This document shows, piece by piece, positions 1 through 64,000 of a stretch of 64,000 nt of DNA. The first letter of the stretch is position 1. Every line of letters starts with the position of its first letter. The notes beneath the pieces were generated by a model, which saw nothing but the letters and a program-made list of their open reading frames with translations, ran no database searches and was not told the origin of the DNA. Position numbers and translations under genes: made by a program. This DNA is from Pseudomonadota bacterium (GTDB lineage: Bacteria; Pseudomonadota; Alphaproteobacteria; Micropepsales; Micropepsaceae), in contig JAJZDZ010000003.1 in NCBI GenBank assembly GCA_021851325.1, positions 1 through 64,000 on the forward strand, in the 5' to 3' direction.

Positions 1-48
1 CGCGCTCAATAAAATTGCCTCGTATTCCGAAGATGTCCGAGGGCGATT

Positions 49-70
49 AGGGCGGCCTTTCGACCGCCCT
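49..70 (-). terminator. Hairpin after the leftmost phage gene
   Basis: AGGGCGG (49-55) and CCGCCCT (64-70) form a 7 bp GC-rich stem around an 8-base loop. It lies 25 bases beyond the stop of the leftward gene ending at 96, where a terminator is expected. No clear U-tract follows, so this is a candidate only. Confidence 0.4.
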
Positions 71-95
71 GCGCCTTTCAGACTCTTGATGCGCG

Positions 96-422
96 TCAAG
101 CCGCTTCGGGCGCCGTCCCTTGCTCTTCCCACACTGCATCGAACGCGGTGCGCGTGCGCGCGCACTCATCGCGGGCAGCTTCCAGAACGGTGGCAAGCTC
201 GGCTATCTGAGTTTGCACGCGATCCGCCGTTGGCCCGTCTGCGAACTCTGAGGCGCCAAGCTCTTGTAGATCCCAAAGAAGGCGGCCGGCCGCGCCTAAG
301 AAGCGGCCAGTGCGGCCCAGGCATTCCTCGAGATCTGTCATTGTGTCCATGCGTTCGCCGACCGCCGCGGCATTGACCGGGGCGGCGGGTGAAACGGAAG
401 TCTGCGAATTGATCTGATTCAT
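96..422 (-). CDS. Small phage protein, function unknown
   Basis: A 108-residue protein with an alanine-rich, mostly helical middle and no motif I recognise. The start is well supported: a GGAG ribosome site lies six bases before the ATG at 422. It is the last leftward gene visible in the element and is followed by a GC-rich hairpin (49-70). It lies downstream of the tape-measure region, but no tail or lysis signature is visible: there is no membrane segment and no catalytic motif. It is probably a genuine accessory or structural phage gene. Confidence 0.6.
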   Translation of the reverse strand: MNQINSQTSVSPAAPVNAAAVGERMDTMTDLEECLGRTGRFLGAAGRLLWDLQELGASEFADGPTADRVQTQIAELATVLEAARDECARTRTAFDAVWEEQGTAPEAA

Positions 423-495
423 ATCGGGCTCCTTGTTTAAGAATGGGGCCTTTGCCCCGTTCCGCGGGCCCGACTATGCCCATCAGCGGATTTGT

Positions 496-532
496 GGTAT
501 CACACTTTTATGAAGAAGCAAACCGTGATACC
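496..532. promoter_or_regulatory. Inverted repeat spanning the RHH gene start (possible operator)
   Basis: GGTATCAC (496-503) and its exact reverse complement GTGATACC (525-532) flank the ATG at 510. The two 8-mers are centred 29 bases apart. The gene starting between them encodes a ribbon-helix-helix protein, a family that often binds short palindromic half-sites next to its own gene, so autoregulation is a reasonable inference. Confidence 0.45.
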
Positions 533-707
533 AAAGAAAAAGCGCGGTCCGGCGCCGACCGGAAAGGGCACTCCGGTCATGGTACGCCTTCAACCCGATG
601 CACTCACAAATCTAGATGCGTGGATTAAAGGCCGAAAAGATCCAAAGCTCACTCGCCCGGAAGCAATACGGGCGCTCATTGAGCGAGGGTTGAGGACCAA
701 GCGTTAA
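510..707 (+). CDS. Ribbon-helix-helix (CopG/Arc-type) DNA-binding protein
   Basis: A 65-residue basic protein. The N-terminal 20 residues are lysine/proline rich. From about residue 24 there is a short strand (VMVRLQPDAL) followed by two predicted helices ending in RPEAIRALIERGL, the pattern of the ribbon-helix-helix fold. I chose the ATG at 510; a TTG at 492 would add six residues but lies in the inverted repeat. It is one of only two rightward genes in the element, placed against the leftward late genes. It is probably a small transcription regulator of the element; no toxin partner is adjacent. Confidence 0.75.
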   Translation: MKKQTVIPKKKRGPAPTGKGTPVMVRLQPDALTNLDAWIKGRKDPKLTRPEAIRALIERGLRTKR

Positions 708-765
708 GCAATCGTGGCAGCGAAGCGCGATATCGCAACGATGATCCGGAAAAGCACCAACCGCA

Positions 766-1152
766 TCACGCGCTGCCCCTTACCTCGTCCCTGCGCGCCC
801 GCTTGACCATGAACTGGTAACTAATTTCCAGCGCGCAGTCTAAGACGTGTTCCGGCCGGAGGTCATCCACGATGTGTTTAGGCTTGAGATTTGGGTGATG
901 CTGCGCAACCAAGACGCAAATAACTCGCGCGGTAACCTCAGCGCATTCGCGTCCACGCACCCGGTCAGCAAGCCTCAATGCGTCTGCGGAAATGCTATCC
1001 ATTTGTTCAGGCGTGAGCAGCCCAACCTTGTAGCTCTTTCCCGCGATTTCGAATGAGCCGATTGTCTCTAAGACTTTCGGCCACTCAGTCAGGGCATGTC
1101 TTTGTTCCGGTGTCATTAGTAGCTCGGCCTCAGAGACATATTTGTATTCCAC
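766..1152 (-). CDS. Phage protein downstream of the tape measure, unknown function
   Basis: A 128-residue protein starting at a GTG that overlaps the 3' end of the tape-measure gene by 37 bases. It has no recognisable catalytic motif. Length, charge pattern and position next to the tape measure recall tail assembly chaperones, but those usually lie upstream of the tape measure, so I do not assign that role. The overlap indicates co-translation with the tail gene. Confidence 0.6.
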   Translation of the reverse strand: MEYKYVSEAELLMTPEQRHALTEWPKVLETIGSFEIAGKSYKVGLLTPEQMDSISADALRLADRVRGRECAEVTARVICVLVAQHHPNLKPKHIVDDLRPEHVLDCALEISYQFMVKRARRDEVRGSA

Positions 1153-3770
1153 TGCCGCGACACCACGCTCGCGATCACTTCAGGGTTTCGCTGGACAAGC
1201 TGCATAAAGCTCGCTGCGTCAACCGCATTGATGTTGTAGACGTGTTGGTGATACGTACCTCCTCCGCTTTGAGTGGGGCCTTGCGACGCCAGGTTGGTTA
1301 GGGAGGTACGCACCGGATTAGCCACCCAAGCCGGTAACACCATTTCGTCTTTATGCAGTATAGTCGGCTGTCCATCATACGGGACCTGCCACTGACCTCC
1401 TGCAGCGCTGGCGACGGTATCGAACGCCGCAACGGCAGCAAAAGCCGCGGCAGCAGCTTCTGGCGCCAGGAATGGACCAACAACAGGGATCTCTGACACC
1501 GTTGCATACGTGGCAGCAGCGGCACGGCCCGCGTCCTTCATAATGGAAGAGCTAGCAATGCTGGAAAGCAGTGATTTGTTTCCGGTTAGTGAGCTGCTCT
1601 CAGCCGCCTTTCGGATAGCTGCCCCGGTGACAGTTGCTTCGGTCTTCGTCGTTTCGATACCAAGCCACTGTGCCAAGGTGCTGAAAAGACGGCCAAGAAT
1701 GCTTGAATTTTCGCTGGCTTCTATGGCCTCGCGTTGCGCCGTACCGGACGCAGTTGAAGCAGTCTTTGCTTCCTCAGTAAAGATATGCTGCGTCAGCATC
1801 TTAAGCTCACTATCGACCCACTTTTCGGCAACATTCAATGCGATTTGCTCAAACATGGCTCCGAATGTCTGCGTGCCGGAAATTAAACCACGCACCATTT
1901 GCTGTTCGGATCCAAGTACCGTGTTCAGCATGTTGCCGTATTCTTTTGTAGCGTCTGCCGCCATTTGAGCTTGAAGCTGCTTTATCTGCTGCGCAGTGCG
2001 AGCTGCTATCAGCAGCTTTTGATCTTGCGCCTTCGCATATTCGACGCTGTCCTTGGCATAGCCCTTCGTGGCGTCATCAACCGCCTGGAGCTGGAGCGCT
2101 TCAATGCGATTGAGGTTTGAAATAAGGTCACTTAGCTCCTGCTGGCGGGTGAGCCGGCCCGCTGATACTTCCGCGTCTAGCGTAGCCTTCTTTTCTTCAA
2201 AAGCGATCCGTGCAAGCTGTACCTGCGTGCGCTCATGATCTGCATTGATCTGCTCTTGTTCGTGTACTGCCCGCTTCTCTTCTGAGGTTATTGCCTTATT
2301 CAACTCTGTTTGGACCGATAGACGCTGCGCCGCATTCAACTTTCCAGACGCAAGGAGCGCATTATAGGTCTTTTCGACCTCAGCCAGGCGTTCCGCGTCT
2401 CCGAGCCTTTGATTGGAGTTGATCTCCGAAACTGTTTCCCTGGCCTGTGCAATGGCTTCCGCGCCGGCATTGGAGAATCCCGTATCTTTGAAGCTGCGAT
2501 CTTTAAGCGCTTGTAACTGGCGTTCGTTGTCAGAAATCATCGAACGGAAATTCGCCTTCTCGTCTTCCGTCGCTTTCGGGTCAGACAACTCTGCTTTCAA
2601 TTCGGCAATTTGCGCATTGAGCTGTGTAATTTGGGCATGCGTAGAGTTTGCAGATAGCCGTATAGCGGCATCGAGCGCAGCTTCGCCGATATTTGTTCTG
2701 GTTTGAAGCGCCGCCGCATTATTTAAGATCGCTTCCGTTTGTGCGTCCCAAAGCTTTGTCGTCTTGGTGTGCACGATATCGAACGTCTGTTCGACACTGC
2801 GGGATTGCTCCAATACACCGAGCCAAAGTTGTAGGTTTGACCAGCTACGTTCGATGCCACTGGTGCTTTTATCGAAGGCGTGACCCAGCCTGCCGGTATT
2901 CTGCGCTATGACGCGCATAATCTCGGCCGCAGTTGCATTTATGTTGTTGCCGCGTGCTACGGTAGCGATCTGCTCGGCCTGCGCAGCGGTGAGGCCGTGA
3001 ATATCCTGCAGGACCGATGCTGTCGTGACGTGCTGGCCCGTCAGCACCTTTTGAAATGCTTTGGCCGCATCAACAGCTTTTACTCCGTAGGCAAGCGCGT
3101 ACTGGTTGGCAGCGAGGGCCAAGCCTTCGATAGCTGGCCGCGCAGTGACGCCCATGTTCTCAACTGCACTTTCGATGGCGCTTGCGCTCGCGCGGGAGAC
3201 GCCAGGCAGCTCGGCAAGGACGTTTCGGAGCGTAGTGAGCTGGCTGGTTGTTTCCTGATCACCGAGAGCTTTGGCGGTCAAGCCAAGCCGTCCCATTTCG
3301 TAATCAGCCTTGATGGCGTCATAGGCGAGCGCACCGATGGCCGCGCCAATCGCAACAACTCCGCCAACGGCCAACAAGGTTGCGCCATTGAGGCCAAGCA
3401 CGCGCTGGCCGATCAAGGCCAAGGTCGCAGGTGCGCGGCGGGCTCGGCCGCTGCTCAGTTCGTCAAAGAGCGCGGTGAACTCATATGTGGCGCGAGACGT
3501 GCTCAGGCCGTGCGTGGCCTGGCTCATGTCCTTCATGATGGTCTTGTACTTTTGACCGGCTACCTCAGCCTCGCCTGCCACGCGGCCTAGGGTTGCCACA
3601 AGGGACGCGTCACCAGTCGCGCCAGTTTCGACCATCTTGGCCGCCAGGGCATCAGTTTCAGCCTTCAGGCTGTTGAACTGCTGCTTGGCAATTGCCGCGG
3701 AGGCCGCCAAAGACGGATCTACCGTGCCCTTGATCTTGATTTCGATGGTGTTGGGAGTTGCGGCGGTCAT
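1116..3770 (-). CDS. Phage tail tape-measure protein
   Basis: 884 residues, long and alanine-rich. Visible features are a hydrophobic stretch near residues 130-155, a long charged coiled-coil region in the middle (roughly 380-620) and a glycine-rich C-terminal end with a HKDEMVLP motif that recurs in tape-measure proteins. The family sets tail length and is ejected with the DNA. It starts one base after the stop of the large terminase gene; the sequence AAAGGATCATGAT in front of the ATG supplies a weak ribosome site. The direct terminase-to-tape-measure junction, without portal, capsid or tail-tube genes, is unusual. Confidence 0.85.
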   Translation of the reverse strand: MTAATPNTIEIKIKGTVDPSLAASAAIAKQQFNSLKAETDALAAKMVETGATGDASLVATLGRVAGEAEVAGQKYKTIMKDMSQATHGLSTSRATYEFTALFDELSSGRARRAPATLALIGQRVLGLNGATLLAVGGVVAIGAAIGALAYDAIKADYEMGRLGLTAKALGDQETTSQLTTLRNVLAELPGVSRASASAIESAVENMGVTARPAIEGLALAANQYALAYGVKAVDAAKAFQKVLTGQHVTTASVLQDIHGLTAAQAEQIATVARGNNINATAAEIMRVIAQNTGRLGHAFDKSTSGIERSWSNLQLWLGVLEQSRSVEQTFDIVHTKTTKLWDAQTEAILNNAAALQTRTNIGEAALDAAIRLSANSTHAQITQLNAQIAELKAELSDPKATEDEKANFRSMISDNERQLQALKDRSFKDTGFSNAGAEAIAQARETVSEINSNQRLGDAERLAEVEKTYNALLASGKLNAAQRLSVQTELNKAITSEEKRAVHEQEQINADHERTQVQLARIAFEEKKATLDAEVSAGRLTRQQELSDLISNLNRIEALQLQAVDDATKGYAKDSVEYAKAQDQKLLIAARTAQQIKQLQAQMAADATKEYGNMLNTVLGSEQQMVRGLISGTQTFGAMFEQIALNVAEKWVDSELKMLTQHIFTEEAKTASTASGTAQREAIEASENSSILGRLFSTLAQWLGIETTKTEATVTGAAIRKAAESSSLTGNKSLLSSIASSSIMKDAGRAAAATYATVSEIPVVGPFLAPEAAAAAFAAVAAFDTVASAAGGQWQVPYDGQPTILHKDEMVLPAWVANPVRTSLTNLASQGPTQSGGGTYHQHVYNINAVDAASFMQLVQRNPEVIASVVSRQWNTNMSLRPSY

Positions 3771-3771
3771 A

Positions 3772-5283
3772 TCATGATCCTTTATTCAAGGCGGTCACAG
3801 CGTCGGAAAAGCCTTCGGCGGCGAGGTGTTCAGCAGCGAATTGCAGCCACCCAGCGCCATCTGCTTGGGTGTCAAGCATCAGCTCAGTCAACGCCCACAC
3901 AAGGGCGTCCAAGCGGTTCGGGCTGCGCTTGTCGCCAGGCTTCCAGGTGCACAGCTCATCTTCGAGTGCTACGAATCGGCCTACATGCAAAACCTTGCCA
4001 CGTTCATAGAGTGCTGAAATCGGCTCAGCCCGGACCGCCTTGCCGCGGCTGGCAGTAACAATCTTGACGGGCACGTTCTGCGAGACCGCGCGAATGGTGC
4101 TTTCAACCATAGCGCCGCCGAAGTTGCCTTCTGCCACGATGCGGTCAGCATTCCAGCGTTGATAGAGTGCTACTGCGCGTTCGCCCCAGGCATTGGGTCC
4201 CATGCGTCCGGAGCCGTCCTCGAGGACGTAGCCAGTGCCGTCATGGCCCAGGCCGGCAGCGACAATCCCGACCTCGTCATTGCGCTCGCCCGCACCGCCT
4301 GACGGGTCCACCGCGACAACAATGCGTTTGAGAGGCGGAAGCACCGCTGCGCGAGCACGGTCAATCAGAGACCGCTGCCATAGCGCGCCGCGTATATCTG
4401 CAGTGAACGCTTCCTCTATGGTGGCAGGGTATTCCCGCCGAAAGCGGTGGACACCGAACAGCTCTTCAATCTTGGCCCGGCGCCAGGCCATCTGCTCAAG
4501 ATCTAGCCCGTAACGCTCGGCATAGTCATGTTCCTCATCCGTCAGCTCGAAGCCGTCCGGCACAGCACGCCTATACTCCGTTTGCCAGAACCAGGGCACG
4601 AATATCAGAATGAAATCGCCCTGCCCGGCTAGCGCCTTTTGGCACATGTCATAAAACATGCCCTTTGGCGCGGCTGCGGTGCTTTCAAGGATCACTTCGG
4701 TTCCCGGCAGTGCAGGAACGGCCTGCAGCGCGCCGCTGAGATGATCCTGCGCATGGGCCGCCTTCCAGTACGCCACCTCGCTGCCGTGAAACCCCTGCAA
4801 GGTGTCACCACGGCCCACCGCCTCACTACCTGCCGTCGCGACGCGGTAGCCGGCGTCGAGCTGGGCGAATACAATTTCCTTCGCATTCGACGCGGTGCGA
4901 ACGGGCCGCTCCGTTTCCGGGCAGCTATCATAAAAGCGCTTGGCAATCCCGAAGATCGCGGCGGTCGTATCGTCAGAGTTGGCGAGCACGAAGGCCTTGA
5001 AGCCTCGCCGGCGGGTCACGCGATGAAAGAACCTGCCCTGCACATACGTGCTGACGCCCTGCTGCCGCCCCTTGACCACCAGTGCCCGCACCATGCCGGT
5101 TTCGCGCAACTGTTGCTCGCATTTTTCGTGAATGTGACGCTGCGCCTGGTTGAGCAAAAACGACTCAATGCTCCCGGTTTTCGTGCGGATCTTCAGGCAC
5201 TCCGCTGCAAACCGTTCAAAATCGAGATCAAGCTCAAGGCCGTCCGCAAGGCTACTAAAAAAATTAGGCGGCTGCGCGGTCAT
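3772..5283 (-). CDS. Phage terminase large subunit
   Basis: 503 residues. The N-terminal ATPase half carries a Walker A-like KGRQQGVST near residue 70 and a stretch resembling motor motifs (VILESTAAAP). The C-terminal RNase H-like nuclease half begins near residue 320 with VVAVDPSGGAGERND, containing the first metal-binding aspartate, and ends with a RSPNRLDALVWALT motif typical of the family. The protein cuts and pumps phage DNA into preformed capsids. It overlaps the small terminase gene by 20 bases, the normal terS-terL arrangement. No portal gene follows it here. Confidence 0.93.
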   Translation of the reverse strand: MTAQPPNFFSSLADGLELDLDFERFAAECLKIRTKTGSIESFLLNQAQRHIHEKCEQQLRETGMVRALVVKGRQQGVSTYVQGRFFHRVTRRRGFKAFVLANSDDTTAAIFGIAKRFYDSCPETERPVRTASNAKEIVFAQLDAGYRVATAGSEAVGRGDTLQGFHGSEVAYWKAAHAQDHLSGALQAVPALPGTEVILESTAAAPKGMFYDMCQKALAGQGDFILIFVPWFWQTEYRRAVPDGFELTDEEHDYAERYGLDLEQMAWRRAKIEELFGVHRFRREYPATIEEAFTADIRGALWQRSLIDRARAAVLPPLKRIVVAVDPSGGAGERNDEVGIVAAGLGHDGTGYVLEDGSGRMGPNAWGERAVALYQRWNADRIVAEGNFGGAMVESTIRAVSQNVPVKIVTASRGKAVRAEPISALYERGKVLHVGRFVALEDELCTWKPGDKRSPNRLDALVWALTELMLDTQADGAGWLQFAAEHLAAEGFSDAVTALNKGS

Positions 5284-5860
5284 GGCTCAGCACCCTCCCG
5301 TCGATCATGCGGGCATCGGGGATGTGGCGCGCTTCCAGGGCACGCAGCGCGCCCAGAATGTCCGAACGCGCCTCCGGGTGCCGCGAAAGCGCTGTGCTGA
5401 GTTCTGCTCGCAGATCGGTCCAGACCGGGCTGAGAAAGATTGCGGTATTGTTGTTGATCGTGACGCCAGCCTGCACCAGTTCGCCGGTAATCCGGCCAAG
5501 CTGGTTATTCACTTCATTGATGCGGCCGGCTAGCTGCGCCGCGGTCCTGGAATCCCCTGCGGCGTGACAGGTGTCGAACATTGAATAAAGCGAATTACGC
5601 AAGGCAAAGAGATGGTCACGTAGACTTTCGGCTTCGTCCGCCGCCCTACCCGCAATATCCGCCAGGCGCGCTGCACCTGTCAGAAGAACCGCCCGGCGCT
5701 CATCGTCCACGTGATCGCGCATATGGCGGTGCAGCGAGTTGTAACTTGCGTTGAATTTTTTTGCAGTGGCGCGCGCGCTCGCACCGCCCACCACCGCAAG
5801 CTCGATGCGCCGCCGCTCCGGATGGTTGCAGATCTTGCATGTCGAGGCGGCGCCGGACAT
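5264..5860 (-). CDS. Terminase small subunit-like protein
   Basis: 198 residues from the ATG at 5860, which overlaps the TAA of the preceding gene (TAATG). The N-terminus carries a CxxC pair followed by a helix-turn-helix-like segment (about residues 10-50: ERRRIELAVVGG, ARATAKKF, LHRHMRDHV), as expected for DNA recognition by a small terminase. The rest is helical and ends in a charged tail overlapping terL. Position, HTH and overlap support the small terminase role; sequence identity to a named family was not tested. Confidence 0.75.
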   Translation of the reverse strand: MSGAASTCKICNHPERRRIELAVVGGASARATAKKFNASYNSLHRHMRDHVDDERRAVLLTGAARLADIAGRAADEAESLRDHLFALRNSLYSMFDTCHAAGDSRTAAQLAGRINEVNNQLGRITGELVQAGVTINNNTAIFLSPVWTDLRAELSTALSRHPEARSDILGALRALEARHIPDARMIDGRVLSHDRAAA

Positions 5861-6189
5861 TAGACCGCAGCCCCGGTGACCGGATTGCGCCAAGCCGCGC
5901 CATCATAAGTGATGACCTCACCAAGCGTTGTGTCTACGAACTGCATGCCAGTGCTCGGCGGATTTGCGCTACTCGCAATTGTGCCAGTCGGACGTTCCGC
6001 CGTTGTGCCGACCATCGCGACAAAAAGCCAACCATCTGCCACGAGGGGATCGACGTGCTCGAGGGGGACATCCGTGACAACGCCAACAGCACGGCTGTAG
6101 TCAACACCGCCTAACTCGGCACCGCCCTGAACCGATGTGACGAGTTTTTCAGTCGTGCCGTCAGCCGGCGGTAGCATGCGATATTTCAT
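5860..6189 (-). CDS. Small phage protein, unknown
   Basis: 109 residues, rich in glycine, valine and threonine, with predicted beta structure. The C-terminal half (FVDTTLGEVITYDGAAWRN) resembles repeats seen in phage fibre, decoration or collar proteins that carry a short 'data on a tailored grid' pattern. An AGGAG ribosome site precedes the ATG. It is translationally coupled to the downstream small terminase. I do not recognise a specific family. Confidence 0.6.
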   Translation of the reverse strand: MKYRMLPPADGTTEKLVTSVQGGAELGGVDYSRAVGVVTDVPLEHVDPLVADGWLFVAMVGTTAERPTGTIASSANPPSTGMQFVDTTLGEVITYDGAAWRNPVTGAAV

Positions 6190-6200
6190 GGTTTTAGCTC

Positions 6201-6383
6201 CTAGTTAATAGTGATGTGAGCAGCGCTGTCGCGGCCGCAATGCGGGCAAACCATGCCAAGCACTGGCAAAAGGCGGACGTCGATCTGTTCCGCACCTCGG
6301 CGTCGGGCCTCAAGCGCGGCGATGCGAACGCGAAGCGACGCAATAGACATGTCTATCAACGCGACCTGTGCGAGCGGACTCAC
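6201..6383 (-). CDS. Small CxxC protein, unknown
   Basis: 60 residues starting at a GTG that overlaps the previous stop (ATGTGA). The first 40 residues form a likely helix. The C-terminal part has a single CPHCG knuckle, as in small zinc ribbons, but only one pair of cysteines is present. The stop TAG forms part of the ribosome site of the next gene. Tight coupling on both sides argues that it is expressed. Confidence 0.55.
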   Translation of the reverse strand: MSPLAQVALIDMSIASLRVRIAALEARRRGAEQIDVRLLPVLGMVCPHCGRDSAAHITIN

Positions 6384-6682
6384 ATCGCGATCTTTCTAAG
6401 TGCGGCAGCACGTTCCGCTGCAGGTAGCTTCGCAAGATGTGCCCGGCAAGCGTCAATGGCATCATCCCCGGTGCTGTCGGCGACCTCGCCGCGTTCCAGC
6501 GCGCCGACGCGCTTTACCAGGTCATCGGCGGCGCCGAACAGTTCATCCCCGATTTTGGCAAGCTCGCGATAGTCCGCAACCACACGCCCAACTCGGTCAG
6601 TGCGTGCGGCCTTGGCGAGGCCACGCCGCATTGTCCGCATCTTGGCAAGCCGGAACTCGATTTCGTCAAAATCAACCTTCAT
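6380..6682 (-). CDS. Small helical phage protein, unknown
   Basis: 100 residues from the ATG at 6682, preceded by AAAGAGGA. It is highly charged and almost entirely helical, with alternating Lys/Arg and Glu/Asp consistent with a coiled coil. Longer upstream starts are possible but lack a ribosome site. It is coupled to the following GTG gene. No family recognised. Confidence 0.55.
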   Translation of the reverse strand: MKVDFDEIEFRLAKMRTMRRGLAKAARTDRVGRVVADYRELAKIGDELFGAADDLVKRVGALERGEVADSTGDDAIDACRAHLAKLPAAERAAALRKIAM

Positions 6683-6772
6683 GACGTCCTCTTTGTTGGT
6701 GGTTGGCCGGCGCCGCTGAGAGGTCAAAAACAGCGGCGCCGAACCAACCGCGCGGCGGCACCCGCGCATTCG

Positions 6773-7513
6773 TTACGCCGCGTCCGGCGGCTCAGGCAGC
6801 AACTCGCGGAGCGCGGCAAGCGTCCGTTGCAAATCGTTCGCAGCTTCGCGGATCAGCGGAGCAGTATCGGGCGTCACCCCGTTTAGAGGCACGTCAATCA
6901 CCGTTGGTACCATTGCCGCGTTGCCGAAGATCGCGCCGGACGTCCGATTAAGCTCACCCATGAGCACGCTGTTGATCGCGTGTATCGCGGCCCAGCGCCG
7001 GTTAATTTCAAGCGCTGCAGCTTCAAGCTCGCCGCGTGCCACTTCGTACAGCTCGCCCCGAACGATGCGGCCGAGCGCCTGGCGCTGAGCTTCTTGAGCC
7101 GTATTGAGTTCGCGGATCTTGCCCACAAGCGCATCCTGCCGGCGCGCGTCTGCAGCCTCTGCACCGCTCAGCAGGGTTTGCGCATGAGCGAGCGCATCTT
7201 CGGCGGCATTTCGCTGGGCATGCCGCGGTTTTGGCATCGCACCGCCGTCCTGGGCCCAGCGTTCGCCGTCCGCAGCTTCCGCTGCACGTACCGCGCCGAT
7301 TTTGGCTTGGGCATCAGCAACCGCCTGCCGCGCCATGTCCAGTCCTGGCGCCGGCTGACCCAGCCGGTCGACTTCAGCCGTGAGCGCCGCGACCGCGGCG
7401 TTAATCTCGGCAAGTTCGGCGCGGGCCGCATCGAACGGATCTGGCTGCTTAGTAGCCTTGAGGGGAACGATTGCCGCGGATTTCGGGCGACGTTTTAAGC
7501 CGATAATGGGCAC
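6773..7513 (-). CDS. Coiled-coil phage protein, unknown
   Basis: 246 residues from a GTG at 7513 that has an excellent GGAGGT site four bases upstream. The residues before this GTG have no conserved look. The middle (about 30-190) is a long alanine/glutamate/arginine coiled coil; the last 60 residues look globular. It is the first gene of the leftward morphogenesis block, just after the GAAC/GTTC repeat region. A scaffold-like or packaging-associated role is only a guess. Confidence 0.6.
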   Translation of the reverse strand: MPIIGLKRRPKSAAIVPLKATKQPDPFDAARAELAEINAAVAALTAEVDRLGQPAPGLDMARQAVADAQAKIGAVRAAEAADGERWAQDGGAMPKPRHAQRNAAEDALAHAQTLLSGAEAADARRQDALVGKIRELNTAQEAQRQALGRIVRGELYEVARGELEAAALEINRRWAAIHAINSVLMGELNRTSGAIFGNAAMVPTVIDVPLNGVTPDTAPLIREAANDLQRTLAALRELLPEPPDAA

Positions 7514-7751
7514 GGTGACCTCCGTTTGGGCGGCGCAAATTTGTGCTGCGTTGCCCTTATGTTGCCCCGGCTTAAACAGTCGCTGCAAACGTCACCGTTT
7601 ATTCCCGATATTCAGCGATTTTGTGCGATGTGGTACAACCGGTTCAAAACCGGTTTTGACCCCGATTTGACAGCCGGCCCGCAAATCATCCGGGCACTCT
7701 TGGCGCTGCCTCGCGACCGGACGGCGGAACTCCCAATCTCTCCCCTTCAGC

Positions 7752-7862
7752 GAACTGAGGCGAACCGAACCGAACTTTTCCGAACTTTGTTCGCCCATGT
7801 TCGCGAACCGAACCGAACCTCTCTCTTAAGAGAGGTTCGTGTGTTCGCATGGGTTCGTGTTC
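7752..7862. repeat. Phased GAAC/GTTC repeat array
   Basis: GAAC words start at 7752, 7762, 7772 and 7782 (exact 10-base steps), again at 7805 and 7815, with intermediate copies at 7767 and 7810. GTTC words start at 7789 and 7799, at 7843 and 7853, and at 7835 and 7859. A 15-mer CGAACCGAACCGAAC occurs twice, at 7761 and 7804. The helical spacing suggests cooperative protein binding on one face of the DNA, as at iteron origins or multi-site operators. Confidence 0.7.
7814..7839. repeat. Perfect 11-bp hairpin inside the GAAC array
   Basis: CGAACCTCTCT and AGAGAGGTTCG are exact reverse complements separated by CTTA. The stem incorporates one GAAC and one GTTC word of the surrounding array. It could be a cruciform at an origin or a dimeric operator. 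Confidence 0.65.
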
Positions 7863-7919
7863 TGGTAGAGTGAAGGTTGCCGGAAGGCGCAGACGATCAT
7901 TCCGCGGAGGGACTGAAAG

Positions 7920-8171
7920 GTGACCAGGAAGGCTAAGGAAACTGCCCCTCGTTTCTATCAGGACGTCAAGTGCGACGTTGGGGGCCGCACTTACCAAGGT
8001 CGCTACTACATAGAAGATGACGAAATTTTCGTTATTGGACCTATGAGGCGGACAGAAAAAGCCCGACTGAGCCAGGGCTCAGACGATCCTAAAGGGCTTG
8101 CGCAAATGATGCTCAGGACGATCGTAAATAAAGCCCTAGAAAGTGGATGGACTGCAGACGCGGACGGCTAG
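7920..8171 (+). CDS. Small phage protein, unknown
   Basis: 83 residues from a GTG at 7920 with a GGAGGG ribosome site. It is acidic-to-neutral, with a mixed strand-helix pattern (GGRTYQGRYYIEDDEIFVIGP) and a C-terminal helix. It is one of two rightward genes in the element, placed just after the GAAC/GTTC array and facing the helicase gene, whose stop lies four bases away. A regulatory or anti-host role is possible, but nothing shows it. Confidence 0.65.
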   Translation: MTRKAKETAPRFYQDVKCDVGGRTYQGRYYIEDDEIFVIGPMRRTEKARLSQGSDDPKGLAQMMLRTIVNKALESGWTADADG

Positions 8172-8175
8172 AGAG

Positions 8176-9261
8176 CTACGAAATCCACACGTGGTCGCCC
8201 CAAATCGCGACCTGCCCGTTGGCAACCAGAAGCTCGGCCGCGCTCTTAAAGGCCTTCTGCTTTGCCCGATCCTCGCCTGTAGAAATGCCGCGCTGGTAGC
8301 AGTAGCGCCGCCACGTCTCTACGGTGGTGACGCGAACCCGCGGCGGAATATGGTTTGAGGGCGGTGGTTCAGTCCCGCATTCGCCGAGAACATCAGTGAG
8401 GACGCGGAGGGCTGTGCGAGCCGTCTTGGTGAGCCCCTTATTGGCCTTCTCTTGTTTTGGGGTCCGTTGCACCTCGGATTCCACAACGACGCATGAGGTG
8501 ATTGTTTCGCCATCGTCGTCCTTGCCAACATCTACAACCTCAAGTCGGCTTGTGACCACGTACCCGGACGGCCCGTCTTTGGCGAACTCGACCTCGGCGA
8601 CGATATTGTCCGCAGCGTCCCGGCTTACCTTAATTTGGGCGTCGGCTGCACCGATCAGACTTGAGTGACCGCGCGGTCGCGTGCCGTCATGGCCGCAGTG
8701 GTGGATAACGACAACACTGCATTGAAAAGCCAACTTCACCGCGTCTGCGGCTGTCACGTATGCAGCCATGTCCTCGTCCGAAGATTCGCTGCCTCGCAAA
8801 CTGCGATTGAGCGTGTCCAGGGCAACGGCAACCGGTTTTGTGTCTCCTATCTGGGCGGAAATTGCCTCAACCAGCTCCGCATGGTCGCGAACGAGGTCAA
8901 GTGGAATCGTAACTAAATAGAAAGGTGGATTTTCAGACTGCTCGGACAAAAATCGCTGTCTGAAGGCCTCAGCGCGAGCTGGAAAGCCGGACTGACCTTC
9001 AAAGGCACAATAAACAACGGGGCCTTGCTGAACCCGGTTGTCCCGGTAGTCCCATCCGAGGGCGACGTGCATTAAAGCATCAAAAGCCCAAAAGGACTTG
9101 CCGCATTTTGGCGGACCCCAGACAACGGCGAGTCCCGGATAAGGGATCAAATTGCGAATTAGAGACCTGACGGACGTATTCAACTGCAGGTCGCCAAATG
9201 CGGTCAGCCTGATACGCGGAAACGGGCCTTTTTCGCCTTCGATAATGTGGAGGGGTTTCAT
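8176..9261 (-). CDS. RepA-type replicative helicase (RecA-fold ATPase)
   Basis: 361 residues. Walker A is GPPKCGKS at residues 49-56, followed by a RecA-like core with VAVALDTLNRSL as the likely Walker B region and a VVVIHHCGHDGTRPRGHSSL segment typical of RepA/AAA_25 helicases of plasmids and phages. The C-terminal 80 residues look like a winged-helix domain. It overlaps the primase gene by four bases, so the two form a primase-helicase replication module. Such proteins unwind DNA at the element's own origin. Confidence 0.9.
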   Translation of the reverse strand: MKPLHIIEGEKGPFPRIRLTAFGDLQLNTSVRSLIRNLIPYPGLAVVWGPPKCGKSFWAFDALMHVALGWDYRDNRVQQGPVVYCAFEGQSGFPARAEAFRQRFLSEQSENPPFYLVTIPLDLVRDHAELVEAISAQIGDTKPVAVALDTLNRSLRGSESSDEDMAAYVTAADAVKLAFQCSVVVIHHCGHDGTRPRGHSSLIGAADAQIKVSRDAADNIVAEVEFAKDGPSGYVVTSRLEVVDVGKDDDGETITSCVVVESEVQRTPKQEKANKGLTKTARTALRVLTDVLGECGTEPPPSNHIPPRVRVTTVETWRRYCYQRGISTGEDRAKQKAFKSAAELLVANGQVAIWGDHVWIS

Positions 9262-10178
9262 GCCGCCCCTTTCTGCGCCCTGAGGGCGTCGTTCCAGTCT
9301 TTGGCGCCGCCGGGTGGCATCCGGATTTCGACCTTCAGGCGTTTCCCGTGACGTTCGCGGACACGTTCTGCCGCGTTACGACCGGCATCATCATCGTCTG
9401 CGAAAACGTGCAGTTCGCGGACACCTTCGGGAATTGCGACTTGGTGCATGCGTTGCGCGCCAAGCGCGGCCCAGCATGGGATACCCGTGAGCTGTATCGC
9501 TGACAACGCATCCTCAACGCCTTCGGCCAGACCCAAAACGCCACCAACGGGGGCAAGCCGCACTGCGCCGGCGCCCATCGGCCCAAGGGTTCGACGTTGG
9601 GTTGCCACGCAAGCCTTACGTGGTTCGCGCGGATGCAAGAAGGTTATCTGCGCTGCTGTAATTTTGCGGTCTATACCAACCAAAGCCGAGACCATCGCCG
9701 GTAGAATGACGCCGCCGGCGTATTCATAGGACGGCATGAATTTGAGGGATGGATTTGATGTGTCGGCGATACCGCGTGCGGCCAGATAACGGGCAGCGTG
9801 CGTGCCAGCGATGGGTTTGGCATCGTGCCAGCGCTCGCGGACTTCTCGAATGCGCTGCGCATCACGTTGATGGTCATGCACGGGCGTTTCGTGAAGCGCC
9901 GACTTGGGAAGCTCGCTGCCGGCAAGGGCTTCGACTGCCTTGGGGAAAGTCAGCTTCTCGGTTTCGCGGATCCAGTCAACAGCATCCCCGGCCGCCCCAC
10001 AGCCAAAGCACTTGAATCGTCCCGTCTGCGGATTGACTTTGAAGCTTGGCGTTTTTTCCGCGTGAAACGGACAGCAGCCCCAAAAGCTAGAGCCTCGGCG
10101 GTTTAGTTTGACCACCTGCCCCACCAGCGCGACCAGGTTCACCGTTTTGGCAGCTTCGATTTGCGCCGAGCTAATCAT
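9258..10178 (-). CDS. Phage DNA primase with CHC2 zinc finger and Toprim-like domain
   Basis: 306 residues from the ATG at 10178 (GGGAGGG upstream). The N-terminal zinc finger is complete: C36, H39, C57 and C60, with the C-x2-H-x17-C-x2-C spacing of DnaG-type primases. The second half holds a Toprim-like segment (GLAEGVEDALSAIQL, then LHVFADDDDAGRNAAERV with the acidic metal-binding cluster). The stretch for the RNA polymerase core is short, as in phage and plasmid primases that work with RepA-like helicases. It overlaps the nuclease gene upstream and the helicase gene downstream. Confidence 0.9.
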   Translation of the reverse strand: MISSAQIEAAKTVNLVALVGQVVKLNRRGSSFWGCCPFHAEKTPSFKVNPQTGRFKCFGCGAAGDAVDWIRETEKLTFPKAVEALAGSELPKSALHETPVHDHQRDAQRIREVRERWHDAKPIAGTHAARYLAARGIADTSNPSLKFMPSYEYAGGVILPAMVSALVGIDRKITAAQITFLHPREPRKACVATQRRTLGPMGAGAVRLAPVGGVLGLAEGVEDALSAIQLTGIPCWAALGAQRMHQVAIPEGVRELHVFADDDDAGRNAAERVRERHGKRLKVEIRMPPGGAKDWNDALRAQKGAA

Positions 10179-10506
10179 GGCGGACCCTCCCAAGAAGAAG
10201 AGCCCACACTCGCCATGGAATCACTACTATCGGATCCGCATGATCGCGGCGGAGAAACAGCGCATCGTTGTCGCCCAGCCATCGCTCCAGCGTCGTGAAA
10301 CCAGCGCCGCTTTTGCGTCCCTTCACTTCTGCGCAAAGAGGCGCGCCCTCACGACCGAACGCGAGGACGTCGACATCATGGCTAGCCCCTTGATAGCGTG
10401 CTGCGCCGCTGAGCGGAACGCGCTCTGCGTGCACGCCGATTTCAATATGCCGGTGTACAATCTCGCGCTCGATGCGAGCGCCCTTGTCGCGTTGCGCTTT
10501 ACCCAC
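10171..10506 (-). CDS. Hjc-like PD-(D/E)XK nuclease or Holliday junction resolvase
   Basis: 111 residues from a GTG at 10506 with GGAGG seven bases upstream. The pattern is that of archaeal-type Hjc resolvases: KGARIEREIV with E13, then RVPLSGAARYQG, DVDVLA with D46, and the EVKGRK signature with E60 and K62. Hjc enzymes cut four-way junctions; phage versions can process replication or recombination intermediates. It overlaps the TSCPD gene and the primase gene, so it belongs to the replication module. A general endonuclease role cannot be excluded. Confidence 0.75.
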   Translation of the reverse strand: MGKAQRDKGARIEREIVHRHIEIGVHAERVPLSGAARYQGASHDVDVLAFGREGAPLCAEVKGRKSGAGFTTLERWLGDNDALFLRRDHADPIVVIPWRVWALLLGRVRHD

Positions 10507-10810
10507 GTGGCGCCTCCAGCAGGTCAAACAGAGCACCGATAGGGCCCGCAGCAGCGCCGTTGTTCAGGCGCACTAAGCTGTGCCGTAAATCGTCAACTGT
10601 GGCACCATGTTGAAGGGCCAAACTTGCAAGAATGCCGGCATCGCGTGCGGAGTTTTCAGCCTGGCAACCGGGTTTGCCGGCGCTCATAAAAACTTCGGCA
10701 ACGGTGCCATCTAAAAATCGGCCGACGCCGGCCACGAAACGCACGCCACCGTGGTCAAATTCGACCACCTCATGCGTACGACGATTTGGCAATGTGCGAC
10801 GGGTGACCAT
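10499..10810 (-). CDS. Stand-alone TSCPD-domain protein
   Basis: 103 residues. The whole protein resembles the TSCPD domain found at the C-terminus of adenosylcobalamin ribonucleotide reductases: an RRTLPNRR start, a GVGRFLDGTVAEVFMSAGKPG segment and an ARDAGILASLALQHGA helix. Stand-alone copies occur in alphaproteobacterial prophages. No reductase catalytic domain is present here. Its ATG overlaps the stop of the AlpA-type gene (TAATG). A role in adjusting nucleotide metabolism during element replication is inference. Confidence 0.75.
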   Translation of the reverse strand: MVTRRTLPNRRTHEVVEFDHGGVRFVAGVGRFLDGTVAEVFMSAGKPGCQAENSARDAGILASLALQHGATVDDLRHSLVRLNNGAAAGPIGALFDLLEAPRG

Positions 10811-11001
10811 TAAGCGGCCTCCCGCGCAGCAGCCCGCGCCTTGAGGTATTCATCAACCTCGCTCTCGATCCAAGCGATGCGGCTCTCGCCTAGCCGAATC
10901 GGCTTGGGAAAGCGGCCGGCTTTGACAAGGCGGCGCAGATGGTCGCGGGTGTAGGGAATGCCCTTTTCGGGCTTGAGTTGATCATAGCCGATAACGCGCA
11001 A
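10810..11001 (-). CDS. AlpA-family regulator or excisionase
   Basis: 63 residues from a TTG at 11001 with a strong GGAGG five bases upstream. It has the AlpA winged-HTH pattern: a YTRDHLRRLVKAGRFPKPIRLG segment and a RIAWIESEVDEYLKAR tail. These proteins activate the integrase or act as recombination directionality factors in P4-like elements. Three direct repeats lie just upstream (11070-11101). The rare start codon may keep the amount low. Confidence 0.88.
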   Translation of the reverse strand: MRVIGYDQLKPEKGIPYTRDHLRRLVKAGRFPKPIRLGESRIAWIESEVDEYLKARAAAREAA

Positions 11002-11069
11002 TTTAGCCTCCGTAGGATGCGCTACGGGGCGAGTTCACGCGATACCGGGCGTAGTCTCGATTGGATTGC

Positions 11070-11101
11070 GGTCTAAGTTGGTCTTAGTTCCGGTCTAGGT
11101 T
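11070..11101. repeat. Three direct GGTCTWRGTT repeats before the alpA gene
   Basis: GGTCTAAGTT (11070-11079), GGTCTTAGTT (11080-11089) and GGTCTAGGTT (11092-11101). The first two abut and the third is two bases away. They overlap the end of the upstream leftward gene and lie about 70 bases before the AlpA-type start. Binding sites for the AlpA protein or another regulator are a plausible reading. Confidence 0.55.
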
Positions 11102-11626
11102 CTCGGTCTTCGACAAGGCCGCGGCCTTTGCCTCTCGATATGTGGCCTTGGCGTTCGTCCTGAAGCGATTCATGCCCTCCACATCCTTCAGGCCCTTTAG
11201 ATCGCCGCCCTGCCGAATAAAGTTTAGCATCTCGCTCATAATCCTCTCCCGCTCTACTGGCAGGGGGCCAGATCGCGCGCGCTCGCCGGCTGGGCGCTTG
11301 GGCGCCTTCTTCGCAACGGGCCAGATGGCGTCTACATCTGCCTGGCGCACTCGCATTTGTTCAAAATCAAAGATTCTGCGCTCGACCCGCAGCGCCGGTG
11401 GTGCGGCTGGCGCCGGCGGTTTCTGTGCGGGCATGACCACCCCGATCTGCCACGATGACTTGGCAACTTCGACCTCAGGCACCATCGGCCCCCAATAGAC
11501 GGTAAGTTCACCGTCCGCGGCAGCGAGCCTGAGGTTCTCAAGCGCCGCGGCCATGTCACCGCCTAGCGCGTCGGCGATCTGGGGTAAGAGATCCATGAGC
11601 GGCGTATAGGGCGACTTATATGTCAT
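11084..11626 (-). CDS. Phage protein, unknown
   Basis: 180 residues. The first 60 look globular, followed by an alanine/proline-rich linker (about 68-85) and a basic C-terminal half. Its ATG overlaps the integrase stop (ATGA), so it is translated with the integrase. A DNA-associated role fits the basic tail, but no known motif is visible. Confidence 0.6.
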   Translation of the reverse strand: MTYKSPYTPLMDLLPQIADALGGDMAAALENLRLAAADGELTVYWGPMVPEVEVAKSSWQIGVVMPAQKPPAPAAPPALRVERRIFDFEQMRVRQADVDAIWPVAKKAPKRPAGERARSGPLPVERERIMSEMLNFIRQGGDLKGLKDVEGMNRFRTNAKATYREAKAAALSKTENLDRN

Positions 11627-12948
11627 GCTGGCAGCTCCAACCCCGTTGCGCCGGCACGAGCCGCCGCCAAGCTGGTGACGTTGGACGCGGGCTCTTGGCC
11701 CAGGCGCTTGAGGTAGGCACCCCAGGATTCGAGTGCATGTCTCTTTTCGGCGAGATAATCGTGAAGATCGTAATTCTTCTTGATACCGGGGCGGACGTGC
11801 GCCAGGACGGCCTCGGCGACCTCTTCACGGATGCCAAGCTTAGACAGGTTGGAGCGCACGGAGCGCCGAATATCGTGGTTTGTGAAGTGCCCGAGCTTGA
11901 CCTCTCCGGGGTCCACACCGCGCCGCCGCGCCATAGCCTCAAGCGTTCGCAGCATCCTCGCGTCGAGCCTCTCCTTGATCTTTTGGCTCATCCACACAGG
12001 CTTTTTGCCTAGGGTAGTCGTGAATACGAAGTCGCCCTTCTTGCCGCGCGGCAATCCTTTCAGGACTGTCAAAATGTCGTCGGTCAGCGGCACAACGTGG
12101 GAGCGTGCGGAGCCGTTGCGTCCCTTCATGCGTTCGGCTGGAATGGTCCAGATCCGGTTGGCGAAGTCGAACTCGCTCCAAACAGCGTCAGCGACCTCAT
12201 TAAGTCGAAGTCCGGTCAAAGCAAGAAGCTGGTAAGCGGGGCCGGCCGGATATGGTGTCCGCCGGGCAGCGCGCCACAGGGCAAACAGCTCGGACTCTGA
12301 GAGAATGCGGTCGCCGGTAGGCTTCTCGCCCAGCTCCCGCCGGGCCCGGATGCCATCTGCGACTGAGGCCTCAAGCCCATAGGCCTGTTCCTCGACGGCC
12401 CAAGTTAGCAGCCGCTTTATATCTCCCAGCAAATTCCGGGCCTGAGCCGGCGCGCTTGCCTTCTTGTCGCGAATTACCCCGAGGATATCACGCCGGGTGA
12501 TGTCGGTGATGGGCTTGTGACCGAGCCTGGCGATCAGGTCGCGACGCAGCGAACGCTCAACCTCGCTGCCCTTGCGCTCACTAGGAAGTTTTTCCTTTAC
12601 AAAATCCTCAAACACAGCCTCGAGTGTGTTCGCGCGCTTCTGCTGCTCGGCGGCAATGGCACGCGCCGCCTCGTCTTTCGGATCAATCCCGCGTTCGAGC
12701 AGCGCCAGCCATTCCCGGGCCCGGATGCGGGCCTCGTCTAGCTTCAGCTCGCCGACCGTGCCCAAGGCGCGCCTAGTCGGGTTCGGGCTCCCGGGGAAGC
12801 GGGCAAGCAGGACGTAGGACTTGTTGCCCCGATCAGTGACCCGGAGTCCAAGCTGCGGAATTATCGCATCAAAATGCTCGGCGCGTTGTCCTTTGGGAGC
12901 CGCTTTCCGGGTCTTCACGAAGCGATCTGTAAACTTGACCCTGTTCAA
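11623..12948 (-). CDS. P4-type tyrosine integrase
   Basis: 441 residues from a TTG at 12948 that has GGGGGAG six bases upstream; in-frame codons further upstream give a poor N-terminus. Domains: an N-terminal arm-binding domain (DUF4102-like, about 1-95), a core-binding SAM-like domain (about 105-190) and the catalytic domain (about 215-420). Catalytic residues are visible as Arg in LTGLRLNE, His/Arg in HDIRRS, and the nucleophile Tyr in KKNYDLHDY. It recombines the element with the tRNA-Asn gene, whose 3' fragment lies about 165 bases beyond the start codon. Confidence 0.93.
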   Translation of the reverse strand: MNRVKFTDRFVKTRKAAPKGQRAEHFDAIIPQLGLRVTDRGNKSYVLLARFPGSPNPTRRALGTVGELKLDEARIRAREWLALLERGIDPKDEAARAIAAEQQKRANTLEAVFEDFVKEKLPSERKGSEVERSLRRDLIARLGHKPITDITRRDILGVIRDKKASAPAQARNLLGDIKRLLTWAVEEQAYGLEASVADGIRARRELGEKPTGDRILSESELFALWRAARRTPYPAGPAYQLLALTGLRLNEVADAVWSEFDFANRIWTIPAERMKGRNGSARSHVVPLTDDILTVLKGLPRGKKGDFVFTTTLGKKPVWMSQKIKERLDARMLRTLEAMARRRGVDPGEVKLGHFTNHDIRRSVRSNLSKLGIREEVAEAVLAHVRPGIKKNYDLHDYLAEKRHALESWGAYLKRLGQEPASNVTSLAAARAGATGLELPA

Positions 12949-12969
12949 CTTTGACTCCCCCTTGGGGCA

Positions 12970-13099
12970 ACATGGGGGCAACACAATTGCCCCTCTGCGC
13001 ATGTTTTCCCATGTCGCACAGCATCGTACAACGTTGAGGATAGATCAAGATATTACAGTGGCTTACAAACAGAAAAAGTCGCTTCAGTTGCCCCCATGT
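12970..13099. repeat. 13-bp inverted repeat next to the attachment site
   Basis: ACATGGGGGCAAC at 12970-12982 and its reverse complement GTTGCCCCCATGT at 13087-13099. A related GGGGCAAC also occurs at 12964-12971. The two copies flank the integrase promoter region and lie just inside the right junction, where integrase arm-type sites are normally found. Confidence 0.55.
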
Positions 13100-13113
13100 C
13101 TGACGTCCAAATT

Positions 13114-13161
13114 CGGCTGTTAACCGGTTGGTCGCTGGTTCGAATCCGGCCCGGGGAGCCA
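13114..13161 (+). repeat. attR: 3' part of tRNA-Asn (anticodon GTT)
   Basis: The 48 bases read as the anticodon stem-loop (CGG-CTGTTAA-CCG, anticodon GTT), variable loop, T-arm with GGTTCGAATCC, 3' acceptor strand and an encoded CCA at 13159-13161. The D-arm and 5' acceptor strand are absent: the preceding bases are element sequence ending in the inverted repeat. So this is not a working tRNA but the duplicated tRNA end left by site-specific integration. The complete tRNA-Asn is expected at the other end of the element, left of this window. Confidence 0.88.
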
Positions 13162-14126
13162 TTTGCTTTGGACAGTTAAGGATCGCCACACTCCCTTTCC
13201 AAACTTGGACAGGACACTAATACGATTGGCCTTGCCGGTCGCGCGCACTAGCTGAGACTGCGCTCGCCTGTGTAGCTCGAGAGAGAATTTAGAGTGGCTC
13301 GGGTCTTGTCCCGGCATTGAGCTCGCTTCTAGACTACAATTCTACCATTCCGCTCGAGCCGTCGTACTCTGAAAAGTGCTGATATCTCTAAAAAGTACGC
13401 TACGTCGTCCAATTCCACGCAGCCCCTCCTAGCAATGAGCTTTAAGAGGCAGCTGCTACAAAACAACGTGGTACTCCTAGGCATCTGCGCGGTCCCTATG
13501 CAGTGACGGAACACCAAGGATGACGGACCGCCGTCACAACCTCCACTCCGGCTTAGCCAGCACTGTGAAGCCCAGGTCGCCCGCAAAGTCGCTGCGGCTA
13601 GATGGTCGCGCCCAAGATCCTTGAGGCCCTCGCCCACCCCAAACGCGCGCATTGCTGGACGCATCGCCCCTTACAATATCCCGATCGATCCCAGAACCCA
13701 GAACGAATCCGCCGAACCTCACACTCGCCTTACCCACCAGCGCCTCAACGTGGTCGGCGCGCCCAGGTTCTTCCCAAATTTATCATTGCATTGCGAGGAA
13801 TGAACCCTGGCAAGACAAAGCATACTCGAAGAATGAGACTACACAGGTCAAGATCAAATAGCTCTACTCCGTAAACCCGCATCGATCACCAACCAGGCGC
13901 TAGCAAAAACACAGCCTTACTTTATGCCGGTTTCAGCTCAAACGAATGTCGACGATATCGAATTGGAAAAATATTGACGTCACTTCTTGTTCGTTACCCG
14001 ACCACACATACCGAGCACAGTTAATTACCGTGCTCGCTGCTCAGAGCCTCCTCCCCGATTCCCCTGGCCCCACTTAACAGCACATATAAATGAGCCTTTG
14101 GAAAAGGGCCTTATGCGCAAGCACTC
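13162..14126. other. Gene-poor stretch right of attR
   Basis: Almost 1 kb with only short, uneven reading frames on both strands and no ribosome sites or family-like sequence. I see no gene, tRNA or clear terminator. It probably represents decayed DNA beside the integration hotspot. Confidence 0.55.
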
Positions 14127-14163
14127 CTATCTCACTATCTCACTATCTCACTATCTCACTATC
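14127..14163. repeat. Octanucleotide tandem repeat
   Basis: The unit CTATCTCA is repeated about 4.6 times without interruption. It lies just beyond the stop codon of the leftward reductase gene (14168). Such arrays change length by replication slippage; here it would affect only the 3' region of that gene. Confidence 0.85.
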
Positions 14164-14167
14164 AAAC

Positions 14168-15292
14168 TCAATCAAGTCCAGGATTTATAAGGTACTTTTC
14201 GCCTGTAGCACGGCGATTATAGGCTGCTATGGCAGCAGGCGCCAAAGCGCCTGCAAGTGAAACCACATTGGAATAGTGACTTACAAAGGTCGTTTTAATT
14301 TCGCGGGCAACACGCTGGCGTAACCTCTCAGTTTCAGCTGGCCCAATTTTTTCAAGTAGTGGTGTCAACAACCAACCTCCTACACTCCAAAGCATGCCAT
14401 AGCCGCGCGAAAGTTCCGTTGGCCCCGAGTTTAAACCACCATAGATGTATACCTGCTTATGAATTGATGATCCGTACCGCGTGTATTCCTTTGCCGATCG
14501 GCTTGCTACTGCCTCCATTGCGGTTAAAATTTGACTTGCTAATTTTCCACCGCCGATCGCATCAAATGCAAGCGTGGCACCAGTTTCCGCGAGCATGTCA
14601 ATAAGTTCCTCTAGGAAACCAGGGCTAGTTGAATCACACACATACCGTGCGCCAATACCTCTTAGAATCTGAACTTGGGCAGAGCTACGAACGATGTTAA
14701 CCAGAGGAATATTATCGGCGAGGCATACTCTTATTAGCATTTGTCCAAGATTAGATGCCGCTGCAGTATGAACGAGTGCAGAATGCCCCTCACGGCGCAT
14801 CGTTTCAATCATGCCAAGTGCACTGAGCGGATTTACGAAGCACGACGCTCCTTCTGCTGCCGTTGTCCCCGGCGGCAACTCGATGCAATTGGACGCAGAA
14901 ATTGTACGATACTGCGCATACATGCCGCCCCCAAACATTGCGACAGTCTTGCCCAAAAGATGCCCTGCCTTTGCTCCAGCCTTGATAACTTCGCCAGCGC
15001 CCTCATTGCCAACAGTGAGTGACTGCCCCTGTCGCGTGGCCATCATACGCTGATAAGCGACGGGGATAGGAGCCGTAACAACTGGGCTATTTGCCGACCC
15101 AGAAAACTGGGCTAAGCTCATGTCAGCAACTCCAAACAATAATCCAAGATCAGATGGATTGATTGGCGCTGCATCGATACGCACCAAAACTTCTTCTTCT
15201 CCTGGGTCCATGACAGGTACCTGAGCAATAGAAAGCTCAACCTCGCCCCTTTGTGTGACTAGTGAACGCAATTGACGTCCGCTCATGGCCAT
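14168..15292 (-). CDS. MDR-family NAD(P)H-dependent oxidoreductase (quinone or enoyl reductase-like)
   Basis: 374 residues from the ATG at 15292, which has AGGAG seven bases upstream. It is a medium-chain dehydrogenase/reductase: an N-terminal GroES-like fold with INPSDLGLLFG and GNEGAGEV motifs, and a C-terminal Rossmann domain (VHTAAASNLGQMLI and later FDAIGGG). The catalytic-zinc cysteine/histidine set of alcohol dehydrogenases is not seen, as in the quinone oxidoreductase and enoyl reductase branches. It stands alone, with non-coding DNA on both sides. The substrate cannot be predicted. Confidence 0.85.
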   Translation of the reverse strand: MAMSGRQLRSLVTQRGEVELSIAQVPVMDPGEEEVLVRIDAAPINPSDLGLLFGVADMSLAQFSGSANSPVVTAPIPVAYQRMMATRQGQSLTVGNEGAGEVIKAGAKAGHLLGKTVAMFGGGMYAQYRTISASNCIELPPGTTAAEGASCFVNPLSALGMIETMRREGHSALVHTAAASNLGQMLIRVCLADNIPLVNIVRSSAQVQILRGIGARYVCDSTSPGFLEELIDMLAETGATLAFDAIGGGKLASQILTAMEAVASRSAKEYTRYGSSIHKQVYIYGGLNSGPTELSRGYGMLWSVGGWLLTPLLEKIGPAETERLRQRVAREIKTTFVSHYSNVVSLAGALAPAAIAAYNRRATGEKYLINPGLD

Positions 15293-16666
15293 TGCTCGAC
15301 TCCTTGCGTGATGAACCACTGGTAACTAAGTATCTAACTCACGACGCATATTCAAATTACATGTTATTTTACGGTCTCTCCTGGAAACCAGGTCATTCTG
15401 TGAACATTATCGATTGACCAGCATGTAAATTACCAAGTCGACGGTGGATGACATCTCTATGCCAATACAAATGTCTAATCACTCAACCTGTCCAACTTAA
15501 AAAATGAGCACAATGCACCCGTCTACAAAATCGTGTAGGCCAAATGTTGACTCCTAAAGAAGTTTTTCGGCCGATTGAGCCGGTGTTTGACGACCAATGT
15601 ATGCCATTTACCTTGGAATACTATATGCTAAGTTTATTTTCTCCATTAGCGCGCGAGCCATTGTTGCAAATATTCGATGTCGCGCTCAAGATTCTCGTTA
15701 CTGACAACGACAAATGAACAAAGCGTCCGCCATAACTAGCGGCATGTCGTATAGCCCAGGCTTCTTGATTGCTTCGAACTTCGTCAAGCGCAGCAGAGCG
15801 CTTATACATCGTGCTTACGCCATTCGAGTTGGACCTTCACCGGCGCAATAATCCCGCCACCAATTTCAGCTTCTGCGATGAAAGGTGGCTCTTCTCTCCA
15901 TTTTGACGATTGTTGGCTCTAATCGAGACCAATGTCCTACGACGCTTTATAATGCCATAGCGTTAGCGGGTACCATTGGTCCGAGATTAATACCGACCGT
16001 CAAATTGTCGGCGACATTTACAGCCTGGCTTTCTGCTTAGCCGAGACAGTCCGCGGCGCTCTTGCCGTTGGCCACGATCCACAATTTTTCCTCGGCCGGC
16101 CAGTGGCACCGAGATTCCATCCCAGTCACCACAAAATACCATAATTTGAATATAGTCGCGTGATTGGCCACACTCCCTGCACTTCCTTCGCCCACCAGCG
16201 TCGAAGAGTGGCCTAAAGCGGAGGGATCCACCTCGCCCAATTATTTAGACGAATCACCAATGCCTAGTTCACCAAGCTTTATGACATCTTGACGCAGCTT
16301 AGCCACGATCGCCTCCAATTGCGAACGTCCCGCAGCGTTTGATTCTCCATCCTCCGGCGCCAGCCAGTAATGATTGGCCAGATTTCCGCGTCCTATCTGT
16401 TACTGAATGGACGTATAATGCGCGGACCACTCTGACGCAGTCCAAATAAACCTAACCGGTGCATCCTGCTATTGAGATAACGTGCTCACTTTAGCTGTAG
16501 ACGCCTTCACTGCGCTAACCGGGAAATGCCGTGACCACACAAGGTTCTACGCTTAATGTTTTGCCCAACACATGAGCTTCCGGATAAGCCTGTGAAACCA
16601 GAAATTCGAAGGAAAATTATCCTAACCGCTGCATCTTCCGAGGCGTTTGGGCAGCTTTAAAAATGT
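15293..16666. other. Long stretch without intact genes
   Basis: About 1.4 kb between the reductase and the FNR-like box. There are only short frames. One leftward fragment (16037-16240) may be transposase debris; another (15621-15809) has some protein-like character but matches nothing I know. The region is AT-richer than the core genome and looks degenerate. Confidence 0.5.
16040..16140 (-). pseudogene. Possible transposase N-terminal remnant
   Basis: The leftward translation contains CHWPAEEKLWIVANGKSA, which resembles the RRxWSxEEKxRIVxE start of IS66/IS3-type orfA helix-turn-helix proteins. The frame stops a few residues later and no inverted repeats or second open frame were found. This is a weak call from one short motif. 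Confidence 0.25.
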
Positions 16667-16680
16667 TGATTTAGCTCAAC
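16667..16680 (+). promoter_or_regulatory. FNR-like box before the ubiTUV operon
   Basis: TTGAT-TTAG-CTCAA matches the FNR consensus TTGAT-N4-ATCAA in nine of ten defined bases. A possible -10 (TTATGG, 16705-16710) puts the box centre near -42, the class II activator position. The first start codon is at 16739. Activation under oxygen limitation fits the O2-independent quinone genes of this operon. Inferred, not proven. Confidence 0.55.
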
Positions 16681-16738
16681 GACATAGTCGCAAAAAAGAA
16701 CTGCTTATGGGCCAAACTACGCCAAGGCCGGCAGCATT

Positions 16739-17917
16739 GTGACAAATAAACGTAGCCCTCACCTATCACGCAATACCGTCGTCAAAAGCTTCCGTGGACC
16801 ACTCGGAGGAGACGAGCACTACATCACCCTAACCGCTGATGGAGAAGGCGATCTCGCCAGCCAACTCAGCGAGATAGAGCATCGGTATTCGGCCACGCTT
16901 CGCGCCCTCAACTTAGAACCTGAAAGCGCCATTTTCCGTCGCCTCTTTGTCAGCGACGCCATGAACCAGGCCTCACTGATCGCTTCAAGTGAACTAGCAA
17001 AGTCAGCAGCTGACAATCCCGTTGCAATATCTATTATTCAGCAACCCCCCCTACCTGGTGCCAAGCTTGCACTTCTTGCGTATCACATCGATGGTGATCC
17101 CAGCGTTCACAAGCAAAAGATATCAGTTCATAATACTCTAATAGAGAAAAAGGGCCGACGTCATTTGTGGACGACCGGTCTTTGCTCCGGACAAGGTTTC
17201 CCAGACCCATCATCCGCCGTGCAAACGCGCCGTATCCTAACCAATCTAGTGGATACCTTAGAGGCCCAACACGGGTCATTGTTTGAGCACTGCATACGAA
17301 CGTGGTTCTATCTTAAGGATGTTGACGTCTTTTATCAGGGCATGGTCGACGCCCGCGGACAATTCTTTACCGAACAGGGATTAACATCCGAAACACACTA
17401 CATTGCGAGTACTGGCATAGAAGGCGGCTGCTCGCATCGTTATGACGTCGTTGTACTGGACGCCTACTCTAATCTGGATCTCAACCCCAATCAGGTGTCC
17501 TTCCTCAATGACTTCTCCCGCCTATGTGCGACAAAAGATTACAACGTCCATTTCGAACGCGGAACTCGCATTGCGTATGCCGATCGCACCCATCACTTCA
17601 TCTCCGGAACAGCGAGCATAGATACGTCTGGCAACGTCGTTCACATTGGAGACGTGACACGCCAGGCCGAATATGCCCTAGGCCACGTGGAAGCGTTACT
17701 CCAGTTTGGAGGGGCAAGCCTCGACGACCTCGGACACATAATCGTATATCTGCGTGATCCGACCGACTATCCACGTGTAAGTGACGTCTTGGGACACGCG
17801 TTGCCAAACATCCCGACAGTGTTCGTGCAGGGGGCTGTATGTAGGCCGCAATGGCTTGTTGAATTGGAAGGCATCGCCGTTGCATCGCATGAAGACCCAT
17901 CACTGCCATCATTTTAG
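16739..17917 (+). CDS. RidA/chorismatase-superfamily protein (FkbO/Hyg5/XanB2-like)
   Basis: 392 residues from a GTG. The C-terminal 130 residues are a RidA-type fold (HHFISGTASID, HIGDVTRQ, then VCRPQWLVELEGIAV). The N-terminal 250 residues also have superfamily character (RTWFYLKDVD, ARGQFFTEQGL, STGIEGG). Total length and the C368-x6-E375 pattern fit the chorismatase group, in which Cys and Glu at this spacing act on chorismate; members such as XanB2 give 3- and 4-hydroxybenzoate. A tandem RidA imine deaminase is the main alternative. It is the first gene of the ubiTUV operon, 13 bases before the next. A 4-hydroxybenzoate supply for ubiquinone is the inferred role. Confidence 0.6.
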   Translation: MTNKRSPHLSRNTVVKSFRGPLGGDEHYITLTADGEGDLASQLSEIEHRYSATLRALNLEPESAIFRRLFVSDAMNQASLIASSELAKSAADNPVAISIIQQPPLPGAKLALLAYHIDGDPSVHKQKISVHNTLIEKKGRRHLWTTGLCSGQGFPDPSSAVQTRRILTNLVDTLEAQHGSLFEHCIRTWFYLKDVDVFYQGMVDARGQFFTEQGLTSETHYIASTGIEGGCSHRYDVVVLDAYSNLDLNPNQVSFLNDFSRLCATKDYNVHFERGTRIAYADRTHHFISGTASIDTSGNVVHIGDVTRQAEYALGHVEALLQFGGASLDDLGHIIVYLRDPTDYPRVSDVLGHALPNIPTVFVQGAVCRPQWLVELEGIAVASHEDPSLPSF

Positions 17918-17930
17918 AAAGGGTTTGGAT

Positions 17931-18602
17931 ATGTATGATGAACAGCCTAATTTTTCCATGCTCAATGAAGAGGAAATCGCGATAGCTAAGCTGCGCACCG
18001 ATCCATATGAATATGCGTACGTAGAGCAGGCCATCCGGCCGGAATTTCGTGAGCCCGTCCTAGCCGATGCTCCAGTGATACCGGATCGCGGTAGCTATGG
18101 GTTACCAAATCTGAACTACGGCCCTGCGTTCGGAACTGTCATAAAGGATTTAACGAGCCAACGATTTAAACGTCTAATTGAGCAAAAGTTTGACATGGAC
18201 CTCAGTAACAATCCGCCTGTTCTGTTAATGATGGGAAATACTACGGGCCACTACAACGAAGGCTTTGCCCACCCAGACTCCAGGCACAAGATTGTCACCG
18301 TCATCGTGGGCTTTAGTCGGGAATGGCCATATCAAAATGGTCGTTTGCGCGTTCTAAGAAGTTCCGATCGCAATGACTTTGCATTCGAATTTCCGCCCGA
18401 GTTCGGACACATGCTTATGTTCAAAGTTAGCGAAAAGTCATGGCACGGATTTCTGCCTCAAAAAGGACCGCGCATGAGTCTACAACTTTGCTACGTGGAC
18501 TCGGAAGCATATGTTAGAAGCGAATATGCTCGTCATGGTGTCAGCGCGTTCGCTAAATCTGTTCCCATGCTGCGCAAAATCATAGAATGGGCGCCTCGTT
18601 GA
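17931..18602 (+). CDS. 2-oxoglutarate/Fe(II)-dependent oxygenase 1
   Basis: 223 residues from the ATG at 17931, with AGAAAGGG upstream. The double-stranded beta-helix core carries the iron ligands H114-x-D116 (GFAHPDSRHK) and H172 (SWHGF), with R181 placed to bind the 2-oxoglutarate carboxylate. This resembles prolyl-4-hydroxylase-like 2OG-FeII_Oxy_3 proteins of bacteria. No signal peptide, so probably cytoplasmic. It lies between the chorismatase-like gene and a second, different oxygenase; 21 bases separate it from the latter. The substrate is unknown. It needs O2, which contrasts with ubiTUV downstream. Confidence 0.75.
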   Translation: MYDEQPNFSMLNEEEIAIAKLRTDPYEYAYVEQAIRPEFREPVLADAPVIPDRGSYGLPNLNYGPAFGTVIKDLTSQRFKRLIEQKFDMDLSNNPPVLLMMGNTTGHYNEGFAHPDSRHKIVTVIVGFSREWPYQNGRLRVLRSSDRNDFAFEFPPEFGHMLMFKVSEKSWHGFLPQKGPRMSLQLCYVDSEAYVRSEYARHGVSAFAKSVPMLRKIIEWAPR

Positions 18603-18623
18603 ATCGGCGTAAAGGCTAGACCC

Positions 18624-19304
18624 ATGACCTTTCCTCACCTACCTACCGTTACGGAGTTGGCGGATCACTTTATACGTTCGCTGCGAGGCTCCGAGATAGC
18701 TCATGAACCGTATCGTCGCTGGAATATGACAAATGTATTCCCGGAAAGCATATGCTTAGGCATACTTACGCTTCCTATTGCCCCACCGCTGATCGACGAT
18801 TGCTACGGCGTAAGAGATCGCCATAATGAAAAGCGCACCTTTTTCACTCCAGCGCTACAAAAGGACTTTCCAACTTGTGCCGTTTTCGCGGAAGCGATGC
18901 AGAGGCCAGACGTTGCGCGAGCATTCAACGATGTTTGTGATGTTCCCGCGGATGGCTCCTACTTGCGAATTGAGTACATCCAGGATTTGGATGGCGCTTG
19001 GCTCGAGCCCCATCGGGACATCAAGGAAAAGCTCTTTTCCATGGTTGTCTATCTATGCACGGGTCCCCATGCGAAGGATTGGGGCACGGATATTTATGAT
19101 GATAACAAGCGCTGGATTGGTCGGTCGTCGGCCGAATTCAACTCTGCCGTAATCTTTATCGCCGGGCCCAATACCTGGCACGGCTTTGATAAGCGTCCGA
19201 TCATAGGCGTTCGTCGCCTGATGGAAATTAATTACGTCCACCCTAGCTGGCGCGATCGTGACCAGCTTTCATTTCCTGATCAGCCGATTAGGGTTACGTT
19301 GTGA
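18624..19304 (+). CDS. 2-oxoglutarate/Fe(II)-dependent oxygenase 2
   Basis: 226 residues. Iron ligands are H130-x-D132 (EPHRDIKEK) and H186 (TWHGFDKR), with R197 as the likely 2-oxoglutarate anchor. It shares the WHGF block with the preceding gene but is otherwise divergent, so the pair is not a recent duplication. Its stop codon overlaps the GTG start of ubiT (GTGA), so the two are translationally coupled. This is the strongest sign that the oxygenases act with the quinone genes. Cytoplasmic; substrate unknown. Confidence 0.72.
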   Translation: MTFPHLPTVTELADHFIRSLRGSEIAHEPYRRWNMTNVFPESICLGILTLPIAPPLIDDCYGVRDRHNEKRTFFTPALQKDFPTCAVFAEAMQRPDVARAFNDVCDVPADGSYLRIEYIQDLDGAWLEPHRDIKEKLFSMVVYLCTGPHAKDWGTDIYDDNKRWIGRSSAEFNSAVIFIAGPNTWHGFDKRPIIGVRRLMEINYVHPSWRDRDQLSFPDQPIRVTL

Positions 19305-19987
19305 ATACATCGCGTCCCCACCAAGGCATCACCGCTCCAGCATCACCAATTCTACTTCTAGGGTTGGTTTTGGACAAGTTACCGCTGCGCGTCGTGCAGC
19401 CGATATTGGATCGGTTATTACAAATCATTTTGCGACAGCATCCAGGTTCTCTCGATCGTATGGAAGAATGGGGAAATTCCAGGGTATTAATTGATCCCGT
19501 CGACCTACCCTTTGCGATGGTATTGCGACCTAATCCCTCTCAACCAAGCCTCCAGGCCACACATAAGCAAGGCAATGTCGAAATCGACGCTATTGTTCGC
19601 GGCCCCCTTGAGACGCTTATAGACCTCGCCGAGGGGCGAGTGGACGGAGATACCCTGTTCTTTTCGCGCGAACTAGTTGTTGAAGGCGACACGGAGGTCA
19701 TCGTTGCGCTTCGTAACGCCGTCGATGCTGCTGGAATTGATATATTGGAAGACATAGCTAAGGCGCTTGGTCCTCTTGGCTCCCCATTTAGGGTTGCAGC
19801 CAATACCGGGTGCAGGATTGCTAATCAACTGCGCCGAGATATGGAGGCAATCGGGATGGCTTTGATTGCTCCCGCTTTACGTCAAAACGACACACAGGCT
19901 TTTCGCATTTCAGAGATCGAAGAAGAGTTGAAAATGTTACGCCGGCAGCGACCTCGCTCCGCACGCCATGCTGAGCCTTCTCCATGA
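19301..19987 (+). CDS. ubiT: UbiT-like SCP2-domain protein, O2-independent ubiquinone synthesis
   Basis: 228 residues from a GTG. It is an SCP2-type lipid-binding protein: hydrophobic helices near residues 15-50, the sterol-carrier core at about 45-145 (FAMVLRPN, GPLETLIDLAEG, DTLFFSRELVVEGDTEVIVALRNA). The FFSRxLxxEGDTE block is characteristic of UbiT. UbiT binds the hydrophobic quinone intermediates so that UbiU and UbiV can act. The C-terminus (about 165-228) is an alpha-helical extension with a basic end. It overlaps oxygenase 2 upstream and ubiU downstream by four bases each. Confidence 0.88.
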   Translation: MNTSRPHQGITAPASPILLLGLVLDKLPLRVVQPILDRLLQIILRQHPGSLDRMEEWGNSRVLIDPVDLPFAMVLRPNPSQPSLQATHKQGNVEIDAIVRGPLETLIDLAEGRVDGDTLFFSRELVVEGDTEVIVALRNAVDAAGIDILEDIAKALGPLGSPFRVAANTGCRIANQLRRDMEAIGMALIAPALRQNDTQAFRISEIEEELKMLRRQRPRSARHAEPSP

Positions 19988-20973
19988 AGCGCCCAGAACT
20001 AATCTGCCCAGCAGGAACACCTGCCGCCCTTGAAAGCACAATCAGAGCGGGTGCTGACGCCGTTTATCTCGGATTTCGGGATGAAACTAATGCTCGCAAT
20101 TTTCCAGGGCTTAATTTTAGCCGAAAGGAATTGAAAGAAGGCATTTCCTTTGCGCATAACAACGGGGCCAAAGTTCTTGTTGCGATCAATACATTTCCAA
20201 AGTCAGGTGAACCAGAGCTTTGGTATCGCGCGGTGGATGACGCAGCTAATCTCGGCGCTGACGCAGTAATATTGGCTGATATCGGGCTTTTGGACTATGC
20301 AAATAGGGTCCATCCGAACCTTAGATTACATCTTTCGGTACAAGCAGCAGCATCCAATCCCATTGCCATTGGGTACTACACTGATCGTTTCGGTATCAAA
20401 CGCGTCGTGCTTCCTCGCGTCCTTACTGTACCGGAGATCGCCGCATTGAGTTCCGCTGTTGATCCGGTGGAAACAGAGGTTTTTGTATTTGGGGGCCTCT
20501 GCGTAATGACTGAAGGTCGTTGCGCACTTTCATCCTACGTGACAGGCCGCTCGCCAAACATGAACGGCGTGTGCTCTCCTGCATCTCATGTACGCTATGT
20601 CGAAACTGCGCACGGCATTGCCAGTAGGCTCGGAGATTTTACGATAAACGAGTTTTCTAAAAGCGAACCTGCCGGTTACCCCACGCTCTGCAAAGGTCGC
20701 TTTGTTGCTAGAGGTAATGCTAGCTACCTATTCGAAGAGCCAACCTCATTAAACACTCTTTCCATTCTTCCCGATCTTATGAACGCTGGAGTGTCCGCAT
20801 TTAAGATAGAAGGGAGACAACGGGGGCGTGCATATGTTGCAGCCGTGGTTGAGGCGTTCCGGGCAGGCATAGACGCAGTCATAGCTGGGCATTCCATTCC
20901 GGACATCGATTTGGCTCATATCACCGAGGGTGGGCGCCAAACAACTGGTGCCTATGAAAAGAAATGGCGATAA
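19984..20973 (+). CDS. ubiU: UbiU, U32-family Fe-S protein, O2-independent ubiquinone hydroxylation
   Basis: 329 residues, very close to E. coli UbiU in length and motif order (ELICPAGTPAALE, GADAVYLGF, NARNFPGLNF, EGRCALSSY, YPTLCKGRF, KIEGRQR). The four [4Fe-4S] ligands are C173, C180, C197 and C236, with the same 7/17/39 spacing as in E. coli. Despite the U32 'peptidase' label, UbiU and UbiV form a complex that hydroxylates the ubiquinone ring without O2, using prephenate as the oxygen donor in E. coli. It overlaps ubiT by 4 bases and ubiV by 10. Confidence 0.95.
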   Translation: MKRPELICPAGTPAALESTIRAGADAVYLGFRDETNARNFPGLNFSRKELKEGISFAHNNGAKVLVAINTFPKSGEPELWYRAVDDAANLGADAVILADIGLLDYANRVHPNLRLHLSVQAAASNPIAIGYYTDRFGIKRVVLPRVLTVPEIAALSSAVDPVETEVFVFGGLCVMTEGRCALSSYVTGRSPNMNGVCSPASHVRYVETAHGIASRLGDFTINEFSKSEPAGYPTLCKGRFVARGNASYLFEEPTSLNTLSILPDLMNAGVSAFKIEGRQRGRAYVAAVVEAFRAGIDAVIAGHSIPDIDLAHITEGGRQTTGAYEKKWR

Positions 20974-21875
20974 CAGGAATTGCGTCAAAACTTACTCTTG
21001 GGCCACTACTATTTCACTGGCAACCCAAAGCTTGGTGCGATTTTTACTTTCGCATTGCGGACGAAGCTGACGTTGATACTGTCCACCTTGGAGAAGTAGT
21101 GTGCTCAAAGCGTACACCGTTCTTCGACAAACTGCTTCCCAATGTGATTGAACGTCTTGCGGATGCTGGGAAGGAAGTCGTCATTTCATCGCAAGCTCTC
21201 ATCATGAGCGCGAACGAACAAAAAGTGGCCCGCGATCTGGCAACTTTAGAGGGGGTTATTATAGAGGCTAATGACATAACGCTTGCAGCTCTCTTAGCTG
21301 GCCGTCAGTTTGCCGTAGGTCCATTTGTAAACATTTATAACGAAAACACCCTTAGCGTATTTGAAGATATGGGCGCTTCCCGTATATGCCTTCCGCCCGA
21401 ATTACCACGCGAGCGCCTTGATGAAATCGCGTCCCGTGCAAGGGCGGAGCTGGAAGTACAAGTATTTGGGCGACTTCCGTTGGCAATTTCTGCGCGGTGC
21501 TATGCAGCAAGAGCGCATAGCCTTTCCAAAGATGGGTGTCTTTATGTCTGCGCAGAGCATTCGGACGGAATGGCGGTTGACACCCTAAATGGTAAGCCGC
21601 TTCTCGCCGTAAATGGTACCCAGACTCTATCCTTTAGCATGCTCAATCTGCTGCCCGAGATACCACATATGCAGAAAATAGGTATTAGCCGCTTTCGCCT
21701 CTCGCCGCATAGCGTTGATATGGTTTCGGTCGCTAAAACATTTCGTAATGCGATGACGGGATTACTTGGCCCTGATGCGGCTACCGCGCAACTACTTGAA
21801 CTTTGCCCTGGGATTGAGTTCTCTAACGGCTACTTTTACGGAGCACCTGGCCATAAGTATGTCGAGGCCGACTAA
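20964..21875 (+). CDS. ubiV: UbiV, U32-family Fe-S partner of UbiU
   Basis: 303 residues. Shorter U32 protein with LGPLLFHW, VVCSKR, FGRLPLAISARC and VNGTQTLS motifs as in UbiV. Cluster ligands are C47, C179, C192 and C196; the 13/4 spacing of the last three equals that of E. coli UbiV. The first nine residues extend beyond the usual start, perhaps because the ATG is fixed by the overlap with ubiU. It is the last gene of the operon. It works with UbiU in the cytoplasm or at the membrane. Confidence 0.95.
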   Translation: MAITGIASKLTLGPLLFHWQPKAWCDFYFRIADEADVDTVHLGEVVCSKRTPFFDKLLPNVIERLADAGKEVVISSQALIMSANEQKVARDLATLEGVIIEANDITLAALLAGRQFAVGPFVNIYNENTLSVFEDMGASRICLPPELPRERLDEIASRARAELEVQVFGRLPLAISARCYAARAHSLSKDGCLYVCAEHSDGMAVDTLNGKPLLAVNGTQTLSFSMLNLLPEIPHMQKIGISRFRLSPHSVDMVSVAKTFRNAMTGLLGPDAATAQLLELCPGIEFSNGYFYGAPGHKYVEAD

Positions 21876-22390
21876 CTTTTACGAAGATGCTCCGTTATGC
21901 CGCTTTGAGTAAATATCACAATCAATTTGGCCACGATTTCCTGCCGACGCTTCTCCAAGTTGCGCTGAATTCGCATAATCTTGGAAATATAAGTTCTAAA
22001 AAGCGCGGTGTATATCCGAAAGCGTCATCTAATCGGAATGCCCGAATTAAGGGCTAATCATTGTTAGTTTTTCCAGTCCCCATTTTCATATTATTTGCGT
22101 GATCGCTTTCGAATAGATGTCCATATGGCCATCGTGTAGCCCGGGAATGACATAGCGAGCGCCTCACGCGTACATCACACATCATCCGTCTGCCGCTACA
22201 TTATCCATCTTCTACTTGATCGCTGATACAGAGACGATATCAATGGCCGCTGCAGGGCAACGGCTATTAAGACGAACTGGCGTAGCGATCGGTGGTCGCT
22301 TTGGAAGTCGACCACTGGCATCCTCCATAAGCACGCACAATCGTACTTATAGAGATGCCAGTGGCCATTCAGCCATACTAGAGCTTCATT
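21876..22390. other. Intergenic region between convergent ubiV and the BNR gene
   Basis: About 500 bases with no credible gene. Its one clear structure is the long hairpin at 22312-22364. A short rightward frame at 22216-22455 runs through that hairpin and overlaps the end of the BNR gene, so I do not call it. Confidence 0.5.
22312..22364. repeat. Long imperfect hairpin
   Basis: CCACTGGCATC (22312-22322) pairs perfectly with GATGCCAGTGG (22354-22364). Pairing continues inward to ATAAG/CTTAT with one bulge and one mismatch, giving a stem of roughly 19-20 pairs around a 14-base loop. It lies 26 bases past the leftward BNR stop and could serve as a terminator, but the long stem also resembles REP or MITE-type elements. 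Confidence 0.65.
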
Positions 22391-25300
22391 CTATGGACTC
22401 AGATTGTTGCCAGGCACCACCCCACTCAAATGCCAACGGGCCATCGTTTGGTTAAATGTCGCAACCTTCGTGCTAAGGAAGTGATCATAGTATTCTAGTG
22501 CTGCACGGTACTCGCGATCGTAGATCGCTTTTACTTCAAGTTTAGGCGCCGCAGGCGCTGCATCTGAACCTTGAAGTAAATAGGCTAGCATCTCTAAGTG
22601 TTCACGAACCTTATCTGGAACACGTAAGGTCGATTCCTCTGCTTTTGCATTGCTTGTAATTTCTAACTTCACCGCTTTAGTTGCCCGCTCGAGTGCTTTG
22701 ACGGCATCATCAACCACTTTTTCTTCAGCAGTGCCCTTTGCGGCAACACGCAGAGCGTTTGCCTGCGTATCGATTGCATGCAGGCGATTTAACGCTACAT
22801 CCAGTTGCGAGAATTCATGCAACACCTCCTCAGATATTTTGTACTGCTGCTGCATCGCAGCAAGCTTTCCATGCGAAGCTGGGTCGTTCACGACCGTGAA
22901 GGTTTGTGATGCGGTGTGACCGCCGATCTTAAGTGTTGCCGTATAGGTACCAGGTGGCAGCATCGCTCCTGCTCTTGGTCCTCGTTGGAACTTTAAGGGT
23001 GTTTCCCAGCGGACTGGTCCCTGCGAGCGGAGATCCCAGTGGATTCGATGTAGGCCTGCCTGCATTGGTACCCAAGGAACCTTCTTTTTGTTAGAGGTCG
23101 AGTCGGCCTGTTCATGCGTATCTGAATTCTTTCCGTTGCGTTGGCTCTCGCTACCTTTAGCCCCCCTCATTGAAGGCGTCATCTTCTCTGGTTTGCCCTT
23201 GTGTAGGCCTTTAATGGTACGAACTACCTTTCCCGATGCATTGGTGATTATCAATTCGCCTGGAGAACCTTCGCTCTTGGAAAGATAATAGTTAAACGTC
23301 GCGCCATAAGCTGGGTTTTCCCCATAAAAAGTTCCATTTCCTAAGTCCTCCACATATGACCAAGGCCAATAGCGAAGCGCCGCTTCAGGACGAAATAGTG
23401 TGAGCGGTTCGCGCGCCACCTTCGGATTGAAATCCTGAAAAGGCGTAAGATCGTCTAGGATCCACAATGAACGACCATGCGTTGCTACAACTAAGTCGTT
23501 ATCGCGGGCATCTAGCGCAATATCATAAACTGCAGCATCCGGTAGCCCTAAGCCAAATAGGTACCAATGGTGACCTCGGTCCCACGAAACATAAAGACCA
23601 TTTTCTAGCCCTGCGTAATACAGATTGGGATTATGAAGGTCGCGACGAATGACATGAGCATAAACATCCTTCGGCAGATTTCCGCTCACTGACGTCCAAG
23701 TCGCACCATAATTACGACTGCGGTAAAGATAGGGCCTGAAATCACCACTAAAGTGGCGGTCTACGGCAATCAGCACATTTCCAGGGTTTGTACGCGAAAT
23801 ATCAATCGACTCAATACGTCCCCACGGTGCCAATCCAGATATATTTGAACTGACTCTGGTCCATGTCTTTCCCCCATTTCGCGTTAATTGTACCTCACCA
23901 TCGTCAGTTCCCACCCAAATCACGTTCGGATTCGAGGGAGCAACTGAAATTGTCAGAATTGCATCATACGCTTCCGCACCTGAATTATCCTTTATTACAG
24001 GCCCTCCAGATGATCCCTCCTTTGCTTTGTCATCGCGTGTAAGATCCGGGCTAATAACCTTCCAGGTTCGACCGCGGTTCACGCTTTTAAAGACGACGTT
24101 TCCGCCAGCATATAGGACCTTAGGATTGTCCGGAGAAACAGCAAACGCGGCTTCCCATGCAAAGCGGTAAGGGAGAGAGGCGACACCTTTTCCTGTGAAA
24201 TCACGCGGATAAGGCTCGATGTCACGGGACTGCTCGGTGGCACGATCAAAGATCTGATATACACCGTTTTGTGTACTATTATATATCAGGTTGGGGTTGT
24301 CGGCAGCCGGTATTGCATAGACGCCGTCGCCGCCGTTAAGCGCGTACCACATGCGATTTAGAATGCCAGTGGGATCCTTGCTCCAACTCGGACCGCACCA
24401 AGAACTGTTATCCTGCAAGCCGCCACATACCTGGTACCGTATGCCCCGTCCTACCGCGACGTGATAAAATTGTCCGATTGGAAAATTATCAATAAATTTC
24501 CAGGTTTTTCCGTTGTCGCGAGAGATAGCTATCCCGCCGTCATTACCATCAATTATCCGGCCGCTGCCATTGGGGTCGATCCACATGGTATGGTAGTCAA
24601 CGTGGATTTTGCTAGCGATTGTATGAAAAGTGTGACCGCCGTCGCTCGACACCAGCAAATTGTTGGAGATGGCAAACACATGATTAGGGCGCTTAGGATC
24701 GACCTCTATGTGAGAAAAGTAGAACGGCCGAGAATCAACTTCTTGATTCTTGCTTGCGAGCACCCAGTGCTCGCCATAGTCGCTTGAGCGCCAAAGAACA
24801 CCCTGATTGGAGCCTATTACCGCATAGACGATGTTCGGCGAGCTTTCGGCCACTGCAAGACCAATCCGTGCGACCGGCTCTGTCGGCAATCCATGCCCTC
24901 TCAGCCGGCTCCAAGTTGCGCCACCATCAATAGATTTATAGATAGCATCCGCGGGTCCACCATCGGAATAAGTCCAAGGTTTGCGCCGGTATTGATAGGT
25001 CGCAGCGTAGACAATCTGCGGATTTGCAACGTCGATTGCCATGTCCGAGATGCCGACGCCTGGCCCCTTGTAAAGAACCTTAGTCCATTTCTTGCCGCCA
25101 TCAGTGGTGCGATACACACCCCGTTCAGGATTATTGGCCCAAGGACTGCCCATGGCCGCAACCAGGACTATATTTGGGTTATGGGGGTTTACAACGATCC
25201 GTGAAATCTGAAAGGTTTGATTGAGGCCAACTCGCGTCCAATGCCGGCCGCCATCCGTTGATTTATAGACGCCATCGCCAAAGGAAACGTCATTGCGAAC

Positions 25301-25681
25301 GTTTGCTTCACCTGTGCCCGCCCATATGACAGATGGATTACGAGGGTCGATCGCAAGCGCACCGATTGAAGCAACCTTCTGATGCTGAAATAGGGCTTTC
25401 CAAGTAGTGCCTCCATTATCAGTGCGAAATATGCCGCCATCAGCGGTACCTACATAATAAAGATTGGCATTACCTTGAACACCAACCACTGCTGTCACCC
25501 TCCCCCCAGTGACTGCTGGCCCAATTTGACGAAAATGAATACTGCTACCGACACGCAACGGAAGCGCCGTAAATCCTCGATGGTTTTCCGCCTGAGAGCC
25601 TGCCTGTCCGGACCAGGCGGGAGCGATAAATAGAGTGCATGAAAGAGCCGCAATGGCCGAAAGCAGGCGGGGAGATCTCAT
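22391..25681 (-). CDS. Secreted VPS10/sortilin-like BNR-repeat protein
   Basis: 1096 residues from the ATG at 25681. A signal peptide is visible: basic MRSPR, a hydrophobic core and a small-residue end near WSGQAG (about residue 25). The body holds many BNR/Asp-box units (S-x-D-x-G-x-T-W: DNGGTTWK, STDGGRHW, TTDGGKKW, SIDGGATW, SRDNGKTW, TRNGGKTW), forming a beta-propeller as in VPS10 and sialidase-like proteins. A charged linker follows (about 830-870), then a beta-rich and a helical C-terminal domain (about 940-1096). Likely periplasmic or extracellular. Such proteins are often annotated as glycosyl hydrolases, but the catalytic residues are not evident. It stands alone. Confidence 0.85.
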   Translation of the reverse strand: MRSPRLLSAIAALSCTLFIAPAWSGQAGSQAENHRGFTALPLRVGSSIHFRQIGPAVTGGRVTAVVGVQGNANLYYVGTADGGIFRTDNGGTTWKALFQHQKVASIGALAIDPRNPSVIWAGTGEANVRNDVSFGDGVYKSTDGGRHWTRVGLNQTFQISRIVVNPHNPNIVLVAAMGSPWANNPERGVYRTTDGGKKWTKVLYKGPGVGISDMAIDVANPQIVYAATYQYRRKPWTYSDGGPADAIYKSIDGGATWSRLRGHGLPTEPVARIGLAVAESSPNIVYAVIGSNQGVLWRSSDYGEHWVLASKNQEVDSRPFYFSHIEVDPKRPNHVFAISNNLLVSSDGGHTFHTIASKIHVDYHTMWIDPNGSGRIIDGNDGGIAISRDNGKTWKFIDNFPIGQFYHVAVGRGIRYQVCGGLQDNSSWCGPSWSKDPTGILNRMWYALNGGDGVYAIPAADNPNLIYNSTQNGVYQIFDRATEQSRDIEPYPRDFTGKGVASLPYRFAWEAAFAVSPDNPKVLYAGGNVVFKSVNRGRTWKVISPDLTRDDKAKEGSSGGPVIKDNSGAEAYDAILTISVAPSNPNVIWVGTDDGEVQLTRNGGKTWTRVSSNISGLAPWGRIESIDISRTNPGNVLIAVDRHFSGDFRPYLYRSRNYGATWTSVSGNLPKDVYAHVIRRDLHNPNLYYAGLENGLYVSWDRGHHWYLFGLGLPDAAVYDIALDARDNDLVVATHGRSLWILDDLTPFQDFNPKVAREPLTLFRPEAALRYWPWSYVEDLGNGTFYGENPAYGATFNYYLSKSEGSPGELIITNASGKVVRTIKGLHKGKPEKMTPSMRGAKGSESQRNGKNSDTHEQADSTSNKKKVPWVPMQAGLHRIHWDLRSQGPVRWETPLKFQRGPRAGAMLPPGTYTATLKIGGHTASQTFTVVNDPASHGKLAAMQQQYKISEEVLHEFSQLDVALNRLHAIDTQANALRVAAKGTAEEKVVDDAVKALERATKAVKLEITSNAKAEESTLRVPDKVREHLEMLAYLLQGSDAAPAAPKLEVKAIYDREYRAALEYYDHFLSTKVATFNQTMARWHLSGVVPGNNLSP

Positions 25682-26414
25682 GATTGGCCTTTTGAATAGT
25701 TGACTGCCTTCGAACAAACGGGTTGCCCTTAGGCTTTGCCACGACAATTACCCGGATGGCAGCTTTGTGACCAGCCTTGCGTGCAAAACTAGGACTGCAC
25801 TCAATGCCGCGTTTTCTAACGCGCCAAGACGAGCCATCTCTACTCTCGAGCGTCTACCAGGCTCACGGCCGGGATCTAAGGTTTGACGACCCAAATCTTG
25901 GCGATCTCACAACAAAACAGCGCGCAGCAAAATATTTTCCGCATCGCAAAATCAAATCGTTAGGATAATAATTAAGCAATATCAGATAATTACATTTTCC
26001 ATGTATGCAGCGCAGCAAAAGACTAGGAACGTAAGAAGCAATGCCCACTTTCCCAGCGACCGGTGCCAACACGCTTCGGGTGGTACGGCCTAACATCACC
26101 ACTCCCTTAGCGTACTTAGTTGCAACTGCGCGAAGTTGTATCCATCACCTCACGAAACATTGAAAGAGATGAAGCCCCAGCAGTTGCCTGGCCAGAACCT
26201 CGTACCGCACCCCCATTGAGCGGATCGTCACATAAGTTAAGCCAGGATCATGTGATAGATCATCTTCAATCGCAGCCCTAGCTCTTACCCTTGTCAAACA
26301 GGTACGTCAGGGTCTTTCATATACCCGTCTGCTCTAATACCGCAGGCCAAATTCCCGCAGAACAAGTTGCTACCTGCTTTTTAATAACGGGAAAACCAAA
26401 CAGGGAGGTGCCCC
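25682..26414. other. Gene-free divergent region before tauD-like gene
   Basis: About 730 bases between two divergently transcribed genes. AT-rich patches could hold promoters for both sides, but I find no clear operator, repeat or small gene. The start of the rightward gene has a strong ribosome site (AGGGAGGTG). Confidence 0.5.
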
Positions 26415-27320
26415 ATGTCCATGCAAACTAGCAAGCGTCCGTTGGTCGACATAAAGGCCCTAGCGCCACAAACGATCACCATCGAGCCTCTTACCCCCGT
26501 TATCGGAGCAGAGATTGGCGGCGTAGATCTCTCTCGCCCACTGTCCGAACAACAATTCGGTGAAATTCGTGATGCCTTCAATACTTACCATGTTCTCGTA
26601 TTCCGAGATCAAGTTCTAACGGCCGAGGACCACAAGCGTTTTGGGCGATTGTTCGGAAAATTGCACGTTCACCCCTACCATTCAAAGAATTCGCCTCCAT
26701 TTCACGCCGATACACGCGGAGCACCCGATCCGGAAATTCTTGTTGTAAAGGCAGACCAGAATTCTCGCTACGTTGCTGGCGAAGGTTGGCATTCGGACGT
26801 CACATGTGATGTTGAGCCGCCGATGGGATCAATGCTTTATATTACGGAAACGCCAGAGATCGGAGGAGGTGACACCTGCTTTCTTAGTACCATCGCCGCC
26901 TATGATTCTCTTTCCCCCAAGATGCAGGATTTTGTAAAAACTCTCACAGCGGTACACGACGGGGCCAAGCCTTACACTGGCGCTTACGGAACGACACCAC
27001 CAGAAGGCGGTTGGCCCAAAACAACTCATCCGGTAGTCATTCGTCATCCTGAAAACGGCAAGCTGAGCCTCTTCGTCAATCGAGGCTTCACGACTAAGAT
27101 TCATGAACTAACCCGCAGCGAAAGCGACGCTATTCTTGAAATGCTTTGGCACCACATAGAGTCACGCCTGGAATTCCAATGCCGTGTGCGTTGGCGTCCT
27201 AACAGCCTTACCTTCTGGGATAACCGCTGCGCCCAACACCATGCCGTGTGGGACTATTACCCTTATTCGCGGTATGGCCAACGCGTTTCAATTGTGGGTG
27301 AACGGCCTAGACTTTGGTAA
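26415..27320 (+). CDS. TauD/TfdA-family 2-oxoglutarate dioxygenase
   Basis: 301 residues with an AGGGAGGTG ribosome site. Family motifs are IGAEIGGVDLSRPL near the N-terminus, the iron ligands H126-x-D128 (GWHSDV), the distal His in AQHHAVWDYYP (residues 275-276) and the 2-oxoglutarate-binding Arg at about 290. Members oxidise taurine, alkylsulfates, 2,4-D or other small organic acids, releasing sulfite, aldehyde or phenol. No transporter or sulfonate gene is adjacent, so the substrate is open. It is the third 2-oxoglutarate oxygenase within 10 kb, but of a separate family from the two in the ubi operon. Confidence 0.9.
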   Translation: MSMQTSKRPLVDIKALAPQTITIEPLTPVIGAEIGGVDLSRPLSEQQFGEIRDAFNTYHVLVFRDQVLTAEDHKRFGRLFGKLHVHPYHSKNSPPFHADTRGAPDPEILVVKADQNSRYVAGEGWHSDVTCDVEPPMGSMLYITETPEIGGGDTCFLSTIAAYDSLSPKMQDFVKTLTAVHDGAKPYTGAYGTTPPEGGWPKTTHPVVIRHPENGKLSLFVNRGFTTKIHELTRSESDAILEMLWHHIESRLEFQCRVRWRPNSLTFWDNRCAQHHAVWDYYPYSRYGQRVSIVGERPRLW

Positions 27321-27458
27321 AGGAGATTACATCTAGTCCAGGCTTCGAGCCGGCAAGCGCACGAGTAATCGAGGTTAAGTGCCGGTGTCCGGATTAAAAA
27401 TTTTGCTCGCTCACAGCCATTGAGCCACCCAGTTACTATTTGCATCACCTACAATCCG

Positions 27459-27489
27459 CCCGGACCTTCAACTTATCTGTAGGTCCGGG
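27459..27489 (+). terminator. Perfect 9-bp hairpin after the dioxygenase gene
   Basis: CCCGGACCT (27459-27467) and AGGTCCGGG (27481-27489) are exact complements with a 13-base loop. A short GTGTTTT follows 10 bases later. It lies about 140 bases past the dioxygenase stop and is the best terminator candidate for it. Confidence 0.45.
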
Positions 27490-27936
27490 AAGGAGTGTTT
27501 TAAGGCCGACCTGCGCTGACACAAGGTGCCTATCTACTTGAATTGGCCGTGGTGGCGCACAATGTCCAAGAACCTCGCCAAAAGCTCTGAGCAAAGCCGG
27601 CGAATGATTGCGCCATTACTCACCGTATAGGCTTTAGGCGCGCATAATATCCCGACAACAACATATATCGCCAGGCCATGACGGTGAACGACACCGTTCC
27701 GAAACTCGAAATTCCGTTCATCCCAGAGTAGGTTTAGGACCTTCCGCAGGCTGGCGCTTCCAACTGGATCACGAGGCTAGGGTCCGGAGCCCCGCCAAGA
27801 GCCGAATTCGGCCGGAAATCCTTGACCGCGGCAATGGACGGTGGCTGGCGACAGGTGGAGAATAATCCAGCTTCCAAGGCGGTTCGGGACCCTGTTTGAC
27901 AGCTATGCCTGCCACGGTACATGTGCTGAAAAACTC

Positions 27937-27952
27937 GGGTCAGAAATGACCC
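27937..27952. promoter_or_regulatory. GAAA-loop hairpin and -10 before trpG
   Basis: GGGTCA-GAAA-TGACCC forms a 6-bp stem closed by a GNRA-type tetraloop. It lies upstream of a perfect TATAAT (27979-27984), so it would not be in the trpG transcript if that -10 is used. It may be an operator or the end of an upstream transcript. Confidence 0.35.
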
Positions 27953-28007
27953 TCAACCCTTGTGGACGTAGAAAATATTATAATGTTTTCAACTATATAG
28001 GTGCGCG

Positions 28008-28598
28008 GTGCTCCTCCTGATCGATAATTACGACAGCTTTACGTACAACCTTTTCCACTTTTTGGGTGAATTAGGGGCTCAGGTTGTGGTGCGCCGGAAC
28101 GATGCCCTAACCGCCCCTGAGGCCCTTGCCCTTGGTGCGGACGCCATCGTCCTTTCACCTGGACCTTGTACACCGAATGACGCGGGCATCTGTCTCGACC
28201 TCATCCAAGAGGCAGCAGGCTCGGTTCCGATCCTTGGGGTTTGCCTTGGCCATCAGGCGATCGGACAGGCTTATGGAGGCCGTATCGTGAGGGCGCGCGA
28301 GCCAATACATGGCAAACTATCCCGCATTCACCATACCGGCCAAAGCGTATTTCGCGGTCTCAACAACAGCTTTCTCGCCACGCGCTATCATTCTCTAGTT
28401 ATCGCTGAGGATGATTTCCCGAAATCCCTTGAGGTGACAGCACGTTCGGAAGACGGCGCCATAATGGGCGTAATGCATAAGCGTCATCCCGTGCACGGCG
28501 TTCAGTTTCATCCTGAAAGCATTGCATCGGAACAGGGAATGGCACTTTTGGACAATTTTCTTCATATCGCTCGTGACTTTGCCCGGGAGGTCGCATGA
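28008..28598 (+). CDS. trpG: Anthranilate synthase component II (glutamine amidotransferase)
   Basis: 196 residues from a GTG. Class I amidotransferase: DNYDSFTYNL at the start, LSPGPCTP, the nucleophile Cys in GVCLGHQAI (about residue 79) and the HPES motif with catalytic His and Glu near residue 167. It hydrolyses glutamine and passes ammonia to TrpE to form anthranilate from chorismate. trpE is not in the window. Its stop overlaps the trpD start (ATGA). The protein could also serve p-aminobenzoate synthesis, as some TrpG proteins do. Confidence 0.95.
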   Translation: MLLLIDNYDSFTYNLFHFLGELGAQVVVRRNDALTAPEALALGADAIVLSPGPCTPNDAGICLDLIQEAAGSVPILGVCLGHQAIGQAYGGRIVRAREPIHGKLSRIHHTGQSVFRGLNNSFLATRYHSLVIAEDDFPKSLEVTARSEDGAIMGVMHKRHPVHGVQFHPESIASEQGMALLDNFLHIARDFAREVA

Positions 28599-29623
28599 GC
28601 GACCTTGCTGAGGCACTTAACTTGTTGGTGGCTGGACACACACTGTCAGCGGCGCAATCCGCCAATGCTGTTACCGAGATTATGAACGGACATCAGCCAC
28701 CAGAACTTGTAGCAGCATTTTTGACCGCCCTGGCGATACGCGCTCCCTCCGTAGAGGAGATCGTTGGCGCTGCCATGGCTATGCGTGCAACCATGACCCG
28801 CATTGTGGCCCCTTCCAATGCTATCGACCTTTGCGGCACTGGTGGCGATGGCCAAGGGACCTATAATGTCTCCACCGCAGCCTCGTTGATCGTAGCTGCC
28901 TGCGGCATACCAGTCGCGAAGCACGGGAATCGCAAGGCCTCATCAAAATCAGGTACAGCTGATGTCTTGGAGGAACTTTCGCTACCGATTAACTTGCGCC
29001 CGAGAGAAGCTGAAGCAGCATTAGAGAACCATAAATTCGCATTCCTTTTTGCACCGCTCTACCATGGTGCGATGCGTAACGTTGCGCCTATTCGTAAGGA
29101 GTTAGGCTTTCGAACAATCTTTAATCTGCTAGGACCACTATGCAATCCGGCGGGAGTCAAATTTCAGCTTCTTGGGGTTTTCTCTGACGAGTGGGTTGAA
29201 AAGCTGGCCTATGTACTGAAAGACCTTGGGAGCAAACGCGCACTCGTAGTACACGGCCATGACGGTTTAGATGAACTGACAACTACCACGACTACACTTG
29301 CAGCAGAACTTCGAGATGGGGAAGTAGCGCTACGTCAGATCTCACCCGAAGAAGCAGGTGTTTCGCGCTCCGCAGTTTCGCAATTGGTGGGCGGCGACGC
29401 GCGACACAACGCCGAGGCACTCAGATCCCTGCTACGAGGAGAAGCAGGACCTTTTAGGGATATCGCCCTGCTTAACAGTGCAGCAGCGTTGCAAATTGTA
29501 GGGCGGGTCGAAACGCTTGCGGACGGCATCCACATTGCAGCAGCAGCTATTGACGAAGGTCACGCCGAAAGATTGCTGCACAATCTCGTACGCACAGAGT
29601 GCAAGCAGGGCCTACGCCCATGA
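28595..29623 (+). CDS. trpD: Anthranilate phosphoribosyltransferase
   Basis: 342 residues of the usual length. Motifs: DLCGTGGDGQGTYNVSTA for phosphoribosyl diphosphate and Mg2+, KHGNRKASSKSGTADVLE for substrate binding, and GPLCNPAG further on. It transfers phosphoribose to anthranilate in tryptophan synthesis. It overlaps trpG by 4 bases and trpC by 4 bases, so the three are translated as one unit. Confidence 0.97.
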   Translation: MSDLAEALNLLVAGHTLSAAQSANAVTEIMNGHQPPELVAAFLTALAIRAPSVEEIVGAAMAMRATMTRIVAPSNAIDLCGTGGDGQGTYNVSTAASLIVAACGIPVAKHGNRKASSKSGTADVLEELSLPINLRPREAEAALENHKFAFLFAPLYHGAMRNVAPIRKELGFRTIFNLLGPLCNPAGVKFQLLGVFSDEWVEKLAYVLKDLGSKRALVVHGHDGLDELTTTTTTLAAELRDGEVALRQISPEEAGVSRSAVSQLVGGDARHNAEALRSLLRGEAGPFRDIALLNSAAALQIVGRVETLADGIHIAAAAIDEGHAERLLHNLVRTECKQGLRP

Positions 29624-30408
29624 GTATTCTGTCTCGCATTGCCGCATATAAGCGGGAAGAAATATCAGCTGCGAAAGCCCTTGAGCCCCTTAGTGAACTG
29701 GTCTCTCGACTACAAGATATTGACCCACCTAGAGGCTTCCAGAATGCATTGCTTAGGGCTAAGGCGGAAGGACGCTATGGCCTCATCGCAGAAATAAAAA
29801 AGGCCAGTCCGTCAAAGGGACTCATTCGTCCCGACTTTGATCCACCAACGCTTGCGCGCGCCTATGAGGCTGGAGGCGCGAGCTGCCTCTCGATATTAAC
29901 GGACTTTCCCTCATTTCAGGGAGAGCCCCGTTATCTCACCGAGGCAAGATCTGTCACCGCCATTCCTGCTTTGCGCAAGGATTTTCTCCTGGAACCGTAC
30001 CAGGTGGTGCAATCACGATTGCTAGGCGCGGACTGCATCCTCGTAATTATGGCCATGATCGATGATGGTGAAGCGTTTGCACTCATCTCTGAAGCCAATC
30101 GCTGGGGCATGGACGCCCTTATAGAAGTACATGATGAGGTCGAACTAGAAAGAGCACTAAAGCTTAATCCGACGATGATTGGCATTAATAATCGTGATCT
30201 GAATAGCTTCGTGACCGATATAACTGTCAGCATCCGCCTCGCCGGTAGTATTCCAGACGGCATTTTAATCGTATCGGAAAGTGGATTATCTAATTCTTCC
30301 GACTTACAGCACCTCGCATCATTTGGTGTTACGTGTTTTTTGATTGGTGAAAGCCTCATGCGTCAAGAAGATGTGTTGAAAGCCACCCAAGAGCTACTTG
30401 CACGATGA
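29620..30408 (+). CDS. trpC: Indole-3-glycerol-phosphate synthase
   Basis: 262 residues from the ATG overlapping the trpD stop (ATGA). TIM-barrel with the family motifs LIAEIKKASPSKG (catalytic Lys), LSILTDFPSFQG, RKDFLLEPYQV (catalytic Lys), GINNRDLNSF and VSESGL. It closes the indole ring in tryptophan synthesis. It is monofunctional: there is no TrpF domain. The stop overlaps moaC. Confidence 0.97.
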   Translation: MSILSRIAAYKREEISAAKALEPLSELVSRLQDIDPPRGFQNALLRAKAEGRYGLIAEIKKASPSKGLIRPDFDPPTLARAYEAGGASCLSILTDFPSFQGEPRYLTEARSVTAIPALRKDFLLEPYQVVQSRLLGADCILVIMAMIDDGEAFALISEANRWGMDALIEVHDEVELERALKLNPTMIGINNRDLNSFVTDITVSIRLAGSIPDGILIVSESGLSNSSDLQHLASFGVTCFLIGESLMRQEDVLKATQELLAR

Positions 30409-31193
30409 CCACGCTCAGCCATCTTGACGAACACGGATCTGCGCGCATGGTCGATGTAACAAGTAAAAGCACAACTGTGCGTCAGGCCTGCGCCGAAGCT
30501 ATTATTCACATGTCGGAGCAAGCATATCGCGCAGCGATTATGGGTACCGGACCAAAGGGTGACGTGTTGGCCACAGCCCGCATTGCCGGAATCATGGCAA
30601 TAAAACGCACAAGTGATTTGATCCCACTCTGCCACCCCCTCGCAATTGGTAATGCAACAGTAGAATTTGAGCCATTACCTGAACAAAGCGCATTGCGTAT
30701 TCTGGCGACTGTAAAAACTAATGGGCCGACCGGTGTTGAAATGGAGGCTCTTACGGGTGCCAGCATTGCTGCCCTGACGGTATATGACATGATCAAAGCG
30801 GTAGATAAATCCAGCGAGATAGGTCCTGTACGATTGCTTACAAAGTCGGGTGGGAAAAGTGGAGCCTACTCGATACCGCAGACACACACTCAGCGCGTAT
30901 CGAGCGGATTTCGCGAGAGTCCAGTACACGGACTAAAAAAGACACGTGAACCCTCCAATCGCCCTCTTGTTCCAGCGCAGGCTAAAGCAGGAGCTGGAAG
31001 ACAGGCGTTCCGTACATTCATGACCACACATCATCTGCGAGCTAGCCAGTGGGCGAAGGATGCTAACGTACCAGTTGCGCACATCTATGGTTTTCTTACT
31101 GGAAAGACACACACTATCGCGCCGGAAATCCTCTTGAAGCTAGCGGACGTTATAGGTGTTCATCCCAAAGAATTGCTCGGGAGCGAAGAATGA
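30405..31193 (+). CDS. moaC: MoaC (cyclic pyranopterin synthase subunit) fused to a C-terminal HTH domain
   Basis: 262 residues, about 100 more than normal MoaC. Residues 1-158 are a complete MoaC domain: MVDVTSK, the catalytic Lys in GPKGDV (K51), LIPLCHPL, NGPTGVEMEALT and the D128/K131 pair in YDMIKAVDK. It makes cyclic pyranopterin monophosphate in molybdenum cofactor synthesis. A basic linker (about 160-200) leads to a Cro/CI-type helix-turn-helix (about 201-262: FMTTHHLRASQWAKDANV, HIYGFLTGK, EILLKLADVIGVHPKELLG). The fusion is in frame with no sign of assembly error. It may be a DNA-binding feedback regulator. The gene is coupled to trpC and moeA by 4-base overlaps. Confidence 0.92.
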   Translation: MTTLSHLDEHGSARMVDVTSKSTTVRQACAEAIIHMSEQAYRAAIMGTGPKGDVLATARIAGIMAIKRTSDLIPLCHPLAIGNATVEFEPLPEQSALRILATVKTNGPTGVEMEALTGASIAALTVYDMIKAVDKSSEIGPVRLLTKSGGKSGAYSIPQTHTQRVSSGFRESPVHGLKKTREPSNRPLVPAQAKAGAGRQAFRTFMTTHHLRASQWAKDANVPVAHIYGFLTGKTHTIAPEILLKLADVIGVHPKELLGSEE

Positions 31194-32389
31194 TCTCCGT
31201 AACCGAGGCGATTGGCCGAATTGTCGCAGCCTTCGAACCTAACACAGCGGAAACGGTGCCTGTTGCAAATTGTTATGGCCGCATCCTTGCCGAAAGCGCT
31301 ATTGCGCGCATGAGCCAGCCACCGTTCCCAGTCTCTGCAATGGACGGCTACGCAGTTCGAAGTGCGGATTCGCTTACACCTGGTGCAGTTCTCACAGTTA
31401 TCGGTACCGCACCCGCAGGGAAGCCATTTTTCGGTCATGTAGAAAGTGGACACTGTGTACGTATCTTTACCGGCGGTGTTGTTCCTGATGGTACAGATTC
31501 TGTCGTAATACAGGAAAATGTCGAACAGTTAAGTGAGACACGAATACGTTTGGGTGTAGCCTCAGAGCCCGACCGCAACATTCGTCGCGCGGGCCTGGAT
31601 TTTAGTCTTGGTGACACTCTAGTAGCCGCAGGACAGCGTCTCACAGCCCGCGACCTCTCCCTCATTGCAGCGGGAGACATTCCTGAACTCAAAGTTCATC
31701 GTCGTCCGCGTATCGCAATAGCGGCCACAGGGGATGAATTGACGCCACCTGGCGCAAAGAAGAATAAGGGAGAGATAGTTGCATCCACAGGATACGCCCT
31801 CGCAGCAATGGTTGAATCTTGGGGTGCTAAGGCGAACTATCTTGGGATCGTTCCGGATAGCGAGGATGCTATTAGTGCTCTTCCTGACCGTGCCAGGAAT
31901 TCTGATCTTCTTGTTACGCTGGGTGGAGCGTCCGTGGGCGACCACGACCTTATACAGAAAGCTCTGAAGGCACGCGGGCTACAAATTGACTTTTGGAAAA
32001 TTGCCATGCGGCCAGGAAAGCCGTTATTGTTTGGCCGCGTCGGTACCATGCCACTTTTGGGCCTGCCTGGAAATCCAGTGTCAAGCATCGTTTGTGGAGT
32101 ACTGTTTTTAAAACCTGCGATAAGGGCGATGCTTGGTGAGACGCATCAGACCGTTCGTCAGTATGCTCGTCTTGCGAGTCCATTGGCTGCCAACGATAGC
32201 CGACATGATTTTCTGCGCGCCAAACTTAAATATCAGAAGGATGAAGCGTTCGTGACTCCGATGCCAATTCAGGATTCTTCCATGCTGCTCAACCTGGCTC
32301 GCGCTGACGTACTTATCATGCGCCCGCCACATGCGCCTGCAGTTCAAGCTGGAAGTCTGGTGGAAATATTGAGTTTGAGCGACGTTTAG
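31190..32389 (+). CDS. moeA: Molybdopterin molybdenumtransferase MoeA
   Basis: 399 residues. MoeA domains in order: the N-terminal domain with SAMDGYAVRSAD, the beta domain with RIFTGGVVPDGTDSVVIQE, the MogA-like domain with IAATGDEL, GGASVGDHD and MRPGKPLLFG, then the C-terminal beta domain. It inserts molybdate into adenylylated molybdopterin. Its start overlaps moaC by 4 bases. The trp-moaC-moeA linkage is common in alphaproteobacteria. Confidence 0.96.
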   Translation: MISVTEAIGRIVAAFEPNTAETVPVANCYGRILAESAIARMSQPPFPVSAMDGYAVRSADSLTPGAVLTVIGTAPAGKPFFGHVESGHCVRIFTGGVVPDGTDSVVIQENVEQLSETRIRLGVASEPDRNIRRAGLDFSLGDTLVAAGQRLTARDLSLIAAGDIPELKVHRRPRIAIAATGDELTPPGAKKNKGEIVASTGYALAAMVESWGAKANYLGIVPDSEDAISALPDRARNSDLLVTLGGASVGDHDLIQKALKARGLQIDFWKIAMRPGKPLLFGRVGTMPLLGLPGNPVSSIVCGVLFLKPAIRAMLGETHQTVRQYARLASPLAANDSRHDFLRAKLKYQKDEAFVTPMPIQDSSMLLNLARADVLIMRPPHAPAVQAGSLVEILSLSDV

Positions 32390-32701
32390 GGAGCCATAGA
32401 CGCTCTCCCGATAGAATTATGCTGGTTGGACATGTCGTATCGTCTGCGGACCAAATGGGGTTAGGGCATTAGGCGCGCTACCCATAGCCTTCAATGCCCA
32501 CATTGCAGCGCCTTCAAGCCCCCTTCCTCCCTCCCCCCGCGCTTTTGCTGAACATTCGCGTCCTCTGTAACGGCGCTGCGCAAGGCCGGAGGAGACTAGA
32601 TATTGTACATTGACGCCCAATGAGAACTAAAGTAGAACAACTTTCAAGTGTTTCGGATTTGTTCATTGCGGCTCGGGCGCAGCGCGCGGGGGATGTTTAT
32701 C
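32390..32701. other. Intergenic region before lexA
   Basis: Just over 300 bases without a gene. A small GGGAG/CTCCC stem sits soon after the moeA stop (around 32390-32410) and may end that operon. The SOS box at 32624-32638 is the only other clear signal. Confidence 0.5.
32624..32638 (+). promoter_or_regulatory. LexA (SOS) box of lexA
   Basis: GAAC-TAAAGTA-GAAC is an exact match to the alphaproteobacterial LexA operator GTTC-N7-GTTC read on the other strand. It lies 64 bases before the lexA start, where self-repression is expected. Confidence 0.88.
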
Positions 32702-33448
32702 ATGTTAACACGTAAGCAATACGAACTCCTCATGTTCATCCATGAACGGGTCCGTGAAACTGGCATTCCGCCCTCATTCGATGAGATGAAGGACGCGCTT
32801 GATTTACGCTCCAAGTCGGGCATCCACCGGCTGATCACAGCACTAGAAGAGCGCGGATATCTGCGACGGATGGAAAAGCGCGCCCGTGCGTTGGAGATCA
32901 TCAAACTGCCTGACAACATGGCTGATACGATGCGGCCCGCGACGTCACGAAGCCAAGCGCAGCGACTTTCCCCAGCGACAGCAGGGCGTGCAGGACGTGG
33001 GAGCAGTGCCATTGGGGATAGCCGCCAGGGGGGAGCACCGCGGCGGGCCGGCGTTGATGGGGAAAGTGCCATCAATGTGCCAGTTTTGGGCCGGATTGCG
33101 GCGGGAACACCCATCGAGGCACTGCAACATCGCGTGTCCGACGTCCCAGTCCCAGGATCCATGCTCGCTCGGGGGGATCACTACGCGCTCGAAGTTACCG
33201 GCGACTCGATGATTAACGCCGGCATCCTTGACGGAGATACAGTGATCATTCAGGAAGCTGATACTGCGAACACTGGGGATATAGTAGTTGCGCTTGTCGA
33301 TGAGCAGGAGGCAACTCTCAAGCGTCTGCGACGTCGTGGCGATTCGATTGCGTTGGAGGCAGCGAATCCTGCCTACGAGACAAGGCTTTATGGCGCCGAC
33401 CGCGTGCGCATACAGGGAAAACTGGTCGGACTTATAAGAAGATACTGA
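32702..33448 (+). CDS. lexA: SOS repressor LexA
   Basis: 248 residues from the ATG at 32702, with a GGGGG stretch upstream; an ATG nine bases earlier sits too close to it. Residues 1-70 are the winged-HTH DNA-binding domain ([33 protein letters not shown]). A long Ser/Arg/Gly linker (about 75-122) is longer than in E. coli LexA. The C-terminal S24-type autoprotease has the A134-G135 cleavage bond (RIAAGTP), catalytic S169 (GDSM) and K207. RecA filaments trigger self-cleavage after DNA damage. A matching SOS box precedes the gene. Confidence 0.96.
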
Positions 33449-33588
33449 GGAAGGAACCACCCAGCTAACTCGGGCCCCCAGTTTAGGCCCCAGTGCAGCT
33501 GGGAGGATTAGGGTCAGCGCGGTGCCCCTGTTAAACGGGCTACCCCCGCCGGATGAGCTTTGCTAGAAGCAGCGCATATTTTGCCCGG

Positions 33589-35004
33589 ATGACCATGCCC
33601 CAGACGCCCGTATTACGTTTTGCCCCCTCCCCAACTGGCTATCTCCACATTGGTGGAGCGCGGACCGCCTTGTTCAATTGGCTTTATGCCCGCCACACTG
33701 GGGGGCTATTCCGGCTACGCATTGAGGATACCGACCGGGCTCGTTCGACCCCGGAAGCCATTGACGCGATACTCAATGGTCTGAGATGGCTGGGCCTCAA
33801 CTGGGACGGCGAAGCAGTCTACCAGTTCGCACGCGCGGAACGCCATCGCGAGGTCGCGCTCGCCCTTTTGGAACAGGGGCGCGCTTACAGGTGCTTTGCG
33901 ACGCCCGAAGAGCTAGATGCGATGCGCGCCGAACAGCGTGCCGCCGGCAAACCCATAAGATATGACGGAAGGTGGCGTGACCGTGCGCCCGGCCCGGAGC
34001 AAGCTGACAAGCCCTTCGTGGTACGCCTGAGGGCCCGCAACGAGGGGGAAACCTTGGTTCGCGACGTTATTCAAGGTGACGTCAGATTCGCGAACGACCA
34101 GCTCGACGACATGATATTGCTGCGTTCTGATGGCACTCCGACTTATATGCTGGCAGTGGTCGTCGACGATTATGACATGGGTGTTACCCATGTTATCCGC
34201 GGAGATGACCACCTCAACAATGCGGCCCGACAGCTTCAAATCATTGAGGCCATGGGTTGGCCTGAGCCTATCTACGGTCACCTGCCCCTTATTCATGGCC
34301 ACGACGGAGCCAAACTGTCCAAGCGCCACGGCGCACTGGCCGTCGAGGCCTGGCGGGACATGGGATATTTGCCGGAGGCCATGCGCAATTATCTTCTGCG
34401 CCTGGGTTGGAGCCATGGCAATGACGAGATCATTCCGACCAAGCAGGCAATCGCTTGGTTTAATCTGGAAAATATTGGGCGCAGTCCGGCACGCTTCGAT
34501 ACTAAGAAGCTGGACAGCATCAACGCCCACTACATGCGTGAAATGGACAATATCCAGCTCGCTGAGCTAATCGCTGAACTTTATCAACGTCTGCGAGGCC
34601 TGAGCCTGGATGCTAAGGCCAAGACACGTCTTGAGGCACTTATGGACGGCCTTAAGGAACGGGCCAAGACGTTGGTGGAACTGATGGAAGCGGCCGACTT
34701 TCTTTACCGGGATGGCGCTCCGCCACTAGACCCGGCCGCCGAAAAGCTGTTGGCACCAGATGCCCGTGCCGAATTACGCGCTCTCATCCCCCACCTCGAA
34801 GCCAGCCCATGGCAAGCCAACGAACTGGAGCGTGTGGTGCGCCAATTTGCCGAACACCGAGCGCTCAAACTGGGTAAGATAGCCCAGCCACTGCGCGCAG
34901 CCCTAACGGGCCGGGCAGCCTCACCACCTATTTTTGAAGTCCTTCTGGTCCTCGGACGTGACGAATCCTTAAGACGCCTCTGGGCTTATGCTCCAGAAAG
35001 TTAA
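33589..35004 (+). CDS. gltX: Glutamyl-tRNA synthetase
   Basis: 471 residues from the ATG at 33589; upstream and downstream alternatives (33553, 33595) exist and none has a clear ribosome site. I chose the one that places the first strand at the usual distance before RFAPSPTG. Class I synthetase: HIGH region [12 protein letters not shown], then [26 protein letters not shown], and the KMSKS-type KLSKRHG. The C-terminal third is the anticodon-binding helical bundle. It charges tRNA-Glu. Many alphaproteobacteria carry two GltX copies; this one lies between lexA and gltA. Confidence 0.95.
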
Positions 35005-35116
35005 TGGAAATGACAGCCAGACCTGGCCAAAGGTGATGACGTGAGGAACCGGCCTGGCTTATGATTGCTGCAATGCAAGATCAGCGGCTAGAGGCCGCCC
35101 GCCAAGGAGTGCCGAT

Positions 35117-36424
35117 ATGAAACAGAGTAAAGCCGTAGCCGCAGGTACCGCCCGGCTCTCTTACGCAGATCGTAGCGTGGAGCTGCCGGTTTTCAGTGGT
35201 ACTGCAGGACCGCATGTCATCGATATTCGCAAGCTTTACGCTGATACAGATGTCTTTACCTACGATCCAGGTTTCACCTCTACTGCTAGCTGCGAAAGCT
35301 CCATCACATTTATCGACGGCGACAAGGGTATATGCCTATATCGTGGCTATCCGGTCGACCAGCTCGCTGCGCAAGCAAGCTTCATCGAGGTTTGCTACCT
35401 GCTGCTTTACGGTAAATTACCTAATCAGCAGGAGATGGCATCGTTTGATCGGTCCATTACTCTGCACACCATGGTGCACGAGCAGCTCGCCGCATTTTTC
35501 CGCGGCTTTCGCCGCGATGCTCACCCAATGGCTATAATGTGCGGCGTTGTGGGAGCCCTCTCTGCATTTTATCACGACTCGACAGACGTCAACGATCCCC
35601 GTCAACGTGATATCGCCAGCCATCGCCTAATTGCAAAACTGCCAACCATTGCGGCGATGGCTTACAAATATTCAATCGGACAACCCTTCATTTACCCTCT
35701 CAATTCTCAGGGTTACACCGAAAACTTCATGCGTATGGCTTTTGCAGTCCCAGCGGAGGAGTACAAGGTCAATCCCGTCCTGGCAAAAGCCCTCGACACT
35801 ATCTTTATCCTTCACGCAGACCATGAACAGAACGCCTCGACCTCAACCGTGCGGCTGGCAGGATCTTCTGGAGCCAACCCGTTTGCGTGCATTGCAGCTG
35901 GTATCGCCTGCCTCTGGGGTCCTGCACATGGCGGAGCAAATGAAGCCGCCCTCAAGATGCTTGAGGAAATAGGTACCCCTGAACGAATCCCGGAATTCAT
36001 TGCACGGGCCAAGGACAAGGATGATCCGTTCCGCCTGATGGGTTTTGGCCACCGTGTCTATAAGAATTACGATCCGCGGGCGAAAGTCATGCAGCAGCAG
36101 GCACGGATTGTTCTCGACGAAGTCGGCGCCCACAATGATCCACTCTTCCAGGTTGCAATGGAGCTCGAGAAGATCGCTCTAAAGGACGAATACTTCGTCG
36201 AGAAGAAGCTCTATCCTAACGTAGACTTTTATTCTGGTATTACCTTGCGGGCACTTGGTTTCCCAACCTCTATGTTTACCGCACTGTTCGCGCTTGCGCG
36301 AACGGTTGGCTGGATTGCGCAGTGGAAAGAAATGCTGGAAGACCCGCATCAGAAAATCGGCCGCCCCCGCCAGATTTATACAGGCGAACCGATGCGGGAT
36401 TACGTTCCGCTGTCCAAGCGTTAA
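35117..36424 (+). CDS. gltA: Citrate synthase (type II)
   Basis: 435 residues with a CAAGGAG ribosome site. Large hexameric-type citrate synthase: [18 protein letters not shown] near the start, the catalytic His in [10 protein letters not shown], His in [13 protein letters not shown] and Asp in VDFYSG. It condenses acetyl-CoA and oxaloacetate, the entry step of the TCA cycle. It is a single gene followed by a strong hairpin. Type II enzymes are usually inhibited by NADH. Confidence 0.97.
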
Positions 36425-36434
36425 GCCGTGACTT

Positions 36435-36464
36435 ACCCGGAGGGTGAACGTGCGCCCTCCGGGT
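36435..36464 (+). terminator. Terminator hairpin after gltA
   Basis: ACCCGGAGGG and CCCTCCGGGT form a perfect 10-bp GC-rich stem with a 10-base loop, starting 10 bases after the gltA stop. There is no strong U-tract, but stem strength and position support termination. Confidence 0.7.
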
Positions 36465-37194
36465 CATTGCCCTACAGTATGCAAGCTTTTTTGCCGTCAA
36501 ATCGCACATGATTGACTGCGGATACCTCTTATCGCTCCCTGTGTAGTGATCAGAGTTTATCTACAAGCTGGAACCTGTTTCCGTACCTGCAAGAAAGTCT
36601 AGGGCGACCTAGAATCGCCGTATATTGATTACCTGCGGCGTTAGACGTAGCGCAGAACTACCAGTAAAAGTCCACGCAACGTCCGTATCAAGAATGCAGC
36701 CCCACCGTATATCGTCTTTTTAGAGTTGAGTGCCCAATCGGTCGAGGCGATACCACCACCGATGGTGATTTCAGAAGTCCTGATAGCGCTTCTCTGGATC
36801 TTGGCCGATCATCGAGAGGCCATACTGTGGACTTTGGAAATGAGTATCCGCGACAAAAGCATGTCCGGTTCAAAATCCTTCAGCGTTTGAAGTGCTCCCG
36901 GGCCAAGACGAGGTACGCAAACGCGTCCGTCTCCGGCTGAGTTCCTGGAAGGAAAGAGCAGTTACCATTCTGGCGCAGATCGATTTGCGGCGTAACATGG
37001 CAAATGGAGAACTGACAGATTCATCCTAGCCTTAGCCCAAGGCTGTTGGTCCGCGGGCCTCTTCCGGAATGCCTGAGCATGCTTTTAGCGAGGCCTACGC
37101 TCGCTGTCCGCAACCAAACTAAAGACATCGCGCTTTTGATCGGCTGACACATCCGCGCCGAGGCACACGCCATGGATCGTAACTGCAGGCAGGC
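36465..37194. other. Gene-free region between gltA and rpmB
   Basis: About 730 bases between two convergent genes. Only short frames without ribosome sites; no tRNA, repeat or recognisable RNA. The nearest rpmB end shows no clear terminator of its own. Confidence 0.5.
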
Positions 37195-37491
37195 TCAGGC
37201 AGCAGCCTTCGTCGCAACTTTCTTGGCAATCATACGCTTCAGTTTGAGCGCACGATCGGACAGAACTGTGTCACGGGCCTTCAGAAGATAGGCGTCAATT
37301 CCGCCAATACGATCAACGCTGCGCAGAGCGCTCATGCTGATCCGAAGCTTGACGTCAAGTCCGAGCGCTTCAGAGGCCAAGGACACCTCTTGCAGGTTGG
37401 GGCGGTAGACGCGTTTGGTCTTGTTGTTGGCGTGGCTGACATTATGGCCTACCAACACACCCTTACCCGTCAATTCACAGCGCCGTGACAT
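37195..37491 (-). CDS. rpmB: 50S ribosomal protein L28
   Basis: 98 residues, the length usual for alphaproteobacterial L28. It starts [11 protein letters not shown] and continues [13 protein letters not shown] with the arginine/lysine-rich rRNA-binding surface; the C-terminal extension ([16 protein letters not shown]) is typical of the class. It is a single gene facing gltA and is part of the large ribosomal subunit. Confidence 0.97.
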
Positions 37492-37916
37492 GGCCGTCTC
37501 TCTTGCTTTAATGCGTGAAAAGAGCGCGTCTTCTAAGGAACTGGGGCCGATCCGTCAAGCGTAGCTAAACGCCGTCGTGTAGGCCCATCCTGCCGCGGAG
37601 CCGGCAGGATTTATGAACACCTCTCGCGGCCTCTTTCCCTCGGGGATACCCCCCTCACGAGAATGGCTCACCAAGTCCGACAACGCCACCTGCAGCCACC
37701 CGATGATCTGGATGCCGGAACAAATTTTGGATTAGTTATTTATTTTCAGATACTTAAAGAATTTCATCCAGCCGGGCTACAGATCGGTGGAGGCACGGTT
37801 GCGGGAACCTGCGGCGTCGGAGAAATAATCACGCCAAACACCTAGGAGGCAGTCTTGCTTATTACGAACTACGCGCTATATGTTACTTCGTAGTAGAAGG
37901 GAGCGGAGTTCACCGC
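37492..37916. other. Divergent region between rpmB and padR-like gene
   Basis: About 425 bases with the promoters of two divergent genes. It contains a perfect 9-bp hairpin (ATCCTGCCG/CGGCAGGAT, 37587-37610). Near 37870-37892 an ACTACG/CGTAGT dyad lies just before the PadR-type gene and could be its operator. No gene seen. Confidence 0.5.
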
Positions 37917-38306
37917 GTGAGCGACGAATCGACATATACGCGGAAATTCCGAAAGGAACTGATGGCCGGGCTATCCTCGCTCGTGCTCCTGGCGGTGCTC
38001 GCACGCGCCGGGAGAGAAATGTACGGCTATGAAATTGCCAAAGCAGTAAAATCAGAGGGCGAAGGCGGCCTGATCTTCAAGCAGGGTGCCATCTATCCGG
38101 TGCTGCGCTCACTTGATGCACAGGGGCTTCTCGCCAGTCGCGTCGAGGCTTCCGCTTTCGGACCGCCGAGGCGCTATTACGCCATTACCGATGAAGGCCG
38201 CCAGGCCCTCGCCGAATGGCAAGGTGCCTGGCGCGACATGCGCGAATTCGTTGACGACGCCCTTACCGCCAATGGAGCGGACTATGACCATCGTCCATCC
38301 GCCTGA
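37917..38306 (+). CDS. PadR-family transcriptional regulator
   Basis: 129 residues from a GTG. It has the PadR winged helix: LAVLARAGREMYGYEIAKAV, IFKQGAIYPVLRSLDAQGLL, then the wing with GPPRRYYAITDEGRQAL. The C-terminal dimer helix is short (PadR-s2 group). It overlaps the next membrane-protein gene by 23 bases. PadR regulators paired with such HAAS-domain proteins usually repress their own operon. The inducing signal is unknown. Confidence 0.92.
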   Translation: MSDESTYTRKFRKELMAGLSSLVLLAVLARAGREMYGYEIAKAVKSEGEGGLIFKQGAIYPVLRSLDAQGLLASRVEASAFGPPRRYYAITDEGRQALAEWQGAWRDMREFVDDALTANGADYDHRPSA

Positions 38307-39186
38307 AACAATCTCGGCCTATCTGCGTCAATTGCGTGATGCCCTCGCAGGTGCCACACCGGGGCTCATCGCAGACGCACTTGCGGATTGCGAAGACCAT
38401 TTGCGTGGCGAACTCGCGAGTAACCCCGGGCGAACAGAGGCCGAAATGTTGCAGGCCGTAATCGAGAGCTACGGCACGCCCGCAGAGGTCGCCGAGGAAT
38501 ACCGCAGCAGAGAGGCCACAATTACCGGGCCATTTCCTGCACCTGCGACGCCGAAGGCGCGCCATCGCGGCTTCTTCGGTGTATTGGGGGACCCACGGGC
38601 TTATGGCGCCCTGCTATACATGCTTCTGTCTCTTGTAACGGGCATTTTCTTTTTTGTCTGGGCGATCACAGGCCTGGCTCTTTCTGCCGCACTCTTCATC
38701 CTCATTGTAGGCATACCATTTGCCCTGCTCTTCATCGCCTCGGTGCGGGTCTTATCACTTGTGGAAGGGCGGATCGTAGAAGGCCTCCTTGGCGTTCGCA
38801 TGCCCCGTCGCCTCCCCCCTGCAAATCCGAGTGGTTATGGGCTCGGAGCCCGCATAAAAGACGCCCTGCTCGACGTACGCACTTGGTCGTCGCTTTTTTA
38901 CCTGGTGCTGATGCTCCCGCTTGGCATCGTCTATTCCGTGTGTGCGATCGTTGGCCTTACCTTCTCTGTTGGTTTTGCCGGTACTGCACTTTGGGGCCTT
39001 GTGACGAACCAGTCTCACTTTGCTGTCAGCGACGTGCCATGGCTCAACCACCTGCTCCACACAGCGCCCGGCCTGGTCCTTATGATGGTCATCGGTTCCC
39101 TGCTCTTTGTTGCCCTACTGCACTTGGCCCGGGCCGTGGGCTGGCTGCACGGCCGCATCGCCGAAACCCTTCTGATCCGGATTTAG
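38284..39186 (+). CDS. HAAS/sensor-domain membrane protein (DUF1700-like)
   Basis: 300 residues from the ATG at 38284 (GGAG upstream), inside the 3' end of the PadR-type gene. The N-terminal 80 residues are a HAAS-like helical domain (YLRQLRDAL, ALADCEDHLRGEL, ESYGTPAEVAEEYR). It is followed by four or more membrane segments in two repeats (about 110-160 and 205-290), as in 'putative sensor' proteins. Its partnership with PadR suggests that the membrane protein and regulator act together in envelope stress or drug response. This role is inferred from the pairing. Confidence 0.82.
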   Translation: MTIVHPPETISAYLRQLRDALAGATPGLIADALADCEDHLRGELASNPGRTEAEMLQAVIESYGTPAEVAEEYRSREATITGPFPAPATPKARHRGFFGVLGDPRAYGALLYMLLSLVTGIFFFVWAITGLALSAALFILIVGIPFALLFIASVRVLSLVEGRIVEGLLGVRMPRRLPPANPSGYGLGARIKDALLDVRTWSSLFYLVLMLPLGIVYSVCAIVGLTFSVGFAGTALWGLVTNQSHFAVSDVPWLNHLLHTAPGLVLMMVIGSLLFVALLHLARAVGWLHGRIAETLLIRI

Positions 39187-39448
39187 CAGTCAGGATGAAT
39201 AATTCCGTCTGCCGCGAGTGTTGGCCCCTTTCTTGCATAATTTTGGAGAAATGGGGTCATGGTTTACCGGTCTATAGAAGTCCCAACTTTATTCCCTGCC
39301 GGACCGCGTTAATTCCCGCTTAACGGTTGACGTGTCTCGATATTTTCGCGACAAAGAACCGATCTCGGCTACCGCCGGGACGTCACCAAGGGCTGGGGTC
39401 GACGGGTGCTGGGCGCCGTGTATCGACTCGTAAACAAACGAGGACGAC

Positions 39449-41089
39449 GTGGTGCGCCGAAACCCATCCACGTTTCATGTGCCACTGTCACGTTGGCGCA
39501 ACAGTGTTGTGACTGGCCTTATAGGCAGCCTTAAGTCTGAGGACGCACGCTGGGCACTGGTATCAACATCAGTCACCGCACTGATTGCCGGCACCATCGC
39601 ATGGCTCGGCGCGAGCACACTGCCCCAGACAGCGACCTATTCCGACCAGAGCCGCGTCTCGAACTCGCTCACTCCCTACCCCGTTTTCATGCACATGACC
39701 TCCAAAGCCAGCGTCAAGAGCATGGCGTTCGCGAGCTTTGGTCCTACTTCGGCAATCATTCCGCGCGCAACTCTGACAGTGCCAGCGACTGATTCCTTGG
39801 ACAATTCCCTCGTGGCAGAGGACTACGACCGCTTGGGACACGGCGAGAATTCTGGTCTCAACACTGTCGCTGCCACCCTGGCCCAAGGCGATACACTCGT
39901 TGGTACGCTAACCGGCGCAGGCGCCACGGCGGCAGACGCAAGTGCCGCGATAGCAGCGCTGCGCAAGGTGTTCGACCCACGAAATCTCAAAGCCGGCCAA
40001 ACCTTCGTGCTCACTTTTGCCCAGGTGCAACAGCCACCCCTTCATCCTCGCACCTATCCCCCCACCAACCCAGCTGAAGCATCTGCCGCGCGATCCGTTC
40101 AAGGTGGCTCAAAGCCGATCCGGCACTTGCTGTCGGTGAGCTTTTCCCCTTCGCTTGATCACGAAATCGACATCGCTCGTGCCGGCGACGGCAGCTTTAC
40201 CGCCAGCGATCAGACGCGCAAGCTAGTTGCGCGCTACCGGCGCGCTGGTGGACGTATTGATTCGAGTCTTTATCTCGCCGCAACCCAAGCTGGCATACCC
40301 GCGCAAGTCGTCGTGCAGATGATCCACATGTTCTCATACCAGGTGGACTTCCAGCGGGACATTCATCCTGGAGACACATTCCAGGTGCTTTATAACAGCT
40401 ATTACACGCCTGAGGGCATAAAGGCCAAGCAAGGCACGATTGCGTACGCGACGATGACGCTCGGAGGAAAATCCTACACTCTTTACCGCTATATCGATCC
40501 CCACGGTGATGTCGATTATCTCGACGGACAGGGCCGTAGCGCCAAGAGCCTCCTGATGAAGACACCTGTTGACGGAGCACGCATTTCATCAGGCTTCGGC
40601 ATGCGCTTTCATCCCATACTCGGTTATACGCGCATGCATCAGGGGGTAGATTTTGCCGTGCCAGTTGGTACGCCCGTAATGGCAGCTGGAGCCGGAGTCG
40701 TCAAATTTGCCGGCGTGGAACGCGGTTACGGCAACTTCCTCGTGATCCGGCACAATCAAGAATATACGACGGCATACGCCCACTTATCTCGCTTCGCGCC
40801 CGGCATTCACGTGGGCGTTCGCGTTCGCCAGGGTCAAATTGTCGCCTATAGCGGCAACACCGGGCTCACAACAGGACCGCATTTGCATTATGAAGTGCGT
40901 ATCTATGGCAAGCCGGTCAATCCGGAGACAATCAAGGTCGCAGGCGTAGTCCAACTTCACGGCGCAGCCCTACGCCGCTTCCTTGCAGATAAAGCTGCGA
41001 TTAGCCATAAGTTAGCGTCATTGCCCCTGGTAACAAGAGTGGCTGAAAATATTAGCCGTTCAAGCGCCACCCGTATTGCAAACGATTAG
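39449..41089 (+). CDS. M23-family murein endopeptidase (membrane anchored)
   Basis: 546 residues from a GTG with GAGG upstream. One N-terminal membrane segment (about 33-58). A LysM/OapA-like region lies at about 145-200 (TLAQGDTLVGTLTGAGA). The C-terminal M23 domain (about 375-500) has zinc ligands in MHQGVDFAVP and in GPHLHYEV, with SSGFGMRFHP upstream. It cuts peptide cross-bridges in peptidoglycan in the periplasm, like MepM. It is a single gene convergent with clpB. Confidence 0.93.
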   Translation: MVRRNPSTFHVPLSRWRNSVVTGLIGSLKSEDARWALVSTSVTALIAGTIAWLGASTLPQTATYSDQSRVSNSLTPYPVFMHMTSKASVKSMAFASFGPTSAIIPRATLTVPATDSLDNSLVAEDYDRLGHGENSGLNTVAATLAQGDTLVGTLTGAGATAADASAAIAALRKVFDPRNLKAGQTFVLTFAQVQQPPLHPRTYPPTNPAEASAARSVQGGSKPIRHLLSVSFSPSLDHEIDIARAGDGSFTASDQTRKLVARYRRAGGRIDSSLYLAATQAGIPAQVVVQMIHMFSYQVDFQRDIHPGDTFQVLYNSYYTPEGIKAKQGTIAYATMTLGGKSYTLYRYIDPHGDVDYLDGQGRSAKSLLMKTPVDGARISSGFGMRFHPILGYTRMHQGVDFAVPVGTPVMAAGAGVVKFAGVERGYGNFLVIRHNQEYTTAYAHLSRFAPGIHVGVRVRQGQIVAYSGNTGLTTGPHLHYEVRIYGKPVNPETIKVAGVVQLHGAALRRFLADKAAISHKLASLPLVTRVAENISRSSATRIAND

Positions 41090-41103
41090 GTGCGGCCGCT
41101 ACA

Positions 41104-41151
41104 AGACATTTGGCCGCCATCACGAATTTCTCCCGAATGGCGGCCTTGTCT
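41104..41151. terminator. Bidirectional terminator between the M23 gene and clpB
   Basis: GGCCGCCAT (41112-41120) pairs perfectly with ATGGCGGCC (41137-41145). Outside it, AGACA (41104-41108) pairs with TGTCT (41147-41151). Runs of T on one side and A on the other suit termination in both directions between the convergent genes. Confidence 0.75.
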
Positions 41152-43778
41152 CAATGCAGAGCGGTCGTGGGCAAGTCTGTCGCGAACACTTCATCCCCAA
41201 CTGAGAAGCTGTGCCCATCGATAGTGAGGCCGAGCTGACCCGCGCTGACCTCAACGCGGGCGCCATCTGCAATTTTTCCTTCCAGAAGCAACTGTGCCAA
41301 TGGATCCTGCAACCGGCGCTGAATTACCCGTTTGAGCGGACGCGCCCCATAAACCGGGTCATATCCAGCCTCCGCAAGCCACGCATGAGCCTTGGCATCA
41401 AGATTTATCTCGATTTTGCGATCATCCAGTAGACGCTGCAATCTATCAATCTGGATGTCGACTATCTTATCCATATTGGTTCGAGAAAGTCGGTTGAAGA
41501 GAACAATCTCATCAAGGCGATTGAGAAATTCCGGCCGGAAATGTGCCCGCACAGCATCCATGACTTGGGCTCGTTCCTGAGCACTCGCCTGCCCCTCGCC
41601 CACCGACAAAAACTCGGTACCAAGATTGGAGGTCAGTATGATGACCGTATTACGGAAGTCGACTGTCCGACCTTGCCCGTCAGTGAGCCGACCGTCGTCG
41701 AGAACCTGCAGCAGTACATTGAAGACATCGCGATGAGCCTTCTCGACCTCGTCAAACAGAATCACCTGATAGGGTCGGCGACGCACCGCTTCGGTTAGAA
41801 CCCCGCCTTCCTCATAGCCTACATAGCCAGGGGGAGCGCCAATAAGGCGGGCAACAGAGTGCTTTTCCATGAATTCACTCATGTCGATACGGACCATAGC
41901 GCTATCATCGTCAAACAGGAATACGGCAAGCGCCTTGGTCAATTCGGTTTTGCCCACCCCGGTCGGCCCCAAGAACAGGAAGGAACCGATCGGCCGGTTT
42001 GGGTCTTGCAATCCCGCACGAGCGCGCCGAACAGCATTGGCGACTGCGCGCACCGCATGTGTCTGTCCCACGACCCGGGTTTCTAGCGCTTGCTCCATGT
42101 GCAGAAGCTTTTCGCGCTCCCCTTCGAGCATCTTGTCGACCGGTATACCGGTCCAGCGGGAAACTATTTGTGCAATATGCTCCGGTGTAACAACCTCATT
42201 GACCAGCGCCTGGCTTTCGCGTGCTTCAATCTCCACCAGCTGTCTTTCCAGTCCCGGAATGACGCCGTAAGCTAGTTCACCCGCACGGGCAAGATCGCCA
42301 CGGCGCTGTGCAATGTCGAGTTCGCTACGAGCCCCGTCGAGACGTTCCTTGATGCCCTGAACGTCAGCGACAGATTTTTTCTCTTCGTGCCATCGTGCAC
42401 TTAATGATGCACTTTTCTCCTCAAGCTCTGCGAGTTCTTCTTCTAGATGTGCAAGCCGATCCCTTGAGCCTGAATCGGTTTCTCTGCGTAGTGCCTCACG
42501 CTCGATCTTGAACTGTATGATGCGGCGATCCAGTTCATCGAGCTCTTCAGGCTTAGAATCCACCTGCATCCGCAGCCGGCTCGAGGCCTCATCCATAAGG
42601 TCGATGGCTTTATCCGGGAGGAACCGATCAGTTATATAGCGATTGGAGAGTTGGGCGGCGGCAACAATCGCGGAGTCCGTGATCCGTACGCCGTGATGGA
42701 CCTCATATTTTTCCTTTAGTCCGCGCAGAATCGACACCGTGTCTTCAACCGTGGGCTCGCTGACAAACACTGGCTGGAACCGTCGGGCGAGGGCCGCATC
42801 CTTCTCAATATGCTTGCGATATTCGTCTAGGGTGGTGGCACCAACACAGTGAAGCTCGCCACGTGCCAAAGCCGGCTTCAACAGATTCGAAGCATCCATA
42901 GCTCCTTCAGCCTTGCCTGCACCAACAAGGGTATGAAGCTCGTCAATAAAAAGGATAACCCTACCCTGTGCCGCCGTAATTTCGCTGAGGACAGCCTTCA
43001 GTCTCTCTTCGAACTCGCCACGATACTTAGCGCCTGCGATAAGTGCGCCCATATCGAGCGCCATCAGTCTTTTTTCGCGCAAGCTTTCGGGTACATCTCC
43101 ATTGATGATGCGTAGAGCCAGTCCCTCAGCGATAGCAGTTTTGCCGACCCCAGGCTCACCAATAAGTACTGGATTATTTTTGGTACGCCGGGACAGAACC
43201 TGAATCGTACGACGTATTTCCTCATCGCGCCCAATAACCGGATCCAGCCGTCCCGACCGCGCCGCATCTGTCAGGTCGCGGGCATACTTTTTAAGTGCGT
43301 CATAGGCACTCTCAGCCGAAGCCGAGTCCGCCTGGCGCCCCTGGCGCAGCTCCTTGATCGCACCATTGAGCGCCCCTGGAGCGGCGCCTGCATCTTTTAG
43401 GATGCGGGCGGCATCGGTGCCTTGTGCCATCGCAAGAGCAAGTAGCAATATTTCAGCGGTTACAAACGAATCACCGGCCTTTTTTGCCGCTTCCTGCGCC
43501 GCATCGAACAGGCGGGCACTTTCAGGTGCCAGGTAAATTTGTCCCGAACCACCTTCGACGCGCGGAAGCCTGGCCAGCGCCGCCTCACAATCTCGCAAAG
43601 CCCGCTCGGGTTGACCACCACCCGATCTAATAAGGCGGGCGGCCAGTCCTTCCTCATCGTCCAGCAATACTTTCAGGAGATGTTCAGGTCTGAATTGTTG
43701 ATGATTTGAACGCAGCGCCAGATCCTGGGCAGCCTGAATGAAGCCCCGCGCCCGCTCCGTGAATTTTTCGATGTCCAT
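41151..43778 (-). CDS. clpB: ClpB disaggregase chaperone
   Basis: 875 residues. Clp N-terminal repeats (about 1-145), first AAA+ module with [13 protein letters not shown] (about residue 205), a coiled-coil middle domain (about 410-530) and second AAA+ module with [14 protein letters not shown] (about 605). It rescues aggregated proteins with DnaK and lacks the ClpP-binding loop. The stop codon lies at the edge of the shared terminator. A likely RpoH promoter precedes it. Confidence 0.97.
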
Positions 43779-43884
43779 GTCCTGCCTCTAGCCCTTCTTT
43801 CCGGCCCCAAGCTCGGCAGCCGGAACGAGTCCACTCAACACAAAAGTCGGCGCGGTCTCCTGAGCGGAGCACCGCGTCCATAAT

Positions 43885-43914
43885 CTATGTGGGACGTCTT
43901 TTCCGGCTGACAAG
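43885..43914 (-). promoter_or_regulatory. clpB: Candidate sigma-32 (RpoH) promoter of clpB
   Basis: On the minus strand CTTGTCA, 14 bases, then CCCACATAG. This fits the heat-shock pattern CTTGAAA-N13-15-CCCCAT. The start of transcription would lie about 100 bases before the clpB ATG. It allows clpB to be induced by heat apart from the genes upstream. Confidence 0.5.
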
Positions 43915-44019
43915 ACCCTGGACGCGCCAAGGATCGCGGTCATTGCTCCAGCGCAACCGCGGCGCAGTAGAACCCGAAGCTCTACCGCAATGGCAAGATC
44001 TGCAAATGTGAGGGTCCGG

Positions 44020-44448
44020 CTACTCGACCGCGGCGGCCTCGCCTTCCTCTTCACCGTCCTCATCGACGAGCGAAAATGAAGGCGCAGAGCCCGCCGCCTG
44101 ACCATAGTCGGCGCCATTGCCATTGGCCTTACCATTGGCACCCTGCTGAGCTGCTTGCTGCGCCTGGGCGGCACTCATAATCCGAAAATAATGTTCGGCG
44201 TGCTGCAGGTAATTCTCCGCCATCACGCGGTCGCCCGACGAGTTGGCATCGCGGGCCAGCTGCAGATATTTTTCGTAAACATGGGACGCCGACCCGCGGA
44301 TTTTGATTTCCGGACCGGTAGAATCAAACGTCCTGTTGGTGTTGTTTTGCGGCCTGCGGCCGCGACCTCGTGAGCGTTTCACTTGAGCCCCTTTGTTTGG
44401 CCTCGCCCCTCCCGCCTGTCCGCCTGTTGGTCCTGCAAAATTCCGCAT
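44020..44448 (-). CDS. DUF4167 protein
   Basis: 142 residues from the ATG of MRNFAG (44448). The N-terminal half is the conserved DUF4167 domain: basic KRSRGRGRRPQNNTNRTFDS, then GPEIKIRGSASHVYEKYLQLARDA and AENYLQHAEHYFRI. The tail is low complexity, Ala/Gln/Asn then strongly acidic, and shorter than in many relatives. The basic start suggests RNA binding. Function is not established. It lies between prmC and clpB, the usual place in alphaproteobacteria. Confidence 0.9.
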   Translation of the reverse strand: MRNFAGPTGGQAGGARPNKGAQVKRSRGRGRRPQNNTNRTFDSTGPEIKIRGSASHVYEKYLQLARDANSSGDRVMAENYLQHAEHYFRIMSAAQAQQAAQQGANGKANGNGADYGQAAGSAPSFSLVDEDGEEEGEAAAVE

Positions 44449-44633
44449 TTCCTCTCCTCGCCACGCCTTTGGGCATGTCCGAGGTTGGCGCATTCAGGCC
44501 CAGAGCACGTTTGCTCGTCTTTCGCTTTTGACTCAGGAACTGGCGCTTTTGCACCAGACCGCCCCCGCGGTCGACCGGCCGGCCATGAGGCACACCCGGG
44601 CGGGGGTTCCTGCTCACCCCACAAGGCCGGAAG

Positions 44634-45506
44634 CTACCCTCTCGGCCCTCGCATTCCAACAACTTTTTTGCCAGCTCGCTGCGCTATTAGCGCCCTAGGC
44701 ACTTTGCTGAGATCGGGCTGGACCCCCACAACGTCAAGTCCTGCGGCCAAAAATTCCTGCTCTACCGGCGCCAATTGCCCTGCCCCGAGCTCCACTACGG
44801 CAATGGCCTGAGGGCGCAGGATCTGCGGCAATATCACCCCCAGCACGCGGTAGGCGTTCAGGCCATCAGCGCCAGCCGTGAGGGCAAGTTTCGGCTCAAA
44901 GCCCAATTCTGCAGGGGCATCCGCCAGTTCGCTCTCCCGCAGGTAGGGAGGATTGCACAGTACAAGGTCAAACTGGCCTTCAGCCTGGTTGAAATCACAC
45001 AGCCGGGTCTCTAGCCGCTCGGCCACCCCCAGGTGGCCGGCATTGATGCGGGTATAGTCGAGGGCACGTTCCGACAGGTCGAACGCCACCCCCCGGGCAA
45101 GGGGCCAAAGACGCAGGGCCGTAATAATCAGACAGCCCGATCCGCAACCCAGATCGCCAATGATGTTGGGGCCCGGGGTATGGGCGAACGCGTCCCGTGC
45201 GGCCTCGATCAGGGTCTCGCTATCGGGGCGAGGTACCAGCACGCCTGGACCGACACAGAATTCCAGGCTCCAAAACTCCTTGCTGCCCAGAATGTAAGCA
45301 ATCGGCTCCCGGCCCATCCGGCGCTTGATCCATCCCTCAAACCGCGCTCTCTGGGCCGCACCTACTTCGCCGCTCATATTGGGTACCGAGCCCGGAGCCA
45401 CCCCAAGCGCCGCCCCCAGTAGCACGCGGGCGTCAAGACGCGCGTTATCAATACCCGCCGCGGCCAGATGCGTACGGCCCTCGGCCAACAGGTCACGAAC
45501 ATTCAT
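44634..45506 (-). CDS. prmC: Release factor glutamine methyltransferase PrmC
   Basis: 290 residues. N-terminal helical domain (1-85), then a SAM-dependent methyltransferase domain with [30 protein letters not shown] and the NPPYL motif that holds the target Gln. It methylates the GGQ glutamine of release factors. Its ATG overlaps the prfA stop by 4 bases, so enzyme and substrate are translated together. Confidence 0.95.
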
Positions 45507-46588
45507 GGACTCGCGCCCTGCTCCAGAGCGGCAAGTCGGCTGGCCTGATCTTCCGCCATCAGGGCATCGATGACCTCGCCCAGTTCTTCTCCGCTGATGA
45601 TACGGTCAAGTTTATAGAGCGTGAGATTTATACGGTGGTCCGTCACCCGACCCTGGGGGAAATTATAAGTACGGATGCGTTCAGAGCGATCACCCGAACC
45701 CACCATTCCTTTGCGTTCCGCGGCACGCGCACTATCGAGCTTCTCCCGCTCACGCTCATAAAGTCGCGCCTTGAGCAACTTCATGGCTTGCGCCTTGTTC
45801 TTGTGCTGAGACTTCTCGGTCTGCTGCGCCACAAATAGGCCTGTCGGAAGATGCGTAACACGAACGGCGCTTTCGGTTTTGTTTACATGCTGTCCGCCCG
45901 CACCGGAGGCGCGAAATACGTCTATGCGCAGATCCTTTTCGTCCAACTCAAAATCCACGTCTTCAGGTTCCGGAAGTACCGCTACGGTTGCCGCAGAGGT
46001 GTGAATACGGCCGCCTGCCTCGGTAACCGGCACTCTCTGGACACGATGAACACCAGCCTCAAACTTAAGCTTGGCGTATGCTCCCTGTCCGCGCACCTCC
46101 ATCACTGCGTCCTTGATCCCACCAAGGTCTGATTCGGAGAGTTCCATGACTTCCGTCTTCCAGCCCTGGAGCTGCGCGTAACGCTGATACATCTGCAGCA
46201 AATCTGCTGCGAAGAGCGCCGCCTCATCCCCACCAGTCCCAGCACGCACTTCGATAATGCATGAAGATGCATCAGCCGCGTCTTTGGGAAGAAGTTGGAT
46301 TTGGAGCTCGCGCTCAAGGTGGATCAGGTGGTCCTTGATGGCATTGCGTTCCTCCATCGCCAGTTCGCGCATGTCCGCCTCGCTGGAGGGATCGCTGGCT
46401 AGTGCGGCGGCCTCCTCCAGCTCGTGTTGTGCCGCTTGATAGGCCCTGATCGCGCGGATAACAGGCGCCAACTCGGCGTGCTCCTTGGACAACCTGGCAA
46501 ATTCGCCGGCTGCCTGACCGGAGGCCAATTCCGCCTCGAGCTGCTCATAGCGATCGATAAGGCGCGCAAGTTTGGCGGGAGGAATCAT
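45503..46588 (-). CDS. prfA: Peptide chain release factor 1
   Basis: 361 residues from the ATG of MIPPAK (46588); upstream in-frame codons look non-conserved. It has the GGQ motif in [17 protein letters not shown] (the Gln modified by PrmC), the anticodon-like PxT region and the usual helical N-terminus. It reads UAA and UAG. It is followed with overlap by prmC. Confidence 0.97.
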
Positions 46589-46680
46589 GGTACCGCGCAG
46601 CACACAGAAGAGGGTGAAGGACACGCCATGCGCTTGGAGCCGCCCCCGATTGCTCCACGCCCCAGCTCTAGGCGAGCCTG

Positions 46681-47817
46681 CTACTGCGCCGGCTCAAGCG
46701 CTGCGTCTTTTGCCCGGGCAGCTTCAATTTCGGCCGCCTTGGTCTCGCACAGCTGGACCACGTGCTCGATAAGATCTTCATTATCAAGCTTATAGGCGGG
46801 CTTGCCATTGAGATAGATCATTCCATTACCCTTGCCTGCACCACCCCCGGTAAAGCCAAGGTCAGTCTCTCGTGCCTCGCCCGGGCCGTTGACGACGCAG
46901 CCGATAATCGACAGCGACATTGGTGTCGAGATGTGCTTGAGCCGTTGCTCGAGGGTCTTCACGGTCTCGATAACATTAAACCCCTGACGCGCGCAGGATG
47001 GACACGAAACAACATTGACACCGCGATGGCGCAAGTTGAGGGACTTCAAGATGTCAAACCCAACACGAATCTCTTCCACTGGGTCAGCGGACAGCGAAAC
47101 CCTGATGGTGTCTCCAATGCCGGACCACAACAACATTCCCATCCCGATTGAGCTTTTCACAGTGCCCGAGATGAGCCCACCTGCTTCGGTGATACCGAGG
47201 TGCAGAGGATAGTCACAGGCCTCAGCAAGTCCCTGGTACGCTGCTACAGCCAGAAACACGTCCGATGCCTTCACACTGATCTTAAATTCAAAAAAGTCAT
47301 TATCCTCGAGAATACGGGCATGGTTTAGAGCACTTTCTACCATCGCTTCGGGGCAAGGTTCACCGTAGCGTTCCAGAAGCTCGCGCTCGAGTGAGCCGGC
47401 GTTAACGCCGATGCGCATAGCGCAACCGTGATCCTTAGCAGCCTTGACCACGTCCCGTACGCGCGCAGCCGAACCGATGTTACCTGGATTGATACGAAGG
47501 CACGCCGCACCGGCCTCTGCCGCTTCGATCGCACGCTTGTAGTGAAAGTGGATATCAGCAACGATCGGTACGGTTGCAGCCCTTACAATATGCTTCAAGG
47601 CCGCCGTCGCATCCTCATCCGGACAGGAAACCCGCACAATGTCAGCGCCGGCCTCTTCAAGAGCGCGAATCTGATCGACTGTGCCACGGACATCCGCTGT
47701 CACGGTATTGGTCATGCTCTGTACGGTGATCGGCGCATCACCACCCACAGCAACCTTTCCAACGTGGATCTGGCGGCATTTGCGACGTTCGATATGGCGA
47801 TAAGCACGTAAAGTCAT
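46681..47817 (-). CDS. ispG: 4-hydroxy-3-methylbut-2-enyl-diphosphate synthase
   Basis: 378 residues, GGAG ribosome site. TIM barrel with [10 protein letters not shown] near the start and [10 protein letters not shown]; the C-terminal ferredoxin-like part holds three [4Fe-4S] cysteines in CPSCARQGF and CVVNGPGEA. It is the next-to-last step of the MEP isoprenoid pathway and so feeds the prenyl tail of ubiquinone. It lies 29 bases after rodZ. Confidence 0.97.
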
Positions 47818-47846
47818 GGCAAGCTCCGAACCGTGCAGTTCAATAC

Positions 47847-48905
47847 CTAGTGTTGAGACCCAACATTGAAAATATGTCTGAGGGCCTTCGGATCCAGTGA
47901 CTGAGCCGTGAGCGTCGTCCCCGTATTCCCAGCCAGGCCCAGCAGCCGACCATCCAATGTTACCGCAAGGGCCGCCGGATCCGTTGTCGTCAGGGTTGTA
48001 CCCGGCAAATAAGGTACGCGATAGGTGTCACCCGGCTGCATGGTCTGATCCATAAAAAGCATCTTCCCCGGTGCTGGGCCGAGCACGAGCACATGTACAG
48101 GCTTCAAAGCGGTCAGCATGACCCGCGCATTGCTATTGCGCAGCCCATAGGCTTGCCCCTTCGGCAAACCCTGCAATTGTGCGGTCAAAGCGGCCACCGA
48201 CGCAGCCTGAGGCAGCGATGTTGCGGGAGCAGAAGCCGAGGCCACGGCTGCCGCCGGTGCCGCCGTTCCCGTGGCTGGCGTCACGCCACTTGCTCCCGTT
48301 ACCACGATTTTTGTGGGCGCATTTGGCGCACCGGAATGGCCGGGCACCTTGTGCCGCATGGCGGACGCTTTTGGCATGAGCGGGCGCATGTGGACCCGGG
48401 AAGGGACTGGAACCGATGGAGGGTTGAAGTAAACACTGGCAGAGTGTGCCAAACGCCATACACCGAAGGCCAGCGCGCCGATAAGTACCAGCACAATAAC
48501 TACCCAGCCCTGAGGAAGCCGCCTCTCGTCGTGAGGCCTTTCCAGTAGAGGTACGACGACGCGGTCCTCACCCCGCTCGGCGATCTCGCCCTTAAAGCGC
48601 TCAACCGTCTCGGGCGCATCCAGACCCAAATAATCGGCATAGGAACGCACAAAACCAATAGCGTATGCGCGGCCCGGCAAGGCATCCTGGCGATCTTCCT
48701 CGAGCGCCTCGAGGTGGTCCTTACGAATTTTGAGAACACGGGCGATCGCGGCCAGCTCGTCACCCCGGCGCAGGCGCGCGGCACGCAGGTGCTGGCCCAC
48801 GGTCTCAAGCGGTGCGGCTGCATCGTCGCATATTTCACGCAGGTGAATGCGTTTGCGTTCCGCGCCGGCGCCTTTTTCAAGACGAAGATCGTTAGGTTTG
48901 CTCAT
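47847..48905 (-). CDS. rodZ: RodZ-like cell-shape protein
   Basis: 352 residues. N-terminal HTH of the RodZ type (about 35-110: [43 protein letters not shown]), a basic linker, one membrane segment (about 130-152), a low-complexity Ala/Pro/Thr stretch and a C-terminal DUF4115 beta domain (about 265-345). RodZ links MreB filaments to the wall-synthesis machine. It is the first gene of the rodZ-ispG-prfA-prmC string. Confidence 0.9.
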
Positions 48906-49349
48906 TGGGGCCTAGCATTAGCCGCTTAAAGTCTTCCGATAAAGGCTCAACTGCGCGTCGGACCATCCCTAGGGGCAAAACTTTCCCAGGTTCAGTTGCC
49001 TCCGCCGCCCATCGAGCCCTTTATGCGGCTCCGCTGCTGTTTGGAACTTCGGTCATCACGTCCTCTTGCTCCGGGTCGAGGCCCCCGATCGGCGACCCGG
49101 GGGCAGATCGTGGCCTCCTGGTCCCCGCAGATCACCTGAGATGGGCCCTAACCCACGGCGTCGGCCGCCGCCTCCGCCCAGAGCATTGCCCCCGGTCACT
49201 GGGGCTAAAATCTCCTCACTCATCCTGGACTGTCAGGCTCTCCGTCCTCCTTGGCGTCAGCCCCCCAAAATGCGCTGTTTGCGGCCCACTCCGCCATACA
49301 GCACTCCCTCAAGCAGCCAAACCAGTTCCGCAGGGCCTGTTTAAGGGCC
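48906..49349. other. Non-coding GC-rich region
   Basis: About 440 bases between rodZ and the small secreted-protein gene. Long GC-rich frames occur on the plus strand, but with the codon bias of random GC-rich DNA and no ribosome sites. The rodZ promoter should be here. Nothing else seen. Confidence 0.5.
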
Positions 49350-49682
49350 TTAATGGCCCATTGTCCCCCCGATCATCTGCATCTTGTTGAGCTGCTGTTG
49401 GGCATCCTGGCTCATCTGCTGCCACTGCGCACGGGTATGGCAAATGGTTCCCCCTCCGAACAAAGAGCCCACAGGAGGAGGCGAGCGACGGCAAATAACC
49501 TTATTTGGATTCTCCGTCGGCTCCTGCGACGAAGCTGCCGGCGTCGCTTGCTTTACGTTGGAACCCGCAACCTTCGCGGATGTTGACCCAGCCAAAGAGG
49601 CGGCACTGTTGCCTGCGGCTAAAGCCGGACCGCTCAGTAACAGTGCCGTGACCGAAACAACCCAAATGCCGCGCATACGCAT
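49350..49682 (-). CDS. Small secreted protein with conserved Cys pair, unknown
   Basis: 110 residues. Clear signal peptide (MRMRGIWVVSVTALLLSG, cleavage near ALA-AG). After a Ser/Thr/Ala linker comes a compact block, KVICRR ... GGGTICHTRAQWQQM, whose two cysteines could form a disulfide. Similar short periplasmic proteins occur in other alphaproteobacteria, without known function. It lies 130 bases after ptsP on the same strand. Confidence 0.75.
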   Translation of the reverse strand: MRMRGIWVVSVTALLLSGPALAAGNSAASLAGSTSAKVAGSNVKQATPAASSQEPTENPNKVICRRSPPPVGSLFGGGTICHTRAQWQQMSQDAQQQLNKMQMIGGTMGH

Positions 49683-49814
49683 CTCGCTATACCTCTGTCT
49701 GACCGATTAATATTAAGCAAAATCATGCCGAGTATAAATACCGGAGGCAATGAGCGCCTTTGGGAAATCCTGGACGCCGAAATATTCGCGCCCAATTTAA
49801 CATAAGCCATTGTT

Positions 49815-52070
49815 TTATTTGATAACTATGCCGCGTTCGGCAGCAAAAGCCGCGAGACGGGTGCGCAAGGAGTGGTCATTGCGGCCGCAGAGGCGGTTGA
49901 CGAATTCGGCCACCTCCCGCGTATGCAGGCTGCGAAGCATCATCTTGACCGGCCCTATATTGCCCGGCTGCATCGAGAGGGTTCGCAGTCCCACCCCGAT
50001 CAACGCCATGGCATCGAGGGGGCGGCCAGCCATCTCCCCGCACAGGGAGAGTTCGCCTCCCGCCTCGGCCGCGCTATGGACGATCTGACGGATCATCGTC
50101 AAACCTGCTGGACTTAAGGGATCATAGCGACGGGCTACCCGCGGATTTGTGCGATCAACTGCAAACATGAACTGGAAAAGGTCGTTGGAGCCGATAGAGA
50201 CGAAATCGGCGTTACGCAGGATCTGAGGCAGCATGAACATGAGCGACGGAACCTCGAGCATGGCTCCGACCAACGTTTGCTTTGGTAGCGGCTGGCCCAT
50301 CAGCCGGCCCCGCTCCAGTTCACGATCAACTAAAGCCCGCGCCAAATTGAATTCGGAAACGTCGCTGATCATCGGCAGCAGGAGACGGAGCACCCGCCCG
50401 GCCGAGGCCGTAAGCAAGGCCCGCACCTGATAGCGCAGCAATGCCGGACGGTCGAGCGCGATACGGATAGCACGCCAGCCGAGGGCAGGATTCTCTTCCC
50501 GTTCCCAGCGCCCATAGGGCAGAATCTTGTCACCTCCCAGATCCAGAGCCCGAAACGTCACCGGGCGCTCGCGCGCCGCTTCAATGATACTCTTGTAGAA
50601 TGCGATCTGATCTCCCAGGCGTGGCATCGTCTGTCCGATCATGAACTGCAATTCAGTGCGGAACAGACCGACACCGTCAGCTCCTGATTCAGCCAGATGC
50701 GGCATGTCGAGGAGCAATCCGGCATTCATCATCAGCGAGATTGGAACGCCATCCCGTGTAACCGCCGGCAAATCCCTCACCTTGGCAATCTCCGCGACTC
50801 TTTGCGCCATTAATGTCTGGCGAGCGCGGAAAGCGGTCACGATTTCGGCGGGAGGGCGTAGATGAATCTCTCCGGTTTCTCCGTCTACCGCTACGGTATC
50901 ACCGGCGCGTGCCGCATCGCTCACCCCCTCCACGCCACCGATTACAGGAATGCGCATTGCGCGCGCTACAATTGCCACATGGGAAGTTGTCGCTGCATCT
51001 TCCAGAATTAGTCCCACTACTCCAACACGGCCGTAGTCAAGAAGTTCGGCAGGGCCCAGCGCGCGTGCGACCAGCACCGCATCGGCGGGCAAACTGTCCC
51101 AGTCTCCCTGATTCCCGAGATGGCGCTGCAATCGGCGATGCAAATCGTCCAGATCATGCAGTCGTTCGCGCAAAATAGGATCGCTCGCCCGCGCAATGCG
51201 CAGGCGCAACTCGTCCTGTACCCTTTCGACTGCGGCTTCCGCTGTCAGGCCAGTGTCCACCGCATCACGCAGACGATGCTGCCAGCCTTGGTCCAGAGCA
51301 AAAAGCCGGTAAGCTTCGATCACTTCCCGGCTCTCACCGGTCAGATCAAGCTCACTTGATTCGAGCATGTCATCGACTGACTCGCGCAGTGAATCGAGGG
51401 CCGCATCCAAGCGGGCATTTTCCGCAGCCGGATCATCTGCGATCATGCGATCAACTCGAACACGTGGTTCATGCAGGACCACATGCCCAACGGCAACGCC
51501 CTCTGACAATCCATCGCCCTTGAAGGCCCGCGGCCGATCCGGACGCAGCTCCGGTTCGTCTAGTTCCGCGATGTCAAAAAGTGCACCATGAGCCACAACT
51601 TCGGCCAGGACCATGGCCACGGTCTGGAGCGCTTCGACTTCCTCCTCATCATACTGGCGTGCAACCTGGTTCTGGACCGTCAACACACCATAGACCTGAC
51701 CGCCACGGACGATCGGCACCCCGAGAAACGAGCGAAACGGGTCCTCTCCGGTCTCCGGACGATAGGCAAAGCGCGGATGCTCGACCGCGTTGGACAGGTT
51801 GATCGCTTCGGCCGCGTCGGCAACCATACCCACAAGACCCTCGCCCCAGCGCATGCGTGTTCGATGAACGGCAGAGCGGTTGAGGCCTTCGGTGGCAAAT
51901 AATTCGAGCCAGTTACCCGCACGGCGCAGATATATCGAACACACCTCGGCCACCATATTGGCGGCGATGACCATGACAAGCTTGTCGAGGCGAACCTGAG
52001 CGCTCGCCTGTTCGGCCATGATTTCGCGCAGGCGCCGGAGGAGAATGCGCGGACTACCTGCCGCTACCAT
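49815..52070 (-). CDS. ptsP: Phosphoenolpyruvate-protein phosphotransferase PtsP (EI-Ntr)
   Basis: 751 residues, GGAGG ribosome site. N-terminal GAF domain (about 1-165), then the EI N-domain with phospho-His in TTSHVAIVARAM, and the PEP-binding TIM barrel with GVGLFRTELQFM, ISDVSEFN and LSLCGEMAG. It is the first enzyme of the nitrogen PTS, passing phosphate from PEP to NPr; glutamine or 2-oxoglutarate may be sensed by GAF. It follows lysC by 20 bases, as in many alphaproteobacteria. Confidence 0.96.
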   Translation of the reverse strand: MVAAGSPRILLRRLREIMAEQASAQVRLDKLVMVIAANMVAEVCSIYLRRAGNWLELFATEGLNRSAVHRTRMRWGEGLVGMVADAAEAINLSNAVEHPRFAYRPETGEDPFRSFLGVPIVRGGQVYGVLTVQNQVARQYDEEEVEALQTVAMVLAEVVAHGALFDIAELDEPELRPDRPRAFKGDGLSEGVAVGHVVLHEPRVRVDRMIADDPAAENARLDAALDSLRESVDDMLESSELDLTGESREVIEAYRLFALDQGWQHRLRDAVDTGLTAEAAVERVQDELRLRIARASDPILRERLHDLDDLHRRLQRHLGNQGDWDSLPADAVLVARALGPAELLDYGRVGVVGLILEDAATTSHVAIVARAMRIPVIGGVEGVSDAARAGDTVAVDGETGEIHLRPPAEIVTAFRARQTLMAQRVAEIAKVRDLPAVTRDGVPISLMMNAGLLLDMPHLAESGADGVGLFRTELQFMIGQTMPRLGDQIAFYKSIIEAARERPVTFRALDLGGDKILPYGRWEREENPALGWRAIRIALDRPALLRYQVRALLTASAGRVLRLLLPMISDVSEFNLARALVDRELERGRLMGQPLPKQTLVGAMLEVPSLMFMLPQILRNADFVSIGSNDLFQFMFAVDRTNPRVARRYDPLSPAGLTMIRQIVHSAAEAGGELSLCGEMAGRPLDAMALIGVGLRTLSMQPGNIGPVKMMLRSLHTREVAEFVNRLCGRNDHSLRTRLAAFAAERGIVIK

Positions 52071-52090
52071 TCACGCCTCCCCGGTAAGCA

Positions 52091-53314
52091 TCAGCCTGCA
52101 TCCAAGCCATAGGCCGAATGCAGTGCTCGCACTGCAAGTTCCACATACTCCTCGGAGATCAAAACCGAAACCTTAATCTCTGAGGTCGAAATAACCTGGA
52201 TATTGATCCCCTTCTCGGAGAGCGTCCGGAACATGGTTTGGGCGACGCCAGGATGGGCCCGCATTCCGATACCGATGATCGATACCTTGGCCACATTGTC
52301 GTCGGAAATAATATCACGATAGCCAATTACGTCGCGTGCCTTTTCGATGGCGTCGAGAGCTCGTGGCAATTCGGAGCGCGAGACTGTGAAGGTGAGATCT
52401 GTTTTTTTGCCGTCAGCAGAGACATTCTGCACAATCATGTCCACATTGACGCCAGCATCGGCCAAAGGACCAAAAATTGATGCTGCGATCCCCGGCTGGT
52501 CGGAGATGCGATGCAAAGTGATTTTGGCCTCGTCCCGCGAATAGGCGATGCCGGTTACCGGTTTCTTTTCCACGATGGCGTCCTCGTCGCATAGGAGCGT
52601 GCCTCCGGCCGCGGCGTCAAATGTCGACAGAACCCGGACTGGCACTCGATACAGCATGGCAATCTCGACCGAGCGGGTTTGCAGCACCTTGGCGCCCAGC
52701 GATGCCATTTCCAACATTTCCTCAAAGGCGACCCGCTGCAGGCGCTGCGCCTTGGAGACAATGCGCGGATCGGTCGTGTAGACCCCGTCCACGTCAGTAT
52801 ATATATCGCAGCGGTCAGCCTCGATTGCTGCGGCGATAGCAACTGCCGACGTATCGGAGCCACCTCGACCCAGGGTGGAAACGCGGTGATCAGGAGCGAT
52901 GCCCTGAAACCCGGCAATTACCGCGACCTGTCCCTGCGCCAGGCGCTCGCGCAAAAGTTTCGGATCGATGCGCTCGATCCGGGCAGACCCGTGCATGGCA
53001 CTGGTTTCGATCGGAATCTGCCAGCCGAGCCAAGATCGCGCCTGCACCCCGATCGCACCCAGTGCGACCGCTGTTAGCCCAGCCGTGATCTGCTCGCCGG
53101 CGGCCACCACCACATCGTACTCACGCGCGTCATGGAGCGGCGACAATGTGCGGGTCCATCCCACCAGCTTATTGGTCTCCCCAGCCATCGCCGAGACCAC
53201 AACTGCAACTTCATGACCGGCGTCCACCTCGCCCTTGACCAGGGTTGCGACGTGACGGATGCGTTCAAGGTCGGCCACCGAAGTGCCGCCGAATTTCATC
53301 ACAATCCGGGCCAT
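52091..53314 (-). CDS. lysC: Aspartate kinase
   Basis: 407 residues. Kinase domain with MKFGGTSVADLERI, GFQGIAPDHRVSTLGRGGSDTSAVA and YTDVDGVYTTDPRIV; then two ACT domains (about 265-405) for feedback by lysine and threonine. First step of lysine, threonine and methionine synthesis. It forms an operon with ptsP and faces away from ubiG. Confidence 0.97.
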   Translation of the reverse strand: MARIVMKFGGTSVADLERIRHVATLVKGEVDAGHEVAVVVSAMAGETNKLVGWTRTLSPLHDAREYDVVVAAGEQITAGLTAVALGAIGVQARSWLGWQIPIETSAMHGSARIERIDPKLLRERLAQGQVAVIAGFQGIAPDHRVSTLGRGGSDTSAVAIAAAIEADRCDIYTDVDGVYTTDPRIVSKAQRLQRVAFEEMLEMASLGAKVLQTRSVEIAMLYRVPVRVLSTFDAAAGGTLLCDEDAIVEKKPVTGIAYSRDEAKITLHRISDQPGIAASIFGPLADAGVNVDMIVQNVSADGKKTDLTFTVSRSELPRALDAIEKARDVIGYRDIISDDNVAKVSIIGIGMRAHPGVAQTMFRTLSEKGINIQVISTSEIKVSVLISEEYVELAVRALHSAYGLDAG

Positions 53315-53556
53315 AAAAATCGAAACTCACACTGTTTTGCGACGCGATATGGCATACATAGCCGGATGCTGCGGCGCACTCAACGCGCCATTGATGGCTT
53401 TGCGGGCGGAAGGAGCAAATCTCCCTCCGCAATCTTGGCCAGGACCGCCCCCCAGGGTCCGCCTGTTCACCACCCCGGGGCTCGGCTCCGCCCAAGGGCG
53501 CAGTTGGGCAATTGCGCTGCAGCCGTTACCATAGCGCGTACCCAAGGCTTGTCATC

Positions 53557-54306
53557 ATGTCCTCAGCCCCTACCTCCTCGATCGATCCTGCAGAAATTGA
53601 AAAATTCTCGGCCATGGCCGAGACTTGGTGGGATCCCACCGGTCCCTTTGCGCCCTTGCACAGGTTCAATCCGGTGCGACTCGCCTTTATCCGGTCCGAG
53701 GTCCAGGCTCATTTCGGCCGCGATGCCGGACAATTGTCACCGTTTTCCGGCCTTTCGCTGTTGGATCTTGGCTGCGGCGGCGGGCTTCTCTGCGAGCCCA
53801 TGTGCCGCCTCGGCTTTGCTGTAACTGGCGTCGATGCGTCGGATAAGAATATTCACATCGCCCAGCTGCACGCTGAACAACAGGACCTGCCTGTCGCTTA
53901 CCGGCAGGGAACCGCTGAAATACTGGCTAGCGAAGGGCTGACGTTTGACGTCGTGCTGAACATGGAGGTGATCGAGCACGTGGCAGATCCCGAGCGCTTT
54001 CTTGCATCCTGCGCCCGGCTGGTTCGCCCAGGTGGACTTATGTTCACCGCAACCCTTAACAAGACGCTCAAATCGCTCGCCCTGGCCAAATTTGCCGCCG
54101 AATACGTGCTGCGCTGGCTGCCTCCGGGCACCCATGACTGGAGCCGCTTCCTGCCCCCCGAACGGTTACACCGCTTGCTCAAGCAGAACGGACTTGAGGT
54201 CATAAAGCTTCAGGGCGTTAGCTTTGACCCTCTGTCCTGGGGCTGGAGACTGAGCCACGATACTGACGTCAACTATATGATCGTGGCCCGCAGGCCGAAC
54301 GGCTAA
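53557..54306 (+). CDS. ubiG: Ubiquinone O-methyltransferase UbiG
   Basis: 249 residues from the ATG of MSSAPT (53557). Motifs: [22 protein letters not shown] at the start, SAM site [15 protein letters not shown] and [13 protein letters not shown], and [12 protein letters not shown] typical of UbiG. It methylates the ring hydroxyls at two steps of ubiquinone synthesis. Together with ubiTUV it shows that this strain makes ubiquinone. It is divergent from lysC and convergent with the next methyltransferase. Confidence 0.95.
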
Positions 54307-54310
54307 GCAC

Positions 54311-55192
54311 CTAGGCTCGACGCTCCACCGTTCCCAGCGCGTCGGCAAGGCGCGTCGTCGCCGCGCCGGGACGCAGGGGCTTGGGCTGGCTTTCATGGGG
54401 TGCCCACGCCGTCATGTAAACGACGTCAAAACTGGCAGCCACGCGCCCATGGCCGGTTCCATAATTCTCCTGATAGTTGCTGAGCATGGCCGCCAAGAGA
54501 CCGCGGCTAAGAGGGCGACGCTCCCGAGCGCACAGGTAATTCACCTCGCCCATTGCGCGAAGATCTGTCACTAAGTTACTGAAATTCTTATAATTTACGG
54601 TTGTCCTTTCAACATCAACCACGGGCATGGCAAAGCCTGCGCGTTGCAGCAACATGCCCAGACTTCGGACGTCGGCGAAAGGAGCCACCCGCGGGCTCAG
54701 TCCGTCCCGAAGTTGCAGCTCCGCCGCCGCAAAGGCTGCCCGCAGCTCATGCAGCGTATCGGCACCAAACAGCGCCGCAACAAAAAGTCCATCTGGCCGC
54801 AACAGATTGCGGATCTGCAGGAGTGCGCCAGGCAGGTCGTTGACAGCATGCAGCGATAGCACGGAGGTCACCAAGTCGAAGCAGGATGCGCCAAAGGGCA
54901 GCGCTTCTTCATCGCCGATCAGTTGGCCGCCATCGCGATCGGTCAGCCCCAATTGGGTCCATTGCTCAGCGTGGGGCACGAGATACCGCCTGCTTTCCGG
55001 CGAGGAGGCAAGATCGAGAGCCGAACAAAAGCGGCGGCGTACCGCCCCCAGCCTATCCGCCAGCCCCTCAGCCGCCTCAAGCAGTAAAAAGCGATCCCCG
55101 CCAAGGTGCTGCCCGCGCTGGCGACGAAGGCGGTAAAATGCCCGGTCAAAAACCTGCGGCACGGCTGGATCGGTGGACTGCGGGGAGGACAT
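54311..55192 (-). CDS. BioC/NDUFAF5-like methyltransferase
   Basis: 293 residues from the ATG of MSSPQS (55192). Class I SAM-methyltransferase fold: ALDLASSPESRRYL in place of the GxGxG loop, EALPFGASCFDLVTSVLSLHAVNDLPGAL and LRPDGLFVAALFG. The order and the LSLHxVNDLPG block match the family of NDUFAF5, which in mitochondria hydroxylates a complex I subunit; bacterial members are often called BioC. The degenerate glycine loop is a feature of this group. Its stop lies four bases from ubiG, convergent. Confidence 0.82.
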   Translation of the reverse strand: MSSPQSTDPAVPQVFDRAFYRLRRQRGQHLGGDRFLLLEAAEGLADRLGAVRRRFCSALDLASSPESRRYLVPHAEQWTQLGLTDRDGGQLIGDEEALPFGASCFDLVTSVLSLHAVNDLPGALLQIRNLLRPDGLFVAALFGADTLHELRAAFAAAELQLRDGLSPRVAPFADVRSLGMLLQRAGFAMPVVDVERTTVNYKNFSNLVTDLRAMGEVNYLCARERRPLSRGLLAAMLSNYQENYGTGHGRVAASFDVVYMTAWAPHESQPKPLRPGAATTRLADALGTVERRA

Positions 55193-55367
55193 CGGCGGTA
55201 CCATAGTCCGGTCCTAGCCCAGTGAGGGCACCCGGAGCAATGTTGACCAGCCTACCCGGACCGCCAGAGTGAGGGACTTTGCCACCGAGTTTCTCGCCAT
55301 CGCAGTGGTTGGCGTGTTGTGCTGCAACCCGTCTGAACGGTACTTTATCTTGTTCGCACATAAGGCC

Positions 55368-55637
55368 ATGACCGTGCCCGCCATCACCATCTATACCACC
55401 CCCCTGTGCCCCTACTGCGTGCGGGCCAAACGTCTCCTCACCGCCAAAGGCGCCAGTTTCGAGGAGATCGATGTCATGATGGACCCTGATCAGCGCCGGA
55501 AGATGGAAGAGCTTTCGGGCCGTCACACCGTCCCTCAGATCTTCTTCGCTGATACCCACATCGGCGGATGCGACGACCTTTACCGTCTAGACGAAACAGG
55601 TCAGCTCGACGCACTGCTTCAGGAACTCTCAACATGA
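55368..55637 (+). CDS. grxC: Glutaredoxin 3 (GrxC)
   Basis: 89 residues from the ATG of MTVPAI. Dithiol active site CPYC at about residues 14-17, the TVP cis-proline loop (HTVPQIFF) and GGCDDLYRLD for glutathione. It reduces disulfides and mixed glutathione disulfides. It overlaps the nitrilase gene by 4 bases, a common alphaproteobacterial pair. Confidence 0.95.
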   Translation: MTVPAITIYTTPLCPYCVRAKRLLTAKGASFEEIDVMMDPDQRRKMEELSGRHTVPQIFFADTHIGGCDDLYRLDETGQLDALLQELST

Positions 55638-56479
55638 CCCGATGCAAGGCGGCCTGCGTCCAACTCCGCTCGAGTGATGATGTCGCAGAAAACATCTCGG
55701 TGACCAGCGAGCTGATTCGCCAAGCGGCGGCAGAGGGGGCCAAATTCGTTGCCACTCCTGAAAACACCACATTGATGGCCCCCGATGGCGGAGCCAAGCT
55801 TGAACGCAGCTTTGATGAGGGCAACGACCCTGCGTTGCCTGCCTTCCGCGAGCTCGCCCGCGAGCTGGGCATTTGGCTATTGATTGGATCACTGGCGATC
55901 AGAACGAGCTCCAACAAAACCGCAAACCGCAGCTTCCTGATTGATCCACAGGGCGTTATCAAAGCTCGCTACGACAAGATCCACCTTTTTGACGTAGATC
56001 TCCCCTCTGGAGAAAAATATCGCGAATCCAATACTGTAGAGGGTGGTTCTCAGGCGGTGCTTGTGGATAGTCCTTGGGGAAAGATAGGACTTTCGATCTG
56101 TTATGACCTGCGATTTCCACAGCTCTACAGACGCCTTGCGAAGGCCGGCGCGGCGGTGCTGACGGTGCCCTCGGCCTTTACCGAAACCACCGGCAAGGCT
56201 CATTGGCACACCCTGCTGCGAGCGCGTGCGATCGAAAACGGGGCATTTGTAATTGCGCCGGCGCAGGGCGGCCTTCACGCCAATGGCCGTCGTACCTACG
56301 GTCACAGCATGATCATCGATCCTTGGGGCGAGATCCTTGCGGAGGCCGGAGAAGAGCCTGGTATCATTGCATCAGAGATCAATCTGGAAGCAGCACTGGC
56401 AGCCCGGGCCCGCATTCCCAATCTGGAGCATGACAGGGATTTTGCGCTATCGGTGGCGCCCTCAGAGGGTCAGCCATGA
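55634..56479 (+). CDS. Nitrilase-superfamily amidohydrolase (Nit1/Nit2-like)
   Basis: 281 residues. The Glu-Lys-Cys triad is visible: Glu in VATPENTTLM, Lys in RYDKIHLFDV and Cys in SICYDLRFPQ. The RAxENGAFVxAPAQGG block marks the Nit1/Nit2 branch, which includes deaminated-glutathione amidase and omega-amidase. Pairing with grxC favours the deaminated-glutathione repair role. It is coupled to grxC by overlap. Confidence 0.9.
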   Translation: MTRCKAACVQLRSSDDVAENISVTSELIRQAAAEGAKFVATPENTTLMAPDGGAKLERSFDEGNDPALPAFRELARELGIWLLIGSLAIRTSSNKTANRSFLIDPQGVIKARYDKIHLFDVDLPSGEKYRESNTVEGGSQAVLVDSPWGKIGLSICYDLRFPQLYRRLAKAGAAVLTVPSAFTETTGKAHWHTLLRARAIENGAFVIAPAQGGLHANGRRTYGHSMIIDPWGEILAEAGEEPGIIASEINLEAALAARARIPNLEHDRDFALSVAPSEGQP

Positions 56480-56588
56480 CTTCGGGCGCCTGGCACTCTT
56501 TTGGCCAGAGTGCTTGCACTCCGTCATGATTGGCCCCATTTTCCGACCTAGCCTTGCAATCCGTACTTGGTTTCAGGAGTGACATTTC

Positions 56589-57005
56589 GTGATCGTCTAT
56601 AGTCTGGCCTGCGCACAGGGCCACGGCTTTGAAGGATGGTTCCGTGACAGCGCCGCCTACGACCAGCAGGCCAAAGGCGGCAAGCTCGTATGCCCGGTCT
56701 GTAACTCGCGGCAAGTACAAAAGGCGCCCATGGCTCCGGCCGTGGCCGGCGCAAAGGACAAGCCTGCCCCCTCCGCCGGCGATCTGAAGCAGATGCGGCA
56801 ATATCTGACGGGTTTGCGCAAATATATCGAGACCCACGCGGAGAATGTGGGTCGCGATTTTCCCGAGGAAGCGCGCAAGATCCATTATGGTGAGGTCGAG
56901 GAGCGCCCAATCTATGGCGAGGCCAGTCTCTCGGAGGCACGCGAACTGCTCGATGAGGGCATATCCGTCGCGCCGTTGCCACCAGATGTGGGAGAGGTCA
57001 ACTGA
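56589..57005 (+). CDS. DUF1178 protein
   Basis: 138 residues from a GTG. N-terminal zinc-ribbon-like part: CAQGHGFEGWF and LVCPVCNSRQVQKA; C-terminal helices with AEEARKIHYGE-like sequence (EEARKIHYGEVEERPIYGEA). Conserved in alphaproteobacteria downstream of the nitrilase gene. Function unknown; metal or nucleic acid binding is plausible. Confidence 0.92.
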   Translation: MIVYSLACAQGHGFEGWFRDSAAYDQQAKGGKLVCPVCNSRQVQKAPMAPAVAGAKDKPAPSAGDLKQMRQYLTGLRKYIETHAENVGRDFPEEARKIHYGEVEERPIYGEASLSEARELLDEGISVAPLPPDVGEVN

Positions 57006-57055
57006 TCGGTTGCCCACCTGCCAAGGGCCGGTCATAAACGACCGTCACCCGGAGT

Positions 57056-57721
57056 ATGGCCGTGAGTCTGCCTGCGAAACTTATCAAGCTTGAATTCTTC
57101 CTCAGGCGCCTTATCGGCCAAAATGGGCAAGATGATTTCTCCCGCCGCTACTGGGAAGCGCGTTACCGCTGGGGCGGCGATTCCGGCAAGGGCTCACGCG
57201 GCGATATCGCCGCACGCAAGGCGGAATTCGTGAGCAGCTTTTGCCGTGAGCACGACGTCACCAGCCTGGTCGAACTGGGGTCGGGCGATGGCGTCTGCGC
57301 CTCACAGATCAAGGTGGCCCAGTATCTCGGCCTTGACCTCTCCCAGGACGCCGTCCTACGCGCCCGCCGCCGTGTGCCCGCACCAACGCATTGCTTTATG
57401 GCAATCGCCGGCGACAGCCCCGAGACCATCGTTGCCAAGGTGAAGTCGCATCATGGCGGAAACCTGCCGCAGGCGAGCCTTTCAATGGATGTGATCCTGC
57501 ATCTGGTCGAGGACAGCGTCTATGAGGCCTATCTAAAGACACTTTTTGCCATCAGCGCACGCTACATCGTCGTATACTCATCTGATGCAGACGGTCCAAA
57601 CGAGGTTCATGTACGCCACCGCGCCTATGCCCGCCGCTTCATGGCTGACTTTCCCGTCCGCCAGATTGCAGCACATGGAGACGGTATGCCGGCTCATTTC
57701 AAGGTGTTTGAAAAGCTCTGA
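57056..57721 (+). CDS. Class I SAM-dependent methyltransferase
   Basis: 221 residues. A GTG at 57062 has GGAG seven bases upstream and may be the true start; the ATG at 57056 is too close to that site. SAM motif SLVELGSGDGVCASQ, then LGLDLSQDAV, and SMDVILHLVEDSVYEAYL. No substrate-specific motif. It follows DUF1178 by 50 bases and may share its transcript. Confidence 0.82.
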   Translation: MAVSLPAKLIKLEFFLRRLIGQNGQDDFSRRYWEARYRWGGDSGKGSRGDIAARKAEFVSSFCREHDVTSLVELGSGDGVCASQIKVAQYLGLDLSQDAVLRARRRVPAPTHCFMAIAGDSPETIVAKVKSHHGGNLPQASLSMDVILHLVEDSVYEAYLKTLFAISARYIVVYSSDADGPNEVHVRHRAYARRFMADFPVRQIAAHGDGMPAHFKVFEKL

Positions 57722-57727
57722 CGGCCG

Positions 57728-57952
57728 CTAGAACTTGACGGCCTGAAACAGCGCGAGAACGCTGCTGCCTAATGCTGAAACCGCCGAAACGATGACGAGC
57801 GCGATCCCTCCGGCTATCAGGGCGTACTCAATTGCCGTGGTGCCTCTGACGTCCTCAAGGATACCTAGCCCAAAAGCTCGACCAGGGCGGGAATGAGCGG
57901 AATATCGGCGGGCGGCATCGGATAGTCGCGCAGCTTTGCCGGACGCACCCAT
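57728..57952 (-). CDS. Flp-family type IVb pilin, start uncertain
   Basis: The C-terminal 45 residues are a textbook Flp pilin: RGTTAIEYALIAGGIALVIV with the prepilin cleavage context (G before xxAxEYxLI) and a hydrophobic helix. The 5' end is the problem: the frame enters the mutT gene, and the nearest ATG (57952) gives an unusually long, arginine-rich leader of about 30 residues. No ribosome site is clear. It may start at a non-standard codon, or the gene may have lost its start. No tad/cpa genes are nearby. Confidence 0.6.
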   Translation of the reverse strand: MGASGKAARLSDAARRYSAHSRPGRAFGLGILEDVRGTTAIEYALIAGGIALVIVSAVSALGSSVLALFQAVKF

Positions 57953-58275
57953 TTGAGGACCTGCCCCTCGCAGGGCTGAACCATTCCCTGCCAGCGTCGA
58001 CAGATGAAGAGCGGCATGAGCAGATGAAACGATGGATAGACATGAGAGGCAAAGCTGAGAGGTGCGAGACAGGCTTCCTGCACGGAAATGCCAAGTTCTT
58101 CGTGCAGCTCGCGGATCAGCGCCTCCTCGGGACGCTCGCCTGCTTCCACCTTTCCACCGGGAAATTCCCATAGTCCTGCCATAGTCTTGTCAGGTGGCCG
58201 TTGCGCCAAGAGCACCCGGCCGTCCGCGTCCACGAGGGCGCAGGCTGCGACCAGAACCGTCTTACCCTGCGTCAT
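57865..58275 (-). CDS. mutT: MutT-type Nudix hydrolase
   Basis: 136 residues. Complete Nudix box: GGKVEAGERPEEALIRELHEELGI (GX5EX7REUXEEXGU). VLLAQRPPDKTMAGLWEFPGG is typical of MutT, which removes 8-oxo-dGTP. Its 3' end overlaps the pilin frame. In many alphaproteobacteria mutT lies between argJ and other short genes, as here. Confidence 0.93.
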   Translation of the reverse strand: MTQGKTVLVAACALVDADGRVLLAQRPPDKTMAGLWEFPGGKVEAGERPEEALIRELHEELGISVQEACLAPLSFASHVYPSFHLLMPLFICRRWQGMVQPCEGQVLKWVRPAKLRDYPMPPADIPLIPALVELLG

Positions 58276-58338
58276 ATGGCATCATCCTAGGGAACCCGCT
58301 TTAACAGGTGATTGCATCAACCAGGACAATTTGAGCCG

Positions 58339-59688
58339 TCAGCTGCGGTAGGCACCGTTGATATGGATATAGCCTTCGGTGAGATCGCAGGTCCATACCC
58401 GGGCACGCCCCCGCCCCAGACCAATATCGACAGCAATTTTCACGCTGCGCAGAGCGACCGCCGCGCTGGCTTTGGCTTCGTCATAACGCCGGGCCCGAGC
58501 ACCGGCTTCGGCCACCACGTGGCCGCCGAAAGCTATTTTCAGCCGATCGCGGTCGGCTGGCTCCCCAGCCTTGCCAACAGCCATGACGATGCGGCCCCAA
58601 TTGGCATCACCGCCGGCAATCGCGGTCTTAACCAGAGGCGAGTTGGCAATGCTCATGGCGATGCGATGGGCACTGGCGTCACTTTTCGCACCGCTGACAC
58701 CGACCTCGATGAGTTTCTGCGCACCTTCACCATCGCGCACCACTTTCAGCGCCAGATCAAGCAGAACTGCATCGAGCTTACGACGAAAATCGGCCAAGCC
58801 TGGATCGCTGGCACGGGTAACACGAGGATGGGGACGGCCCTGCCCGGTCGCAAACAAAAGTAGGGTGTCAGAGGTCGAGGTATCACTGTCAACCGTAATG
58901 CAGTTGAAGCTCTTCGCCACACCATCCGACAGCAGGTCCTGAAGCACCGCCGCGGGAATGGCGGCGTCCGTAAAAACAAAGGCGAGCATGGTTGCCATGT
59001 CCGGGGCAATCATGCCCGAGCCTTTGGCTATGCCATTAATCGTAACCTTGGTCCCGGCGATACGCGCACTGGCTGTGGCAAGCTTCGGGTAGGTATCAGT
59101 GGTCATGATGGCACGGGCGGCCGCTTCCCAGCTCTCGTTCACAGCACCATTGCAGAGCTGGGGCAGGACCTTGGTGATCTTTTCAGCAGGCAATGGCTCG
59201 CCAATAACCCCGGTGGAGGCAAGAAAGACCTCAGACAGGGGACACGCCAGCGCCGCCGCCGCCGCCTGCGCCACCGCCCGCGTCGTTGTCTTGCCTGCCT
59301 GCCCGGTAAAGGCGTTGGCATTGCCCGAGTTGACCACAAGCCCTCGTGCGGTCCCGCGGGCGAGCTTGGTGCGACACCAGTCGACCGGAGCCGAAGGCGC
59401 CTTGGAGCGTGTGAATACTCCGGCCACCTGGGTTCCTGGCGCCAGTTCCGCCAACATCACATCCGTGCGCGCGGAATATTTGATCCCGGCTGCGGCACTT
59501 GCCAGACGAACCCCGGCGACAGGTGGCAGCGGTTTCTGGGCTGCCGGCGCCAGTGGCGATATACCATGACCGTCTGTCCCGCCCGATTCCTGAGATTTTG
59601 GCGCCGCACCAGGCTTGCCTCGGGAGGCTACCGGACGAACTTTGGCCCTGGTCTTGGTGACGGATCTGGGTGCCTGGGGTCTGATCAT
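58339..59688 (-). CDS. argJ: Bifunctional glutamate N-acetyltransferase / amino-acid acetyltransferase
   Basis: 449 residues. Conserved core starts near residue 50 ([19 protein letters not shown]); the first 45 residues are a basic/proline-rich extension. The self-cleavage site is in [16 protein letters not shown], with the catalytic Thr of [20 protein letters not shown] and [14 protein letters not shown] complete the family set. It recycles the acetyl group in arginine synthesis. Divergent from secA. Confidence 0.96.
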
Positions 59689-59883
59689 GGACTTGCCTTA
59701 ATAGTGCCGGGCTGGCGGAGCGAGATTTGCAAGTCCGGGGAGCGCCGGAATTGAGCCAAAATCCATTGAATTGACAAGGGGGAATGCGCTTCTTATCTCT
59801 GCCCCGCGTCTGTGCGGATCAACGCCGCCGGATCATTGATGGAAGCCGGGGCATCCCGGCCCGCCCCTTCCCTGAGGACATTT

Positions 59884-62619
59884 ATGCTCAGCAGCATTGC
59901 CCAGCGCCTTTTCGGCTCCGCGAACGAACGTAAGCTCCGCGCCATGTGGCGCCAGGTCGAGGAGATCAACGCGCTCGAGGACCAGTTCAAAGCCAAGTCT
60001 GATGATGAGCTGCGGGCCATGACCGCCCATTTCCGCGAGCGGCTCGCAAATGGCGAGAAGCTGGACGATTTGCTCCCAGAGGCATTCGCCACGGTCCGCG
60101 AAGGGGCCTGGCGGGCCCTCGGGCAACGTCATTTTGACGTTCAGCTGGTCGGCGGCATGGTTCTGCACCAAGGACGCATCGCCGAAATGAAGACTGGCGA
60201 AGGTAAGACGCTGGTTGCGACGCTTCCGACCTATCTCAACGCGCTTGAGGGCAAGGGGGTCCATGTCGTCACTGTCAACGACTATCTGGCCAGCCGCGAT
60301 GCCGAGTGGATGGGACAAGTCTACCGCTTCTTGGGCATGACTGTCGGTTGCATCATCCATGGTCTGGACGACGAGGAGCGCAAGGCCGCCTATCAGTGCG
60401 ACATAACCTACGGTACCAATAACGAGTTCGGCTTCGATTATCTCCGCGACAACATGAAGTACTCGCAGGAGACAATGACGCAGCGCCCACACCATTACGC
60501 CATCGTTGATGAGGTCGACTCCATTCTGATCGACGAAGCGCGTACCCCACTCATCATCTCCGGCCCGACAAATGATCTGACAGAAGTCTATCTCGCAGCC
60601 GACAAGCTCATTCCGCTGCTGACCGATGAAGATTATGAACTCGATGAAAAGCAGCGGACCGTCACGCTGACCGAGTCGGGTAATGAACGCATGGACGCGG
60701 CGTTACGCGAGATCGGATTGCTTACCACAGGCGATCTCTACGACATCGAAAACATCACCCTTTTGCATCATGTCAATCAGGCACTAAAAGCCCACAAGCT
60801 CTTCCTCAAGGACCGCGACTACATCGTCAAGGACCGTGAAGTCATGATTATTGATGAGTTCACTGGCCGCATGATGCCGGGCCGGCGTTATTCGGAGGGG
60901 CTGCATCAGGCGCTGGAGGCTAAGGAAGGAGTAGAGATACAGCCGGAAAACGTGACTCTGGCCTCGATCACCTTCCAGAACTACTTCCGCCTTTATAAGA
61001 AGCTTGCCGGCATGACCGGTACGGCATTGACCGAGGCGGCGGAGTTCATGGACATCTATAAACTTGATGTCATTGAAATTCCAACCAATCTTCCGATCGC
61101 ACGCCTAGACCACGACGATGAAGTCTACCGTTCTGTCGCCGAAAAATATGACGCAATCGTCAAGCTCATTCAGGACTGTCAGAAACGTGGCCAACCGGTG
61201 CTGGTTGGCACGGTGTCGATCGAGAAATCAGAAGAACTCTCCGCACTGTTGAAGAAGAAGAAAATCGCGCACAACGTCCTCAATGCGCGTTACCACGAAC
61301 AGGAAGCCAGCATCGTGGCGCAGGCCGGTGTCTGCGGTGCGGTCACCATTGCCACCAATATGGCAGGGCGCGGAACCGACATTCAGCTCGGCGGTAACGC
61401 CGACATGCGAATCAAAAACGAACTTGCGGCTGTCACCAACGATGGCGAACGCGCAGGGATGGTAGAAAAAATCCGTGCGGAAGTCGCAGAGAACAAGAAG
61501 AAGGCCCTGGCTGCCGGCGGCCTCTACATTGTCGGTACCGAGCGACACGAAAGCAGGCGCATTGATAACCAGCTGCGCGGCCGCTCCGGTCGTCAGGGAG
61601 ATCCAGGGGCGTCCAAATTCTTTCTGTCACTTCAGGACGACCTGATGCGGATATTTGGTTCGGACCGCATGGAGTCGGTACTTAAGCGCATTGGACTTCA
61701 GGAAGGCGAAGCCATCGCCCATCCCTGGGTAAATAAAGCCCTCGAGAAGGCGCAACAGAAGGTCGAGGATCGAAATTTCGAGATCCGTAAGAACATTCTC
61801 AAATATGATGACGTGCTGAATGATCAGCGACGTGTCATTTTTGAGCAGCGCAAAGAGATCATGGAAAGCGACGATGTCGCTGATCAGATCAAGGAATTTC
61901 GCGCGACCGTGATCGACGAGCTGGTCGCCCGCCATATTCCAGAAAAGGCCTATGCCGAGCAGTGGGACTCTGCTGGTCTGGAGGAAGAGGTCCGGACCAT
62001 ATTCGGCCTGGAATTGCCGGTGGTTGAGTGGGCCAAAGAAGAAGGTATTGCCGAGGAAGAGGTGCATGAGCGACTGACCAAGGCCGTTGAGGAGCGCGCA
62101 GCCGAGCGCGCCGCCAATTTTGGCCCCGACATCATGCGCTATGTCGAAAAGACCGTCTTGCTGCAGACGCTGGATCACAACTGGCGCGAACATATCGTCA
62201 ATCTGGATCATCTGCGTCAGTATGTGGGCCTGCGCGGTTATGGCCAGCTCGACCCGCTCAACGAATACAAGCAGGAAGCTTTCGCCCTGTTCGAGGCGCT
62301 GATCTCTAAGCTGCGTACCGATGTAGTCAGCCAGCTGATGCAGCTGCAGATTAATGTCGAGGCGCCGCCGACACTGGAGGAACCCAGTCTGCAGCAACTT
62401 CAGGCGCTGCACGTGGACCCCTACACCGGCGAAAACGAATTCGAAAGCGCGGACTACGGTGCCGCCATTACCAGAACCAACACCCCCTTTGTCCACCGCA
62501 ACGAGAATGTGCAGGTTGATCCGAACAATCCGCAGACTTGGGGCAAGGTGCAGCGTAACGCCCCCTGTCCCTGCGGCTCTGGGCGCAAGTTCAAGCACTG
62601 CCACGGGGCTTTGGTGTAA
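59884..62619 (+). CDS. secA: Preprotein translocase ATPase SecA
   Basis: 911 residues from the ATG of MLSSIA (59884), with GAGG upstream. Motor motifs [47 protein letters not shown] and [16 protein letters not shown]; preprotein cross-linking and scaffold domains follow. The C-terminal SecB- and zinc-binding end is intact ([14 protein letters not shown]). It drives proteins through SecYEG. Confidence 0.98.
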
Positions 62620-62830
62620 GCAGCAAGAGCGTTCTCGCCGCCCATCCCTGTCCTGACGTGACGTCATCGCGGCGCGCGTTGACGATGTCCAGTCCGACAC
62701 TGGGCTGCGGCGTGTCTGCTCGTTCAGGCCTGCCAAAGCTCGGCTTTGAACCCGGCAGGACGACAGGTGGGGCTTTGCAACGGCCGGTTTTGCGGCGCAA
62801 GCTGGCCTCGCAGCTCAGAGGCTTACCAGC

Positions 62831-63982
62831 ATGCCGGAATCCTTTCGTGTTGAAATCGGTCAGTCGACCGTCAATGCCATCCTGCGCAAAGTGCGCGCCT
62901 TTGAGTGGCATGAAGCCCCTCAGGGACCTGGACTTGAGAATAGTTGGGCCTACGGCGCCAATCTCAATTATATGCAGGAGCTGTGTCGCTATTGGGTCGA
63001 AAATTACGACTGGTTTCATTGGCAGGATGCGCTCAATCGCTTTGCCCAATACCGGGCCGAGGTCGAGGGCCTCGCCATTCATTTCTATCATGAGCCGGGG
63101 TCAGGGCCTGCGCCGCTCCCCCTTATTCTCAGTCACGGCTGGCCAGGTTCGGTGTTCGAATTTCTTCATCTCATCGATCAGCTGGCTCATCCTGAGCGTC
63201 ATGGCGGGGACGCCCGCGACGCTTTTACCGTGATCGTGCCGTCCCTGCCTGGTTATGGTTTTTCGGACAAGCCCAAGCGACCGATTTCACCGCGTACGAT
63301 CGCCCGAATGTTCGATACCCTCATGACCGAAGTTCTGAATCTGCCTGGTTACATTGCCCAGGGTGGCGACTGGGGTTCGGCGATTTCAGGATGGATGGGC
63401 TATGAAGGCAAGGGATGCCGGGCGATCCACCTCAACATGATGGGATGGCGGACGCCCGGCGATACGCCCCTGAGCGAAGAAGAGAAGGAACATGCCACGC
63501 GCGCCGAACAACTGTTCAATATGGAAGGCGCCTATTTCCGCGAACAGTCAACCAAACCTCAGACCTTGTCCTATGCGATGATGGATTCGCCCGTTGGGGC
63601 CTGCGCCTGGATCGTCGAGAAGTTCTACGGTTGGTCCGACATCCGCACAGACTTTGAGGCCGTCTACACCAAGGATCAGTTGCTCACCAACGTGATGATC
63701 TACCTGGTGTCGCGCAGCTTCAACACCGCCACCTGGCTTTATCGCGGCCTGTTCGAAGACCTAAGCGGCGAGCCAGTACCACCTGGGGCGCGCATCGAAC
63801 GACCGGTCGCAATCGCCCGCTTCCCCGTCGACCTCATCCCCTTCCCCCCACGCAGCCAGGTCGAACGCAGCATGAATGTGGTGCGCTGGAGCGAATTTGC
63901 TGAGGGCGGCCATTTCGCTGCGCTTGAACGCCCCAATGATATCGTATACGATATACAAAGTTTTGGTCGGGGATTCCGCTAG
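62831..63982 (+). CDS. Microsomal-type epoxide hydrolase (alpha/beta hydrolase with EHN domain)
   Basis: 383 residues. N-terminal EHN-type region (about 1-90: WHEAPQGPGLENSWAYG, HFYHEPGSG), then the alpha/beta-hydrolase fold with oxyanion motif HGWPGS (102-107), nucleophile D180 in QGGDWGSAI and the catalytic His in EGGHFAALE (about 365). It opens epoxides to diols; natural substrate unknown. The gene lies 211 bases after secA, which is probably a separate unit. Confidence 0.92.
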   Translation: MPESFRVEIGQSTVNAILRKVRAFEWHEAPQGPGLENSWAYGANLNYMQELCRYWVENYDWFHWQDALNRFAQYRAEVEGLAIHFYHEPGSGPAPLPLILSHGWPGSVFEFLHLIDQLAHPERHGGDARDAFTVIVPSLPGYGFSDKPKRPISPRTIARMFDTLMTEVLNLPGYIAQGGDWGSAISGWMGYEGKGCRAIHLNMMGWRTPGDTPLSEEEKEHATRAEQLFNMEGAYFREQSTKPQTLSYAMMDSPVGACAWIVEKFYGWSDIRTDFEAVYTKDQLLTNVMIYLVSRSFNTATWLYRGLFEDLSGEPVPPGARIERPVAIARFPVDLIPFPPRSQVERSMNVVRWSEFAEGGHFAALERPNDIVYDIQSFGRGFR

Positions 63983-64000
63983 ATGCGCAGTGCGCGGCTT

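Follow-up and report, generated by a model that had tools for sequence, protein, structure and literature searches.

A six-gene operon joining ubiTUV to a chorismatase-fold protein and two 2-oxoglutarate oxygenase-like proteins, possibly a low-oxygen quinone module

The 64,000-nucleotide stretch of DNA analysed here (the window) carries on its forward strand, at positions 16739-21875, an operon of six genes in the order RID-OX1-OX2-ubiT-ubiU-ubiV, all of whose open reading frames were confirmed (Table 1). The RID stop codon is separated from the OX1 ATG by 13 nt and OX1 from OX2 by 21 nt, while the following genes overlap by 4 nt (OX2/UbiT), 4 nt (UbiT/UbiU) and 10 nt (UbiU/UbiV); both gaps and the first overlap agree with the values given by an earlier, sequence-only reading of this DNA. 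The region 14001-32000 has a GC content of 0.48-0.54, below that of the rest of the window (0.54-0.61), and a gene for prophage-type integrase lies 3.7 kb upstream of the operon.

Table 1. The operon and its upstream element, positions in the window
Feature	Position	Strand	Basis or remark
FNR-type box (predicted site), TTGATTTAGCTCAA	16666..16679		1 mismatch to TTGATNNNNATCAA; starts 73 nt upstream of first start codon
RID (P0001), 392 aa, chorismatase-fold protein, separate subfamily	16739..17917	+	fold, active-site residues
OX1 (P0002), 223 aa, 2OG-Fe(II) oxygenase	17931..18602	+	Pfam score, ligand residues, model
OX2 (P0003), 226 aa, 2OG-Fe(II) oxygenase-like	18624..19304	+	ligand residues; below Pfam gathering score
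UbiT (P0004), SCP2-domain lipid-binding accessory factor	19301..19987	+	NCBIfam equivalog
UbiU (P0005), U32-family O2-independent hydroxylase subunit, four Fe-S cysteines	19984..20973	+	equivalog, motif
UbiV (P0006), U32-family O2-independent hydroxylase subunit, four Fe-S cysteines	20964..21875	+	equivalog, motif

The last three genes are, by equivalog match, predicted members of the O2-independent ubiquinone pathway: UbiT scores 75.6 bits (NCBIfam cut-off 46.9), UbiU 507.4 (440) and UbiV 354.1 (275). The cysteines of UbiU (C173-X6-C180-X16-C197-X38-C236) and of UbiV (C47...C179-X12-C192-X3-C196) correspond to the Fe-S motifs CX6CX16CX38C and CXnCX12CX3C published for these proteins (PMC6747719, in excerpt), and the complete Fe-S ligands previously ascribed to them are thus present, four in each subunit. 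Hydroxylation of ubiquinone precursors without O2 by UbiTUV is established in E. coli. The window locus shares with the UbiTUV systems of E. coli and Pseudomonadota these equivalogs and cysteine motifs, a compact arrangement and an upstream FNR-type box (PMC6747719, PMC10470549 and PMC11707229, each in part), but it adds RID, OX1 and OX2, which do not figure in the list of E. coli pathway proteins in the accessible portion of PMC10470549. Judged by its sequence, it appears to be a variant of known UbiTUV systems, extended by these three genes.

RID (P0001) fails the family score of FkbO/Hyg5 chorismatases (TIGR04444; 42.9 bits, cut-off 325), which two proteins annotated as such chorismatases pass with 408 and 519 bits. 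Its structural model, however, aligns over most of the chain (model residues 21-381) with chorismatases 4bps, 5a3k and 5ag3 (Z 28.5-29.0, 299-303 residues, 3.1-3.2 A). An ordinary RidA deaminase is rejected, as RidA-type matches span essentially the C-terminal domain (about 246-386) with Z of at most 18.8. G290, C368 and E375, all invariant in the RID family alignment, align with G240, C327 and E334 of Hyg5, that is with the Hyg5-type Gly and Cys and the catalytic Glu, whose roles are described in the available part of PMC7170507; FkbO has Ala at both Gly and Cys places. The position corresponding to a third Hyg5-type residue (Gly-164 of Nat-hyg5) could be placed in P0001 only with uncertainty. 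Across ten RID family members and the two proteins above the TIGR04444 cut-off, 27 columns are invariant, but P0001 has only about 26% identity to these two, its N-terminal part aligns poorly, and its linkage to ubiTUV and 2-oxoglutarate (2OG) oxygenases distinguishes it from FkbO, Hyg5 and XanB2. P0001 thus represents a separate subfamily of the chorismatase fold, with predicted cleavage of chorismate; the chorismatase-like character assigned by the sequence-only reading is borne out for fold (Z 29) and active-site residues.

A chorismatase as source of the ubiquinone ring has a precedent in XanB2, which supplies 4-HB for ubiquinone in Xanthomonas (PMC3949708, in part), and a similar role may be proposed for RID. 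Unlike XanB2, which the same excerpts place in xanthomonadin pigment biosynthesis, RID is preceded by an FNR-type box and sits among genes of an O2-independent pathway. Relatives of RID with 36-39% identity are present on Bacteroidales and Deltaproteobacteria plasmids, with no ubi genes nearby within the stretches viewed; the Parabacteroides relative sits among genes for imelysin, porin, di-heme oxidoreductase and hemerythrin.

OX1 passes the gathering score of the Pfam family 2OG-FeII_Oxy_3 (PF13640; 32.3 against 27), whereas OX2 fails it with 18.3. Residues H114, D116, H172 and R181 of OX1 (20 of 20 aligned rows) and H130, D132, H186 and R197/R198 of OX2 (21 of 21) are invariant; we take the HxD...H residues to be iron ligands and the arginines to bind 2OG. 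The closest structures to the OX1 model are the nucleoside-antibiotic enzymes PasI and PolD (Z about 18, 182-186 residues aligned), with which OX1 shares these ligands, although it has just 19-21% identity to them and sits in a ubiTUV operon. The next neighbours are Tpa1, OGFOD1, the P. putida prolyl hydroxylase and PHD2 (Z 12-14), and they point to another role, that OX1 and OX2 hydroxylate proteins (translation factors, for example, or UbiU/UbiV) as an O2-dependent control, with RID as a metabolic partner. This would agree with the OX1 paralogues (35-37% identity) that adjoin KamA-like genes in genomes of the same genus (loci L010, L011, L020, L023), in two cases together with an EpmA-like gene; we nevertheless consider it improbable, given the better fit of PasI and PolD and no annotated epm gene within the plasmid stretches read. 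OX2-like proteins in a broad sense occur in 40 of 385 genomes of the class (13 of the 43 UbiV-positive, 27 of the 342 others), a set which spans other subfamilies and was left out of the triad counts below. One such gene of another subfamily lies 0.05-0.2 kb upstream of ubiT (genome G129, locus L144).

Relatives of OX2 with 60-85% identity were found in 21 other genomes and three plasmids. Beside OX2, RID was seen in 21 of 22 genomes (the remaining locus, L044, is truncated) and OX1 was seen in 20; OX1 has no match in two of 24 genomes tested (G108, G110). In G200 the OX2 gene is in two pieces, perhaps by an assembly error. The sequence-only reading had tied the first three genes to ubiTUV and would have given up the tie were they unlinked in all relatives: they recur together, and in 13 of 24 related loci they lie on one stretch, contig or plasmid together with ubiTUV genes, which were not seen there in the other 11. 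The co-occurrence of all six genes, which it proposed to check, held for the triad and ubiTUV in several layouts but rarely in the exact order, found in the window and two of the 24 related loci (L029 and L030, both congeners). Phage cargo is rejected for the operon, as L030, whose 6.1 kb of upstream sequence gave no integrase match, still has both flanks, ADH and VPS10-like, at 83-84% identity; L029 has neither flank.

In other loci (L032, L038, L041, L052 and plasmid pACRY03), RID follows downstream of ubiV on the same strand, the gene row of pACRY03 being ubiT-ubiU-ubiV-RID-pdxS-pdxT-nrdD-nrdG. The set occurs with ubiTUV on three named plasmids, and two of those read also carry pdxST; all three plasmid records with OX2 also have UbiV, compared with UbiV in 171 of 72,556 plasmid records. 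Of 25 units, 14 have an FNR-type box with at most one mismatch in the 250 nt before them, compared with a background rate of 4.4% per 250 nt; in 10 of the 14 the box begins 64-77 nt upstream, and no such box was found for the other 11 units. The count omits L051, nearly identical to L050, and L091, which comes from the same genome as L048 (G113 and G156 being one by their coordinates). One box in L032 lies between divergent genes. FNR boxes occur before ubiTUV according to the available part of PMC11707229, and the window operon is predicted to be under FNR control. As it recurs in other genomes, the association of these genes is more than chance. Unrelated genes merely assembled by horizontal transfer, at which the integrase and the lower GC content might hint, are a very improbable explanation of an arrangement that is seen again on plasmids and together with UbiV of different lineages, its gene order varying, that is preceded by FNR-type boxes, and whose OX2 genomes all have UbiV.

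UbiV, scored with P0006 at E <= 0.001, is present in 22 of 22 OX2 genomes tested; of 385 class genomes, 43 have a UbiV that passes the family cut-off. Comparing the 22 of 22 with the 382 class genomes in which no full-length RID occurs gives a Fisher p = 3e-20, with counts that are not independent. The 22 genomes were gathered through OX2, which is therefore present by construction, and the counts are largely on metagenome-assembled genomes, 19 of the 22 having been reached via loci without stated completeness. Just 9 of the 22 have NrdD, which marks anaerobic biosynthesis, so the triad is no mere companion of anaerobic life and goes with UbiTUV more closely than with anaerobic biosynthesis at large. 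Nor do OX1 and OX2 seem a simple replacement for aerobic ubiquinone hydroxylases, since most hosts keep these (19 of 22 have a Ubi-OHase that passes its cut-off, and 20 of 22 have Coq7). RID as simply the missing UbiC, or as its general replacement, is likewise weakened: among the 22 OX2 genomes that the search covered, UbiC is present in 6 and was not found in 16 (the window's genome included).

Full-length P0001 matches occur in three of the 385 class genomes (the window's own, G156 and G200), all with UbiV (p = 0.0013), and 40 of the 43 UbiV-positive class genomes are without full-length RID; the triad is thus not needed for anaerobic ubiquinone. The same count bears on the idea that RID and the oxygenases aid the UbiUV reaction instead of supplying the ring, for example by making or recycling a chorismate-derived O donor. 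Prephenate, the suspected compound, is discussed as possible O donor of U32 hydroxylases in the accessible part of PMC10470549, and RID, with its chorismatase fold, comes after ubiV in several loci; but the O donor evidently does not need RID, 2OG oxygenases are not required in such a role, and we hold this idea to be unlikely.

The triad tree and the UbiV tree are each rejected by the other (KH and SH p = 0; delta logL 347 and 357; row G108 without OX1), and at least 5 changes of the triad label are needed on the UbiV tree, which was built from 20 of the class's 43 UbiV regions and leaves out the partial UbiV of G100. With the varied gene orders, this mutual rejection suggests that the partnership of triad and UbiTUV formed repeatedly. 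Different ancestries would also suit a shared FNR regulon with separate products, ubiquinone from UbiTUV and some other chorismate-derived aromatic from RID-OX1-OX2, such as a hydroxybenzoate-type iron ligand or redox shuttle for iron-rich acid waters. Since the row on pACRY03 includes pdxST and nrdDG, which belong to different pathways, linked genes do not necessarily act in a single one; the surroundings of the Parabacteroides RID relative, an FTR1 iron permease in L031 at a distance of about 6 kb from the triad, and the likeness of OX1 to the nucleoside-antibiotic enzymes PasI and PolD point in the same direction. It is, however, UbiV and not NrdD that accompanies OX2 throughout, and no product gene was found beside the triad among the few neighbours named from rough longest-ORF calls, which are unreliable in GC-rich DNA. 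Separate products are therefore a real possibility, although on the unlikely side.

Our preferred reading, held tentatively and at somewhat less than an even chance, is an FNR-switched low-oxygen quinone module, in which the UbiTUV pathway is joined by a mobile RID-OX1-OX2 add-on that provides a ring derived from chorismate and further oxidation steps at trace O2. UbiT, UbiU and UbiV would hydroxylate ubiquinone precursors without O2, and RID, OX1 and OX2 would form an accessory module recruited to their pathway. Chorismate would be cleaved by RID, and the resulting hydroxybenzoate (3-HB, 4-HB or a 3,4-dioxygenated ring) would serve as the aromatic head group without UbiC. OX1 and OX2 may then oxidise this ring, or an intermediate already prenylated, in a microoxic setting where FNR is active and some O2 is left, drawing on Fe(II), 2-oxoglutarate and the trace O2. 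We infer one pathway for all six genes, ending in ubiquinone rather than in a related quinone. The requirement of 2OG oxygenases for O2 sits oddly with an O2-independent pathway and counts against this reading.

A bolder and rather doubtful extension is that OX1 and OX2 are new 2-oxoglutarate-dependent quinone-ring hydroxylases, working at trace O2 on the ring made by a new chorismatase subfamily and bridging the flavin and di-iron enzymes of oxic conditions and UbiUV of anoxic ones. The genes would then be a low-oxygen quinone cassette that spreads as a mobile unit, on plasmids of acidophiles and elsewhere, and its product might be a modified ubiquinone.

Low-oxygen quinone genes are found on acidophile plasmids, adjoining genes for PLP and deoxynucleotide synthesis. 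The finding bears on the source of the ubiquinone ring in some proteobacteria without UbiC, on how quinone synthesis is handled under microoxic conditions, which lie between those of the oxic and the anoxic pathway, and on whether 2OG oxygenases act on quinone precursors. Some bacteria, acid-loving ones included, join O2-independent ubiquinone genes to enzymes that seem to supply and oxidise an aromatic building block at low oxygen.

The operon consists of six tightly packed genes, in which a chorismatase-fold protein (RID, P0001) and two 2-oxoglutarate (2OG)-Fe(II) oxygenases (OX1, P0002, and OX2, P0003), together called the triad, precede UbiT, UbiU and UbiV (P0004-P0006). The sequence-only reading had named the latter three and credited them with complete Fe-S ligands. 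Both points are borne out by the family models (table) and by the Fe-S cysteine spacings in UbiU and UbiV, which equal those published in the available text of PMC6747719. The window's genome (3.53 Mb, 98% complete; the operon's contig is C47) holds a single match to the UbiU protein and a single one to UbiV, and at the sequence level these genes belong to the UbiTUV pathway. Upstream lies a prophage-like block (window 1116-13002) with tape-measure-, terminase- and primase-like ORFs, named by eye, and a tyrosine-type integrase recognized by Pfam. The GC content of window 14001-32000 is 0.48-0.54, against 0.54-0.61 elsewhere in the window, and this segment is possibly an island containing the operon.

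Genes of the operon and their positions in the window
Gene	Position	Strand	Description
RID	16739-17917	+	gene 1 of six
OX1	17931-18602	+	gene 2 of six
OX2	18624-19304	+	gene 3 of six
UbiT	19301-19987	+	gene 4; over NCBIfam equivalog cut-off
UbiU	19984-20973	+	gene 5; over NCBIfam equivalog cut-off
UbiV	20964-21875	+	gene 6; over NCBIfam equivalog cut-off

By predicted fold and residues, P0001 resembles a chorismatase. Its AlphaFold model (mean pLDDT 84) aligns over 299-303 residues with chorismatases 4bps, 5a3k and 5ag3 (Z 28.5-29.0), and RidA-type proteins match essentially its C-terminal domain (Z <= 18.8). An alignment that included two proteins with scores of 408 and 519 bits against TIGR04444, the FkbO/Hyg5 chorismatase family model, has 27 invariant columns, among them R187, R206, R274, G290, R339, C368 and E375. 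Both the glycine in the SGTAS segment and the Cys-Glu spacing of 7 correspond to the Hyg5-type pattern, the comparison being with Cys-318, Glu-325 and Gly-231 of Nat-hyg5 in the accessible part of PMC7170507; FkbO, unlike P0001, has Ala at both the Gly and the Cys places. P0001 itself reaches 42.9 bits against TIGR04444, below the curated cut-off of 325, and is therefore kept outside that family as a separate subfamily. Since alignment alone gives no accurate prediction of the chorismatase reaction, according to the portion of PMC3949708 available, 3-HB, 4-HB and the dihydroxydiene acid are all candidate products.

More distant full-length relatives of RID (36-39% identity) occur on plasmids of Bacteroidales and Deltaproteobacteria, with no ubi genes near them in the stretches viewed. 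The Parabacteroides relative (L129 2984-11498) lies among genes for a porin, imelysin, di-heme oxidoreductase, CxxCH-bearing hypothetical protein and hemerythrin, neighbours that suggest an iron or redox role. On three plasmids a second RID copy precedes OX1-OX2 (L050 6184-7255, L051 1674-2736, L052 6038-7031); it is split into two ORFs and misses about 30 residues, the SGTAS segment among them, and an intact RID stands beside ubiTUV on the same plasmids.

OX1 scores over the Pfam 2OG-oxygenase threshold, and its model (pLDDT 79) best matches PasI and PolD (Z ~18), followed by Tpa1, OGFOD1 and PHD2 (Z 12-14). OX2 scores under the Pfam threshold; its H130, D132, H186 and R197/R198 are shared by every one of the 21 sequences aligned. 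An OX1 paralogue in genomes of the same genus as the window adjoins a radical SAM gene of KamA type (scoring above the TIGR03822 cut-off; L020 1348-3401, L011 1324-3400, L010, L023), with an EpmA-like gene fragment also beside it in L011 and L020; this paralogue is a candidate 2OG-type EF-P hydroxylase. A distant OX2-like gene (46% identity) lies 0.05-0.2 kb upstream of ubiT in genome G129 (L144 2950-6411), where RID and OX1 are absent from the stretch examined.

With OX2 as query, 84,980 species genomes and a plasmid collection were scanned. Matches at 60-85% identity were found at 21 genome loci and on three plasmids: Acidiphilium cryptum pACRY03, A. multivorum pACMV3 and one from Acidithiobacillus ferrooxidans. 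The RID gene is present in 20 of the 21 genome-locus stretches, the exception (L044) being truncated by the contig end, and OX1 adjoins OX2 in 19; the genomes of the other two loci, L043 and L045, have no OX1 match. The ubiTUV genes lie inside the stretch read at nine genome loci, about 11 kb off on the same contig at a tenth (G096), and on the same plasmid as OX2 in all three cases; the remaining 11 of the 24 related loci showed none on the same stretch, contig or plasmid. The triad genes recur elsewhere, linked to ubiTUV in 13 of 24 loci, and the exact order RID-OX1-OX2-ubiTUV is seen in the window, L029 and L030. Other layouts are ubiTUV-RID divergent from OX1-OX2 (L032, L038, L041 and, truncated, L044), OX1-OX2-RID facing opposite-strand ubi genes about 4 kb apart or less (L037, L047), and ubiTUV divergent from OX2-RID (L045). 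Layouts of ubiTUV are described in PMC11707229 and PMC13386864; a text search met no "2-oxoglutarate" in the available text of the former and no "oxoglutarate" in that of the latter. Among the literature matches listed (titles and abstract openings, a scope that leaves out bioRxiv preprints altogether and subscription papers for the most part), none links ubiTUV with a chorismatase or with 2OG oxygenases.

Several loci resemble islands of low-oxygen biosynthesis genes, in which ubiTUV and/or the triad accompany pdxST (L052, L037, L047, pACRY03) and/or nrdD-nrdG-type genes (L031, L037, L042, L047, pACRY03; several in L037 and L047 named by eye). They juxtapose O2-independent routes for quinone, PLP and deoxynucleotides; the pACRY03 island (L133 3491-12228), with the run ubiT-ubiU-ubiV-RID-pdxS-pdxT-nrdD-nrdG, is on a conjugative plasmid. 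The A. ferrooxidans plasmid CP084173.1 (L050) resembles pACRY03 over this region, the OX1 and OX2 of both being equally similar to the window's; this would reflect either transfer between classes or a mixed culture. A fusion of lipoate-ligase-type (PF21948) and DUF116 domains occurs near the triad in five loci, on the opposite strand upstream of OX1 in L033, L034 (5449-7080) and L035; in L037 (10414-11976) and L047 it separates RID from ubiV.

UbiV is encoded in all 22 genomes with OX2, the window's included; the lowest best match, at a contig edge, has 129 bits, and other U32 matches in the same search stay at or below 61 bits. As a baseline, UbiV occurs in 25 of the order's 96 genomes, three triad genomes counted in, and, scored over the family cut-off, in 43 of the 385 genomes sampled from the class. 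Full-length P0001 was found, among the matches listed, in three of the 385 class genomes including the window's, all three with UbiV; the remaining matches listed cover the Rid domain only. The converse fails: of the 43 class genomes positive for UbiV, 40 are without a full-length RID among those matches. NrdD is present in nine of the 22 genomes, so a general anaerobic lifestyle does not account for UbiV in all of them. The aerobic enzymes are mostly kept (Ubi-OHase over cut-off in 19, Coq7 in 20), and UbiC occurs in six; a search of the window's genome did not find it.

A predicted FNR-type box, TTGATTTAGCTCAA, with one mismatch, begins 73 nt upstream of the operon's first start codon. Of 25 triad units, which are not independent of one another, eight have a perfect box within 250 nt, and the number rises to 14 if one mismatch is allowed; the corresponding frequencies in random 250-nt stretches from the same loci are 0.7% and 4.4%. 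The other 11 have none at that tolerance. The box starts 64-77 nt upstream in ten of the 14 and 112-152 nt upstream in four. Similar sites are also bound by other FNR/CRP-family regulators. FNR boxes upstream of ubiTUV are already known, as the available text of PMC11707229 reports. Perfect boxes also precede triad units without ubi genes in the stretch examined (L040, L046), and in the divergent loci L032, L038, L041 and L044 the one perfect box between ubiT and OX1 could, from its position, serve both directions.

The window's UbiV shares 69-74% identity with those of two triad-bearing congeners, against 46.6-48.6% with six from triad-less congeners, and falls outside the clade of the latter. 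Mapped on a UbiV tree of 49 sequences, the triad label requires seven changes, at least five of these being forced by well-supported branches. Of two trees built for one set of 19 genomes or plasmids, from RID+OX1+OX2 and from UbiV, each rejects the topology of the other (delta logL 347 and 357; KH and SH p = 0; AU replicates were too few). The ancestries of the triad and of UbiTUV are thus in part separate, and the two came together on more than one occasion, a history that favours functional coupling more than co-inheritance would.

We tentatively propose, at a probability somewhat short of even, that the six genes serve one pathway. Low O2 would turn on the single unit; UbiT would carry lipid intermediates and UbiUV, in line with reports on E. 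coli, would hydroxylate these without O2; RID would convert chorismate to an aromatic acid, usable as ring precursor where UbiC is absent, as in the window's genome; and the co-controlled OX1 and OX2 would oxidise the ring or an intermediate at trace O2. The weak spot is the O2 requirement of the 2OG enzymes, which sits badly with an O2-independent pathway. Either the system would be a microoxic one, or, on balance unlikely, RID, OX1 and OX2 would yield a different product under the switch shared with UbiTUV.
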